Assembly (NCBI GenBank): GCA_947179485.1
Contig: OX359246.1
Coordinates: forward strand, 22,692,001 to 22,756,000
DNA: 64,000 bases
Source: Allacma fusca
Lineage: Eukaryota; Arthropoda; Collembola; Symphypleona; Sminthuridae
Direction: 5' to 3'
In this document: one piece after another, positions 1-64,000 of the stretch
Layout of the letters: each line of letters begins with the position of its first letter
Position numbering within the stretch: the first letter of the stretch is position 1
Notes under the pieces: model-generated
What the model saw: only the letters and a program-made list of their open reading frames with translations
Told to the model about the DNA's origin: nothing
The model's database searches: none
Program-made: the position numbers and the translations under genes

Positions 1-3000
1 AGTTTTTAAAGAACAATAAACATACTGCAATATATTTTCGAGCTACATTATCACATTATAATAAATTATTATATTTTGACCAGTGATCAATGAAAAATTG
101 TACCACCAAACCATTTTCCAGGCAGGGTGATCGAGTAAGCTTATGTATATTAAAATATACACGTAAACGTTAAGGTGCATAACAGCTTCTCTCTAACGCC
201 AATACAGTTCACTCTTGCTATAAGAGCACACCTACAAGCACTTCAAAAGCGTAAACTGTATACTCTACTAATAAGGAACATATTTCAAAATGCATTACAA
301 TACTGGTTATACTATGTTTATTATAAGAAGTGCGTTAAATAATACATTAATAAACAATACATACGATTCCAGGGTAAACCAATGTTTACTTATAAATAAT
401 CTTTTATTATACAATTAATTTTTTGCTGAAATGAAATAGTAATTTGAACCTGTTGAGAACTCATTGCAAACATTTTTGCCTACAATATGTTTATTTGCAT
501 TAAAAAAATCGATGCATGCTCATATGAATCATTGCAAATTAGGCAATCCTTTAGTTTTTTCCAACTGCAAGCTGGATATAATATGAGGAATTATAACTGC
601 CTCATTACTGTATGAATAAACGTGACAAAGTATTCTGATACATTTCGATACCCGCAGTTGCGAGCTAAAATGCGAGACAAATTGCTTGTTTCATATCAAA
701 TAATTGTGGCTTTTCGGTGTACATATATGGAGCTTGTAGTACTTGTACGAGACTACGATGCAGATGTCAAGGTTGTACATTTGCATTGTAACCTCTTTTG
801 CTCTTCATATGATTACGCACGTAAGTAACATTTTAATAATTTCCAAAAATAATACTTTCCAAAAAATAATTGTAGGACAATAAACAACACATTTAAAGTA
901 TTTTATTGTACAGGAGGATTTGACTGGATACATTTAAAAAATTGTCGTCAGAAAAGGACTCGTCCAAGATGTTACCAAAGAGGGCTTTCTAGCAAGGATC
1001 TTAATAGCCGGGAAGGTAAAGATTTTTAATATAGCCGACTGACAGTCGTATACAGTGCCGAGTTTCCTCGGAAGTAACACTACGAGCAGCCTATGGAAGG
1101 AGACTCATTACTAGTCTGCCTTAACATTAAAAGAAGCTACCCTGTTTATACACTTGGAGTGACCGGGGACTTGTAGGTAAGCTTTCACATTTTTATCATA
1201 TTTATTTTTTGGGATAAGGGCGTTTTAAATACTGAATAGAGGTAAAGGGATAGGAGTGTCATTTTTTGAAGGTTTGCTGACGTCATCACCACCATCCTCA
1301 TTGTCATCCCCTTTGCTGTTATCATTTCATTATCCACCCGGGTCACCTTCGAATTATTTTGTGTGGTGAAGTGCTTCAGTGTTTTGACTTAGGTGAGTGT
1401 GTGAAATCACATATTTGCTTTCAAAGGTTGTTGTAATCTACTCTCTCTCTTGTAATTCACAAGCGGTTTGACCGATTGACCTTCAGTGTGCTTTGTGTAC
1501 ATGTGTTTGGGAGAATATTTCGCGACTTTTTATCTTTAATTTAATAATTGGCTAATTGATAGCTAATAATGGTACCTTGGTTTGTTGTTTAGTATAACTC
1601 AGGCTAACATAGTACCCAGACACATCTCGTTAAAGCCCTTAGGTAAGTTAATCAAACATTGTAGATTACACCTATTCCGCAGAGAGGAATTCCATTGATT
1701 TCAACAAGTCCGGACTGTGATATGTACAGAGAAAAAGCGTGGGGTGGATATTGGGTTCTGTGAGAAATAATGCTAGTCAGCAAACGCTCACATCAATGTA
1801 AGTGAATTTTACCGATGCTCCAGGATAAGTGTATCTTTGTGTAAGCAAGGCAGTGCACCCTCCGTTCGTCGTTGGATATTTTCTCCTATGTTAACTTGCC
1901 CTCTCTCCACCATAGTTTAAGCATATAAGAACGAGACTAAAACGGGCTGCGTCCCAAACACATTAATATGTGATGTAAAACAAAATGTAAAATTGTTATA
2001 GCCTGTGTAATGAATGACAATAAAGGTTGCTTTAAAAACCCTCCGGATTTCATATTATTGGTATTACTTGTGATAATAAATGATTACATTATAGTGGTAA
2101 CAAAAAAGAATATATGGATGGTATTTAGAGTCAATGAAAAACTATCTTCACTACCAGAAATTGAAATTGTACATCAACTAAATTTTAGTTATAACATTTA
2201 TTGCTAGTTTAAACGTTATTGCTGTTTGTGATTAGTGCAGGTAAGTCACCCTGCAGCTGAGATCTCTTTCGTGTATTTGTGTCGGATATTCTTTGAATTA
2301 TGAAGCGCATACGAAATTATTTTTGAACACTAGTCGTCCTCTTAACGCTATTTATGGATTACAAGTTGACAAATTTTAGGTATGATAATCATTTAGGGAT
2401 GAAAGGACTTCTGTGTGATTCAATAATATTTCAAACAATTATTTTGCGATTAATTTGATATGATTGTAGTCGTTGGCTCATTTTAGACATTCAGAGATTT
2501 GTGGCTATTTTAAGTAAACCACGGAATACCCTTGCCAGTGGTGTCACTTTAGAATCAGTAAAAACAAAAAGTCGTTAAAGTTTTGAAGTTTCCTTTTAAT
2601 TATGGATTATTATTATGTACTTAAAAATAAATTTAATCATGACTACCTCGATGTTTGTAAATCTTAAATGTACATCACTTTTATCACGTTGTTTGCACGG
2701 GGCGTTGGTATTGATTCTCTAAAATCTAAAGATTGTCCTGTGATTCCAGCTGCCCGAATAACTAGACTTAAGTGCTTTTTTGATCTTAAGTTTCCTTCTA
2801 TTGTATTATTTGACTTGCCAAAATATGTTGAACAAAATGCACAGCGTACATTTCATGTGAACGAAGTTATTGAGTCCCTGGATAGTCGACCCATGTCGAT
2901 TGGCTTTTGAAATTAACATGATACACTGTTAGTTGCTAGGATAACTGCATTATATATCTGTTGTATTGTTACTTAACTTTCTGGTAATAATATACAACAA

Positions 3001-3229
3001 TGAAACTCTAGCAAAAAAATCTAACCAAAGTCGACCGAAAACTGTAAATTACACTAGTGTAAATTTCATTATAATCCATTATTATTGTATTTAAATTGCT
3101 TTGCTGTTGTCATTATCTTGACCTTCAGTTATCTTTAAATTTAAGCAGCGAGCTGAATTTTGTTATAATTTTACATACCTCTTCATTTAATCAAAACTTC
3201 ATGATGTAGTGCAAGCCACTATATAATCT
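1..3229. other. No recognisable gene
   Basis: AT-rich sequence with only short open frames (for example 2668-2910) that match nothing I recognise. A few splice-donor-like strings (around 1392 and 1643) could belong to upstream untranslated exons of a gene, but no coding exon supports this. I see no mobile-element ends here. Confidence 0.4.
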
Positions 3230-3540
3230 TCCGTTATGTATATTCGCTGCGCTTATTTCAGTTTCTTGGGGTATCATGTGTCCCATGATACCATATACTT
3301 ATAACGGCACAAACAAACCAAGTAAGACGACATTTAGAACTTTACTAACATCCGCTCTGCAAAAAAGTACAATCGATTTTTGCGAGTAAATTTGATTCAA
3401 TGATATTGGAGTTCCACAAAGCCATTCTATTAAACTTAGCTCTGCAACGATAGGTTATATTTTAATAATCATCTTGACATTATAGTAATCTATATGTATA
3501 CTGTAGCTTCTATAGCAATTTAGGAATTGATTATTGTTTA
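3230..3540 (+). repeat. Duplicated block, copy A (partner 36424-36731)
   Basis: This stretch and 36424-36731 align along their whole length in the same orientation with many substitutions. Shared strings include a TTTC(T)TTGGGGTA(T/C)CA segment, AATTTGATT and TTTAATAATCA, in the same order and spacing. Together with the NB-ARC copies at 4.1-7.8 kb and 41.2-42.5 kb it marks an old direct duplication of the locus; this block is the upstream flank of the unit. Confidence 0.75.
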
Positions 3541-4145
3541 AACATCAATACATAATGCTCATATATATGCGTTATGAAGAGCACTGTGCTAAACATGCAC
3601 TCCATGCGTGTTTCCTCTCATCTGATAAGATTCTGGACTTGAATCCAAATCAAGAACACTCTCCCTGGTTATACCTGAGTGTTTTATTTATTAATTTTAC
3701 TCATACAAACACTTGACACAATCATAATTTATATTGAACATCAATGAAGTTATGCCGTTCAAACGGTTATCTAATCGTTGCAGTAATAATCATTTCTCCA
3801 ACCTTTTTCAACTCTTCATTTTACTTTTTATAACTAGCTCCAATAATATTAATTTAACTTGACTGCGTTTTCTCAACACTACTGCACTATTTCAATTGTG
3901 CAGTCGCATTTGGCATTAAATTAAGAGCAGCTGTAAAACGCTGCGCTAATATGAGACTCTTTGTGAACGATTTTGTTACAACTGTGCGAATAAGTCTGTG
4001 AAGCAGAAAACGATTTGAGCTTCGTGCAGATTGGTAATTTGTAAATTATTTTTCAGATTATACGTAAACCAGAAATAAATAATCAAACCATGTCAGTATT
4101 TACTGATCGCCTAATTATGTACTTTCAAGAAACTAACGGCAAACG

Positions 4146-7100
4146 ATGGAGACACCAACTAGCAGCACTTGCACTGGGGTCCAGAGCAATGAACTACATA
4201 CACAACACCTGAGTTCAAGCATCATTCAGGGTTGCAATACTTATGTTAACGTAAGCTATGAGAAATTACAAGGACCAGTGTCAAAAATAAAGCTAATCAG
4301 TTCCCCCGTATTTAACTTCACCGGAAGGGAAAAACAACTCAAAGAAATTGATTCAGCGTTTGAAACCGTGTCGGCACATAAATCAGGCGCTAAGAACGTG
4401 GTCCTTTGCGGGCTAGGAGGAATAGGAAAAACCGAATTGGCAAAATTTTATGGAAACCAAAAGGTTAAACAAGGGTACAGCGTTGTTTTAATAGAGGCCG
4501 GTAGAGACAGTAGCGTTCGTTCAAGTTTTGTTCACATTGCACGTACGTTAAGGATATGCAGTAACAGTATTTTAGAACAATCTGAAATCTCGTTGGATGA
4601 CGTTAAATTACTTGCAACGGGAGTTTATCAGCATTTTTCCCAGTATATTAAGAATGGACTATTCATCTTTAATAACGCCGAAGGAATGACAACTTCCAAA
4701 TTAGGGTTCGGAATCCGCGGTTTTCTACCTAACGAGACTCTTCAAAATCCTCCGAGGATTTTGATAACATCCAGGAAGACAACGTGGGGGTGCGTCGGAG
4801 AAATGGTAGAACGAATATCAGTAGAACCACTCAGTAATGATGAGGTCCAGGATTTCCTGACTCGAACGTTTGGATTGAACAAATGTCAACAACAGCTGGA
4901 TAAAGATTTTGTCAGTGTTCTCAACGAATTTGGTAGCCTTTTCCAAGGATTTCCTCTCGCACTTTCTAACGCAACTGTAACTATCATGAGGAAATTTGCT
5001 TGTAAGGATTTCGTTTACTCGAATAAGTAATATGTATTGCTCAATGTTGAAATTGTTTGAAAACGTTTGAAACCTCAATTTCCAGGGGAGCCTGAATTGT
5101 ACGGTAAAGACGATCACGATTACTCAAATTACATCAGCACACATTTGCCACAGCTTCTAGGCGGTTTGAAATGGTACATACATCGCTTCAATGAGCCGGG
5201 CGCAGACTGGATGGATGATCATGTTTCGGAGTCGGTAACACACACCAATGAATTAATCTTGAAGAATGTGTGGTCTGCAACGTTTGATAACATAAAACAA
5301 CTCGACGGTGGCAACGTGGCACTTGAGTTACAGAACATCCTGGCATACCTAAATCCTGATCACATTTTTATTTCAGTTTGTGATTCAATTTACTTTGACA
5401 AAACGTACGATAAATACGGGATTCGTCGCCGTGAGCAACTTAAGCCTGAGCTCCAAGAAGCGTTGAAGCTTCTCGAGCTGTATTCCATGATATCAATTGA
5501 ATACAATGAAGCATCCAAGATACCCAGGGACATGGTCCGAGTACATAGTCTGGTACAAAAATGTAGTCGAGCACAGGCCCGAAACACCGATGCGTTGGTC
5601 AAATGTCTTCGATATATTCACCGCTATTTTAAGACTTGCAGATTGCCAAGCAACCACATATACGCGGTTTTGGATTATGCCAAGGAAGCCAAGTGGCCCG
5701 AAGATACAATACTTTTATGTTTGAATTTATGCCTGAAAACCTTGCTACACTCCAACGTACGATGTGACTATATTTTGGAATATCTTCAAAACATGCGGAG
5801 CGATATTGCGGGGAGAATGACTTACGAAAATTATGCTAGAATAGTACTTGGAACATTTTATGCCAGCTACCGGTTAGAAAAGGAAACCAATTCGCTAAAT
5901 TTAGAACCTCGCATGGAAACAGAAATTCCGTCCTGTTATCAGTCTGATGTGATTCCGTTAAGTCATGGAGACAAATGTGCTGACCCCGATCCGTCCCCAC
6001 GCCCAGCGTTATCCGATTGTATTGGTGAAATAAAGCAGCTCTCAGTTGCTGAGATCGTCGATGTGAACCTCCTGCGTCTAGCTGTGAACGGAATCTACCG
6101 ATTGACTTTTATTCACAGTGCCTCCGAAATTTTCACTGGGGTAATTGAATTTCGCAGTGGATATTATAACTTTGAGAATATTTTGATATGACACTTAATG
6201 TGATGTTTACATTAATATTTAAGGAAACCCTGCCTTTGATTTTGAAGTGGATTGACGTTACCTGCAAGACGCGTTCATTTGGTAGCGAAGACACTCTTTG
6301 GATTGAGGTTCTTGATATTTTGGAGGCTGCAGTCGCATTAGACCAACCAGATTGCATCATTACACCTGAATTGGAACAATCTATATTCCAAATACTTGTT
6401 TATGCATTTGAGACAATTACACCAGAAAAATGCATACCTTACTTGGTTTTTATATTCGTAAGATGTATATAAATCCTCAAATTAGCGCATCTGTTGTCTC
6501 AAGACCATAAATAATCTCATGAAGTTCTTATCTCCATTGACTAGCTATGAATGTCATATCATGTATAGAAAAATTTTGTATTGTAGTTGCCCTAATGTTA
6601 TACTTTTTTATACTTACTGAAACGTTAGGGTCCAAACAGCCAATTGGATGTAACTTCAAGAAGTCCCAGTAACGAAACCATAACAACTTTTAAACAACCG
6701 AATAAGTATGCGGTTTCACAAAAATTATTTATTATGGCTCATTAATATTTTTTTAGATATCCCTTCCACGCTTTTTAAAGTGACCGGGTCAACCATCATT
6801 TCTGTAATTGTGTCCTACTTGGCTAAAAACGAAGAACGATCAAATCGGAACTTTTTGTCAGACTTTTATTTGTTAGGTACACTTTAAATGTTAATAGCTT
6901 GTAATAACATGAAAATTCTCACTGAATTTGTGATCGATGCTTCCTTGAACCTCATCATTTAGATGTGATTTTGCAAAAGATCCTCAAAAGTAAATATTCC
7001 AGCGTATTCGCTGGATGCAATAATTTTGAACATTTTCGGGTACCTTTGGAAATGCTACACACAGAGTTTAAGTCGTTCACTGATGATGCTTGGGTAAGGC

Positions 7101-7562
7101 AATGTTTTTCAATGAATGGGGTTACGAGTTACGATGGATTCACAAATTAATACTGCGAATTTTAAATTCTACTTCATGTCACAGATAAGTATCTACAAGC
7201 TCAACATATCATGGATTAAAATAAAGTTGACCAAACGAACTACTCGTTTACCAATTTCAGAAAACTGTGAATGGTGTAATTCCAAATATCCTCAATGGAC
7301 AGCCACTGCACCAGGGTTAATTGAAAATAATAACCTTAGCTACAGCCTACATATGTTTTATATAATGTATATGTATATATATATGTTTTTTCGATTACGT
7401 TCTTGGTTAATTCCTTTTTTCAGAAAATCTTGCATCGAGCAGCACATTCTGCTGGAATTTCTTCTGTCATTTTACTGTGAACAAGATTTTCAAAGACCTA
7501 AAATGTCAAATGTGGAGTTTCTGGCGAAGATGTTCAAGACAATTAGTTCAGTTTTGTTTTGA
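4146..7562 (+). CDS. STAND/NB-ARC NTPase, multi-exon
   Basis: A signal-transduction ATPase of the NB-ARC group, the nucleotide-switch class used in apoptosis and innate immunity (Apaf-1, plant NLRs). Exon 1 holds a P-loop GLGGIGKT at residues 89-96, a hydrophobic Walker B strand (about 171-179), RILITSR (204-210) and a GFPLAL motif (268-273). Exon 1 runs 4146-5001; donor GTAAGG and acceptor TTTCCAG give an 84-bp intron (5002-5085) that keeps phase. Exon 2 is 5086-6140, intron 6141-6223, exon 3 6224-6457, also in phase. Later exons are less clear; the last is probably 7422-7562 after a strong TTTTTTTCAG. The Walker B acids read FIFNNAE, Asn where most relatives have Asp, so hydrolysis may be weak. 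No N-terminal effector domain is visible and I do not recognise the C-terminal part. The start is the first ATG of the long frame. Confidence 0.75.
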
Positions 7563-8387
7563 CAACCCTTTATAATGTATTGGTAACAAAAAAAGTAATT
7601 ATGTTTTACGAAGAATCAATGTTGATAACAACCATTTCATTGTATTCTTGAATGTAACTATTTATTTCAATTATTATCAATTTTATTCTTGGTGTGGTCG
7701 TGCACTATAGCTTATTAGTAGCAATTCTAAAAATATTTAATTTTACTGTGGCAAGTAATTAATAAGTATCAAGTACAGATAGACAGGTCTTTAGATTGAT
7801 TGTACTTACGTACAGGGTTGCACAATTGAAAATGACATGTCATTTTTGGCATTATGCCTGGCCAAAATCACCTGGGCACTTTGGCTACATTTAGTCTAGG
7901 GCAGGCATTTTGTGCATTTTCTACCTGATTTTTTCATGACCATTAGGTATCCACTAATTTTACATACTAAATCACAAAGCAGTATGTTTAAATAAACAAT
8001 ATAATGAAATACAGATAGGTCATTGTTTACTTTATATTATTGAAAGATCTCATTCGTATGCATGATGGTGTATAATACTTTCTGTAAGACTTCGAGAGCA
8101 AACATTATTGTAAAGATTCAGCACAAAAATATTTAAAACTGACAAAAGTAGTAGAAACTTTAGCTCATTTTTTCCTCCGAAGCCCTCAGGGCATTTTACC
8201 CGGGTGTTATGGGTCATGTGCGGGTTCCGGGGTGGCGGGGCTTAAGTTCGGAGAGCTGGTGATATAGTTCGGGTGTGTTCGGGTGTCTGCGATTACATTC
8301 GGGTATTTGATCTGGATTCGTATCACGTGTTTATCGATTGTTGTTGTGTTCATCATATAAATACTGTTGTTTATAATATATACAACA
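7563..8387. other. Intergenic, end of duplicated block A
   Basis: 7563-7800 is similar to 42275-42490 (shared AAGTAATTAATAAGTA and GATTGATTGTACTTAC), so the duplication extends past the gene. 8170-8290 is unusually G-rich for the window and directly precedes the Polinton integrase; it may be part of the Polinton left end, but I found no inverted partner at the right side. Confidence 0.5.
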
Positions 8388-9484
8388 ATGTCAATCAGAG
8401 AAAGTTATTTAAATCAGAGATTGAACGGTTTGTTTTCGGGGATTGGATCATTTTTTAAAAGTCGACCTGAATGGGCGGATAAACGAGCTATTGAAAGGAA
8501 ATTATTACAACTTGATTCTTATGCTTTACATCGACCCGTTCGTCACAGGTTTAAGAGACGAAAGATAATGTTGAATTTTATTAATCAAACTTGGTCAGCG
8601 GATTTGAAGGATATTGCGAATATTGCTCCTTGGAACAATTGTAATACGTTTATATTGTTTGTTGTTGACAGTTTTAGCAAGAAGGCTTATGCAAGGATGA
8701 TAAAGTCCAAGGATAGCGAATCAATGATAAAGGCCTTTAGTTCCAATATGAAGGAGGCAAAGGCTAAACCTATGTATTTGTTTACCGATCAAGGGCGGGA
8801 ATTTACTTCGAAATATTTTCGTAAATTCCTTAAGGACAATGGTATTAAACCATATCATGTGTATAGTCATATAAAGGCAGCGATGGCTGAGAGAATAATA
8901 CAAACGCTGTTTACAAAATTGCAACGTTATATGACTCAACATAAGTCATCGAAAATTTACACCGTTCTGTAAGATTTTCTGGACGTTTATAATAATACTT
9001 TTCATAGAACCATAGGGATGGCTCCAAATGCGGTTACAATTCGAGATCAATACGAAATTTGGGTGCGAATGTATGGAAAATATTTAAAAGAAAAGTCGGA
9101 TCCGTCGAGACGAGCGCCAAAATTCAAAGTAAACGATTTGGTTCGAATTTCCCGCGCAAAACTTTTATTTGAAAAAGGTAAACACTATTATGTAATACTA
9201 CAAAATAATGTTCTAGCAGTCTCATTTTATAAACGAGTGTCATTGCGTATGCAGGCTATAGTGAGTCATGGTCTCGCGAGGTCTTTCGCATTGCAAAGGT
9301 TCAAGATACGTATCCATATACGTATTTGTTGGAGGATTAAGGGGAACCCCCTGAAGACATTACTGGTCAATTTTATTCAGAGGAGTTGGAACTAGCAAAA
9401 ATCGAGGACGGTAGGGAAGAGGCGTCCGCTCCATCTAGTGAGCAAGCAAGTGGTGAAGAAGATTATAAAACAGAAAGCAAATAG
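8388..9484 (+). pseudogene. Polinton integrase (DDE, retroviral-like)
   Basis: Catalyses insertion of the element into host DNA. The catalytic triad is readable: Asp in WSADLKDI, Asp in LFTDQGREF, Glu in AMAERIIQ. After the core comes a C-terminal domain ending in an acidic tail. A 77-bp intron at 9178-9254 (donor GTAAAC, acceptor TATGCAG, phase 1) joins the core to the C-terminal domain and keeps the frame. The gene is broken by TAA at 8970-8972, just after the core, and by another stop in the C-terminal exon near 9337. The start is taken at the ATG of 8388, which gives MSIRESYL; an upstream in-frame start adds seven residues. It is the first gene of the element. Confidence 0.85.
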
Positions 9485-9507
9485 TAACAGCAACAGTAGC
9501 AGTCAAC

Positions 9508-11112
9508 ATGTCAGTGCATACAGAATACAAGTTGGGTGGTTCCTATGGCGACTCAACCTCCGCTTCGAGGAATTTCTACGCGGTCGTAACGAACAAGTCT
9601 AATCCAGATGGCGTTGGTTTAATTGGGAACATTGTAAATGGACTACCTCTTCCAATAAAAATAGAACGTGAAATGTACGACGTAGGTATTATGCAATTGA
9701 GATATACTCCTCAGCCCAAAGCCCAGGTCATGCGAAAAACAAAACTTGTAAAGAAAGTGGTTCGCCCTCGCTTTACTCGTCGTACCATACAAGCAGATAC
9801 TGAAATCCCCTCTGGTCCTATATTTCCAGGCTACCTTCCACCTGCTGTTAGCGTGTTAAAGTATAAAAATACGGATGCCAGCTTCGCACAGTTTATAATT
9901 CGTCTCAATGACTCATTATCGGCTAGCAATATGAAAGTTTCTTTTCCAATTCGACCATTACCGGATAATATATTCTTGGTAACAATCGTTCAAAACTTTG
10001 ATGCGTCCGATGAAGTGTTGGCAATATCTACAAATATGCCTGCTCTTCTTGGCTTTAAGCGGAAGCATTTTTTACGCGGAAGATACTCTGCCGAAGACAT
10101 TGTTTCCGAGGAATTTTACAAGAAGCTACCAGCGCAAACACAATTCACTATTTCCCGTGTGAAACATAACTACAAAGGCAACTTGGTTCTAATTGATCAA
10201 CAGTTCCAAGGAATGGCCGTGTTCTATCGACATCAAGAAACAAATTTTAAACGTTTCTTTACAGCGTTGTCAGCTCAACTACTTGACGCAGGCTTCACCG
10301 TCAATTTTGATTTTGATTCTAAAAATCTGTGCACTACTACCGTTGCGAAAAAGGATGGTCATAAATCTGACTACATCACATTGCCCGAACCAATTGTAAG
10401 ATGTCTAGGAATTAACCGGGAAAAATTTGAAATTGGAAAGGAAGTAGCATTAGCACCTTTCAACGACGCAGAGTTTAAACGAGTAAATTCTGACGATCCG
10501 TTATATTTTCGTCTTGGATACACTAGTATTTTATTCTTGCCTATGAAGGAACCTGCAACTACAAAGGTGACAGATGTCCTGCAGGAATTAAACAACACAT
10601 ATAAGAATGAAAAGTTTCCAAAATTTGACATTAAATTTCAATACGGAAATGGTGACATGTTTGTGAATGATATACCACGCAACTTTTCCATTGATCTTCC
10701 TGCGCCAATAAAACGTTACTTTGAAATACCCATTGAAAATCGCTTTGAGAATAATACGCGCTTTCAAGTGGGCTATGAAATTGTTGTTCAAGAGGAAATT
10801 CTCCGTGAAATTGAGGAGGGTGAAGATGAAATTGTACCCGTAGATTCAGACACCAAACGACTATTGATTTTATTAAACTGCGTAGAAAATCAATACTTTA
10901 ACAGTCAGTATGTGCCAGTGAATGCCGAGCTTCAAATGAGTAAGCAACTAAATGTCGAAGTAGAAAAAGATTTCTATCCAGTCACATACGTCCCACTCAA
11001 CTGCGAACAAGTTTCGGTTTTACGCGTCGATTTCGTCGATGAACATTTTCAACCTTGGGATTTAAGCAAATCTGAAACAAGTGCATTTCTCCACTTCAAG
11101 CCCCGTTTCTAA
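9508..11112 (+). CDS. Polinton penton-like/minor capsid protein
   Basis: Open frame of 534 residues lying 23 bp after the integrase and 23 bp before the basic protein. The N-terminal part (NFYAVVT ... LPLPIKIEREMYDVGIMQL) fits the large protein found between integrase and capsid genes of arthropod Polintons, thought to be the vertex (penton) component. Three similar modules can be seen at about residues 120-230, 240-350 and 355-430, each with a helix-like stretch, a beta-rich stretch and a LP.PI or similar motif followed by an F...G... segment. It is the only large gene of the element with no break. The assignment to penton is by position and style, so moderate. Confidence 0.7.
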   Translation: MSVHTEYKLGGSYGDSTSASRNFYAVVTNKSNPDGVGLIGNIVNGLPLPIKIEREMYDVGIMQLRYTPQPKAQVMRKTKLVKKVVRPRFTRRTIQADTEIPSGPIFPGYLPPAVSVLKYKNTDASFAQFIIRLNDSLSASNMKVSFPIRPLPDNIFLVTIVQNFDASDEVLAISTNMPALLGFKRKHFLRGRYSAEDIVSEEFYKKLPAQTQFTISRVKHNYKGNLVLIDQQFQGMAVFYRHQETNFKRFFTALSAQLLDAGFTVNFDFDSKNLCTTTVAKKDGHKSDYITLPEPIVRCLGINREKFEIGKEVALAPFNDAEFKRVNSDDPLYFRLGYTSILFLPMKEPATTKVTDVLQELNNTYKNEKFPKFDIKFQYGNGDMFVNDIPRNFSIDLPAPIKRYFEIPIENRFENNTRFQVGYEIVVQEEILREIEEGEDEIVPVDSDTKRLLILLNCVENQYFNSQYVPVNAELQMSKQLNVEVEKDFYPVTYVPLNCEQVSVLRVDFVDEHFQPWDLSKSETSAFLHFKPRF

Positions 11113-11135
11113 AATAAATCAATAACAGTTTAGTC

Positions 11136-11528
11136 ATGCGCCAAGTAGAGTGTAACGACAACGCCTGCTTCCTGGAACCTAAATTAAATCAGTTGCAATT
11201 CGGAAGTGGGTCTGCGGAGGGAGCATTAATGGCTGGTGGTGGTAGCGCAGGTCTTGGATCGGGAGGAACGTCATTTTTGATTCCACTGAAGGCGGGGCAG
11301 AGCGAGGGTGGGACAAAGAGGAAACGTCGGCAATCACAGTCTGGTGGAGGTAATCGTCGCCGCCGTCAACGCAGAAGCACAAACAATTTAGTCCAAAAAC
11401 TAAACAGTCGTGCTCGAGGAAAAGGGCGGCAGAGACGGTCACAAGGTCCTCTCATAAAAATACAAGTGGGGTCTGGTCGTCACAGGCAATCGCGAGTGGT
11501 TAAAAGAAAGTGTGTCAGAAGAAATTAA
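11136..11528 (+). CDS. Basic, Gly-rich core/nucleoprotein-like protein
   Basis: 130 residues, very rich in Arg and Lys after residue 60 (for example TKRKRRQ and NRRRRQRR) with Gly/Ser-rich spacers. Small basic proteins between penton and hexon genes of Polintons and adenoviruses (pVII/pX-like) package DNA, and this has the right place and composition: 23 bp after the penton-like stop, 6 bp before the capsid start. Composition rather than sequence supports the call. Confidence 0.65.
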   Translation: MRQVECNDNACFLEPKLNQLQFGSGSAEGALMAGGGSAGLGSGGTSFLIPLKAGQSEGGTKRKRRQSQSGGGNRRRRQRRSTNNLVQKLNSRARGKGRQRRSQGPLIKIQVGSGRHRQSRVVKRKCVRRN

Positions 11529-12738
11529 TTCAAGATGGACGTCAATTCAGTATTCCAGGAACCTCCTACGGTCTTCGAGGGTTCCACCCAATCCTTGCGT
11601 TCCGAGTTAAACTTATTTCATCTTTCCCCAACAGATGTCAGCATTCAGCAAAGCTCGGAGTACATTCCATGTTTTCCGTTGGTATCCACCAAGGAATCAT
11701 GCAACCCCATTGAATTCTACATCATGTCTGATTCAAGTGGATATATGGATCCATCGGATAGCTTCCTCACATTAACATGCAGGATAGTACGTGCTGATGG
11801 AAAAAACTGTGACGAGACTGACATCTGTTGTCCCAGTTCGAATTTTTTCCATACAATGTTCAGCAATTTGGAAGTTTATCTAAACAGAACTTTAATTTTG
11901 GACAGCAATAATTATTACCCGACAATATCTTACATTCAAAGATTTCTCTCTTCCAGCAACATTGAAAAACGAATCGCTTGATGAATGAATTCTGGTATCC
12001 AAACCACAAGAAGGGAGATTTTAATGTAACAGACGCGGGATTCATGGAACGCTATGAAAAGACAAAAAACTCGCAACAATTTACCATGCTGGGGAGTTTA
12101 AATTGCAATATTTTCAACCAGCGACGGCATTTGCCTTCGGGAAGCGAGCTCCGTATAGTTCTGCGCAGAAGCCCGCCCGAAATTTAATTAAACTCGAGCG
12201 TTAACAAACTGCCAGCCATTTCGGGTGTGCCATACCGCTATGATATTAACGAAGCTGTATTTTATGTTTCGAAAAATGTCATGTCAAGACAAATTATTGA
12301 CATACACCGCCGCGAATTGTCTTTGGGAAAGACGTTCAAGTATCCCGTAGTGAACGCCGATTTAAAAACATTCAACGTGGCCCAAGGTCTGTCCCAAATT
12401 ACCACCGAGGGCATTTTATTGGGTAGAATACCTAAAATATTAGTTGTAGGCATTGTATCAGCCGATGCGTTTATGGGATCCATTAAGAAGGACGCCTTCA
12501 ATTTTGTGGACAAAATTTATCGGAAATATCGTTTTCGTGGAACGGTGAATCCATTCAACATCGAGCGATTCCATTAAGTTTCAAAACAGCTAATGGATCT
12601 GGCGCTGATAACTATTTACTAGCCTTGCGATCTTTGCAGAATACGTCAGCAACTGAAATCCTTGGTAATGGCGTAAATCGGGATAACTACAAAGTGGGTA
12701 ATTATTTTAAACTGTGCTCAATAATATCGTTTAGCAAT

Positions 12739-12960
12739 CATACCCGGGCGTACTCGCACTCAATGAGTTCATAAATCGCACTCACCCTCGCACTCAGTGC
12801 ACTCAAACTGAGTGCGAGTTCCGATTTTAAAATAAAGCGCTCATGGGACTGATGCAAAGTGCTGTTGGACAGATTCTTACCTCAAGAGGTGGAGACTGAG
12901 TGCCATTTTCTGCACTCCGACTAGATTCGATGTGAGTGCAGGATAATCCACTCAAATCAT
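12739..12960. repeat. hAT left terminal and subterminal repeats
   Basis: After the 11-bp terminal repeat come many copies of CTCGCACTCA-type motifs in both orientations (about 12749-12815 and 12895-12955). The right subterminal region (about 19295-19455) has the mirror set, GAGTGCGAG and relatives. Such clusters are the usual transposase binding sites of hAT elements. Confidence 0.8.
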
Positions 12961-13116
12961 ATTCTTAGAAGTTACCGAAAGAAGAAGCGTGTGTTAGCAT
13001 TTAGAATACATCAAAACGCATTTCTTAATACCGTGCTGTGTTGCTTGCAAGTTTTTGGAAAGAGCGGACTTCCGCAGTAAGATCTTGGATTTGTTATTGA
13101 AGTTATCAGCCAATGT

Positions 13117-16100
13117 TTGATTATGAGTGACCAAGCTAATCCCAGAAAAAACAGGAAACAACTTTTGGTTGCAAGATCTGTTAGCCCAACAATGAAAGTT
13201 CTCAAAACAAGAATCAATACCAAATCTGACCAGACAAGCCGGCTTGTCTTCAAGGGGTTACCTAAGGAGCAAACCGATGCCGAATCGAGTCAGATCAAAG
13301 CTGTTGAAATCGAACAAACCGGAAGCATCAATGAAGACCCTCAGCAAACAAATAAGGTCGTTACAGTGAATCAACTTGCAAATGTCAAAATAAAACGAGT
13401 TAACCCAATTACAAATTGGATAACGCATACAATGACTGGTGGAGCAAACTTGGATGGAAATGAACAAGAGATACAAAATACTAAATGTAGCAATAACGAT
13501 GAAGGCAATGTGACTGGTGAGAGCTTAAACATCTTGAAAGATGTACAAATTGCCAAACGGCCAGCTTTTAAAATGCCTAAATGGCTTCAGAGTTACTTCG
13601 AATATGAAGGACATGTTGAGGGTTCTCAAAATCAGCGTCAAAGCATTGCAATGACTTGCAAAACATGTAAATCTGATGATGCAGCTCAAACAAGCACAAC
13701 AATTAGGGGACCTCCATTCTTTAATTTCTATAGTCACCTGAAGGTATTTTGCAGGGCTAAATTTATGGTGTTGAAACAAGTATGCTTGTTTTAATTAATA
13801 TTAAATAAATTTTACAAAGCTGCTGTTTATTTAAATTTAGACCTGGCACCTTTGAGACTATGAAAAAGAGTCAAGTAGGGGGAACGTTGGAGATTCTGGA
13901 AAGCCAAAACCTTGGACAGATGTTGGAACCAACTGCGGCGATTTTCTTTTTGAACCGAAGAAAATGACCAAACCCACTAATGACGATGCTTATCCGATGA
14001 ATCACCCGATTCAAAAAAACTTTCTTCGGGATGTAATTGATTGCGTTGCTATAGATTCACTTCCATTGGACTTCATTGAAAGGCCTACCTTTATAAAGCT
14101 TATTCGAAATCTAAATAAAAGTATTCGCATAGTTTCTCGGAGAACAGTCGGGAGAAAGCTAATTGAGTACTATCGAGAGGTAACAATTAAAAATTAAACA
14201 TGTATGCATGTTTCTTTAAAAATTATTTGTTACCGTTGTTTGAACTAGTTCGAAGCCAAATTGAAACGGTCGGTCGAAGAAATTGATTCCAGAAGTTTCC
14301 ACTTAATTCTTGACATGTGGACTGATCGTTCCAAACGTTCATGCTTGGAATTCGAGCTCAATTTGTGGACAAATATTGGAGGCTAGTAAATAAAACCATT
14401 GGATTCAGGCATTTGCCTAAAAGACACACAGCACGTGCCATAAGAAATGTTTTCGACCATGTCATTACTAAAACCTTCGAAATTGGAAGCGATAAAGTAA
14501 GTGTGCCTAGATTTAATTACATTATTTCACCTTTATTATCATTATTAATTATAAGTCAAGTACTTATGAACAAAAACATGCATGCATGTTTACAAATTAA
14601 AGGTTGGATTTGTTTGCGGTGACAACGCTATAAATGTTATTGCGGCATTCAAGCATTTGCAGCCCATTGCTTTCAACATGACCGAGATTGACTATGACGA
14701 TGCTGAAGTTGACGACGAGGATGAATGGGAAGGTTTTGATGAATATTTTCAAGATGGCAAAATATCTGATTCGGACGACCGAAACGAAAACAGTGAAGTG
14801 ATTTCCGGTTTAAATAATTGGGCAAACTCTACAATTACTAAATTGCCTTGCTATGCTCACTTGCTTCAGCTGATAATAAAGGATTCATTGAACTCATCCC
14901 CCGTAGTTGCTAGTCTTGTAAAGGATGCTAAAGCTCTGAAGAAATATTTTCATTCGTCTCCCTACTGGTATGATCAACTGAAGCAACAGGCAGTAAAAGG
15001 ACTAGTCAATCAAGCAGATACCCGTTGGAGCACGGTCTACTATATGTTGGAACGCCTTTCGGATGTAAGGTTTATAGAGACAAGCATGCTTGTCTAATAA
15101 TTCTATTATAGTAATGTTTTATTTATTTTACAGCCTAAAGTGCAAGAAGCTGTCTCTAAAGTGCTCAATGAAACACGAAAATCAAAAAATCCATGCAAGG
15201 TGTCGTTTTCAGCTGCTGATTATAAGAAATTTAAAATCATTGCGAACCTTCTGGCGCCGTTCATGGATTTAACTAACCAACTACAATCTGATAAAGTCAC
15301 CTCGCCACTTGTGGTTCCTGGGATTAGTTTTGCTTACAGCTGTACGTGAATCTTGCTTTAAAGTTTATCATTGAAATGTTATAAGAACGCAATAAAATTT
15401 TAATTTTTAACAGCGGTCTTAGAAGTTGACGTATAGGGGATGATTATGATATTCTGAGCTTCCAGTCAAAGCTTTGCGAGAATTGGAGAAAAAGATTTGG
15501 TTGAAGCCAAATCTACGTCTGCCGAGTCCCATGATACTGATGGAAGAAGCCGAATCTTCACAGATGCCATTTTCAAAAACGATAACTTGATTCTAGTAAC
15601 AATTCTAGATCCACGACTAAAACTCAATCCATTTCGACGTAATTGTTTTTTTAAACGCATTCAGACAAGCATGCTTGTCTTTACTGATACTAACATGTAT
15701 GTATTTATTATCTAGCTACAAACACCCCAGGAGATTGCATCAATTCAGGCCACTGTAACGAAAATAATGCAAGAGATGTATTGGAAAGAAGTTTGCAAAG
15801 GTTGCGATTAAAAGCAGGAAATTGTTCAAGAAATTTCAGTGCAGAATCCAGGCGTGACCGGTCCCCTGTCCGAAAAAAAATCTTTGTTTGGTCACGTAGC
15901 TCGTGGAATGGAAGAATCTTGTGCCGAAACAGACATTCGAGAACTCTCCAGTCAAGAGCTTCAACGGTATCTGGACTTACCCAATGAAGACGAAACTATT
16001 AATCCACTGGATTTTTGGAGACTGAATCAGCACAACTTACTAATATTAGCAAAATTAGCAAAAATATTTTTGGGATTTCCAGCTTCTTCTGGGTCAGTAG

Positions 16101-16228
16101 AAAGGCTCTTTAGCATTACCGGAGCACTGCAGCGATCAAGGACAGCATCACTGAAATGGTCAACTTTGGAAATGATGCTGTGTTATAGAGACATGCGGGT
16201 CCTTGAGCTTTTTGATCGTTTTGGATGA
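13117..16228 (+). pseudogene. hAT transposase, at least six exons
   Basis: BED-type zinc finger in the first exon (about residues 166-210: W...YFEYEGH ... CKTCK ... FYSHLK), then the DNA-binding and RNase H-like parts in later exons (LDMWTD, FVCGDNA, CYAHLLQLI, ADTRWSTVYYMLERL) and the hATC dimerisation region at the end (FPASSGSVERLFS). Introns readable in sequence: 14180-14248, 14497-14602, 15065-15133, 15341-15413, 15639-15715, all short with GT-AG ends; one more follows 13743. The frame is hard to follow after 13841, at 14366-14380 (overlapping frames), and between 15430 and 15840, which suggests decay or missed exons. The stop is at 16226-16228. Confidence 0.85.
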
Positions 16229-19125
16229 AATCGGGAAAGACAAGCATGCTTGTCTGTAGTTAGCGTTTTATTGACTATTTTTCCAACTATGCACAAATTA
16301 ACTGAACTAATTTTGCAGTCTGCAATGCAGAGAATTGACTGAGGTTAAATAAAAGATGAGTGTGAACTAATTGTACTACTTGCATTTTTATTTTCAACAC
16401 AATCTATTCATAACAATCAGTATGGCGACATTTTTATTTAACTACACTTATTCAAATTTGCAAGACATAAAAATAATTACATTCAGTAAACTGATTGCAG
16501 CTTTGAGATTGGTTATTTTGTTAACTAATTAATATTACATTACTAACTAATTCCCATACCAAAATGTAAACGGGATATTTCAAAGTATTTCAAACGCTGA
16601 AAATTAATTACATACCACTAACCCTTTGATTTCTCTATTCACAAAAAATTATTTCCCTTGATTCTTCAGACATGCATGTCTTCCTCCATTATGGCCTAAA
16701 CAATCTGTGACATAAGTCTTAATGCAACTTCATCACAATTGACTATTGCCAAAATGTGACGAAATTGCTTGACTACGAAGGGACAAGTATTTCCATGGAG
16801 CATTGCTACCAGTCCATCCCAAAGTAAAGGCGATGAAGATGCCTTGGCAATTCTCTCCAGTTCCTTTACATCTAATATGTTATTAGGGGCTTCGTCCATT
16901 GTTCGTCCTAAACCATCTCGCCACTCAAGTAATGATTTGAAGACTCGAATATGATGAGGGTCGGAAAGTCGTACCACATTCGTTGCGATTAAGGTTTCAT
17001 CCGAAGGGTACTTCTGAAGAACGAAGGTTTTTCGAAGCTTAATTTTAGTATTGTTAAATGCTCTTTGAAGTGCTGACGCAGATGTCGAAAAACAAAAAAC
17101 AACATTAACAATTTAATTATCTTAATTAGACCAGCATGCTTGTCTAATTATGAATAACCATGCTTACCTTTTCAAGTAACCACCAAAACATGTTATACAA
17201 ATAGTGCAATCTTGCGCCGCATACTCGTCTAATTGTCCAAGTGGTCTCACCCTAAAATCAGCAGCTTGACCAGTTTTGTCAAGTTTAATTCCATTTTTTC
17301 GAAACAACGACTCGACGAGTTTTTTGTATGATACAGGATTCGGCTTACTCCATTCCTCTCGGATTCTATTTTCGGTAATATCTTTAGGATGTACTATCTT
17401 CTTTTTGCACCTAGCTGTGTCGATAATGTGGTCTTTGAAAGCAAGCTTCATGGTTTTGAAACAATCATCCGGGTCTTCAATCTTCCATTCATCCTACAAG
17501 TCCTGTATGTCGATGACTCAACTTAAAAAGGATTGAAAGCTGCTCTGCGTCATAAGGACGTCATTCTGAATGCCACACATTACTTTCAAAACATGGTTTG
17601 ACTCTAGCAAATTTGGGACCAAGTCCTCCATTATTTCTTCCCTTACTTCAAAAGGATCTATTTTATAATTGAATCTTGAAGTTCCGATCTGAACTAATGC
17701 GATGAGGCCTGGAATAGACGAGCATGCTTGTCTTACACTGAAAACACTGCATTGAATATCAAACTTCATTAATTGAAATTAGCTTTATTATTATTACCAT
17801 CATATGAATGCTCCTTATGGAATTCATAATCAAGAGAAATCACGTCTTCAAGAATTAAATCTTGGTGCATCTCGGCATAACGGGCAGGTGTATCGATCAG
17901 ACTAAATGGAACATTTCTTGAAAGTTGCTCTTCAAAGCCGTCCGGCTTTGTATATTTTGGGATCTGGCTCGTCCTTATTCGATCTCGTACACTTGCAGTT
18001 GCCAATGGCCAGTCAGACCAAACTCCAACGCCTTTATTGAGTCTACGTAGGTACTTCATAAAACTTATGTACTTGTCCTGAGGTCTGCTTGTAGCCACAC
18101 CGAATCTCCTGTCAGCATTGGCCTTTTGTTGGTGGTAATTCATTTCCTCGGAATGTATCTAATACAATGTATAAAATAATAAAATCTGACATATACAAAG
18201 TTAAATTTCACGTTAGAGCTAAGACTCATTAATTTTTGTATACTTGGTTACAAAATTCTAGACAAGTATGCTTGTCGCAATTCAGTTGTAAATGTTTATA
18301 TTGTGTTTACTGAATTATAGTAATAAACATAATCTTAATAAAATCCCAACACTGTTAATTGTAGACGCTAAGAAAATACATACCAAAACTAATGTAGCAC
18401 AAAATCCAGTATGCTCTGGAAAGCAATAGACAAGCCTACTTGTCTTGACGGGAAACCTGGATTCCTGAAAATTACATTAAATTAGATTACTGAAAAATCT
18501 CGAAGTAAACGTAAGTTAAAGATTTTAGTTATACTATCGAAGAGTGCTCAATATTTTGTTCTCGTATTTCAATTAATCTAGCTAGTTTAGGAAAACGTGT
18601 GTAGGAAAAAATCAAAACCACGTAATTGTATTCTAATATTACTGCGAATATTGTATTTACCATAAGAGATAAAGTTTTACTTCCAGTGAACTTACCAGTG
18701 ACAAAGTAAGATCTTCTAGATTTGAAAATATTTTTGGCGACTTGTAATGCTTACTTGTATTGACACATCAGCCAGAGACCCATGAAATAAGTTCACTTGA
18801 ATCACTTGAAAAGACCCTTCTAAAATCCAAACGTACGAATTATTCATTAAATAAATCACAGATACACATACACCCGCAGTGGATCAATCTCAATAGATAA
18901 TTGTTTGAATTATCAACTTAAATTGTTAATAAAAATTACAAACGGCATAGACAAGCATGCTTGTCTGCACTTGAAATCAACGAAGTATATATATTTCATA
19001 ATTTATAATATAGTAATAATATTAACATGAAAAATGTAGACAGAACTGAAAGTAATAATTACCTGCCAATACTACAGATTCTGGTTGTGAAGGTTTGAAG
19101 TACTGTTAGACAAGCCTGCTTGTCT
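13774..19125. repeat. Dispersed 18-bp palindrome, 13 copies
   Basis: Consensus AGACAAGCATGCTTGTCT, perfectly or nearly perfectly palindromic. Copies: 13774-13791, 14196-14213, 14574-14591, 15078-15095, 15663-15680, 16238-16255, 16668-16681 (14 bp), 17128-17145, 17716-17733, 18260-18277, 18428-18445, 18949-18966, 19108-19125. Variants mostly keep the palindrome (AAACATG.. with ..CATGTTT). Five are in transposase introns, two in exonuclease introns, two start 10-15 bp after the stop codons of the two genes, and four lie upstream of the exonuclease gene. None is in a recognised exon. Confidence 0.9.
16696..18143 (-). pseudogene. Rrp6/RNase D-like 3'-5' exonuclease with HRDC-like domain, inside hAT
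   Basis: DEDD-family exonuclease of the Rrp6/EXOSC10 type, which trims RNA from the 3' end. Read from 18143 downward: FSLIDTPARYAEM leads into exo I LDYEFH (D and E present); then LIALVQIGTSRFNYKIDPF and exo II KVMCGIQNDV (D present); then an Rrp6-like FRVRPLGQLDEYAAQD, exo III with Y and D present; the last exon (about 17074-16696) resembles an HRDC domain (LLEWRDGLGRTMDEAPNNIL). The first intron (donor after the YDG codons near 17805, acceptor TATTCCAG near 17711) and the one at about 17074-17169 are phase-plausible. Two in-frame stops near 17486-17520 break the central part, so this copy is probably dead. It converges with the transposase gene: the two stop codons are about 470 bp apart. 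Such a gene is not a normal hAT component. Confidence 0.8.
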
Positions 19126-19294
19126 TTGTAGAGCAATGTCACCGCTGTAATGAATTATTCAGAATAAATCAGAACTAATGCCTTTATCTGAAGTTTTATT
19201 GCTACCTTCCAAAAGATCACAAAGTATCACAATACTATTTGAATGAATCAGTTGCTTGACTTACTACTAAAAGGTAGTAACAGTAGTACACACG
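18144..19294. other. hAT noncoding right arm
   Basis: No coding region seen. It contains four of the palindromes and would be promoter and 5' untranslated region of the exonuclease gene. Splice-like strings near 18470 and 18700 leave room for untranslated exons. Confidence 0.5.
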
Positions 19295-19708
19295 TATGTG
19301 ATGGCACTCACATTCGGAGTGGAGTGCAGCTGATTTAAAAGTTCACTTTGAGGCATGAGTTTGAGTGCATTGCTGGGAATTACACGAGATTGAGCGCGAG
19401 GGAAGTTTCGCCACTTACAGAAGTACTTGAGTGCGAGGTGAGTGCGAGTGCGTAGTAAATGCCCAGGTATGTTAGCAATGTCGTTTAACGTGGAGTATTT
19501 ATTAACAAATACACAGGAAACGTTCTTGTTGCCGTTGACTTGCTACCGAATCAAAACAACGCGCTCTATGTTAACCGTCGGGGAAACATTAAAATAACGT
19601 TGAAGTTTAGATCTCCGTTGGACGAGGCTGTTCAAGTTATCGTTTACAGCCATTACCAAAACGTTTTGGAAATATACAACAACCGTGAGGTTATATTGGA
19701 TTATTAAG

Positions 19709-20175
19709 ATGGACACAAGGTCTATTCGACGCATGCTTAACGCCATATTTAAGTGGTATCACATCAAGATACCCTTTCATGTACTTGCAGCGTATGAATT
19801 TAACAATGTTTACAAAAAATAAACGCTCCTGCGATTTTTATTGTCAATACGGATGTTATTTCAAGACCCGGAAAACATTGGATATGCATGTATAAAATAA
19901 GCTATAAACAATTTGAAGTATTTGATAGTTTTGGTAAAGATATTTCTCAATATCATAATATACACATACCACGGAATTTTATTATCAGACAGAATTGTAA
20001 AATCTTGCAGAATGTGCGGTCAGAACTGTGTGGACAGTTTTGTGTAATGTTTGCTTACAGTAGAACCATAGGAATACCTTATAAAATATTCATATGTCAA
20101 TTTAAATCTAATACATTGAATAATGATAAAATAGTATCTTTGTTTACATACAAAATATTGAGTAGTGTTAAATAA
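19709..20175 (+). pseudogene. Polinton cysteine protease (adenain-like)
   Basis: Processes capsid proteins during maturation. Catalytic features are visible: His in KHWICMY, Asp in VFDSFGKD, Cys in CGQFCVMF, in the order and spacing of adenovirus-type proteases. The start ATG at 19709 comes 1 bp after the capsid stop. The N-terminal third (19709-19821) and the remainder are in different frames; the shift lies in an A-run near 19815, so the copy is broken by a probable single-base change. Confidence 0.85.
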
Positions 20176-20301
20176 TGTTGGCCAGTAAATGATTGTGTGT
20201 GTAATTGTGTAAGTCGTTATCGTGTAAAAGTTAAATAAAGATTCGGTCCTGTACATGTACTAGAACAGTTTCTCATTTCTACTCATTTTGAAAACAACGT
20301 C

Positions 20302-20969
20302 ATGGAAATTGGAACTAAAGACAATAATTTAATTAATTATTCCTTCTCCCACCCCAGTACAATATTGATTGCGGGCAGCACACAGGGTGGTAAAACGTAT
20401 AAGACGCTTGAAATAATACGCAGGCGCTTTGAACTATTTGCAAAGAGATTAGAAAAGGTCATCTACGTCTATAGCGATTTTTAGAAAGAGTTTTATAAAT
20501 TAAAGGAAGAAGATAAAAATATAATATTTACAAATAATCTCCTCGATATTGAAAAGTTGGCTAGTGATACTTGTTTAATTGTTATCGATGACCAGCAGGA
20601 CACGTTTTCAAAGAAGGAAAACTTGGAACTAGCGACTCGCATTTTATAAAACATTCACATCATCGAGGAGCGAGTATAATATTAATACTTCAAAATCCAT
20701 TTGTTAAAGGGTTAAGAAAGATGAATTTAAATACGCTAATATTACTATTGCTTGATAATCCCAGAGACCGCAGTATAATTACTAATATCGCAAAACAAGT
20801 TTGCGCAGGTCAAACAAACTTTTTGACTTCAGCCTATATTAAAGCCGTGTCAAGTCGACCGTATGGCTACCTACTTTTAGACATGCACCCCAAAAACAAG
20901 TCATTTCCTTATTGGGTTAGAAATTCAGTTTTTCCGGACAGCAATGGTGAAGTCTACGCTCCCCAATAA
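20302..20969 (+). pseudogene. Polinton DNA-packaging ATPase (FtsK/HerA type)
   Basis: Drives DNA into capsids. Walker A GSTQGGKT at about residues 28-35 and Walker B CLIVIDDQ are visible, followed by the SHH-type and LLLLDNPRD segments typical of the family. The gene is interrupted by TAG at 20482-20484 and by a frameshift with stops near 20647. The length, about 220 residues, is normal. It follows the protease by 126 bp, as in other Polintons. Confidence 0.85.
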
Positions 20970-20971
20970 AA

Positions 20972-21301
20972 ATGGTGTTGAATAATTCATTTGAAGAAAA
21001 CTGTCAGTTCCTATTTCAAATTGCAACAGTCAAATCAAAGCTGAATGCTAGGAAACTAGTCCAAAATGCATCAGATTCGCAAATACGTACACTACTAGAA
21101 ATTATACACAATTTTAATCTATTTTGCAAAACGGAAACGACCCAAGTTTGTAAATTCGCTAGGAAAGTTAAAATATATTCTAATGATCAAAACGCCGCAA
21201 AGCGGTTTCTTTTGAGAAATCGCAATCTCGTCAAATCCATATTAGCAAGAGTATTTCTAAAAGTGTTTATTGGCGAAATTATTCTATCGTATACAGAGTA
21301 A
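20972..21301 (+). CDS. Small conserved Polinton protein
   Basis: 109 residues, Lys/Arg-rich. The central segment SDSQIRTLLEIIHNFN followed by a basic stretch and a hydrophobic C-terminus resembles a small protein commonly found after the ATPase in animal Polintons; its role is unknown. It starts 2 bp after the ATPase stop and overlaps the next ATG by one base (21301), a compact layout typical of viral genes. Confidence 0.55.
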   Translation: MVLNNSFEENCQFLFQIATVKSKLNARKLVQNASDSQIRTLLEIIHNFNLFCKTETTQVCKFARKVKIYSNDQNAAKRFLLRNRNLVKSILARVFLKVFIGEIILSYTE

Positions 21302-21899
21302 TGGCTAAAGTAATGCGAGTTGTTTCGCCTGCTCTTTATGAAGAGCTTATGAAGCTATATAAAAGCGAAATACATAAACCAATCGAACAAAATAAACCCG
21401 CATCAGCGGTAGAAAACCCCAGTGAAAATCCCCATCCTATTTCTTCAATTAAGCATATTCAAACAAGTCTTCCCGCCGCTGCAACAAATAATTCAAGTGA
21501 AAAGGTTTCTTCAAACCTCCATTTTCTCCAGGGGGATTTAACGCAAAACCAAAGAAACCAAAATTTATTAAATTATGCTGTTGTCAAAATATTGGAAGTT
21601 CCACGTGTCAAAAACTTAAAGCACCAAAGTGGAAAACACTGGATGATGCAAGTAAGGATATTCCTATGGAATATGTGAAAGATCCCCAGCATCGGAATGC
21701 TGAAACAAATTCAATCACTAATATTACGACAGCAAGCGACATCTCTGAGAGAGAAAAACCTGGGGAAGGTGTTGATGCTGTTGGGGATAATAATATTAAT
21801 GACCATAAGAGTTCGCTGAGGCCTAGAAAAAATCAACGAGGCTATGGTGGAAAACGAAAACCGAAACGCGTTAGAAAGTGTAACAAGTTAAAACAATAA
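21301..21899 (+). pseudogene. Polinton hypothetical protein with basic tail
   Basis: N-terminal MRVVSPALYEELMKLY-type segment, Pro/Ser-rich middle, and a C-terminal tail rich in Arg and Lys (RPRKNQRGYGGKRKPKR). The first frame stops at 21676-21678, while the second (to 21899) carries the tail; both coding signals meet near 21600-21660, so one gene with a frameshift is the simplest reading. Function not known; Polinton genes of this place and shape are often labelled PX. Confidence 0.5.
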
Positions 21900-21954
21900 G
21901 AACACTCGGAGGAATCGAAAAAATTAGTTTCCGCTTTGGAAGCGTTCGGTCAAC

Positions 21955-22482
21955 ATGGGTTCGCGAGTTATTATTCTGACTCTGTATTTATTTTTATTAA
22001 ACGGTATTACTTCTTCAGATTCAAGTTTGGACGCGGTTAAAGCACCAGCTAGTAGCACCAGCGACGGTAGAAATGAGAAGTACAAATGTAGTCATCATCG
22101 AGTTTGTTCACCTCTCACTCAAGATGTGGCGCTGAATGACGGAGCAACTTCAACCAAACGGTTGTTAATTCACCTACACGCTGTCCTTAAGCATCTATTG
22201 CAGGACGCGCGTAAATACAAGAACGGGAGCACAAGTGTGCCCACAGAGGGAGATAATGTGACCACGCATGAGAACTCTGCGGGTAAGATTATTTTTCTTG
22301 AACTCGATCAAGTCCCCTCCCCACTTTTCCTCCAAGCAACATTCATTTTAACTGTGTAACTTGCCGTGCTTACAGCTACCTACACTTCGGTGATACTTTT
22401 GTGTGTTCTGGTCTCCATCAAAATATACAAGTTTACGTCTAAGCTGATTAGTGAGTGGAAAGCTAGGAACAACAATAATTAA
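21955..22482 (+). CDS. Spliced small type I membrane protein in Polinton
   Basis: Exon 1 (21955-22282) encodes a signal peptide (hydrophobic VIILTLYLFLLNGITSS after MGSR) and a Ser/Thr-rich ectodomain with two Cys. Without splicing the frame ends at 22359 with no membrane anchor. A donor GTAAGATT at 22283 and an acceptor GTGCTTACAG ending at 22375 define a 93-bp intron; splicing keeps the frame and adds an exon (22376-22482) coding for a transmembrane helix (SVILLCVLVSIKIY) and a short basic tail. 144 residues in all. The function is unknown; the design is that of a small viral membrane protein. No break was found. Confidence 0.65.
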
Positions 22483-22486
22483 AACC

Positions 22487-22735
22487 ATGGAAGGAGCAAA
22501 CCAAGACAACAGGACCGAGCCAATTGCTGGACCGTCTCAACCAAGTAGAAATGAGAACAGCGGAGCAGCTTCCAATACAAATTTAGCTTATGAGACGACC
22601 CAACGACCAGATCCTATTAAATCTGGATTTTTAAGATCGCTATGTAATTGGTATTGTCTACAAAGTATTATTGTGCGGTTGAGTACCGATATTTATTTTC
22701 CTAAACCGTTCCGAAAAACTATTTATTTCGCGTGA
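22487..22735 (+). CDS. Unidentified short Polinton frame
   Basis: ATG at 22487 lies 4 bp after the stop of the membrane protein. The first 50 residues are hydrophilic (Asn, Ser, Gln, Pro-rich), followed by SGFLRSLCNWYCLQS and a more hydrophobic end. It may be a small accessory protein or the first exon of the polymerase gene. I do not recognise it. Confidence 0.35.
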   Translation: MEGANQDNRTEPIAGPSQPSRNENSGAASNTNLAYETTQRPDPIKSGFLRSLCNWYCLQSIIVRLSTDIYFPKPFRKTIYFA

Positions 22736-22882
22736 AAACACACGATCGATTTATTTATACTGTTGTTTTTATCGAATCGTAGATCTAAACGTTATCAAGT
22801 CACGATTTTTTTGTTTTTATTTCAAGAACTTTATTTTTCCATGCCCGACTGTATTTTTCGATGTCGGACACATATCCAATAA

Positions 22883-25800
22883 GCCTGCCATCTCGAAGAA
22901 AATCATTTGTGTGAGCATTGTGGGAAATATTGTTCCTGGAAGAGGGCTCACACCTGTCCATCTGTCGGAGATCGACTGGGCCATGTTGATACAAACTATC
23001 CTCTAGACTTGGCAGACTTTGCAGAACTAAGTCGCAGCCACCTTGGAGTAATTGTTCATTATGCTTACCGCCATCCCATAAGCACGCGGGACATTGAAAC
23101 CGCTTTTAAAGAAACATATCCAGCTTTGGACAAGTTACTAACTGAACTTCTTGTTATCCACGGAAATATGCGTGTGGAGCTGAGCACATCAGTCCTAATG
23201 GAAAATGATATTACACTAGGCGATGATGGGGAGGTGACCACAAAGTCGGCTATGATTTACTTCAAATCTGCAAATCATGATTTATTTGACTCGACTGGAA
23301 TTGAAACGCTGGTGTGGCTGTGCGTTGGAGAAATTGTGGATAAACTAGAAACTTTTGTTCAGAATGGGAGCGGTTGGAGAGTAGCTAGTATTGACCACTT
23401 GGAAGTAAAGGTTGTTGAACTTAGACTTTTTCAAAATGCACGCGTTCGGGTTTATTTACCTATTCCGTTTAAAAGAAACCCGATAGGTTGTATTAATTTT
23501 AAAAACTTTGATAATGATTGTTTCAAGTATTGTGTCCATGTTTTGGAAAGAGAAAATTAAAGAAAATGAATTAGAGCGTAAGACCGATACAAATCTTAAA
23601 AATCATGACACGTGGAGAAAATATATGAGTAAAATTGATTTTTCAAACATTCCCCAAGGATTTGTCAATCCTTACGAAGACCTTCCAAAATTTGAAGAAA
23701 AGAATAACGTGTCAGTTACCGTATTTACACACAAGGATAAAAACGTAATACTAATGCGAGCCAGCAAACAGAAATTCGAGGTTAAAATTAATTTGTTTCT
23801 CATTCACAAAAAAGAATATAATTCATCACACGAAGCATCATCCGACTTGTTTCATTACGTCCGAATTGTTAATTTGGAAAGATTTCTCAGAGAACCTGGT
23901 GAACTATGTCACTTGTATTGTGACAAATGCTTCCGTAAATTCAAAACTAAAAGGAAACAGTTGCAGCACGTGTCAAAGTGTACATATCATATTGATCCAG
24001 AGGACGAGGTAAATGTTACCAGCAAAATTGAATACGTGTTTCCGCCTGAAGATGAAAAATTAGAATTCAAAAGACTTGAAATGCTCCACCCATTTCCGTA
24101 CTTTGCTACTTTCCATTTTGAATGCTACAGCAAACCGTTAACGGTGGAGGGGGAAGAAAATCAATCGGAGAATGAGCAGCAAGAAGTTGGCGGGAAGAGA
24201 AAAAAGTCTCTGCAACTGTGAAGAGGTACGAGTTTGTTCCCGCAAGTTACTCTCTTGTAGTAGTACATAACACAAACAACTGCGGGGAGCTGATGACGAC
24301 AGAATATTATTGTGGAGAGAATCCTGTGCAACATTTCTTTTCCCGTGCGTTCTACTGGGGAAAGACTCTGCTAGAACGCATACGGAATACAAGCAACATG
24401 ATCGATCCTACAGATGAAGAAAAATCATTACACCGGGCTGCAACGCATTGCCAGCATTGCAAGCGTGAATTCACTTCTTCAACACAGCAAGAGTTCTCTG
24501 AGCATCAACTTGCTTTTGACTTGTTCTCCGAAGACGGGAAATTGCTTTACGAATCGCCCAGTGAAGACAGTGAAATTGAAGAAGTTGGCTCAACCAAGGA
24601 AGAACCCAAAAAAGATGAAAGCTATATCCAACCAGTCATAAAATGTTATAATCACAATCATGATACAGGTTTATATGTCTCCTCTATTTGCCAGACTTGT
24701 AATCTTAAAATAAGGTACAAATTTGAATTTCCATTAATAGCACATGGAGGGAGCAATTTTGATTTTCACCTTCTCTTGAAGCACGCCGACAATACGTTTT
24801 TTAATTATGAAAATATACATGTAATTGCAAAATTAGGAGAGAAATTTGTTCAGATGACCATTGAAGGTAGAGATATCTACATACCAAAGTTGCATACTAA
24901 TTATGGAGGTTTCAAATATAAAAAGAGCAAGCTGACATGTGGTAATAGAAAGGTTAAACTAAGATTTTTAGATTCATGTTAGTTTCAACCGAGCTCACTA
25001 GCCCAGCTTGTGAATAAACTTCAAATGGAAAATTCTCTCCATTTTTCCCTGCTTCGACAAGTTGCTGAACGTTATTTTTTTCCCTCAGGAATCCTTGACA
25101 GACAGAAACTTGACGGATGCAATGATTTAGCCTGGCAGGACTTACTCCTAGACAAGATTCCGTTCCCATACAGTTATCTCTCCTCACCAGAAAAATTAAA
25201 TCCTGGTGTTCCAATTCCGAGCCGAGAAGAGTTTTTCAATGAACTCACCCATGAACCATGCACTGACTCACAATGGTCGATGATAAATAAAATATGCAAA
25301 GTATTTCAGATTCAGGATTTTAATACGTATGCACAGTTGTACTGTGTATTGGATTCTGTTCATTGAAGCATTTGTTGGCTCAATTTTGTTCTCAATGGTA
25401 TGAAATTGTACGGTTTAGATCCTACGTATTGTTGAACATGCTCCAGCTATAGTTGGCAATGCTGGCTCTACTCTTCTGGCGAGAGTAAAGAATATATTAG
25501 GGATAAAAATATGTACGATATGATAAAGGCGGGAATAAAAGGGGGACAGTCCTTTGCGACCCGAAAGATTACCAGAGCAAACACGCCCAGAAGTGCTTTC
25601 GGATACAATTCCGAGAAGCCCCCAAGTGTCGTAATTTATTTCGATATTGTAAGTTTGTATTCACATGCAATGCAATCTTTTAAATATCCTCATTCTGAAT
25701 ACAAATGTGAGACTCTGGACACTCTCAATGCCATAAATTGGTTAGACGAGAAGCTCCTCAGCCCGGACAATTCCAAAGGCTACATTGTAAAAGTTGACTT

Positions 25801-26973
25801 GGAATACCCTGAGAGCATTCAGAATGAGACAGCTTCTCTCCCCCTGTGCCCAGAAAAGCGATGTGTGAAACGCGAGTGGTTGTCATAGCAACAGCGCCAG
25901 ACCCTCTCCAGTCTGGGAAGGGTGAGTGCATACTGTTTCCTTAATATTCCCAAGTTGTTGCTTCACTGTTATCCACGACTCGAATATGTAGTACATTACA
26001 GAACACTTGCTTTTTATTTGGCAAAAGAATCAAAGTAGTAAAAATCCATTCAGGGTTTTCATTTACCGAGAAGGCTTACCTACGTAAGTTCATACAGGAT
26101 AATATTGAAAGACGCAGAATAGCTAAAACGGAATCAGAAAGGTCTGATCTCAAGCTAATAAATAATGGAACATATGGTATGTCTCTCAGAAATAATGAGA
26201 AACTCTTTACAGTTAAATTTTGCAGGTCAGCAGCCAAGGCTCGTGCTTGCCTTGCCGATCCCGAATGTGTAGATTTTTCCATTTTAAACAAAAACGTCAG
26301 CATTGTGAAGCTTAAACCAAAATCAGTTACACTTTCAACTCTTATTCAGTGTGGAATGTCTGTTTTAGATTTAGCTAAATTAATTTTCTATTCCGGCTAT
26401 TATGACAACTTAGTCAGTATTTTTAATGATCGTATATCAGTAATTTATTCAGACACTGATAGTGTTATATGTCAAATTCTGGGCGAGGAAAAACTAATTT
26501 GGAGCGAGCTGGTTGAAAACAGACATTTTTTCGATTTTAGTAAAATACCAAACAAACATGAAATATTTAAATTCCAGCAACATATACCCAATCTAAGAGA
26601 TGGTAATAAAAATGAGTCGGGTAAGTTTAAAATCGAATCGTTGGACGTGTCTGAAGTTATCAGTCTCAAGAGCAAGCAGTACAGTTTGCTTTTCCATGAT
26701 CAAACCATCGATATGAAAAATAAAGGCGTGCCAGCATATGCTATTAAACATTTTTGCGCTCATGAAACATATAGAGATGTGGAGGAAAAAAATCTTGTAA
26801 AGAAACTTGATGTAAATTTAATTCGTTCTACTAATCATACATTAAATTTTGTTTGCATGAATAAGGTAGGAATGCATGCGTTGGATATGTACAGATGTTA
26901 TCCAGATAGCGAGGATTGTAATTACTCATTACCGTTTGGTCATTATAAACTACTGTCAAAATCAATGCAATAA
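22883..26973 (+). pseudogene. Polinton DNA polymerase B (protein-primed type)
   Basis: Replicates the element. Read in order: a Cys/His-rich start (CEHCGKYCSWKRAHTC), a Polinton-specific N-terminal region, exonuclease motif I as FHFE in FATFHFECY (usually DFE), exo II NFDFHLLLKH, exo III near YCVLDSV, polymerase motif A YFDIVSLY, motif B NNGTYGMSLRN and motif C YSDTDSV. The thumb-like end closes at 26973. The gene is broken several times: a frameshift near 23540, another near 24215, TAG at 24980-24982, stops between 25364 and 25510, and a degraded stretch 25886-26130. Motif A reads D..SLY rather than the usual D.NNLY of Polintons. It is the last + strand core gene. Confidence 0.9.
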
Positions 26974-27054
26974 TGAAATAAAGTAACTTAAAATATTTTG
27001 TAAAATATCAGTATTGTTTCTCACAAATTTATTACAGATCTCATCCAAAATCAA

Positions 27055-28871
27055 TCATTCAAAAACCTTGCTTTGTAATTCAATCAAGCGATTTTCCTCA
27101 TATTTTTGTAGTGTAGTGGCTGAGGAAAGGGAAGCAGGGGCGAGAATACGGTCTGCAGCAACATATTCATCCAGCACACAAATGTCATTTGGACTTTTAC
27201 AACGAGTCCACATTACATAATCCAAGCCAACACACAGTTGCGACTGGTCCAGAAATATTGCAACCTTATTCAAATTTCTTACTTCATAGCGATGAGCTGT
27301 AATTGCATATCCAAGCTCCATACAGAACCTTTTACTGCATATTAGAGACCCAGTTGCATCATCCTTTTCAGAATCAGACTGTCGGAATATAGGGGGCCCT
27401 TTCCCCTCTTGGTTTTGACAAACACATCTCCAGTATAATGTGGGAAATGAACCACCAAAAAATGTACATTTTTATCCAAGCCTATACCTTCACTCTTACT
27501 ATAATATACTAAATCTTCAATACACCCATCGGAACCATTACATAAACCAACGCGGGAGCAAATATTCCGCTGTTATATTATTTTCACTCCAATAGCTATT
27601 TCCAGGGGTCGTATTCCATTCTCAATGTGAACAATCTCCTGAGTTAAAAAACGTGCGTACAATTGGTCCCTATAAGTACATTAATAATAACAATTTCAAA
27701 CGCACATTTAGAATTTATCTTATGTACATGTAACTTACTGGTTGTAGTCCCACACAAGTCTCTTTAAAGGGAATATATGCAGAGCATCCCGGAATGTTTG
27801 TTTTTCTTCCTTACCAAGTTTGCTCAACTGTCGGGAGCGAACAAATTCCAAATCAGATTGCACGCACTCACGTCTCTTTAATCTCCCCAAAAATTCCAAG
27901 AAAAACTTTTGCTCGTCACTATCTCCATACTGACGGTACTGCGTGTCCAAAATTATTACTGTCTTAAACGATTTGTATAATTTGTACACATCTCGTAGAT
28001 TTGGGTTGTGCTTTGATGATTGGTAAAAAAGAGGGGAATCAGCGACTGCAAAAGTTTGATAGACGTCCCCAAATAAAATCACGGACCTGCCAGCAAATGG
28101 TTTACCTGCATGTGCCGGATCATTTCTGCGGAGAATTTCGTCAATATTTTTGAGCATGTTTTGTCCAATAAGAGAAAATTCGTCAATTACAATAATTTTT
28201 ACATTGGAAAGTTTCTGTTTCTCTGTTGCAGTTGATTTCGTTGTATTTTCCACAACGATTTCATCAGTCACTTCCTGTTCAATTACATTACTTGCGTCTT
28301 TCTTGAAAAGTTGGAATACAAAATGCGGAATGAATTGTTTCTCCTCCAATTAGAAAGCTGGCACTGCCTGTCAAACTTGCAAGTATATAATCAAAGTCGG
28401 CACACTTTTGCTTCCTAATGTCAAAAAGGTATTTTAGATGAGCTACCAATAACGATTTTCCTGTCCCTGCTATTCCTTGCGTTACACATTTGATTTGTGA
28501 GCCCGTTTGCTCTTCAAAAGGTTTTTCGATATGTAATTTAAACAAAATTACCAGATACCCTTGTTTCTCACTTAAATCCTCAACAGGAATTTTCGGATAT
28601 CTTGGTTTGTCTTGTAAACGTTTCCATTGTTTTACCCACTTTTGAAACACTCTGGTGTCCACCTCATTTCCCGAATACTCCATGGCTAAGCTTTAGATGC
28701 GACTAGGAGACTTTTCTTCAAACATTGCAAATACTCAAATCTATAGAGCGGGAAAATGTTTTTTGGAGGGAAAATATTTAGCAGCGTGGTTGGTAGCGCA
28801 GCTTTCTGATCGATTACCGCATTTTCGCTACATGATAAAAAGGAAAGGAGCCTAGGTTTTCTTTCAGTCAT
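27055..28871 (-). pseudogene. PIF1-like superfamily 1 helicase
   Basis: DNA helicase running against the polymerase gene. From 28871 down: Walker A GIAGTGKS (about 28470), then a TIHSAF segment, Walker B VIDEFSLIG, motif III-like LFGDVYQTFAV, YRQ and LKR motifs, then after an intron GLDYVMWTRCKSPNDI, the C-terminal motif usually written as A.SR. The intron 27670-27738 has donor GTAAGT and acceptor ACTTATAG. Frameshifts near 28320 and 27560-27330 and a stop after KVII near 27575 break it, and the C-terminal YAITAH motif has R-Y where KSQ is expected. PIF1-like genes are not in every Polinton; membership is by position (82 bp from the polymerase end). Confidence 0.75.
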
Positions 28872-29083
28872 CTTTTTTCTCTCTTACAACCAACCACATT
28901 AATACAAATACACAGCATACCCTAAGCACAGAGACATACTTCTAGCTTACAAGTACAAAGTTTCTCAAGTCACTTGATTTTAATACAATGGCAGGTTAGA
29001 TCAAATCGTTTTATTTCAAGTTTTTATATTACGTTCGTTTGTGATTTGAATTTACTAGCTAAGAACAAAATCATTCATGTTAA

Positions 29084-30095
29084 TTTAATAAAATATTTTT
29101 AAACTATTATTCAATATCTCGTGGAATTCGTTCTCGGGTAAAGTTGCAAAAGTATGACCCCTACGCTCGGAATGCAAAGAAGCTGGCGTCACTGGACCTT
29201 TGCAGCAACTGGAGTTTCTTTGAGACGCCCGAGTGCATAATGGTCAGTACTCATTGATTATCTGTTTTTATTCAGGTTGGGTTCATGTATGTTTGTTCTT
29301 CATCTGCGTCATTATGTTAAAATAAAAGCAAAATTATTTTGTTTTTCCCATGCAGATTGATGACGACATCTCCGGTAGGATGACTCACAACCCAGTACAT
29401 CGCTGTGTATTTTTCTACCTGGGGAAACCGACAAATTCCGGCAAGCCGACTGTTGTAAAGTTTAGTCCCTATCAGGGATTAAAAATTGCAAGCTTTCTCA
29501 GCATGATACTGGATCAATACGCCGAGATGACTGAGAATAAAATTTCCAAGCGTTTGGAGGAGATTCCGGTTATTCCTTTTCTCCGCGGGAAAGAAGATAG
29601 GACGTACTCCTCTAAATACGAACATCGCCTGGAATTCTCGTCTCAACCCGATTTGGACTTGGGTAGCGTGAAAGCAAGCGTCTTGTTAAACAAGATAATT
29701 GGACTTCCTGAGGTTCTAATAAATACTCCAGTACCACTGGAGACGAGCGAGAAGTTAAAGGGGTAATTAAATAAATATTTTTAAAGTGTAATTTTAATAC
29801 GTTTTAATTTAGAAATTCTTTAAAATATGTATCTGCAATTGATGATTGCTTCAGGAAAGGAAAATTTAAAATTTGACATTGATCGTAAACTTGTATCTTT
29901 TAAATTAGGTGGCCAGGACCAGTGTTGGCGTTCTCCATGTCAGCTTGCGCCAATTTGGAGTCGTTTATAGTGGAGAATAGGAAGGATGGGGACGATTTCC
30001 ACGTTGCAGCTCGCCCCAAGCCACCCTACATGAAAAAGGACGGATTACTCCGTGAGGAAACTGAGACTACAAGTTCAGCCAGTCTCAAGGAGTAA
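29084..30095 (+). CDS. Three-exon gene of unknown function
   Basis: Three coding stretches joined by introns with matching phases: exon 1 open from 29084 to 29242, intron 29243-29355 (GTCAGT ... CATGCAG, phase 0), exon 2 29356-29762, intron 29763-29908 (GTAATT ... AATTAG, phase 2), exon 3 29909-30095 ending in TAA. AATAAA at 30283-30288 could end the transcript. Exon 1 has no ATG before its last codon, so the 5' end is missing or lies in a further exon. The product, about 250 residues, is hydrophilic, without membrane segments or motifs I know. Next to the helicase it may be the last Polinton gene, or a host gene fragment. Confidence 0.55.
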
Positions 30096-30282
30096 TTCAC
30101 TCTAATCACCGATCCGGAACATCATCAGTAAATTGCGGTAGTTATATACTAGTAATGTATGCATAAAAATACAATCCTGAAGCTTGTAGTTTTCTAAATG
30201 AGATTTTAATACTAAACCGGATCGATTAAATGCTTTTCGTAAAGTACATTTCCCGTTGTAATTTCAATGAGTTACTGTGTTA

Positions 30283-30364
30283 AATAAAGAAATGTTTGTT
30301 TTGAAAATGCAATAATTATTCTATGCACTCACGTTTTTTAATTTCCCAAAGCATCTTTTTTATT
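30283..30364. terminator. Facing poly(A) signals
   Basis: AATAAA on the + strand at 30283-30288 and on the - strand at 30359-30364, about 190 bp and 107 bp past the stops of the two converging frames (30095 and 30471). This is the layout of two convergent transcription units. Confidence 0.5.
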
Positions 30365-30470
30365 TCATACAAAATACCAATATAAAATAATCATAATTAT
30401 CAATACATTATTCTGCTCCGCACTTTGAAAAATACTACCTATAAAACTACATTTAAACCAAATGATAACA

Positions 30471-30568
30471 TTAAGGATTGACGAACGTAAAATCAAAGTC
30501 TTCAAAGTTGTATTCAACGTCTTGAGCTTGCAGAGCTTCCAAGTCAGATGTCTCGATTGTCTGTTGAA
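30471..30568 (-). pseudogene. Orphan acidic C-terminal coding tail
   Basis: On the - strand an open stretch of about 32 codons ending in TAA (30471-30473) codes for an acidic tail (EALQAQDVEYNFEDFDFTF). Its upstream part is cut off at 30569 by the truncated end of the gypsy element. With the poly(A) signal at 30359 it looks like the last exon of a gene whose body is missing. No family recognised. Confidence 0.4.
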
Positions 30569-33500
30569 CAGAGCCTAGAACTCGGTTCCTAGATCCGATT
30601 GTATTATCGCTGGCATTGAATAGGTAGACATCAATTTGTTAATGATGAAAGTAGCTACCGTTTTAGCATCATTTTGTAGAACTACTTCTGCTAGCAGGAA
30701 TTTTGTGAGGTAACATATCGCGGTGATTATATATCGCGGTCTTCCTTCAAGATTCGTAATGGGTCCTTGGACATCAATTTGAACACGTTGGAAGGGTTGT
30801 GTAGGTACTGGGATAAACTGAAATTCGCCTGCCGCCTTTTGTCTGGGTGCCTTTCGCCTCTGACATATTTCGCATGTGCGAATGTAACTTCGGATGTCCT
30901 TTAGCATAGTATTCCAATAGAAATTTTCTTGTATTTTATTAACTGTCTTGGTGTAGCCAAAATGAGCCAATTTGTTGTGGTGTTGCTTCAGTACGTCTAT
31001 AATTAATGACTTTGGTATAACTATACTTATGGTAGTCCCTGGAAATTTCGTGAAACGACACAGTAGACCATTATGTATGCAGTAGGATTTTCTCAGTTGT
31101 GCGGCAGTCGATAGACTGTTCATTATTTCTCGGAGTTCTGGATCTTTGTCCTGTTCTTCTCGGAATCTGCTATTGCTGATGGCATTTATTGCAAGGTTTG
31201 CCTCTTCATCTGTCTCGTCGAATTTTGGATCTTCGAAAGGGTTTCTAGATAGGCAATCTGCTACGAAATGAGTTTTCCCTTTCACGTATTCTATAGTAAT
31301 GTCATACTCCATGAGCAACAAGGTCATTCTCTGTAACTTCGGTGATATGTCATCACTCGTTTTCATGAGATAGCATAGTGAATGATGATCTGTTCGTTCT
31401 GTGACCGGTATACCTAGTAGATATTCTCGGAGCTTCTGAACTCCCCAAGTTATAGCCATGAGTTCGAGGAGTCGTATGTGATAATTCTTCTCTTGTTTGT
31501 TGAGCCATCTGCTTATATATATCACCGGATGTTCTTTCCCATCATCTCCCACCTGTGCTAAGTAGGCTCCAAGCCCATATGTGCTGGCATCTGACAAGGT
31601 AAGATTTTCAGATGGTACAAGCCGATTCAAACAAAGCATAGCACATGTATTAGTACTCACCTAGTATGTTTTAAAACTCATGTAACTCGAGTGCATTTTG
31701 CCCCGTTCTCCAAGGACACGTCACCAAAGTTTCAAAATTTAAAACGATACCACTGGTGGGGACCTGTCTTTTCAAAAAAAGTTAATGTTACATCCCATAA
31801 GGATTTTGAGTTTTTGAAAGTCGATGAAATTTTGATTTTCGCTATTTCAATGAAATTCAAGTTTTTACGTACACATTTATATATCCTTCAACAAAATTCC
31901 CCAAAAAGTAATCCCTCCATCATGGCGCATCTGTATATATGTTGTTGATCTTTGTTTGAATCGGCTTGTACCATCTGAAAATCTTACCTTGTGAGTACAG
32001 GAATGTTCGTCTTGATGGGTCATAGTGAGCTAGTATAGGTTGCGTTGTTAATTGATTTTTGAGGAATTCGAAGCTATGCTGACATTCTGTTGTCCACCTG
32101 AATATGGTATCTTTCTTAGTTAGGTCAATTATGGGAGCGGCAATCATACTATAATTTTTTATAAACTTGCGAAAAAAATCCTGTCATTCCTAGGAATGAT
32201 TGAGCTCCTTGTACTGTAGTAGGAGGTTGCATTTTAGTCATTGCTATGAGATTGTCTGGATGGGGTTGTATTCCCTCGGCTGTAACCGTATATCCTAGTA
32301 AGCTAATCTTTTCATAAGCGAACGAGCATTTTCCGGGTTGGAACTTCATGTTATATTCCTTGAATCTTGTGAATAGTTTCAGTAGTTTTTCTATATGTTC
32401 ATCTATGGTTTTTGACATGATCAATATGTCATCAACATATGCTAGTGCTGTTTCATACTTGAGGTTACTTAGTATTAGATCGATGACTCTGCAAAAATGA
32501 GAAGAGGCGCACACGGCTATAAATGGCATTCCCTTAAATCGATATTGTCCTTCTCGAGTTATAAATGATAGTTTTTCTCTGGATTCTAGTTCCACTGGAA
32601 TTTGGTGAAATCCGCTAAATAAATCCAGCGTGGAAAAATACTTGTGTCCTCTAAGTCGTCGTAGTATTTCATCTATATGAGGCAGGGGCCAGTGTCGAAC
32701 TTTCGTAATCTTATTTAAGGATCGCAGGTCTACTACTACTCTGGCTTTTCGTATGCCTTGGTCATTGGGTTTCTTCATGACGACGATGACTGGGGAGGTA
32801 TAGGGCGATGTAGATGGTTCTATTATGTCATTAGCTAGCATCTGTTTTACTTCATCATTTATAAGTGTGTCCTGGGCCGCTGCAGTTCTGTAAGGCCTGT
32901 GACTCACTATTTTTCCTGCTTCTGTTTCGACTTTAAATGGCAGTACAGTACATTCACCTATTTCGTTGGGTGCGAATGCAAAAGATGATCTAATTTCTTT
33001 TAGTAGCTGTCGTATTTTTTCTTTGTCATCGCTCATGAGCATAGGGTTGATTTTAATAGTTTTAATTTCTTCATCTATTGTTGTGGAGTTGCTGTGGATT
33101 GCGTTAATGCTACGTGATGATGCAACTACTTCCGTTTCTTGAAGTTGCTCTGCAGTTCCAATTCCTAGACCGTTGGGTAATCTTACCTCGTTGTTCCTTG
33201 GATTTGTCACCAACATTTTTGTACTTTGTGAGTTGATGATGCAATGAGGTATTAGTAATCCATACTGTTGGTGCATTGCTTCATGAGCTTCGAAGTATTC
33301 GGCTGCGTTGAAGGTATTTTCTGATGTAATCGAGATATAAGCATGAGATCTTGCAGGGATTTTCTGCGCTCCATCAATTCTTATAACGTTTTTAGTAGCG
33401 TTGGCACAAACTGTAAAAATATTCTGGCATGATGAGCTTGTCGCTATGGTCGGATTGTTTACTGTCACATTTTTCGTTATATGTTGCTCTGACCTGTGGT

Positions 33501-34215
33501 ATGGAACTCGTCTATTAGTTTTCTTCCGAGCAGGGTGAGTTGATGCAGGGATAAACAGTTTTGATGAGTCATCTGAATAAAACTCGTCGTCTGTTGAGGC
33601 TGAGAATTCTGTAGAGTTGACCTCCTTTGGTGCTACGTGTATTTGAAAGATAGATGATTGTTCCAACTTGGCATTTGGTGTGTGTTGCAATTCTGTTTGG
33701 GTTGCAACATTCGCTAGTGAAACTGGAAAATCACTTAATTTGCGGATGTCGTCACTGGGCTCAATGAACTTGTATATCATCTCTACGTATCCCATGAACT
33801 TATTGTAAATATGATTTTTGTCTGTGTTTATTGTAAATCCCCCTTTGGAGTAAAGAAAGTCGGTGCCAATGATGGCCTTTAATGCCAAACCCGGTGCTAA
33901 AATAAAAGGGTGTAGGAAAGTGCAATTGTTAATTTTAATTCTAATTAGAGCCATTCCGGCGTTCTCCGTTCGATTCCCGGATGCATCGATGAGCGTAGTT
34001 GTACATGGAAATTTTTTTGAATTGGGTGGTACTAAAGCTGGACATATAAGGCTAGCTGCGGCACCTGTATCAATGAGGCACGTTGTTCTATTGAGTCCAA
34101 TTGTGACATAAATTTTTAATGAGCATGTGACTGAGTTGATGTAGCATGAATTTTTTATTGTGATTGATGGAACGTAGGCTATGTTGTGGATGGGGTTGTT
34201 AGAGGTTTGGTTCAA
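30569..34215 (-). pseudogene. pol: gypsy-1 pol: protease, RT, RNase H, integrase (partial)
   Basis: Aspartic protease CLIDTGAAASL at residues 46-56 of the frame starting 34215; reverse transcriptase with KARVVVDLRSLN, STLDLFSGFHQI and the YVDD box; RNase H from the RTFLYS segment near 32010, continued after the MITE as SDASTYGLGAYL; integrase zinc region (H, H, CEICQ) and the first two catalytic Asp (IDVQGP and QSDLGTEF). A one-base excess in a T-run near 32170 shifts the frame between RT and RNase H. The 3' end of integrase is lost. Confidence 0.9.
31595..31991. mobile_element. 397-bp MITE in gypsy-1 RNase H
   Basis: Perfect 42-bp terminal inverted repeats starting CAAGGTAAGATTTTC, flanked by the 3-bp duplication TGA (31592-31594 and 31992-31994). 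Removing it rejoins the RNase H reading TFLYS-DAS, which fixes the ends. The internal part has no coding frame. A 3-bp duplication suggests a PIF/Harbinger or CACTA-like source, but the ends match no family I know. Confidence 0.85.
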
Positions 34216-35830
34216 TGGTTGTTGTACTCTTGTATTTGGGCTTGATTTGTTGGTGGCCCCGTAAGCATAGGCAGGTGTCGCGGGGGGGCTGGTCCGCGTA
34301 CCGGTTCCCGTTTAAATGAGCCTGATAGTTTTGTTGAAAGTTTCTTGGGTTTCGTGACTGGAAGTTTCGTTGCTTCTGGTATTCCATGTAGTGCATGGGT
34401 ACAGGCTGTCTGCATACAGCCGCTTCATGGCCAGGTCTTTGGCACCTCTGGCATGTAGTGAATTGTCGTGCTTGCTCCCGGCAATCCTTCGCTCGGTGCC
34501 CGGGTTTTTTGCAGAAATGGCAGTTGCCAGAAAATCTCCTCTCTTCGATGCACTCTTGTGTGTTGCGGAAACTGCCCTGAATCCGGTTGTTGAAATGTCA
34601 CTCTTTTTGCTGGTCTTTGGCTGAATCCTTGTTGATTCATGGCCATCACTGCTGTCTGATTGTGCTGTTGAGCAAAGGCTTCCATTAGGGTATCCAATTT
34701 TTTTGATAGTTGAAATGGCTTGCTCCTCAGGCAGATTTTTCCATTCTTCTTTTGCGGCTGCTTTCACTCTTAATGCAAACAGGCTAGACTTTTCGTTGGG
34801 CAGTTGACACATAGATAATGCATCCAACAGTTTTCCCTGTGTGTCCAGAATATCTCTCGGCATTTCTTTGATAACGGTTTCTCGGAATTGCCTGAATGTG
34901 TGGTAGTGGTTTGCGGGCACACTATTATAGTGCTTTATGTAGTCACCAGCTGTTTTACATGAATCTGACAGTTGCCGCTTGGCAAATGTCTTTTTTGTCT
35001 CATCTTCTTCTTGTGTATTGAGGAAAAATTCCTCGCATTTTTCAAAGAAAGTCTTCAGACTTTCTGTAGAGACTTCGGGGGGTTTCAGGGTCGGTTTTTC
35101 AAACAAGTAGGTCCTGTTGGAAATCATTCTTCTGCCCGGATTATTACCTGTCGCTAGTCGATGCTGCACTGGTTGGGGTGGAATAAGCTGGGTTTGTTCT
35201 TCTTCGAATATATCTAGGATATAAAATACTGAACCCACTGGACTATTGGCGGGACTTGGTGAATGTATTGTTGAAGCGGCACTTCGCGGATCTGGGCTAG
35301 ACTGTTGGGAGTTTCGTCCTAATATGCTGTTAACGGATTCAGTGCTGGTGGCCTTGTCAAGTTCTCGTACTAATTCTATGTAATTTGCCCTATGCTCGGT
35401 TTGTATGAGTATGTGAGCAACTTGTCTAAGTACTTGCCCGAAAACGGCGCTGGATGAAAATAGATAATTTTCTGACGTTCTGTTTTGGGTGACCTCAAGT
35501 TCTCGGAGTATATCGACGTAATAATCGTAGTTCAGCAACGTATATCCGGTACCGTCGGCGTCGTCAAGAGTAGTTACACGGTGTGCGTAATCGTCGATTA
35601 AAACTTGGAGTAAGTGTTCAGGGTTGTCGCGTGGATCGGGGGACGGTATGTTATTCCTATAGTTAGGATTATCATTTAAAATATTATTTCTTACAGTTTC
35701 GGTGATAGTGTCCTCGTCCTGCGATTGTATTTGTTCCTGGGACCCGTTCCTGGGTGTACTGGTATAGGTTGGTGGTATATTATCTCGTACTGGTGTAATT
35801 GGCCGGGAATCGAAATTTTGCAGTACAGCT
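34200..35830 (-). pseudogene. gag: gypsy-1 gag
   Basis: Coding signal runs without an ATG from about 35830; the long frame to 34312 covers matrix/capsid-like sequence. Two CCHC zinc knuckles (CHFCKKPGHRAKDC and CQRCQRPGHEAAVC) are read in a different frame at about 34420-34545, so a frameshift separates capsid from nucleocapsid. Arg/Gln-rich sequence follows to 34200. Confidence 0.75.
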
Positions 35831-36423
35831 TAAAATATATAAACACCACTTGGGTTAATTTTTTGCCGTTGAGTATTGAATCAAATCTCATCATTACTTT
35901 ATTTCAGATTTCGTTTGTTTTAATAATTATCGTGTTAGTAGTTTTTGTCTCATAATTTTTCTTACGAGTAACGGAGTACACACAGTAGTGCAAGTCGTGT
36001 GTGGAGAATACGGACAGGATAACTAAAATATTTGGTTAAAATTGATGTACAGTTAATTATCCCTTCCGCTGGCATCAGTTTACAACCATAACGACGAATA
36101 GAGGGCGGTACTGTATAGTGGATTGGTTATCATAATCATGGAATATAAGTCAGCTTTGGAAGTCTTGCTCGCATGCAAACTTGGAAACCTACACGAACGT
36201 ACATAAATAAGATGTTCAGTTGCCTCAATTCTGCATATATATTTATTTATTCTATTGAATGTTTACGAGACTCAGATTTGAATCATTATTTTCCAGAATC
36301 CTGGTAAAGCTGTAATTCAAACTCCGTATAATGAATGTCATAATGTCATATAGATCATAAATTAATTAGTTCATCGATTTTTTGGTACAGTTTACTCTTT
36401 CTGCATGAGATTTGTACAGTAAG
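35831..36423. other. No recognisable gene
   Basis: Probably the remaining leader of gypsy-1 followed by host intergenic sequence. No LTR or primer site could be found. Confidence 0.3.
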
Positions 36424-36731
36424 AGCATACAAGCTCCGTTTATTTCTGTTTCTTTGGGGTACCAAGTGTACCTCGAAAGGGCATTGCTCCAGAAACTAAA
36501 AATGGTATAAAAAAACCAACTGAGACTTTCAAAACTTTTTAAACGTCAGCTCTGCAAATACGTATAGCCGAAATATACTGGTAAATTTGATTATGTAAAT
36601 GATGAAAGTATCACAAAGACATTCTGTAAACATTAGCCCCACATTAATAGTTAATTTTTAATAATCACCTTGAAATTTCAGTAACTTATGAATCTATTGT
36701 ATCTCCTATTGTAATTCAGGATTTAACCATT
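36424..36731 (+). repeat. Duplicated block, copy B (partner 3230-3540)
   Basis: Same order of conserved strings as copy A, same orientation, clearly diverged. It marks the left side of the second NB-ARC locus copy. Confidence 0.75.
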
Positions 36732-36874
36732 CTTTAAAAATGAAAACATGAACCGCGTAAGTTATGAGCTGCACGCGGTTAAACACCCACTACACTCGGG
36801 ATTGCCTCATATTATAATATTCGGGGTAAAAGAAATAAAGCCGTTGATCAAAACAAATCCTATCCATCCTTATA

Positions 36875-38673
36875 CAGGAAAAACTCGATATAACGGATAC
36901 CCAGGGGACCGGTGAATTTTGTCCGCTATAAAAAATTTCCGTTGTATGCATGTAACGGATAAAATCCGTTATATAATTTCCGAAGCGACAAAAAAGGCTG
37001 ATTAGGAATATTGACTTAATTTCGTTGAAAAACAACATGGAAACGCCAGACTAATAATATAATAATTATTCAACTAGAAACATTGAATGGATTAAATATA
37101 GAAGTACAATAATTATTCATCGACACGCAAAAACGTAGTTATTGGTTACTGGCCTTTTATCATTTGGGTCCATTTGTAGGGGAGCACTTAAACAATTTCA
37201 TCCAAATATCATTCACTCTAGATGATGATGGAGCAAGATCTTTGCATACTTGAGTTTGAGAGTTCCCACTTTAAATTTCAAAAATTATACTTGCCTTTTC
37301 TCCTACATTTAAACTCCAGGTTTGATTTTTCAGACCTTTTAGCTCTGTAAACAAATTTCAAGACATAAATCGAAACTAATTATGTAGATAAAACACGCAA
37401 GTGTTCAAGATTTTTATTCATTCAACCAAAATGTATATGCAACGATGCGGTCCCAGCATGACCATTTTTGCTACATATGTACATACATATTTTGCAATAA
37501 ATTTTCGCTTAAAATCCGTTATATGCATGCAAAATGTTTCCAAAGGACTTCAAAGTGTGTCCGTTATAACTAATTTTCCGGTATACAAATGTCCGTTGTA
37601 TGCAATATTTTTAGCATTGGTTATATGAGAGCCTTGCCGGGACAAATAAATCTGTCCGGTGTAACTAAATATCCGTTGTAGAGGGAGCGTCTACATATTA
37701 CGTCAGCACAAAATGCATTAATTACCCAATCACCCACCCTCAAATCATATATGGTCATTTAGTGATACTTCGACCCACCCACCCTACTACATGACATCAC
37801 ATACCTTTACACTGTGTTTCCTCAAAATTTAAAAGCAGCGAATTTAGCCGTGAATTGATTCATATATTAAATTCAGACGAGACTGAAGGAAGTAATTTGT
37901 GTATAATTTGACATGACAAGACATTCTAAAATCCGAGCTCAAGTTTACTAAACGGATTTGTGTACGTTGCTGTTTGGATTTGTCCTGGGTCAGGTGGTCA
38001 GGAATTGTTGCTATATACTATTATTCGTAAAAACATAAACAACGGACGTTTTTTGCCCATCGCGTTGTTAATCGTTGTAGATGATCTTTGAAATACACTG
38101 AGGAGAGGATTACAATAATCAATAAGAACTTAAAGCTATTCGTGCTTTTTTTGTAAACATTAGCTTCTTCGCATAGTTTACGAAGTTCTTGCCACTGATA
38201 TCCACCATAGTTCTTTAAGCTTGACACTTTAATGCATTATCTTAATGCTTACACAATGTTTGCTTACTGGCAGGCACTAGCACCGATTATTACATCTGGC
38301 ATTGGCATTGATTAAGAACTAATAATAGAATGACAGAAATTGCTATGTATTTCCGTTCCTTGAATCACTCGAAAATTAAGTGAACTGTAGAATATATGCG
38401 AAACTACATTTTCGAGCAGAGTAAACATGCGACTTCATACAAAGCTAATTTGTGCACTCGAAGTGTCATCCCATACAATGTTATTTTTTGTACGTATTCT
38501 CTCCTTGTAATAAAATGAGGCTGATGACAGTAATAATGTCATTCGCTTGTATATACAGCACCCACCCACCTGCGTCATGCAATGTCAGACTTCAACTAAA
38601 TGATGGACCCACTATCGAGCTGACATAATATGTAGACGCTCCCAGAGCCATCCGCTATATCGAGTTTTTCCTG
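36875..38673. mobile_element. pogo/Tc1-like nonautonomous element
   Basis: Terminal inverted repeats CAGGAAAAACTCGATATAAC and its near-perfect partner at 38654-38673, flanked by TA at both ends (36873-36874, 38674-38675). The CAG...CTCGATATAACGGA style is that of pogo/Tigger elements. Internal copies of CCGTTGTA/CCGTTATA are seen. About 840 bp without the nested element at 37683-38643. No coding capacity. Confidence 0.85.
37683..38643. mobile_element. Nested 961-bp MITE with 3-bp duplication
   Basis: Inverted repeats start GGGAGCGTCTACATATTA and end in the complement; flanks are AGA on both sides (37680-37682 and 38644-38646). GGG starts with 3-bp duplications and CCACCC-rich subterminal DNA recall Zator-like or similar insect MITEs; the family is uncertain. 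No coding frame. Confidence 0.8.
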
Positions 38674-38848
38674 TATGCCTTAAGTTCAAGTTTCATGCAG
38701 GCAAATTTATTAATTATGATTACTCAATATGCTTTCATTATAGAGTTACCCTGATAATATACACGTGTTCTTGAATTTCATGAGCTTTTTAATTACTTAA
38801 GTTTGATCAATGTGCCGATAGTAACGGAAATAATAACCAAAGCAAAAC

Positions 38849-40448
38849 CAGAGCTCCGCACGGGTCGGGTAATTTTTGACACCGAACTTGAACCGGAACC
38901 GTACTTGAATTTTCGGGTAAAAGCAGAGTCAGATCCGGACTTGGTCGTTCAAGTACGAGTACAAAATCCGGTACTCTGAGTGCGGGTAAAAGTACAATGT
39001 AGGCGTACTCGTACTCTGACCGAACTTTCAAGTACTTTTTTTAAAACCGGACTGACCCGTACTCGAACTCGTACTTGGACCGTACTCGATGTTCAATTAC
39101 TTTTTCAATTACTTTTATAAATTTTATAGTATGTTTAAGTAGCCGCAATTAGTTTAAATTTTTGTTTAATGTAATAAAATTATTCACTGATTTTGCTATT
39201 ATTTCTAGCCATTATAAAGTACGTGTATCTTAAACGATCAAAAGGATTTGTTTTGCGGATAAATTTTCAAATAATTCATGGTCTTACATCATCGATAGCT
39301 GCTGTGGTGGCAATGCATTACAAATGATAAATAACTAATTGAGTTTTACCTATGAAATTTTTGCAACAAATAGTCGAAAGTGACGTAGTTTCAGAACTGC
39401 GAGCTGTGATATTAAAAATTTGATATTAAAATCTTTCTTATCCGCAATATTTTTAACTATTACCATTAATACGTTTTTGAAGAGAATTTCTTAAACCTTG
39501 TTTCCTGTGTTTTCTGCACATGTTCTCAACTCACCACTACCGCTTATATAAACATACACAATGACTCTGAAAAACCTGCACACCTGCACAATTTTCGACC
39601 AAGTAGCGTTAAAACTTGTTAGTTGTATGTACTTCAAACACTGAATAATCATGTCAAATTTTTAAAAGCCGACATTGCTTTACTCTTTGAAAGACCTAGG
39701 GTAAATAAGTAAATTTAAAAATATCTAGAATGAAATTTCCCGTATCACGTGATAGATCAACCTCGCAAATATCCATGGCAATGCAGTAGTGTTTCTTTTC
39801 GGTATCGGGAATTCCCAAGGTTCCGATTCGGTTTCGGGTCAACGGTTTAAAGAACCATTATATTTCGGTCCGGTTTCTGGTCAACGGTTTAAAGAACCGT
39901 TAAAAAAAAATTCCCGGACTCTAACATATCGGTTCCGGTTTCGGTCGAGTCCATGTTTTGGTACCGTACAGAAACACTACAATGAAGTCTGCCCCTTAAA
40001 CTGATTGTGAACTAAAGTTTCAATACTGTAGCGGTTAGAGTTCTATGTACCATACAATGCCTTCATTGTATTTTCAGTATTTCCATTGAAGTATAACATT
40101 CCATGTGTAGATATGTTGTACAAGGCGGCTATCGGCTCACTTCAAAATAACAGCCAATGATGCAGGATTTAAGGCATGACTTTTCTACGCATGATTAGGT
40201 GGAAGTACTCGAGTACTTTTTCCATTTCAAGTACGAGTACCAAGTAATTTAAAATTCAATTGCTTCGAGTACTTTTTGAGAACTCGTACTTGTTACGATA
40301 CTCGGTTCAAAATTACTCAAGTACAAGTACGCATAGAGATACTTGACCCGAGAGTTCGAGTACATAATTTGTTGTGACTCCGTACTCGACCCGAACTTGT
40401 ACTCGTACTTGAAACTCGAGTAGGTACTCGAACCCGTGCGGAGCTCTG
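38849..40448. mobile_element. hAT-like nonautonomous element, 1600 bp
   Basis: Terminal repeats CAGAGCTCCGCACGGGT / ACCCGTGCGGAGCTCTG and perfect 8-bp duplications AGCAAAAC (38841-38848, 40449-40456). Both subterminal 200-250 bp are made of GTACTCG/CGAGTAC-type repeats. The middle has no transposase and contains another insertion at 39787-39979. Confidence 0.9.
39787..39979. mobile_element. 193-bp hAT-like MITE nested in the 1600-bp element
   Basis: Ends TAGTGTTTCTTTTCGGTA and TACCGTACAGAAACACTA form an imperfect inverted repeat; flanks CAATGCAG (39779-39786) and CAATGAAG (39980-39987) are an 8-bp duplication with one mismatch. Inside are two copies of GGTTTCGGGTCAACGGTTT-like sequence about 50 bp apart. 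Confidence 0.75.
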
Positions 40449-40769
40449 AGCAAAACATGTCCACTTAGATTTCAATATAGTCAAGTTTTAAAAAAACATT
40501 TTATGGGTACTTAAGTTATCAGTTTAGTAAAAAATCGTGAATTGCAATCAGTTGACCTGCAGCTCAATGAGCGAAGCGATAGGCGTCTGGTCATGAGTAT
40601 AAATGTAAATTAATTGTTGTGGTAGTGCAATTTGTTTTTTATGAGCGAATTTCTACCTGAAACTATTCCGAAGTTCCCAGAAACTAAAAAGTGTGAACAG
40701 GTTTACATACACACATGCTGAAATGTTGAAGCGAAGTTTAAAACGGAATCCCAGATTGTATGATATTTA

Positions 40770-41240
40770 TATTTTTTTCGAAAATTGGAAAATTCGAAGT
40801 GGTTTGCACAACTCCATGTTCAGGGATAGGTGCAAGCCAAATGAAGCTTAAATAAAGCTTTTGAAATTTTTTGAAATTTTGAAAAATGAAAAATTCGAAG
40901 TGGTTTGCACATCTACATGGTCAGAAGTTTGCTTTGGGCAATCTCGCTTCCAGCTAAGCTTAATGGTACAGAAGCCTTCGTCCACAAGGTCAAAACCGAG
41001 ATCGATACAGGATTCCGTTTGTTGAGAAGTTTCCCATAATTTTTGTAATTTTGGAAAACTGTGAAATTCGTAGTGGTTGCTCGATTATTCACGAGGTCAG
41101 GGAAACGTGCAAACCAAATTTGAAGCGTAAATAGCACTTTTGAAATTTTCAAAATTTCGAAAACTGAAAAAATTTGAAGGAGTTTGTACATCTACGTGGT
41201 CAAGATGTTGTGCTGCTGATATTTGTTTTCAGCTAAGTTG
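40770..41240. repeat. Imperfect tandem repeat
   Basis: Four degenerate units, starting near 40786, 40885, 41055 and 41164, share an AAAATTCGAAGTGGTTTGCAC-like core followed by a TCTACATGGTCAG-like string and A/T-rich spacers. Spacing is uneven, about 100-170 bp. It borders the NB-ARC pseudogene. Confidence 0.65.
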
Positions 41241-41269
41241 AATAGCTTGGAATCTTTTTGCTTGGAGCA

Positions 41270-42130
41270 TTTTCCCAGTATATTAAAAATAAACTGTTCA
41301 TCTCTACTAACGCAGAAGGAATAAAAACCTAAAAACTAGGGTTCGGAATCGGGTATTCCCTACATAACGAGAAACATTAAAATTCTATGAGGATTTTGAT
41401 AACATTCAGGAGCACAACATAGGGGTGCATCGAAGAATTCGGTATAATAGAATATCAGTGGATCCACTCATTAATTATTAGGTCCAGAATTTCATGATTC
41501 GAAAGTTTGGTTTGATCCCATGCCAACTCCTGGATAGAGACTTTGTCCATGTCCTCAACGGATTTTCGAAGCCTTTTCCACGGATATCCTCTGGCAGGTT
41601 CTCACGCTAGTAGGCAATTTGCGTGCTTATAAGACGTAATGTCCATGTTTATCGAAGTGGCAATCTTTTGATAATTTGTCGAACCATAATTTCCAGGGTA
41701 GCCTGTATATTATGCCGTAGAAGCTGCCGGGATTACTTCAATTCCATCTACATACACACATGTTACGAAGAATGGTCGAAAAGGAATCCTTTGTCAGATT
41801 TTTATTTGCTAGGTACTAATTTTAACTGTATTTTACGAGATGGTAAAAGTACTCTATCGAACCCGTGAACAGCAGGTTTGAGAAAGGAATCACGCGTATA
41901 GTCTAACAAAATGAAGAACCATATGTCTGTGTTCCCACTCATATTCCGGTTCCTAGGGGTCGGGTAAACCTGAGCGTGTTCTTGTTCCTGTACCCAAACT
42001 TGTTGTGAATAAAAATTTGGTCCGGTACCCTTTCCTGTACTCGTTCCCGATCTTGCTCAGAGCATCACATTCTACTGGGGTTTCTTTTATCATTTTAATA
42101 TGGACAAGATTTTCAGATACCTAAATTTTT
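41270..42130 (+). pseudogene. NB-ARC gene copy 2, decayed
   Basis: Aligns with 4630-5160 of the functional-looking gene: shared strings include TTTTCCCAGTATATTAA, CTAGGGTTCGGAATC-like and GAGGATTTTGATAACATYCAGGA. Stops and small deletions fill every frame and the P-loop region is missing. 42055-42130 aligns with the last exon of the gene (7436-7515). The middle exons are lost. Confidence 0.8.
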
Positions 42131-43022
42131 AAATATGGAGCCAATTAGCTGTAGCCTGTAGCAGTGTAGTTAAAAGGGACAAAAGCTACCCCAGTAGAAT
42201 TGCAATTACTTAAACAATTAGCTTAGTTCTTTCAAAAGTAATGAATTGTAAATGCATGTTCTTAGCTGTCATTTTGACAGCTTTATAATATATTCATTAC
42301 ACAAAACATAACAATATTTTTACGAAAAATTATCGTTGATACCAATCGTTTCCTTGTATTCTTAATTGTAACTATTGTATTAATTGTCACATAGTTGAAC
42401 AAGAAAGTTCTTCCCTGAAGTAATTAATAAGTAGCAAGTACTGATAGATCTTCAGATTGATTGTACTTACATAATCATTTGTGAATAACCAGTTATTTCC
42501 ATCTCTGTCAAGCACGGTCAATTATTCATCAATTATTAATAAATAAAGTTTGACGTTTCCAGTTTTGAAGCATGAAGCGAAGCTTTACTCATTGTGTTCA
42601 GTAAGTTTACATTGAATTTGAGAAGTGGCATCAGTACGTATAGTTATGAGGTGTTTTTATCCCTGTAAAACTTGTGGGTTTTGCGTATCGTAAATCAATA
42701 TGAAATCATTGTTTCGAAAATATTTGTAAAGCTTACTCTTGATCCATGAAGAAAATAACGCTTCTTTAAGAAATTAAAGAATATTTCCACACACATTCCC
42801 GCTTGCCACATTATTATTTTCCTCCTTATAATACAACATAAATGAGTTGAACTTTCAAACTTTGAGTTTTCCTTCTTTGATTCCCAGGGATATATATATA
42901 TTATAATTACTTACAAACTACATATGAGGACAGTAAACTATATTGTATATATCCAAGCAATATTCTGCAACACGTATCTACAGGTAAAAGCATCACTAAT
43001 GGTTAGCCCTTGAGTGCAAACA
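42131..43022. other. Flank of duplicated block B, then intergenic
   Basis: 42275-42490 matches 7563-7800. The rest shows no gene. Confidence 0.5.
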
Positions 43023-44317
43023 CTACCGGAACGCAAGTAACAAACTGCAGGCCTGGCACATGACAAAATTGATAAAATTTGTGGTTGACTGCCTCTCAAG
43101 CGTATGAAAGGACCCAACCTTGATCCCTTGGCTAGGAACAGACATTATAAGCCTGGGATAGTACAACTTAAACCCTGCAAACCTATCAGTGCTCACCACA
43201 CAAAGCATCTGAGCCTTCATTGCCTTGGAGTCGCTCGGTAATGAGAATCCATGGTCATGGATCAGCGGAAATAAAATAATTCCATAGACTGCAAGTAGGA
43301 AATTCACAGAAGATATCAAAGTGTGTTTTTGGAAACAGAATACGCCAAAGCCGAACCCAACAGTTGAGATATTAATGAACTGCCATTTGTTCAGGAAAAG
43401 AATGTATGAGTACACTTCGTTGAAAAGACCGATTTCCAGTTGCGTTTCCACACTTATTTTCAGGTACTTCTCAATGGTTTCCTTCGTTTTGGTTGTTTTC
43501 TCAGACCTGCAACCCAGAGAAATGCAATTCTTAGTAAATGCCGCATATTTTTAAAATCCTTACGCCTGGGCGCAAATATGTACCTGAAAAGGCGCAGACC
43601 CTCCTGCGTGTTTTCATGACAACGTTGCAAGAACGACACGACCATGAAAATGTCATGGATCCCAACGCTGAGCCAATAAACACAAATAGTGGTTTCGTAC
43701 ATGGCACAAGCGATTTTGAGTCGCATGGTTTTGAAACCCGGAGGCAGCGCCGAGAATAAGAATTGAGGGCTCTCCGCGTCATAGAAATATATCAGAACAA
43801 AGCCCACAATAATGCTGTAGTTTGAGAATGGAATTAGCATCAGAAGTAGCTCTTGAAGCGTGTATCGATGCAACCAGCCTTAAAAAATATTTAGTAGATA
43901 TTAATTTATATAAATTAATTAGATCGTATATTCCTAATCAAACTTTGCTTGACCTGCAGTCCTTGGTTTTGTGGACCCTCTTCTCAGCTGATTGAACAAA
44001 ATGGCATCCTCATGTGGAAAACAAATATGAAGAATATAACTTGCGGTGTTAACCAAAATCAAAAACACGCTTGTAATAAGATGGAAAGAGAAGTATTTCA
44101 GGCTGAAAAGCTCCGTAACTAGCATGGATTGAATGAAGCGCAAAATTATATAACTGCCATACAGAATTGAATTAAAGTAGACAAAATTCCAACGTAGCCT
44201 TCTGACGCTGGGCTTCATTGTCCCTGTTTTACGGCTGAATTCAATCGGTAAGAATTGCAATTTTGAGCAAATGTAGTAAGCCCAGTAGGTGAAGTATAAA
44301 TCCTTTGGAGTTAGCAT
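43023..44317 (-). CDS. Gustatory/chemoreceptor-like seven-helix protein, three exons
   Basis: Three exons with phase-consistent GT-AG introns: exon 1 44317-43954, intron 43879-43953, exon 2 43878-43584, intron 43507-43583 (donor after CTTTTCAG, acceptor GGGTTGCAG), exon 3 43506-43023. Total 380 residues, the usual length of arthropod gustatory receptors. Hydrophobic segments are spread over all exons (for example FNSILYGSYIILRFI, ITSVFLILVNTASYIL, SNYSIIVGFVLIYFY, INFLLAVYGIILF-like), and the end TTNFINFVMCQACSLLLAF resembles the C-terminal receptor signature region. Such receptors are ligand-gated cation channels in sensory neurons. No frame break was found. The exact subfamily cannot be told by eye; a further 3' exon is possible. 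Confidence 0.7.
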
Positions 44318-47300
44318 GTTGTTCCTAGACTTCCAGAAACAAATTACAAAAAGTCGAATTTATTTTTGCACTATGTACAAATAATTATATTGTAGCCAGT
44401 ATTTGATGTAAACGAATTCAGTATACAAATAGTTGTCACAGTCAGTTGTGACAAATGTTTAAATAGGAACAACTCTCTTCACACTGTCCCAATTAAGCCC
44501 AGAAAGGTTTGATAGGTCTTTTAAATAAGATTCCCAGTTTTATGAAATTACCCACCGTTCCTGTATAAGCAGAGCATGTGGCGAAAGTGTTTAGGCGAAA
44601 AAACAGTTTAGTTTACACGATTGGTTTCAATTTTAAAAGTACTGATTTTTAAATACTTTAACAACTTTACATTAATTGGTTTTCGCTTAAATTGGCATAG
44701 CTGGCAGCCAAAAGCCCATAGTTGGACTTCCGTCGTAATTATTTTTTATTCTACATAGCTGAACTATTTCTATTTCTAACAAGCATTTTCCTCTCGATTG
44801 ATTTTCGAAAATTTACACCATCAAATATTAGGGTGTACAGGAAATTGTTAGAGGTAAGATTAATTTCAACATTGTTGTAGAAAACAGTTGCCACCCCCAG
44901 AGCCTGCATAAAGGAATAACTCACAAAATATTTATTTCCCAGTTTTGGAGTAACCCCTTTTCCAAAATGTCTTAAATGTTTTATCCTTGATCTATTTTTG
45001 CTGTCACAGGGGTCCGGATATGAACTAAAATCGGAATATTTCGCGGAATTTGTATTCAGCAATTGTTTATTTCAAAAAACGTTTTACCGGACGTGTTTTG
45101 AAGCCATTGGTAACAAATGGTATGGGCTGTCTCATTGGTTGTAATTTGATGCGGATTCATTTAAGTCTAATACGATTAGCCCAAGTAAAAAATTATTGGT
45201 GCTTGACTTTACATTTTATGCAAGGTCAAACCTCGCATTATATTAAAGGCAATGTAAACAAATGTTGAATTCAAATTCTGTAAAACAAATACAACACATC
45301 CTTCATGCTGAAACCCCGTGACTGCCAAAATTGACCGAGGGTCAATTTTCTGAAACTGCAAATTAATTTGTTGCAAAATGTTGGGATCAAATATTTTATT
45401 ACTGAACGTGAATGCTTCTTTCGAGTGAAAGATCCGAATTTGGGTTATATAAGTGGACGTATGGAACGAAGTAAAGTGAAAACTTCAGGTCAGAATTGTG
45501 CTCAAATTTGTATTGAAATAATGTCAGTATTTTCTGGACTTTAGATATTTTTCTAGAGGAAATTATGGTTAAGTCAATTAATTGGAAAAAACATTATTTA
45601 CTTGATAAAGTTCTAGAAGATTACACAACCAGTAATTATGAAAACACGTCATTATTTTTTAGGGGATTTCCTAGTTGCGTAAACAAGTCGTTTTCCAGTC
45701 TTCATATATATATAAGTACTCAACTTTTCCATCTATGGGAAAATTTGCTCCTGTTTCCCCAAAGATTATTTAATGACTTACTTTAGCAACTTATTGCTAT
45801 ATGGAATTTGAATACAAGGTAACACCTAACATTTAGTTATAACGTAATTATCCTCAATTATTTTATTCTAGAACATTATCTAGTTAAAGGATGGATTGAG
45901 TTAAAGGGAAGAGTGTAAAACTAGAGAGAAATATGTTTGTTGACATTTTTCAAAAACACATCCATGCGCTTTACTTTCCTATAAAGGGATAGTATTAAAC
46001 CTTCCAAAGTAAGTGGTTCAACTGGCACGAGTCAGGTTGTAACAATTACTACACACGAGTACTTCTGTGTATAGGCTAATAGCGGGAAGTCGTTTTGTGA
46101 CAAAATTTGCATCAAATTAATCCCAAAAACAATTTAAACAACACTAATTTTCGTATTAAGGATTTCCTTATTTAATTTAAATAATAAGGGAACCCATGAG
46201 CACTGAAACATAAGAATAAGACATGGCAAATTAAATTATAAAGGTGCAAAAATTCTTGTGAGAAAGGTGCACAGACGATAAACTACAGTGAAAGGCATTG
46301 CATTTTCGCTAACCCCAATTGCAGCAAAAGGGAATTCTGTTGATAATGTAATGTAATGTATAATTGCATCGATTTTATATACTACAATTCTCAGCCAAGA
46401 AAGTGTTCTTATTTCCTATTGATAATACATAGGCCTTGATTGGGTACAACCAGATTGGTCTCTCCAGATCAAATTTGGAGAAAACGTAGTACATATTACA
46501 TATGTATTTTCATCGTGTATGCATAAGTAAGTTATATTTCACATCTTGCCATTGCTACACCAGAGTCGTGCTGTTTCTTTTCGACTGTACCAAGAATTTA
46601 TTATTCCCAAAACCGATGCCTGCATAGAAACATTCTTTACAGGTTTAATCCACAATGAGACCAAAGCTCCAGATTTGAAGTGAATTTTCCAAAAGAATTG
46701 CCAAACAAAAATAATTGTATGCACAGTAAACGTGATGTTTCTTATGTGACGATTCCAATTAACAGAACCATCCAACATGGAATTCTACATCAGCAAAAAT
46801 TGACAAATTAGCATTAAGTAAAATATATTGAGGTGGTATTACGTTAAAAGGCAGTTATGAATTCCCGATTTCAGTGTTTCCTTAAACATTTCCTTAGATT
46901 ATTAGAAATTTTGCTCTGCTGGCATCCAAAATAAATGATTTATGCTGAATATTCTTCAAAATTCTCCCTAACATCAGTTCATAGCCCTCCCTTTCCTAAA
47001 TATTCACTGTTATACTGTAATTTATTTCAGTGAACACTTCGTCCTTTTGAGTAATCCGGATCTTTATTCATTAGTTCCGTTCATAACTATATTCATTTTT
47101 TCGAAGATATCTTACTATCTTTGCAACGCCTTTGAATTTTCATCCTCAACCATGAATCATCATCAAAGATTTGTGATACAAAATAAGCACCTGTTCATGC
47201 TTTTACCGATAATTTAAACGGAAGTTTGAGTAATTCCCGAACCCTTGGACCTAACAGTGCTCAAAGACTAGAAGTTAATGTGAGTCAAGGTTAGGCACTC

Positions 47301-47514
47301 AGGAATTTCAGGAACTAATTCAAGTGTCCCAAGATATATGCGAAAATCAAATGAACAACTTTGCGTAGCCACCAGTTAAAAACATTAGGAAAACGTTAAG
47401 GGTCTTCCTCAAAAATAACTGATAAAACGTTGCACAATCGTTTATGAAGGCCACATAATATCTTTTGAAGAGTTTAGTGATGTGAGATAAGGGATTGTGC
47501 CCTTAAATACAGTA
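44318..47514. other. No recognisable gene
   Basis: Several short open frames (44751-45062 -, 45565-45786 +, 46539-46778 -) have no family signal or splice support. The 44.3-44.8 kb part would be the promoter region of the receptor gene. Confidence 0.35.
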
Positions 47515-48369
47515 CAGTGAATTTCCTATATAGTGATTTCCAAGGGAGTGGCAAATTCCTGCCACTATATAGAGATGCCACTATATAGTATTAATGGCTA
47601 ACTATATACTATTAATGTTTATAACTAATAACTGGCTAAATATATTTATAAAATAATTTATTTGTACAGAATGCGTAAAACTATGAGGTATGCAAAGGTC
47701 AGTAAGTTTAAAATATTCAGTAAATATAGATACCCTCACACTGGTAATATTGTAAGTAGTAGCAAATTTTTCAACTGCAAGGTCACCATTCCAGACCGAT
47801 TGGTCGGAGCTACTTGCGAAGAAATCCAAATTTTTATGGCAGGTACACTTTCCAAAACATCATCAAAATAATACAGCGTCCTTCCAGACACCGAATTTTG
47901 GCTTCAGATTATGGAAAACGTTTAAATTACGTTAAAAAATAAATAACGAATTGAAACTTATTAAAAGTGGGCCAAGGTAAAAATACCAATGCTTTGTTGT
48001 GTACCCGTTCGTTTTACCTTTTAAGTCAATGATACTATTACGTAACTTCAGGTAATCATACATGAGCTTCAGTATACCACAATAAGAATTTCATCGACCA
48101 ACCAATCGACACAAACATTATTTACCTCCCGCACGTTTTATAACACCGTGTTATACCATTAATTAGCTAATTTTATGCCAACTGCCATTATAATTTTGCA
48201 TGGCCGAGCCACCGTAACACATAATGGTGCCATTATAGAGGGAATACCATTATAGTGGGTGCCACTATATTGTATACCTTTAACATTGCAAACCTCTAGG
48301 GAGGGATTTTTGATGCCACTAAAGAGGAAATGCCATCTAAGAGGAAACCACTATATGGGAAATTCACTG
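47515..48369. mobile_element. pogo-like MITE, 855 bp
   Basis: Inverted repeats CAGTGAATTTCCTATATAGT and ACTATATGGGAAATTCACTG with flanking TA (47513-47514, 48370-48371). Subterminal repeats of a CCACTATATAG motif occur at both sides. No coding capacity. It is a different family from the one at 36875. Confidence 0.85.
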
Positions 48370-48712
48370 TAATTAAGGGGCGATCAAAACAACAAATATG
48401 GAGAAAACGCAAAAAACCAAAATGAGGAATGAATAATGAAAAACACGTGAATGGCGAAATAGAAATTATTTGTTTGCTTAAACTTTGTTTTTTTCACATT
48501 TTTATCATGTTAACTTCCCCTTTTTGGAAATACGGTGCACGGGCATTTTTCTGGGACCCACCTTTCACACTCATGTTCCAAATTTTTCCGCAGGTTTTGC
48601 ATTTGAACCTCTTTGACACAAACTTTTGTGATGCAGTAATCTTAGCTCATAAAATTTAAGGATTCCAGCATTCGGTGAAGTAGCAAGGTTATGCGATTTA
48701 TCCCGTCAACCT

Positions 48713-49154
48713 TGTAATAGGGTGTGGCGTGGCAGGGAATAGCTACTGCTAAGCTGTAGGTTAGAACAACAAACATTACCAATATGCCAAGAATCACACA
48801 CTATTCCATTCTAAAAAGCAAGCCCAATTAAATATACAATGTAATTAAATAAATAACTAGATGAAAGCAAAATATGTTGCCAATGCCAATCTTCAGGATG
48901 CGGCCAGTAAATGTGAGACTCCAGTCCAGGGTTTAGTTAACGACAATATATATCTTTGATTTATTAATGTGGATCGCTACTATGACTCAGGGATACAAAT
49001 AGTAAGTCTCTTCAGTCCGGAGCTCCAGGAAGCACTGAAGCTCCTCGTGGCACACATATAAGATGCGGCCTCTCTCTCCGCTTCAAGTACACAGAGTTAG
49101 CCTCAGATCCACTGAGGCTGACATACGCTTGTAAAGGATACCTTCTCCGTTACA
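48713..49154 (-). repeat. gypsy-2 3' LTR
   Basis: Read on the - strand it starts TGTAACGG right after the polypurine tract and ends CCCTATTACA, the TG...CA form. A TTATATG string about 90 bp in may be a TATA box and AATAAA-type signals occur downstream. 48713-49010 matches the 5' LTR. Confidence 0.85.
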
Positions 49155-49167
49155 CCCTCCCCCTTAA
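49155..49167 (-). other. Polypurine tract
   Basis: AAGGGGGAGGG on the - strand, directly before the LTR start TGTAACGG. This is the plus-strand primer for reverse transcription. Confidence 0.8.
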
Positions 49168-49188
49168 AATTGAAAAATCCTTCGGATT

Positions 49189-49935
49189 TTATGGTTTTGA
49201 GTTAGGGCTGGAAAAGCGATTCTTCCGTTCATCTCGTTTGCGTTGAAATTGCTTTCTGGCCTGAATCTTCTTGCCGCTCCTATGCCTATTGGCTCTGGTG
49301 AGCTGCTCTCTGGTCAACTTCAAACTATTTGGAACGTGCTGGTTGATGCAGTTCTTCTTTATATGACCAGGCTGACCACATTTTGAGCATCGTTTTGGAG
49401 GAAGATGAGGGTTGACTTCCAGGGGCTGGTTGGTTGTGATAACACATCGGTTGCCTTCTACAGGTATGGTGACATGTAAGTCGCTCCGCTGATCCGTGGC
49501 GCCATCTATATTAGTAGGCAAACGAGCTCTGGATTCTCCAAGGCTCACATCGTCTACTTTATTGAGCAGTTGTCCCTCTTGGTTGAACACGAGTACATCC
49601 CCGTTTTCTTCAATAACGTGCTGAACAATCTCGGATGGGTCAATGTCGTCTGATGAATTTGACACTTCTTCAACATCAATTTCCATTGGTGTGAAATCAT
49701 TTGACGATATAATGGTACTCGTCATGCCAATGAGAATGTCCACTATGTACCTTGCATGTTCTTTAGCTGGTGCTGACAATTCTAAGTTCCGGTTAATGCG
49801 GCTAAGAGTAGTTGGGGTTTTGATCTCCAACAACTGCAAGATGATGCCCTCACTGAGAACTTCTGATATCGCCATGTCTTCGTCGCGTGCTAGTTGGACT
49901 CTCCAAGTATTTAGCATTACACACCTTAGCTTCAT
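49189..49935 (-). CDS. gypsy-2 ORF4: zinc-knuckle, basic-tail protein
   Basis: 248 residues: a helical-looking N-terminal part, an acidic middle (about residues 90-125), one CCHC knuckle CSKCGQPGHIKKNC and a strongly basic tail (RKQFQRKRDERKNR). This is a nucleic-acid binding design like a nucleocapsid, but it is separate from Gag. It is in the same frame as ORF3, parted only by TGA and TAA 9 nt apart and a few codons, so both may come from one ancestral frame or from stop readthrough. No Pfam-like family recognised beyond the knuckle. Confidence 0.65.
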   Translation of the reverse strand: MKLRCVMLNTWRVQLARDEDMAISEVLSEGIILQLLEIKTPTTLSRINRNLELSAPAKEHARYIVDILIGMTSTIISSNDFTPMEIDVEEVSNSSDDIDPSEIVQHVIEENGDVLVFNQEGQLLNKVDDVSLGESRARLPTNIDGATDQRSDLHVTIPVEGNRCVITTNQPLEVNPHLPPKRCSKCGQPGHIKKNCINQHVPNSLKLTREQLTRANRHRSGKKIQARKQFQRKRDERKNRFSSPNSKP

Positions 49936-49953
49936 GGGTCGTTAACGATCTGT

Positions 49954-50808
49954 TCAACGTTCTTTGAATATGTTGTACAAAAAAACTGGTTCATACATCT
50001 TATTCTGGATAATGACATTAATACGTTTCGTAACAATTTTCGCTTCCCACGATTCCAAATTAACATACAATTCATTTGAGGTATTACAATTTCTAGCTTC
50101 GGTTTTAATTTTGGACCAAATTTTTATAATTGCTCTTGAAAATCTAGCAGCAGTTAATTGAGCCTCATAATCTACCAAATCTCGTGACCAATCAACCATA
50201 AAATTTGATTTAGCAAAATCGGTGTTACAATGTGTACGACATAATTCATTTAGACCTTTATCCAATTCCGATCCTTTTTTACCCGATAAATAGTAATGTG
50301 CGAATCTAACGTCCACAGAGCAAAGAAGAATACAATCAAAATCTCTGAACAAGTATTTCGCGGTTTTGTTTGAATAATATACAACCTTCAAAATATTCGG
50401 ATTTTCACAAATTATTTTTACGCGTTCTCTAATATAATCAAAATCATTTAGCAAAGGAATAACATAAGTTTTAGTTTGCGTAGCAATAGAAATATGAGTA
50501 CAAAAGCCGTAAGCAAATGTATTCTTACAATTAGCAAATAAAGAAAATCCAATCCCCTTCTCAATCACAACAGCATTGAACATACAATTAATCAGTAGCC
50601 TTGACGAACAATACAGAACAGGTGCTTTCAACGAATAGTTAGTTATAATATCGCGATGGTATTCTGACAATTTCCACACATCTATAGCAGCGTTCTGCAT
50701 TAAGGATAACTCAAACTTAGCAGCATTATTAATTCGCTTCATGTGAGATTTAAGCCATGGAAGTTTGTCCTGAATCCTGTTAATATTAGCATGAAAAACT
50801 GGTAGCAT
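49954..50808 (-). CDS. gypsy-2 ORF3: RNase D/Rrp6-like domain, catalytic residues lost
   Basis: 284 residues in the place of env, but with no signal peptide or membrane anchor. From about residue 66 the order of segments follows Rrp6/EXOSC10: HISIATQTKTYVIPL (105-119, as in MQIST..TFIVD), NPNILKVVYYSNKTAKYLFRDF (137-157, gapless against the KVFHGADSDI.WLQRDF segment), SVDVRFAHYYL (164-174, as in FDT..A..L), DWSRDLVDYEAQLTAARFSRAIIKIW (206-231, as in DWR.RPL...YAR.D..YLL). Catalytic positions are changed: exo I Asp is Val 81 (Glu 83 kept), exo II Asp is Thr 149, exo III Asp is Ser 224. So it is probably an RNA-binding, non-cleaving relative, as in Egalitarian-type proteins. The fold call is by eye. 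Confidence 0.6.
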   Translation of the reverse strand: MLPVFHANINRIQDKLPWLKSHMKRINNAAKFELSLMQNAAIDVWKLSEYHRDIITNYSLKAPVLYCSSRLLINCMFNAVVIEKGIGFSLFANCKNTFAYGFCTHISIATQTKTYVIPLLNDFDYIRERVKIICENPNILKVVYYSNKTAKYLFRDFDCILLCSVDVRFAHYYLSGKKGSELDKGLNELCRTHCNTDFAKSNFMVDWSRDLVDYEAQLTAARFSRAIIKIWSKIKTEARNCNTSNELYVNLESWEAKIVTKRINVIIQNKMYEPVFLYNIFKER

Positions 50809-50842
50809 ACTAAATTAAAGCAGCGCAAGCCTCGCTAACGCT

Positions 50843-50844
50843 CT
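50843..50844 (-). promoter_or_regulatory. Splice acceptor before ORF3
   Basis: On the - strand TTTTTTTTTGCAG ends at 50843, 35 bp before the ORF3 ATG. A long pyrimidine tract so placed suggests that ORF3 and ORF4 are made from a spliced subgenomic RNA, the way env is in errantiviruses. The donor was not identified. Confidence 0.6.
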
Positions 50845-51174
50845 GCAAAAAAAAACATTCAAAATAAATAAGAATTAATTAAAACATTTGCTCTGGTTTC
50901 ACCATAGCAATTTAAAAGTGTAATTAATGGTATAATCTAAAACGAAACAAAATTATAAGCCAATCAAAGATTATACACATTAAAATTCAATTCCCTGCAC
51001 CCGAAGGCGCGACTATGTACATATTTAACTGCTAGCATGAGTCCCGCTCCTGCTATTCAGTTAGAAAGCAAACAAAAAAAAACTTAACCTAATTTTGAAA
51101 TCCTTAACCTAACCTAAAAATACAGATAACCTAACGTTCATGGCCAGAACTATACTAAAATTAAATACTTCCCC

Positions 51175-54100
51175 TTAGTTAAAAAATGAACTAGTGTTCA
51201 AAATTAAATTTAAAACTTGATTAGGCTTTCTCCTGCGTGCGTCCGAATAATCTACCTTAGGCTTTTTACGCAACACCCTACCCGAATCATTACTGGGTGT
51301 TTCAGGTGTGTGAACTTCCGGCTGGTTAGCCTGACCTACGAGCAAATTATCATTAGCTACAGAAAAATCCTTCCTACTCTTCCTACTTTCCCAAACATTT
51401 GCACGTGCGTCGTTTCTTTCATCTTCGTAGTAAGGTCTAAACTCATAAACATGATGAGTTCCGAATGGTTCACCTGTAGAGACATGAGCTATTTCAAATG
51501 TTAAGCCAGGAGTGATTTCTCGAATTAATTTAAATGGACCGAACCACTTTTTGCTCAGTTTTTTACTAATCTTTTCCTCAGCATTTGAGAGTATGTGGGT
51601 TCTTAGTAACACTTTATCACCTACAATGAATTTACACGGCTGCCTTTTCCTATCATATCGTTCCTTTTGCGACAAATACGAATTATGCATGTTTTTTAGC
51701 ACCCAATCTCTCAACTTACTTAACTCTAGTTGTAACCAAGCAGCTATTTGTTCTTGTGTTAAAGTTGGTCTCTCTGCTGGCGCAATTGCTCTATCAATTG
51801 GCAACTGAATGATTCTACCTAAATTAAGTAAATCGGAGCTACATCCTAATGATTCCCTCACCATGGTGCGTAAAGTTAATGCGAATTTCTGGAGATAAAT
51901 GTCCCAGTCCGACTGTCGTTTGCCACAAAATGAAGTTATCATAGTTTTTAAGTCCCTGTTGGAACGTTCAACCTGATTTCCCTGCGGGGAATAATATGCT
52001 ACTGTTCTGTGTTGGATACCCCAACGTTTGCACAACTTCTCAAAAACTCTACCTTCAAACTGAGTTCCGTGATCAGTAATAACTTTATTTGGAAATCCAA
52101 ATCGGCAAAAAACTTGATCCTCTAATAATTCCGTCAGAATCGGTGCAGTGGCCTTTCTCATTGGAAATATTTCGAGTCATTTCGTGAATTCGTCCTGACA
52201 AACTAAAATATACTCATTTTGTCTTTTAGTCTTGGGTAGCCGACCAACAATATCTACAAATAAAGTTTGCATGGCTTCAGCTACCTTAAAGTTATGACCC
52301 ATCAGTCCTTGCGGAACTTGGTTATTTGATTTGACCTGTTGACACACTTGACATGACTTGCAAAAATTCTTAATGTCATTTGTCATGCCTTTCCAAAAAA
52401 ATCTTTTCATTATCATGTGCCTGGTTTTCTTAAACCCTAATTGCGCGCATTCTGGGACATCATGAAATGAAGATATAATTTCAGATCTCATACTTGCTGG
52501 TATCACAGGGACTAGCATAGTCTTACTTTGCAATTCCCCTATCTGTTTCTCATAATCAGCTTTACGCTTACAATCAGCATCTGATACTTCCTGTAACGTC
52601 AAAAGCTTGTCTCGGCCGGCGTTTTCTATTTTACGTTGCCACAATAAAGCTTTTTGCTTCAATCTCAGCAAAGGACGCTCCTCACGCCCCTGTAACCTAT
52701 TATAGAACAAAGCTAAAGGTTCATAAGCATGCTCCTCACATGCTATCATTGAAGTACACATAAACGTACTCAGTAAAGGTTCCTCACCTTCTCGATCGCA
52801 GAACTGAGCTGCATTTAAAGGATATTCCTTGCTACGCATAGCATTTTTCAATCTCGATAGTCTAATACTCATTAGACTTAAGCTTGGGCTATTCAAAGAA
52901 TTTATTTTATCCTTCTGAAGATATTCATCGAGTTTCCTACTCGAAGCTTTACCCAACTTCTTAATTTCCAACATATTATAAGTGGGTACTCTAGCACATA
53001 ATAATCCTTCGTGCAATTCATAAATCTGCTTACAAGACAGTTTCACATTGTTTTCTAAACTTGTGATCACGGAAGCTAATTTCAAGTCCTCGCGCTGAGC
53101 TAATTTCAACCGTTCTTTAGTAACCTCGGTAGCTAGATAATTTATACGAGGAATTAATTCACCTTCTGCAATTTCATCAAGGAGTTGATCAGGCTCGCAT
53201 GAATCCTTTGGTGCTCTACTTAAAGCATCGGCGAGTATATTCGCTTTCCCTTTAATGTGCTTTAACTCATAATTGTACTCTTCTAGCTCAATACTCCAAC
53301 GCTCAACTTTAGCCTTCCTACTTGGATTCTTCTTCATCCAAGTGACTGCCATATTATCGGTTTGGACAATGATTTTATGTCCTGCAATTAGATTGTGAAA
53401 TTTCCTTAATCCCCAAACGATTGCAAAACATTCCTTCTCGTATACCCGCCATTTCTGTTGATTAGGGTTTAAAGTAGCACTTCTACATTCAATAATGTGC
53501 TCTTTCTCAGCTACAATTTGAAGTAAAACAGCAGCTATAGCTATATCACTAGCATCAGTCTGAACAATAATATCCTGCTCATAGTCAATTCCGTGAAGAT
53601 AAACTTCTTCTTCCATTCTATCTTTAATGGAATCAAAAGACTTCTGCTCTGCCTCTCCCCATTTCCATCTAGAAGTTTTCTTTAATAAGTTATAGAGTGG
53701 TGCCGCTACTTCTGAAAAATTCTTAATAAATGTCGAATACCATGCTGATTTACCTAAAAATCGCAGTACCGCTTTCTCATTCTTTGGCACTTGATAGTCT
53801 CTTATACCCTGTACTTTCTCCGGACTTTTCTTAAGACCTTGCGGAGTAATGATGTGGCCTAAAAATTCGGTTTCCTGCTTTGCAAATTCACATTTTGTTA
53901 AATTAATTGTGACGCCTGCCTGCCGAAGAATATTGAATACAATGCGTAAATGCATTAAATGTTTCTCGTATGTTTTCGAAAAGACTAGCCCATCATCTAA
54001 ATAACACATAATTATTTTATACATCCAATCCTTGAAAGCATAATTCATGAACTGTTGGAATGTTGCTGGAGCATTTGTCAATCCGAATGGAAGTCTGACG

Positions 54101-55062
54101 TACTCATAATGACCTCCTCCAGGAACACTAAAAGCTGTTTTAGGGATTGATGCTTTATCTAGGCGAATCTGAAAATAACCGTTTTTCAAATCAATTTTCG
54201 AAAACCATCTATACGAGGGAATCATTCTCAACGCATTGAGCGGTTTGAAATTGAGACACATCCGAAAACTACCATCTTTCTTACGTGCCAAAACAATATT
54301 GGAGTTATACGGTGATGTCGACCTCTGTATAACCCTGGCTGCTAACAATTTTTCTATCTCCTCATCTATAACTTTTAATTGTGCTGGGGGATAGCCTCTA
54401 ACTTTAGTCTTTGGAATTATACTATCAGGACAATCTATGTGATGGTAGACCCAGTCTGTAACGCCAATGGACCCGTCTATTGGAGCTACATCTCTGAACT
54501 CATCCAATAATTCCTGTATATCTCTATCCATTTGTTTTTTAGTTGGAATTTCGTCATTATTCTTAACTGCTAAATTCAATCTAAAAGAACCTTTCTCATT
54601 AGTTTCAATTACATATGGATCGTTAGAAGGGAGAATACCATACCAAAAAATTCCTTCCTTCAGGCTGAAACTCAAATCATTAATTTCCAAGAACTGTTTG
54701 CCTAATATTAAATCAGTACCGCATTCCAGTTTGGATAATACATGGAAATTATCCTTTAGGAGTCTATCCCCAAATTGAAATTGTAATTCAATAGTTCCTC
54801 TTGTTTTGACAATTTCCCCTGACGCGGTTTTGAATCGACTTCCCTTAGAATTTGATTCTATTGGAAATGGAAGTTTACTAGCGATTTTTAAGGTTATGCA
54901 ACATCTAGAACAACCTGTGTCTATTAAGGCTCTAAGAGTATAGCCTTCAACATGCAAAGTAGTGGTTGGGGGCGTGTCATTGTAGCTAACTGTGGATACC
55001 GGAGCTAAAATTAGTTCCGAGAGAAAATCAACTGGGACAGTACGAGACTGTCCCTCTAACAT
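51175..55062 (-). CDS. pol: gypsy-2 pol: protease, RT, RNase H, integrase
   Basis: Frame from ATG 55062: protease RALIDTGCSRCC (DTG at residues 48-50); reverse transcriptase with SKIDLKNGYFQIRL and YLDD; RNase H with VQTDASDIAIAAVL; integrase zinc region (H, H, CKSCQVC), Asp in LFVDIVGRLP, Asp in VITDHGTQFEG, Glu in NQVERSNRDL. A single in-frame TGA at 52174-52176 interrupts integrase in an otherwise open frame of about 1295 codons, where a Trp is the family residue (FTK-W). It is the main defect of this young copy. The tail after the core is a typical gypsy integrase C-terminus. Confidence 0.95.
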
Positions 55063-56272
55063 TCCCCCGAACTGTCAGTATCGTGTTGACTCAGAGGTTC
55101 AGAAGAACATTGATGCCTCACATAACCCTCGCCACCACACAACCAACATTCTACTGATGTATGCTGAAAGGTCATCATAATGCCCTTATTCTTACTTGGA
55201 CAAGCTTTCTCAATGTGCCCATAACCTTTACAACCATGACACTTGATTTTGGTGTCAACCTGCGCTTTGGACTTGTCAAATCCGAACTTCCTACTAAACC
55301 CCTTTTATCATTTCTGGAAGTGCTGGCCTCTGACTTGCTCTCTTCCTTGGGACTATGACCTGATCCATTACTGTGGTAACCTCGACCTCGACCTTGAAAC
55401 CTTCCTCTGAAACTACCCCGATGAGAATTTTCTCTGTAGCCCTGTTTTGAATTTTCATTTTTATCCTTTTTGTGAGCCTTGCCGGACTCACTATCAGTTT
55501 TGCTCTCCTTTTCCGAAACGCCAGCTAGAGGTGGAAGCCCCATTTTCCCTAGCTTATCCAATTTCTGCGTTTTATGGAGAATACGCAAAGCATCCTCCGC
55601 TGCAGCTATCAATTTGCCTGCAGTCGGATTAGCCTGATCAGGGTCCCATTTTACCGTTTGATATATTCTGTAATGAAGCCCGTGATATGCTCGACGCAAC
55701 CAATCACTAAGGGATTCTCTCCTATCTACTTGTGTAGCCAGAAAAATCATTTCATAAACATAATCCGCTACCGGCTCAAAATGTTTCTGGGACTTAGTTG
55801 CTAATAAACGTAACCGTTCCTGCTTATCGAAGGCAGTGTCAAATTCTGATGCAAATTCCATCTGTATTTCAACCCATGTTGTGGTTGCAGTGACTGTGTT
55901 TTCATACCACTTCTGCATATCACCCTTCAAGATACCTCCAAGTAAATATACGTACTTGTCGGCAGTATGATGCTGCAGAGTAAAATACTTCTCTACCTGG
56001 GTGAAAAAATATTCAGAGGTCATCCTCTTCCTATCATATGTAGGAATCTGCATGTTAGAATTGGCCAAAATGACATTGTGACCAGGATTTGCAACTGGAT
56101 TTGCAGCTGGATTGGCTTGCTGTGTACATACAGTAACTAATTGTTGTGCCGCTAGGGCAGCTTGCTCGGCTATCCTAAGATAGTTGCCACTGTCATTTTT
56201 AGCCTTTTGCATGAACTGTAATAGAAAAGCTTTCTCAGGGTCCCCTAAGCCTTGGTACCATGCGTCAGCCAT
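55056..56272 (-). pseudogene. gag: gypsy-2 gag
   Basis: From ATG 56272, capsid-like sequence (EYFFTQVEKYFTLQH, MQKWYENTV) then an Arg/Gly-rich linker (RGRFQGRGRGY). Two knuckles, CHGCKGYGHIEKAC and CWLCGGEGYVRHQC, are read in a different frame from the capsid part; the shift lies at an A-run near 55300-55308. One base missing would explain it; -1 frameshifting at the run is the alternative. The knuckle frame ends at TAG 55056-55058 and overlaps the pol ATG by 7 bp. Confidence 0.85.
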
Positions 56273-56574
56273 GTCCGTAGATGAGACGCTATTTAAATTT
56301 TGCGTACTACTATTTTTGCAACTTTAGCTTGCCTATTGATTTGTCTCTCAGCCCGTGCAGAATTAGCATCAACAGTAGGATTCCCCTGTTTAATAATGGA
56401 TTTATCCTCCTTACTCATATACAGATATTTATTAAAATTATAATGACCATGAACTTTATTTAAAACTTGTTTTAAAAAAATTATTTAAAACAAAATACTG
56501 CTCTTTCTACCAGCGCAATGGCATTAAGATATTTGTAAAAAAAATATATGTGGAACTTCGATCCAGCTTGTAGT

Positions 56575-56770
56575 GTTAACAATGATAAGCTTCGCTTCCT
56601 AATTTGTCTTTTTTAACTAATGAAGCCTATGCTAAAACTTCTAATGTTAACAGTGATAAGCTCCCGTCCTGATTTGTTTTTGTTTTACATTAATGAGCCT
56701 AACCAAAAACTTCTGTTAACATTGGTGAGCTCCTTTCGTGATTTGTTTTTTTTTAAATAATGAGCCTATC
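56575..56770 (-). repeat. Tandem repeat in gypsy-2 leader, three ~70-bp units
   Basis: Units start with GTTAAC at 56575, 56646 and 56714 and share a GTGAGCTCC/GATAAGCTCC string, a GATTTGTTTTT run and TGAGCCTA. They lie in the 1.3 kb untranslated leader between primer site and gag, the place where Drosophila gypsy has its insulator repeats. Confidence 0.75.
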
Positions 56771-57560
56771 CAACCTTGGATAAACTGTGAGTGCAACCTG
56801 TATTAACCTTTGTTCATCTGGGTGAATGACCCTGCACTCAGCCCCTTAATCAAGGTTAGCTAATTTCGGACCTGACTCGTCTTTGTACCTATGTACTTAC
56901 GTGCAATGCTCCCTGAGTGTACTTGTTGGAATTAAATATATGCTATATTCCAAAACTACGCATAGTTAAGTGTATGAATATGCTTAATTATCCTCGGATT
57001 TTATTTGTGCCCTTACAATTAGTAATTCTATGTGATGGCAAAAAAAGAACAATCTTCACCCTGACTTTACCGCAACTGATTTTTAAAATGAACTAAAATT
57101 CCTTGCAACTTTTACGCATGAACATATTATGACTCTAAACTCTTCTATTTTCATCCTTAGTACTGCTCTTACAATAAATTCACAAGCATTTTATTTTTTG
57201 AGAAAAAACAATCTCTGTAACAGTATGGTTAGTATTTTCAGAACCAAAAAAAACTACGTGGCCATGAACATTCCCTATTAATTCCCTTTTTTTTCTTTTG
57301 AATTTGAGACTAATTTAGAAAACAGATTTAATTTACAAACAGAATTAATTTGGAACAAGAAAGTCCTGAATTCAGTTATTTCCTCTTTTTTAAAACAAAC
57401 ACAACTTAGCTCGAGGTCACTCAAGCTGGGAAATAATTTAAGACGGCTACGGACCCGCCGAACCTGACTCTTACCAAAATTTTCTCAAATAATCACCCGT
57501 GGGGAAATGTTCAGGAGCATCGGCCTTCAAAATTCCTCAAAAAAATATTGCAGACTTGGA

Positions 57561-57576
57561 CTCAGCACGGTCGCCA
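57561..57576 (-). other. Primer-binding site
   Basis: TGGCGACCGTGCTGAG on the - strand, 3 bp inside the 5' LTR. The first ten bases match the site used with tRNA-Arg by the Drosophila 412/mdg1 group as I remember it; the later bases differ. Confidence 0.6.
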
Positions 57577-57579
57577 AAG

Positions 57580-57877
57580 TGTAATAGGGTGTGGCGTGGC
57601 AGGGAATAGCTACTGCTAAGCTGTAGGTTAGAACAACAAACATTACCAATATGCCAAGAATCACACACTATTCCATTCTAAAAAGCAAGCCCAATTAAAT
57701 ATACAATGTAATTAAATAAATAACTAGATGAAAGCAAAATATGTTGCCAATGCCAATCTTCAGGATGCGGCCAGTAAATGTGAGACTCCAGTCCAGGGTT
57801 TAGTTAACGACAATATATATCTTTGATTTATTAATGTGGATCGCTACTATGACTCAGGGATACAAATAGTAAGTCTC
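57580..57877 (-). repeat. gypsy-2 5' LTR, truncated
   Basis: Same sequence as 48713-49010 with no difference seen. The U3 start present in the other LTR is absent; unrelated sequence begins at about 57879. Confidence 0.9.
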
Positions 57878-58204
57878 TAGTACGTCAATATTAAAAAAAA
57901 ATTATTATTATTTAACACGTTGCAAAAATGGAATTCTCTGGAACTTAAACCCAAAATTGTAGCTCATAAAACTCCAGTGTGCTCTTTTCCTTATTAGCTC
58001 AGCAAAAGTATATTGAAAGTGCTACTTGTCTTAGCTAATTTCAGTTATTACTGTACTTTGCGCTGCGATAATTAATTTAATGACTTACTGAATTCTCATT
58101 TAAATTCGAGTAGCTAATGGTATTACACATGTTGTGCTGCTATTTATTTTTTAATAAAGTCGATCTGAAATTTGGCTTTTTAAATCGATGTATAAACGTG
58201 TAGG

Positions 58205-58405
58205 TTGTACTTTTCTGCTAGTCTTTAAGTACTTTTGGGAACAGGAACAGGAACATCCCTGTTCCTGCAGGAACAGGTCCAGGAACTTTGAATTGGTACC
58301 CATTTTTATGGGAACAGGAACAGGACCATTGCTTTAGTTCCTGAAAAAATGGGTACAGGTACAGGAACAGGTATGGGTAGCAAATTTCCGTTCCCATGGA
58401 CATCA
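58205..58405. repeat. Degenerate GGAACAGGAACAG repeat
   Basis: About 190 bp of GGAACAGG-type units in both orientations, ending TTCCCATGGACATCACTA. A diverged relative lies at 41940-42070. Probably a hAT-type MITE remnant, but clear target duplications were not found. Confidence 0.5.
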
Positions 58406-58754
58406 CTACATTACAGTCAAGAGCTGTTGCTGTTGCAAGTTTTATGCATAAACTTTCCACTAATGTTACCCAGAATATATTTAAGTGTGCATTTGGAAAT
58501 TCTGAATTATTCGATAAAGTAGAATGAATTGTGATTTCCAAAACTGATTCGGTGTTTAAATTTTCCCCTTGCTCTTTCACGAGAAATTTGATGATTTTCG
58601 TCACCTTCACTACTTGTATCGAGTAAAAAATTCATAGTTTACTGTTTAAAACCTGTCTAAATCTATATTAATTATTTACAATATATTTTTATAGCTATAT
58701 CAAAACAATTGTGTAAACTCTATTTACAATTTGACAGCGGTTTAAGGTACTGTC

Positions 58755-59715
58755 TATAGCTCCTCACGGGTCGAGTAGTTATCCATACCGTACTCGTACT
58801 TGGAACCGTACTCGAATTGTCCCCGCTTGACCCGGACTTGTGTCTTCAAGTACGAGTAAAACATCCTGTACTCGGAGGACGGTGTTATATTTCTAAATTT
58901 TTTACCGAACTTGGAACGTACTTACGAGTATAAAACGTTTATACCGACCGACCCGTACTTGAACTCGTACTCGAACCGTACTCGAGTATCAAGTTCACCG
59001 AAAAAAAATTTTTTAGATGTTATTTTTTGTTAAACAGATATTGACAGAAAACAAATAATAGATTCAACTAACAAGAATTTGTAACTGCAACTTACGAACA
59101 GTGTCTGCAATGAAAATTTTTTCCAACGAGATTAAAATGCCGATGAACAATAGATCAAGATTTGATTCTGCCAGTCATATCGACTGGATTCTCTTCAGTC
59201 AGGCCAATCTCACTATAACCTCCATTAATTCTGCCCTATTCTCCTGTTCCATTATATTTTACGGCGATAGGTAAATACTTACAATTAGTAACTACAGTAG
59301 TACTCAATTCGGAGTTGTAACAATAACTTACGCTGTAGGTGTAACGTTTCATGCTATTCGGAGTAATTTTGAATTTAACCGCTTTTCCTTTTTTGCTTCG
59401 GAATAACAACAACCGTTTTTTGTAATCAAGGAAATATGGATGTGGACTTTGTGCTGGAGGAAATTACTCCAGTATCAAATGTAAATCCGAGTACGGGTTC
59501 AAGTACTTTTGAATTTATGTCCCGAACTCGTACTCGTGCTTTGGTTCAAGTACTTTGAACGTACTCGCTCTTATACTCGTTAGAAATATACTCAAGTTCG
59601 AGTACGAAAACGGATACTCGACCGACGAGTACAAGTACCAATTTAAGTTGATACCGTACTCGACCCGTACTCGTACTCGAACTCGAGTATCTACTCGTAC
59701 TCGTCAGGAGCTATA
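58755..59715. mobile_element. hAT-like MITE, 961 bp
   Basis: Ends TATAGCTCCTCACGGGT and GTCAGGAGCTATA form an imperfect inverted repeat with perfect 8-bp duplications GTACTGTC (58747-58754 and 59716-59723). Both subterminal parts are built of CGAGTAC/GTACTCG repeats like the element at 38849, to which it is related by its AGCTCC-CACGGGT end. No coding frame. Confidence 0.9.
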
Positions 59716-59723
59716 GTACTGTC

Positions 59724-60300
59724 ACCTTTGAGCGACAGTTGTAAGTCACTTGTAATTACTCTGGTATATGAAACGTAATAATTATAAATCATTTACAATT
59801 TCCTGTCAGTTGTTGTCAGTGTTTATGAAATCATATTTCAATTGAAAATTGATAATTGTCACTTTTCACTTGTAATTGCCGGATTGTAATGTTTATGAAA
59901 TAGGGGCCAGGGCTAACATTTATGTTAAGACCACCTTTATGTTGCCACAAACTATGTATGTCCTTGACCAGTGGACATTGGAATAATTATTTTCATATAA
60001 ATCAAAGATCCTGCACTGTCAATTAAAATCTTCGATCCAGACGATTGTCTGTTTCCCACAAACTGGGACTAAATACCCGTACAGGATCGCTCGTAGCGCT
60101 TCCGGGAATTTGTATTCCGGTTCCTCTTACGGTGGCCCCATAATTTGAGAATACAGCAGACCTAATGCAAATATTTATGTTGGATTTGATTTTCTTGTCC
60201 TCACAAAAATATGCACTTTTTAAGCCGTATTGGGTTCATATATATACTTGTCAGCGAATAAATATTTAGGGCAGGTCGCAGAGCTCCCTAAATAAACAGA
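59724..60300. other. No recognisable gene
   Basis: Low-complexity AT-rich sequence with repeated CAGTT/ACAACTG strings near 59730-59830; no coding signal. Confidence 0.3.
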
Positions 60301-60307
60301 ACTTGAT

Positions 60308-60960
60308 TGATTATTTCTTAGTAATCAGCTACGTCTGATTTTTTTATCTACAATAATCAGTACACTTGAGTTTTATCCCCGGGTTTTCCTTTGAAATAAT
60401 AATAAATAATAATTCATTGACTATTTTTTAGTAATCAGCTACTTCTAAATTTTTGAGATCTATAATAATTATTTAATTTGAAGCTTTAGTACACACAAGT
60501 TTTTCCCTTGAAATGATAATAAATATCAATTCATTGACTATTTTTTAGTAATCACTTGCGTCTGAATTTTTGTTTCTGCAATGATTATTACAGTTGAGGA
60601 TTATCCCCATGCAGTTATCCTCTTGAAATGATAATAAATGATAATTCATTGACTATTTTTTAGTAATCAGTTGCATCTGAATTTTTCCTATCTACAATAA
60701 TTATTTCATTTGAAGCATTAGTATACACACGTTTTTCCCTTGAAATGATAATAAATAATAATTCATTGAATATTTTTTAGTAATCACTTGCGTCTGAATT
60801 TTTGTTTCTGCAATAATTATAACAGTTGAGGATTATCCCCAGTTTTTCCCTTGAAATCAATCATGATTCATTGATTATTTTTTAGTAATGAGCTACGTCT
60901 AAATTAATTTTTCTACAATAATTATTTTACGGATATCGTGTCTCTTATCTGGTTTCCCCT
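60308..60960. repeat. Six-copy tandem repeat, period about 100-118 bp
   Basis: The marker TGACTATTTTTTAGTAATCA or close variants starts each unit near 60308, 60416, 60533, 60648, 60766 and 60866, followed by CTACGTCTGAATTTTT, an AATAATTATT string and CCCTTGAAATGATAATAAAT. Units alternate between two versions of the middle part (TTTCATTTGAAGC against CAGTTGAGGATTATCC). Confidence 0.85.
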
Positions 60961-61433
60961 TGAAATGATAATATAAAAACGACACGCAGTGAACCCGGAC
61001 TATTTTTTACATTCGTACATCACACTTTTGGGTTATTTTGTGTAGAGTTGTAGAGCAAGTAAATATTTTTACTTTTGAATACATCCTTCTAAAATTTAAT
61101 ATCATTATCCAACTAAATAGTATCATTTAGAAATACCAAAGTCTAAAGTAATAAGTATCCTCTCTTCTAATCCTTTATTATTAAAGAGCACTTTCTGTCC
61201 TGTTATTTAAAGTTTCGCACTTTCATAGTTCAATGGCATCACAAAACGCCCAAAAGGTGGCATGCCAAGCACTCATTATTAACGAGCACTACCTGCCGAT
61301 TTATTTAAAGCGCTGCTCTTAATACAATCGCGCACGATTTAGGCATACAACAAGTCTTTATGACAGGGCTTGATTCGTAAACCGTTTGGCTTTTAATTTC
61401 TAGACTCACACTACCACCTCTTCAAGTAATCGT

Positions 61434-61460
61434 CCCTGTGAAGCACAGGGCTTTTACTAG
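61434..61460 (+). mobile_element. Helitron 3' terminus
   Basis: CCCTGTG-AAG-CACAGGG makes a 7-bp-stem hairpin, followed after 6 bases by CTAG and then T, the canonical Helitron 3' end. A 5' end (TC after A) was not found, though the tandem array at 60308-60960 might be internal to it. Confidence 0.5.
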
Positions 61461-62030
61461 TTGTAAGTTGAAAGAGTGGATAGTCTCCGTCTCCGTGATG
61501 GTAAGATTCAAATATTCGCGCGCTCTAGCTGTAGCAACTACCATAGCTATATGCAGCTAGCTATTACATACGACTATTTACTGCCTTCCTTATTTACATT
61601 TGCCTTTCTGAGCCAGAAAATGCTGGCTGTGCAGTGCTCGTACACTTACACGCGAGAGCGTATTTAACACTCATTGACAAGCCAAGCCAAATGAAGGCCT
61701 GCGTGCGCATTCTTTTGTACCGTACTGATTGTCTGTTATTATTATGCTATTTACTATTACGGAAAAAAGTGTTCGTAACATTGTACCCCAACAAAACTGA
61801 TTTGTCGTAACTTTGGTTCAAATAATCGCAGAGCAATAATTTTTGACCAATGTATACGACAATACGGTCTCGCCATGTGGCCATTGAAATCCCTATAGTA
61901 CCCTACAACAATTCACTAAATTGGTCAGATCCCTGCAATACAATCACAGACAGACAGAAACTCTCTTGTACTAACATTCAACTGATACCCACAAGTAACC
62001 CGCGCCCTTTTGCGTTAACCTAGATATCTA
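61461..62030. other. No recognisable gene
   Basis: Short frames only; nothing recognised. Confidence 0.3.
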
Positions 62031-62034
62031 GTCC

Positions 62035-63175
62035 AATGTCCCAGTGCGGACAAACGTTCGGGCCATCTCTCCCTGGTATGCGCCTGACATCGTGCAGAAG
62101 TTTAAAATTATAATTCGTCGCCAAAGGGACTGCAACTTAAATTTTCCAATGTTAAATCTCATAAGAAGCTTTTATTTTCGGTAGTCGGTGCAATAAGTTA
62201 ATACACGCTGAATTACATTTATAGAATGCATTCATCATGATGGTTTATTTAAAGGCTCAAATACTAACCAGTATTGGTCAGCAATGGTTTCTTCGCCACA
62301 ATAATTCGGTTCTTATGGGCTTCAATGTACCAATACTGATCACAGCTGGTTTCTTGGCCTAAGGCTGACCAATATTAGTCGTAGCTGGAATCGTGACCAC
62401 AAATTAGTTAATATTGACCACTGATGTTTTTTGACATAAGATTGGCCAATATTGGTCATATCCGGTTTTTGGCTTCGGATTTGTCACATATTGGTCAATA
62501 TTATTTAATTATTTGATTTCACCGGTTTCTAGCGAAACGGCTTTCAAATTTTATAGTCATGGGTGTCTTACTCATCAACTCAAGTTGAAATATCTGATGG
62601 TTTTTAACTTCTGCAGTTACCAATTCCAATAATCGTTTTGTTAAACATCTTTTGACGCAAATTTGTAACAGATATCATGGGTTTTTTTGTGGGTAATTCA
62701 ACAGTTCTCTGTGTTGAGAATTTTGAGCAAGTTTGAAGAAATTTAATTTCTAAAGCAAACGGGAAAAGGACTGGAAAAGAGAAAATTCTGATCTAGCCAT
62801 GTTTGCATGAACTGTCTGGCGTTTCTAAAATTATTTCTCACAGCTCTGATTGTAGCAAATTTAAAGGAATTTCATTTGAGTCTTCCACCAATATTAAACA
62901 TGTGACCACGATTCCAGCTGTTATGAGGCCAACAAGCCATTTGTGACCAACATTGGTTAGTATTTGAACCTTTAAACATCTTATGAATACATAAATGTGC
63001 CATTCAGCATGTGTTAACTTAATGTACCGACTTTCGAAAATATAATTTTTTATGAGATTTAACATTGGAAAATTTAAGTTGAAGTCCCTTTAGCGACGAA
63101 TTAGAATTTAAAACTTCTAAACGATTTCCGGAGCAAACCAAGGCGAGACGAGACGAACTTCTGTTTGGGTGCATT
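62035..63175. repeat. Foldback-type inverted repeat element
   Basis: The left arm (about 62035-62300) and right arm (about 62920-63175) are inverted copies with moderate divergence; shared core ACTTAAATTTTCCAATGTTA at 62137 and its complement near 63063. Outer ends read TCCAATG on the left and CATTGGGC on the right. The middle contains several ACCAATATTGGTCA-like palindromic units about 55 bp apart. No coding frame. Confidence 0.75.
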
Positions 63176-63518
63176 GGGCCAGGTTCCTAAGCACACGCAA
63201 AATGTCATTCCGGTCCCGAGTGGACATGGGGCGAGGGTTTCTTGTCAGTGTAAATAAACACTTACATGTACAAAGTAATATGGGGGATGGTGTAAATTAA
63301 GGTCAAATTTAAAAACAAAAATCATTTGAGAAAATAATATTATTGTTGTTTTAGATAAAACGTAAATAAGGAAGACCAAACACGAAACCATTAATTCAGT
63401 AAGTAAATTTAATGAATTCAAAAAATTACATTTTTAACCTGATTTATGCAAATTCGGAACACCTCAATGATATACTATTGAAGTTTCATGTTGAAATGGA
63501 ATAGAAAAGGGAAGCGTT

Positions 63519-64000
63519 ATGAAGCGCCAACGGCTTAACAACACAGGTGTTGCCCTAAAATCCAGAAGAATCAACACAGTTCGTGCGAATGTAATACATG
63601 GCGACCGCAATTCCGTTTACGTCAATCATGAGCAACCAGTCACAAGGATACGTCATATTAACAATTTAGTTTTGCATTTCACCGGGAGAAGCAATCTACT
63701 GGATACCACTGATTTAGCGTATAAAAGCGAAAGCAAAGAAAAATCTCTGCCAAATATCGTGGTATTGCATTTTTGGGGACATGCCCAAAAATTATGCAAG
63801 GGTGCAGGCATTTCCAAAGGGGCTGGCAAAAATTGCAGAGCATTTTCAATCGACATACCCTAATTACAATGCTGAACGCAGGGGCATATTCAATAGCTCC
63901 TTAAAATTCAATAATGTTTCCAATAATCCAGTGTCAGGAGCTGTTTGGAAACAAATTTTGAAATTCTAGTTTCATAATTAAAAATTTGATTTTTCTAAAC
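63519..64000 (+). pseudogene. NB-ARC gene copy 3, start only, P-loop eroded
   Basis: ATG at 63519 opens a frame whose residues 27-85 follow the first exon of the 4146 gene: GDRNSVYVN, a VTRIRHINNLVLHFTGR stretch against VSKIKLISSPVFNFTGR, then NIVVLH against NVVLCG. At the P-loop position the sequence has no GxGGxGKT; the frame shifts and continues near 63797-63969 with KGLAKIAEHFQ against KTELAKFYGNQ. The window ends inside the copy. It is a degenerate paralogue, or a relative that lost nucleotide binding. Confidence 0.65.

Follow-up and report, generated by a model that had tools for sequence, protein, structure and literature searches.

In bdelloid rotifers, the LTR retrotransposons Juno and Vesta as well as the Penelope-like Athena carry DEDDy ORF3s, whose invariant residues the available text of that study describes as intact, with DEDD changed to DEED, and for which it gives at least two acquisitions (PMC5408684). 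The same text reports that the gene is shared among element types, that a Cys-His-Cys motif occurs in Vesta2 and Vesta5, and that pol carries a dUTPase domain in three rotifer lineages (PMC5408684). The extra ORFs of the rotifer elements are reported there to show no significant departure from neutrality, a role in 3'-end processing is suggested, and EXD1 and Maelstrom are named as inactive DEDD relatives (PMC5408684). Dada transposases provide a further case: in two species they are described as containing a DEDDy domain in which none of the four catalytic residues is lost (PMC3706591). Moreover, the exonuclease-like domain of Egalitarian is described, in the text available, as contacting RNA about 15 Å away from its putative catalytic residues, which are dispensable (PMC13186709).

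The window analysed here, a 64,000-nt stretch of the springtail Allacma fusca (contig OX359246.1, 22,692,001 to 22,756,000), contains a Ty3/gypsy-type LTR retrotransposon on the minus strand at 57878-48713, as seen from its LTRs, its gag and the pol order protease-RT-RNase H-integrase. The two direct repeats are identical over 299/299 nt (57580-57878 versus 49011-48713). All element features that follow lie on the minus strand. The 5' LTR (57580..57878) lacks approximately its first 143 nt, with the sequence beyond 57878 departing from the 3' copy, and the 3' LTR (48713..49154, TGTAAC...TATTACA) has its outer start placed by the TG..CA ends and by the putative polypurine tract AAGGGGGAGGG that precedes it at 49155..49165. 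The gag ORF (55175..56323) matches Retrotrans_gag just under the curated cut-off (E=1.8e-4, 22.1 bits versus 24.1), and a CCHC knuckle, CHGCKGYGHIEKAC, is found at ~55241 in a frame other than that of this ORF. Pol is read in two parts, the first with Pfam matches to protease, RT, RNase H and the integrase zinc domain (52177..55074), the second comprising the integrase core and C-terminus (51175..52176; rve and SH3_Tf2-1, both below the curated cut-off). At E<=1, Pfam assigns no dUTPase family to the window pol. The window copy of pol is interrupted in frame by a stop at 52177, whereas in related copies pol stays open for up to 1326 aa.

Downstream of pol, ORF3 starts with an ATG at 50808 and ends at a stop at 49954 (49954..50808, 284 aa), encoding a pseudo-exonuclease domain of the Rrp6/RNase D type with replaced DEDDy residues. 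It matches DNA_pol_A_exo1 with E=1.8e-8 (34.8 bits versus a cut-off of 23.6); together with the identical repeats, this bears out the proposal of the initial annotation that an LTR retrotransposon carries an RNase D-fold ORF in the env position. A second ORF (49189..49941) follows directly in the same frame after two stop codons and contains a zf-CCHC match (E=1.5e-4) and an HRDC match below the cut-off (E=0.023); its HRDC-like stretch lies at ~49914-49795 and is followed by an acidic linker, and its CCHC knuckle lies at ~49392-49348 and is followed by a basic tail. This ORF is the rear part of a single ancestral ORF3, which small frame-shifting indels have split in the window copy, since L014, L015, L017 and other copies read through both halves without interruption. 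The full ORF3 of related copies is a single open frame of 516-574 codons, which rules out a complete protein of 284 residues, and the continuity of the halves likewise rules out that the ORF at 49941-49189 is the gag of another element. About 60 residues precede the exonuclease domain, and the order of parts is exonuclease domain, HRDC-like domain, acidic linker, CCHC knuckle and basic tail. Thus, the window copy is recent but broken, given the ORF3-splitting indels, the pol stop and the loss of about 143 nt of the 5' LTR. The initial annotation had described a fully open frame in a young element; its coordinates and the recent age of the copy stand, but the open frame covers only the front half of ORF3 and pol is broken.

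The window ORF3 alone found EXOSC10/Rrp6 as its best PDB match (E=0.006), and in this match the exo II stretch aligns without gaps, just as had been noticed by eye. A profile was built from one alignment of 14 full or near-full ORF3s from six lineages (A-F); it matched Rrp6 in PDB with E=7e-11 across both the exonuclease and the HRDC domain, and it picked up a weak similarity to the knuckles of retroviral nucleocapsids (E=0.05). Among these 14 sequences, DNA_pol_A_exo1 was matched by all (best E 1.2e-10), zf-CCHC by 13 (best E 3.7e-5) and HRDC by 12 (best E 0.0049), each at E<=1. Single-sequence HRDC matches are weak, as in the window copy and in L014 (E=0.057, 13.8 bits versus a cut-off of 23.8). 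A seventh lineage, G, consists of loci L050 and L051, which the Pfam search of the genome missed; the ORF3 of L051 alone gave an RRP6 match of E=7.7e-7, and its HRDC region found first GCN2 (E=0.035) and then WRN (E=0.09), both weakly. A structure model from the window ORF3 sequence alone reached a mean pLDDT of 34, so that the fold call rests on the profile matches. The Pfam matches of the 14 ORF3s include no env family and, at E<=1, no PMC2NT, the N-terminal domain by which Rrp6 binds Rrp47, which makes a direct exosome decoy less likely.

These matches bear on two alternative functions. ORF3 might localise element RNA by transport of the Egalitarian kind, as the initial annotation had imagined from a resemblance to that protein. 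The charged patches by which the exonuclease-like domain of Egalitarian contacts RNA (PMC13186709) and the co-localisation of HeT-A products with Egl in Drosophila (PMC6114517) speak for such a role. However, kinship with Egalitarian found no support: the sequence and the exonuclease-HRDC-CCHC architecture are Rrp6-like, PDB returned Rrp6/EXOSC10, Pfam assigned a LOTUS-type family to none of the 14 ORF3s, and the stretch ahead of the exonuclease domain is only ~60 residues long. We regard transport as quite improbable. Alternatively, ORF3 might sit on the 3' ends of piRNA precursors and so block this host pathway, to which EXD1 and Maelstrom belong as inactive DEDD derivatives; piRNA evasion was the other use considered in the initial annotation. 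Inactive DEDD proteins do exist in the piRNA pathway (PMC5408684), and weaker silencing would presumably benefit a retroelement. Against this, no sequence tie links ORF3 to EXD1 or Maelstrom, the nearest solved relatives being Rrp6; interference with piRNAs appears to be a rather remote option. The 28 PDB matches of the profile include no EXD1 or Maelstrom chain, in a PDB copy that may lack such chains. An Egalitarian-type or EXD1-type protein was set aside as an identity for ORF3, as the PDB matches are to Rrp6 across exonuclease and HRDC.

In the copies scored, the loss of the catalytic residues is complete. With the host EXOSC10 (L031) as reference, five DEDDy positions were scored (exo I Asp and Glu, exo II Asp, exo III Tyr and Asp), and 0/55 are kept in the LTR ORF3s (11 copies, seven lineages) versus 54/55 in 11 comparison genes, which were drawn from 20 loci that are all Pfam-family matches and are therefore biased towards conserved ones; the exception is a Tyr to Phe change in L029. 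At these positions the window ORF3 reads exactly as the aligned copies of lineage A do, all replaced, so that the substitution first noticed for the catalytic Asp residues extends to exo I Asp/Glu, exo II Asp and exo III Tyr/Asp alike. Between lineages the replacements vary and are frequently aromatic or hydrophobic, and hence no alternative metal site is apparent. We infer from these residues that the ORF3 protein lacks nuclease activity, and since the cutting residues are gone in every copy checked, ORF3 is predicted to hold RNA rather than to cut it.

The C-terminal part also points to RNA. The CCHC knuckle and tail together carry a net charge of +12 to +20 in 17 of 18 ORF3s, the eighteenth being truncated, compared with +3 to +10 for the exonuclease domain, -9 to -16 for the linker and +1 to -6 for HRDC. 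This charge is as expected if the tail binds RNA. It would also suit a second nucleocapsid-like packaging factor unrelated to decay, in which element RNA would be selected by the exonuclease-fold and HRDC domains and condensed into particles by the CCHC tail. A CCHC knuckle with a strongly basic tail in every lineage is in favour of such a factor, as are the place after pol and the acceptor-like site, which suggest a separate protein. Yet Gag already has a knuckle of its own and packaging would leave the retention of an exonuclease fold unexplained, and we consider this role unlikely.

ORF3 is, judging from pairwise substitution counts, under purifying selection. The pooled pN/pS is 0.288 (p=6e-16, four independent pairs), dN/dS ranges from 0.17 to 0.44 in eight close pairs from lineages A, D, E and F, and it is 0.16-0.17 in two diverged lineage-E pairs. 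Pol segments from four such pairs gave 0.10-0.27, and compared with the pooled value of ORF3 this indicates that ORF3 is constrained but more loosely. Identity between lineages A and B is 0.82 in pol versus ~0.6 in ORF3, which evolves faster. Over the A-B divergence, no stop codons are observed in ORF3, where unconstrained change would be expected to leave ~20 (never fewer than 6 in 300 random trials). Comparisons across lineages A, B and C gave dN/dS of 0.06-0.10 and were left unused because dS is saturated. Of the five lineage-C ORF3s, four share one sequence, and the remaining one carries two changes that both alter an amino acid. The pN/pS and stop-codon statistics rule out a random or unused ORF. 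A functionless passenger or a decaying captured gene could account for the broken window copy and for some other broken copies, but it is contradicted by the selection data (pN/pS 0.29), by at least 19 open copies and by the retention of ORF3 across 41-100% integrase identity, and it must be judged highly improbable. The expectation that the protein is probably in use is supported by this selection, and in the family ORF3 is neither absent nor randomly broken.

How widely ORF3 is distributed was assessed in the genome assembly (392.7 Mb, 91 contigs), where all counts are lower bounds. Part of the window integrase as query gave at least 81 matches, with 150 of 340 candidates scored; four second fragments of loci already counted were dropped, leaving a tally of 77. 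An ORF3 match lies 1-1496 nt downstream in 33 of the 37 scored integrase loci with >=41% identity, the other four having none, and in 0/40 scored loci with <=37% identity, where a very diverged ORF3 could escape detection. Using the ORF3 of L051 as query returned 59 matches with all 60 of 60 candidates scored. The full open frame (516-574 codons) is present in at least 19 copies of seven lineages (A to G) and is not evident in 14 of the 33 loci that carry ORF3. Hence ORF3 is a trait of one Ty3/gypsy clade whose integrases are 41-100% identical to that of the window. In the exonuclease tree, all LTR ORF3s fall on one side of a branch with a support of 100/100, a grouping consistent with a single origin. 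Lineages A-E branch in the same way in the ORF3 and the pol tree, each of which had F set as its outgroup; the pol tree does not include lineage G, whose placement in the ORF3 tree is unsure. Outside this genome, no ORF3 relatives were found in collections that appear to be mostly microbial or viral (E<=0.01 for the window ORF3, E<=0.001 for the alignment), viral contigs included.

As env genes use a spliced subgenomic RNA, the sequence ahead of ORF3 deserves attention. In the window, a T-rich tract and an acceptor-like CAG (50843..50855, minus strand; putative acceptor) lie there, the CAG ending at 50843, 34 nt upstream of the ORF3 ATG, exactly where the initial annotation had placed a splice acceptor. 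A pyrimidine-rich tract with YAG occurs 27-35 nt upstream of the ATG in six of seven lineages, and is absent at that distance in lineage F. In mononucleotide shuffles of the upstream sequences, a mean of 0.88 lineages showed the pattern and 0/2000 shuffles reached six, for a pattern that was defined post hoc on sequences already seen; its background is 0.08 per 60 nt in six element stretches. The acceptor-like site fits a spliced subgenomic RNA for ORF3.

The genome also harbours exonuclease-HRDC-CCHC genes that keep the DEDDy residues and have their parts in separate frames, apparently separated by introns. Profile comparison relates ORF3 to the exonuclease part of these intact genes with a probability of 96.4% (E=1.2e-9), and to their HRDC part with only 57% (E=1e-4). 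A nearby, convergent hAT transposase was found at six of 20 exonuclease loci (L030, L035, L036, L040, L041, L042), with L039 as a seventh seen by eye only, and near none of a second set of 20 loci. A unit of more than 4 kb with hAT transposase and exonuclease-HRDC-CCHC gene is common to L036:215-4494 and L040:1938-6288, its catalytic residues being intact in the L036 copy; on the exonuclease side, the similarity stops at CACTGCTGCC, which we take to be a hAT-like end. The window has such a pair as well, related to ORF3 but separate from it: a decayed, apparently intron-containing exonuclease-HRDC gene in a putative hAT element (16696..18143, minus strand; HRDC E=8.1e-5, 22.9 bits versus 23.8), in which the DEDDy residues are readable by eye, and convergent hAT transposase fragments (14570..16228, plus strand; Dimer_Tnp_hAT E=1.1e-13 in 15812-16225). 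A palindromic AGACAAGCATGCTTGTCT-like motif recurs 11 times (<=3 mismatches) over 13232-19108, across both genes, with none elsewhere in the window and none in 20 shuffles. Among the open-access papers listed, none was seen to describe an exonuclease gene carried by a hAT element.

Since ORF3 has no introns, capture of a processed copy is likely, and its ancestor was probably an intron-free copy of an exonuclease-HRDC-CCHC gene like those that this genome still has with intact catalytic residues, several of them next to hAT transposases. The AU test (p 0.24 and 0.15) does not separate descent from EXOSC10 from descent from the hAT-type genes, the branches being long, and in the free tree L032 and L029 come nearest to the LTR ORF3s, weakly and again on long branches.

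Several further features of the window lie beside these elements. At 8361-11528, an rve integrase ORF (E=1e-13) is followed by further ORFs, and 22883-28692 includes a PIF1-like helicase ORF (E=1.2e-5, just below the cut-off); we take these regions to resemble a Maverick/Polinton-type element, and a possible DNA polymerase ORF at 25945-26973 has no Pfam match at E<=0.01. A second, different retrotransposon occupies the minus strand at 30575-35829 (RVT_1 E=3.3e-28), preceded by an ORF that looks knuckle-like by eye. An AAA/NB-ARC-type ATPase ORF is located at 4137-5030, with a short look-alike recognised by eye at 63495-63863, and two chemoreceptor-like ORFs have no Pfam match at E<=0.01. Further, six copies of a 71-nt repeat spaced by 105-117 nt lie at 60291-60925. 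The peptide MGTEI.YPYLFLYLYPFFQELKQ... (C-terminal) is common, by eye, to 58218-58631 of the window, where it adjoins the LTR element, and to L037:5398-5826, where it adjoins an exonuclease gene; the shared stretch is probably a dispersed repeat.

What, then, might the LTR clade gain from ORF3? The Rrp6 fold handles RNA 3' ends, and host cells destroy retroelement RNA by exonucleases and the exosome. One study reports that LTR elements go up when mouse ES cells lose Exosc3, a subunit of the exosome (PMC10842741). Because the fold handles RNA 3' ends in Rrp6, the cutting residues are gone and the tail is nucleocapsid-like, ORF3 can be read as a guard of RNA. We tentatively favour, at somewhat less than even chances, that its product binds element RNA and shields the RNA 3' end from exosome-type decay without cutting it. 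The protein would be made from a spliced subgenomic RNA and would bind RNA, the retained fold would handle the 3' end without cutting, given the predicted loss of nuclease activity, and the benefit, the most conjectural step, would be protection of element RNA. More generally, the ORF3 protein would likely help to protect or escort the element's own transcripts. Points that weigh against the shielding model include the broken ORF3 and pol of the window copy, the weak HRDC matches of single ORF3s, the neutral to negative charge of HRDC, the faster evolution of ORF3 than of pol, the four close integrase loci with no ORF3 match, and lineage F with no acceptor pattern at that distance. The fuller version, namely a spliced RNA guard whose emptied site and nucleocapsid-like tail act against the exosome or piRNA trimming, with the hAT form as a still-active enzyme and ORF3 as its inverse, is rather doubtful. 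If shielding is indeed what ORF3 does, a retrotransposon clade turns host decay machinery into a guard, and the function of the rotifer exonuclease-type ORF3s, left open by their discoverers, would become testable. The hAT-linked relatives with intact catalytic residues then offer a natural comparison inside one genome.

Among the open-access papers listed, none was seen to describe an LTR element whose exonuclease ORF has lost the catalytic residues. LTR elements with an ORF3 of exonuclease fold are already known from Juno and Vesta (PMC5408684). The springtail family departs from these in that all catalytic residues are lost, HRDC-like and CCHC parts are added, the ORF3s form one deep group, and purifying selection is clear.

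Like Juno and Vesta, the springtail element is an LTR element with an ORF3 of DEDDy-exonuclease homology after pol. Unlike them, as far as the available text describes the rotifer ORFs, which keep the DEDDy residues, all five are gone in seven lineages of the springtail genome, and the ORF3s here group together and are under strong purifying selection. The ORF3s here have an HRDC-like domain and a CCHC tail, and the word HRDC is absent from the main text of the rotifer study (PMC5408684); moreover, the window pol has no dUTPase match, in contrast to the three rotifer lineages described there. With Dada, as presented in the accessible part of that report, our ORF3 shares the recruitment of a DEDDy domain by a mobile element, whereas the Dada domain lies inside the transposase and retains its residues. 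Egalitarian resembles ORF3 in an exonuclease-like domain whose putative catalytic residues are dispensable, but it combines LOTUS-type and exonuclease-adjacent domains in the text available, where ORF3 has HRDC and CCHC. The closest likeness in architecture is to Rrp6/EXOSC10, where an exonuclease domain is likewise followed by HRDC, as matched by the profile over both domains despite the weak single-sequence HRDC matches; ORF3 differs in lacking the catalytic residues and a PMC2NT match, and in the addition of a CCHC knuckle and a basic tail.
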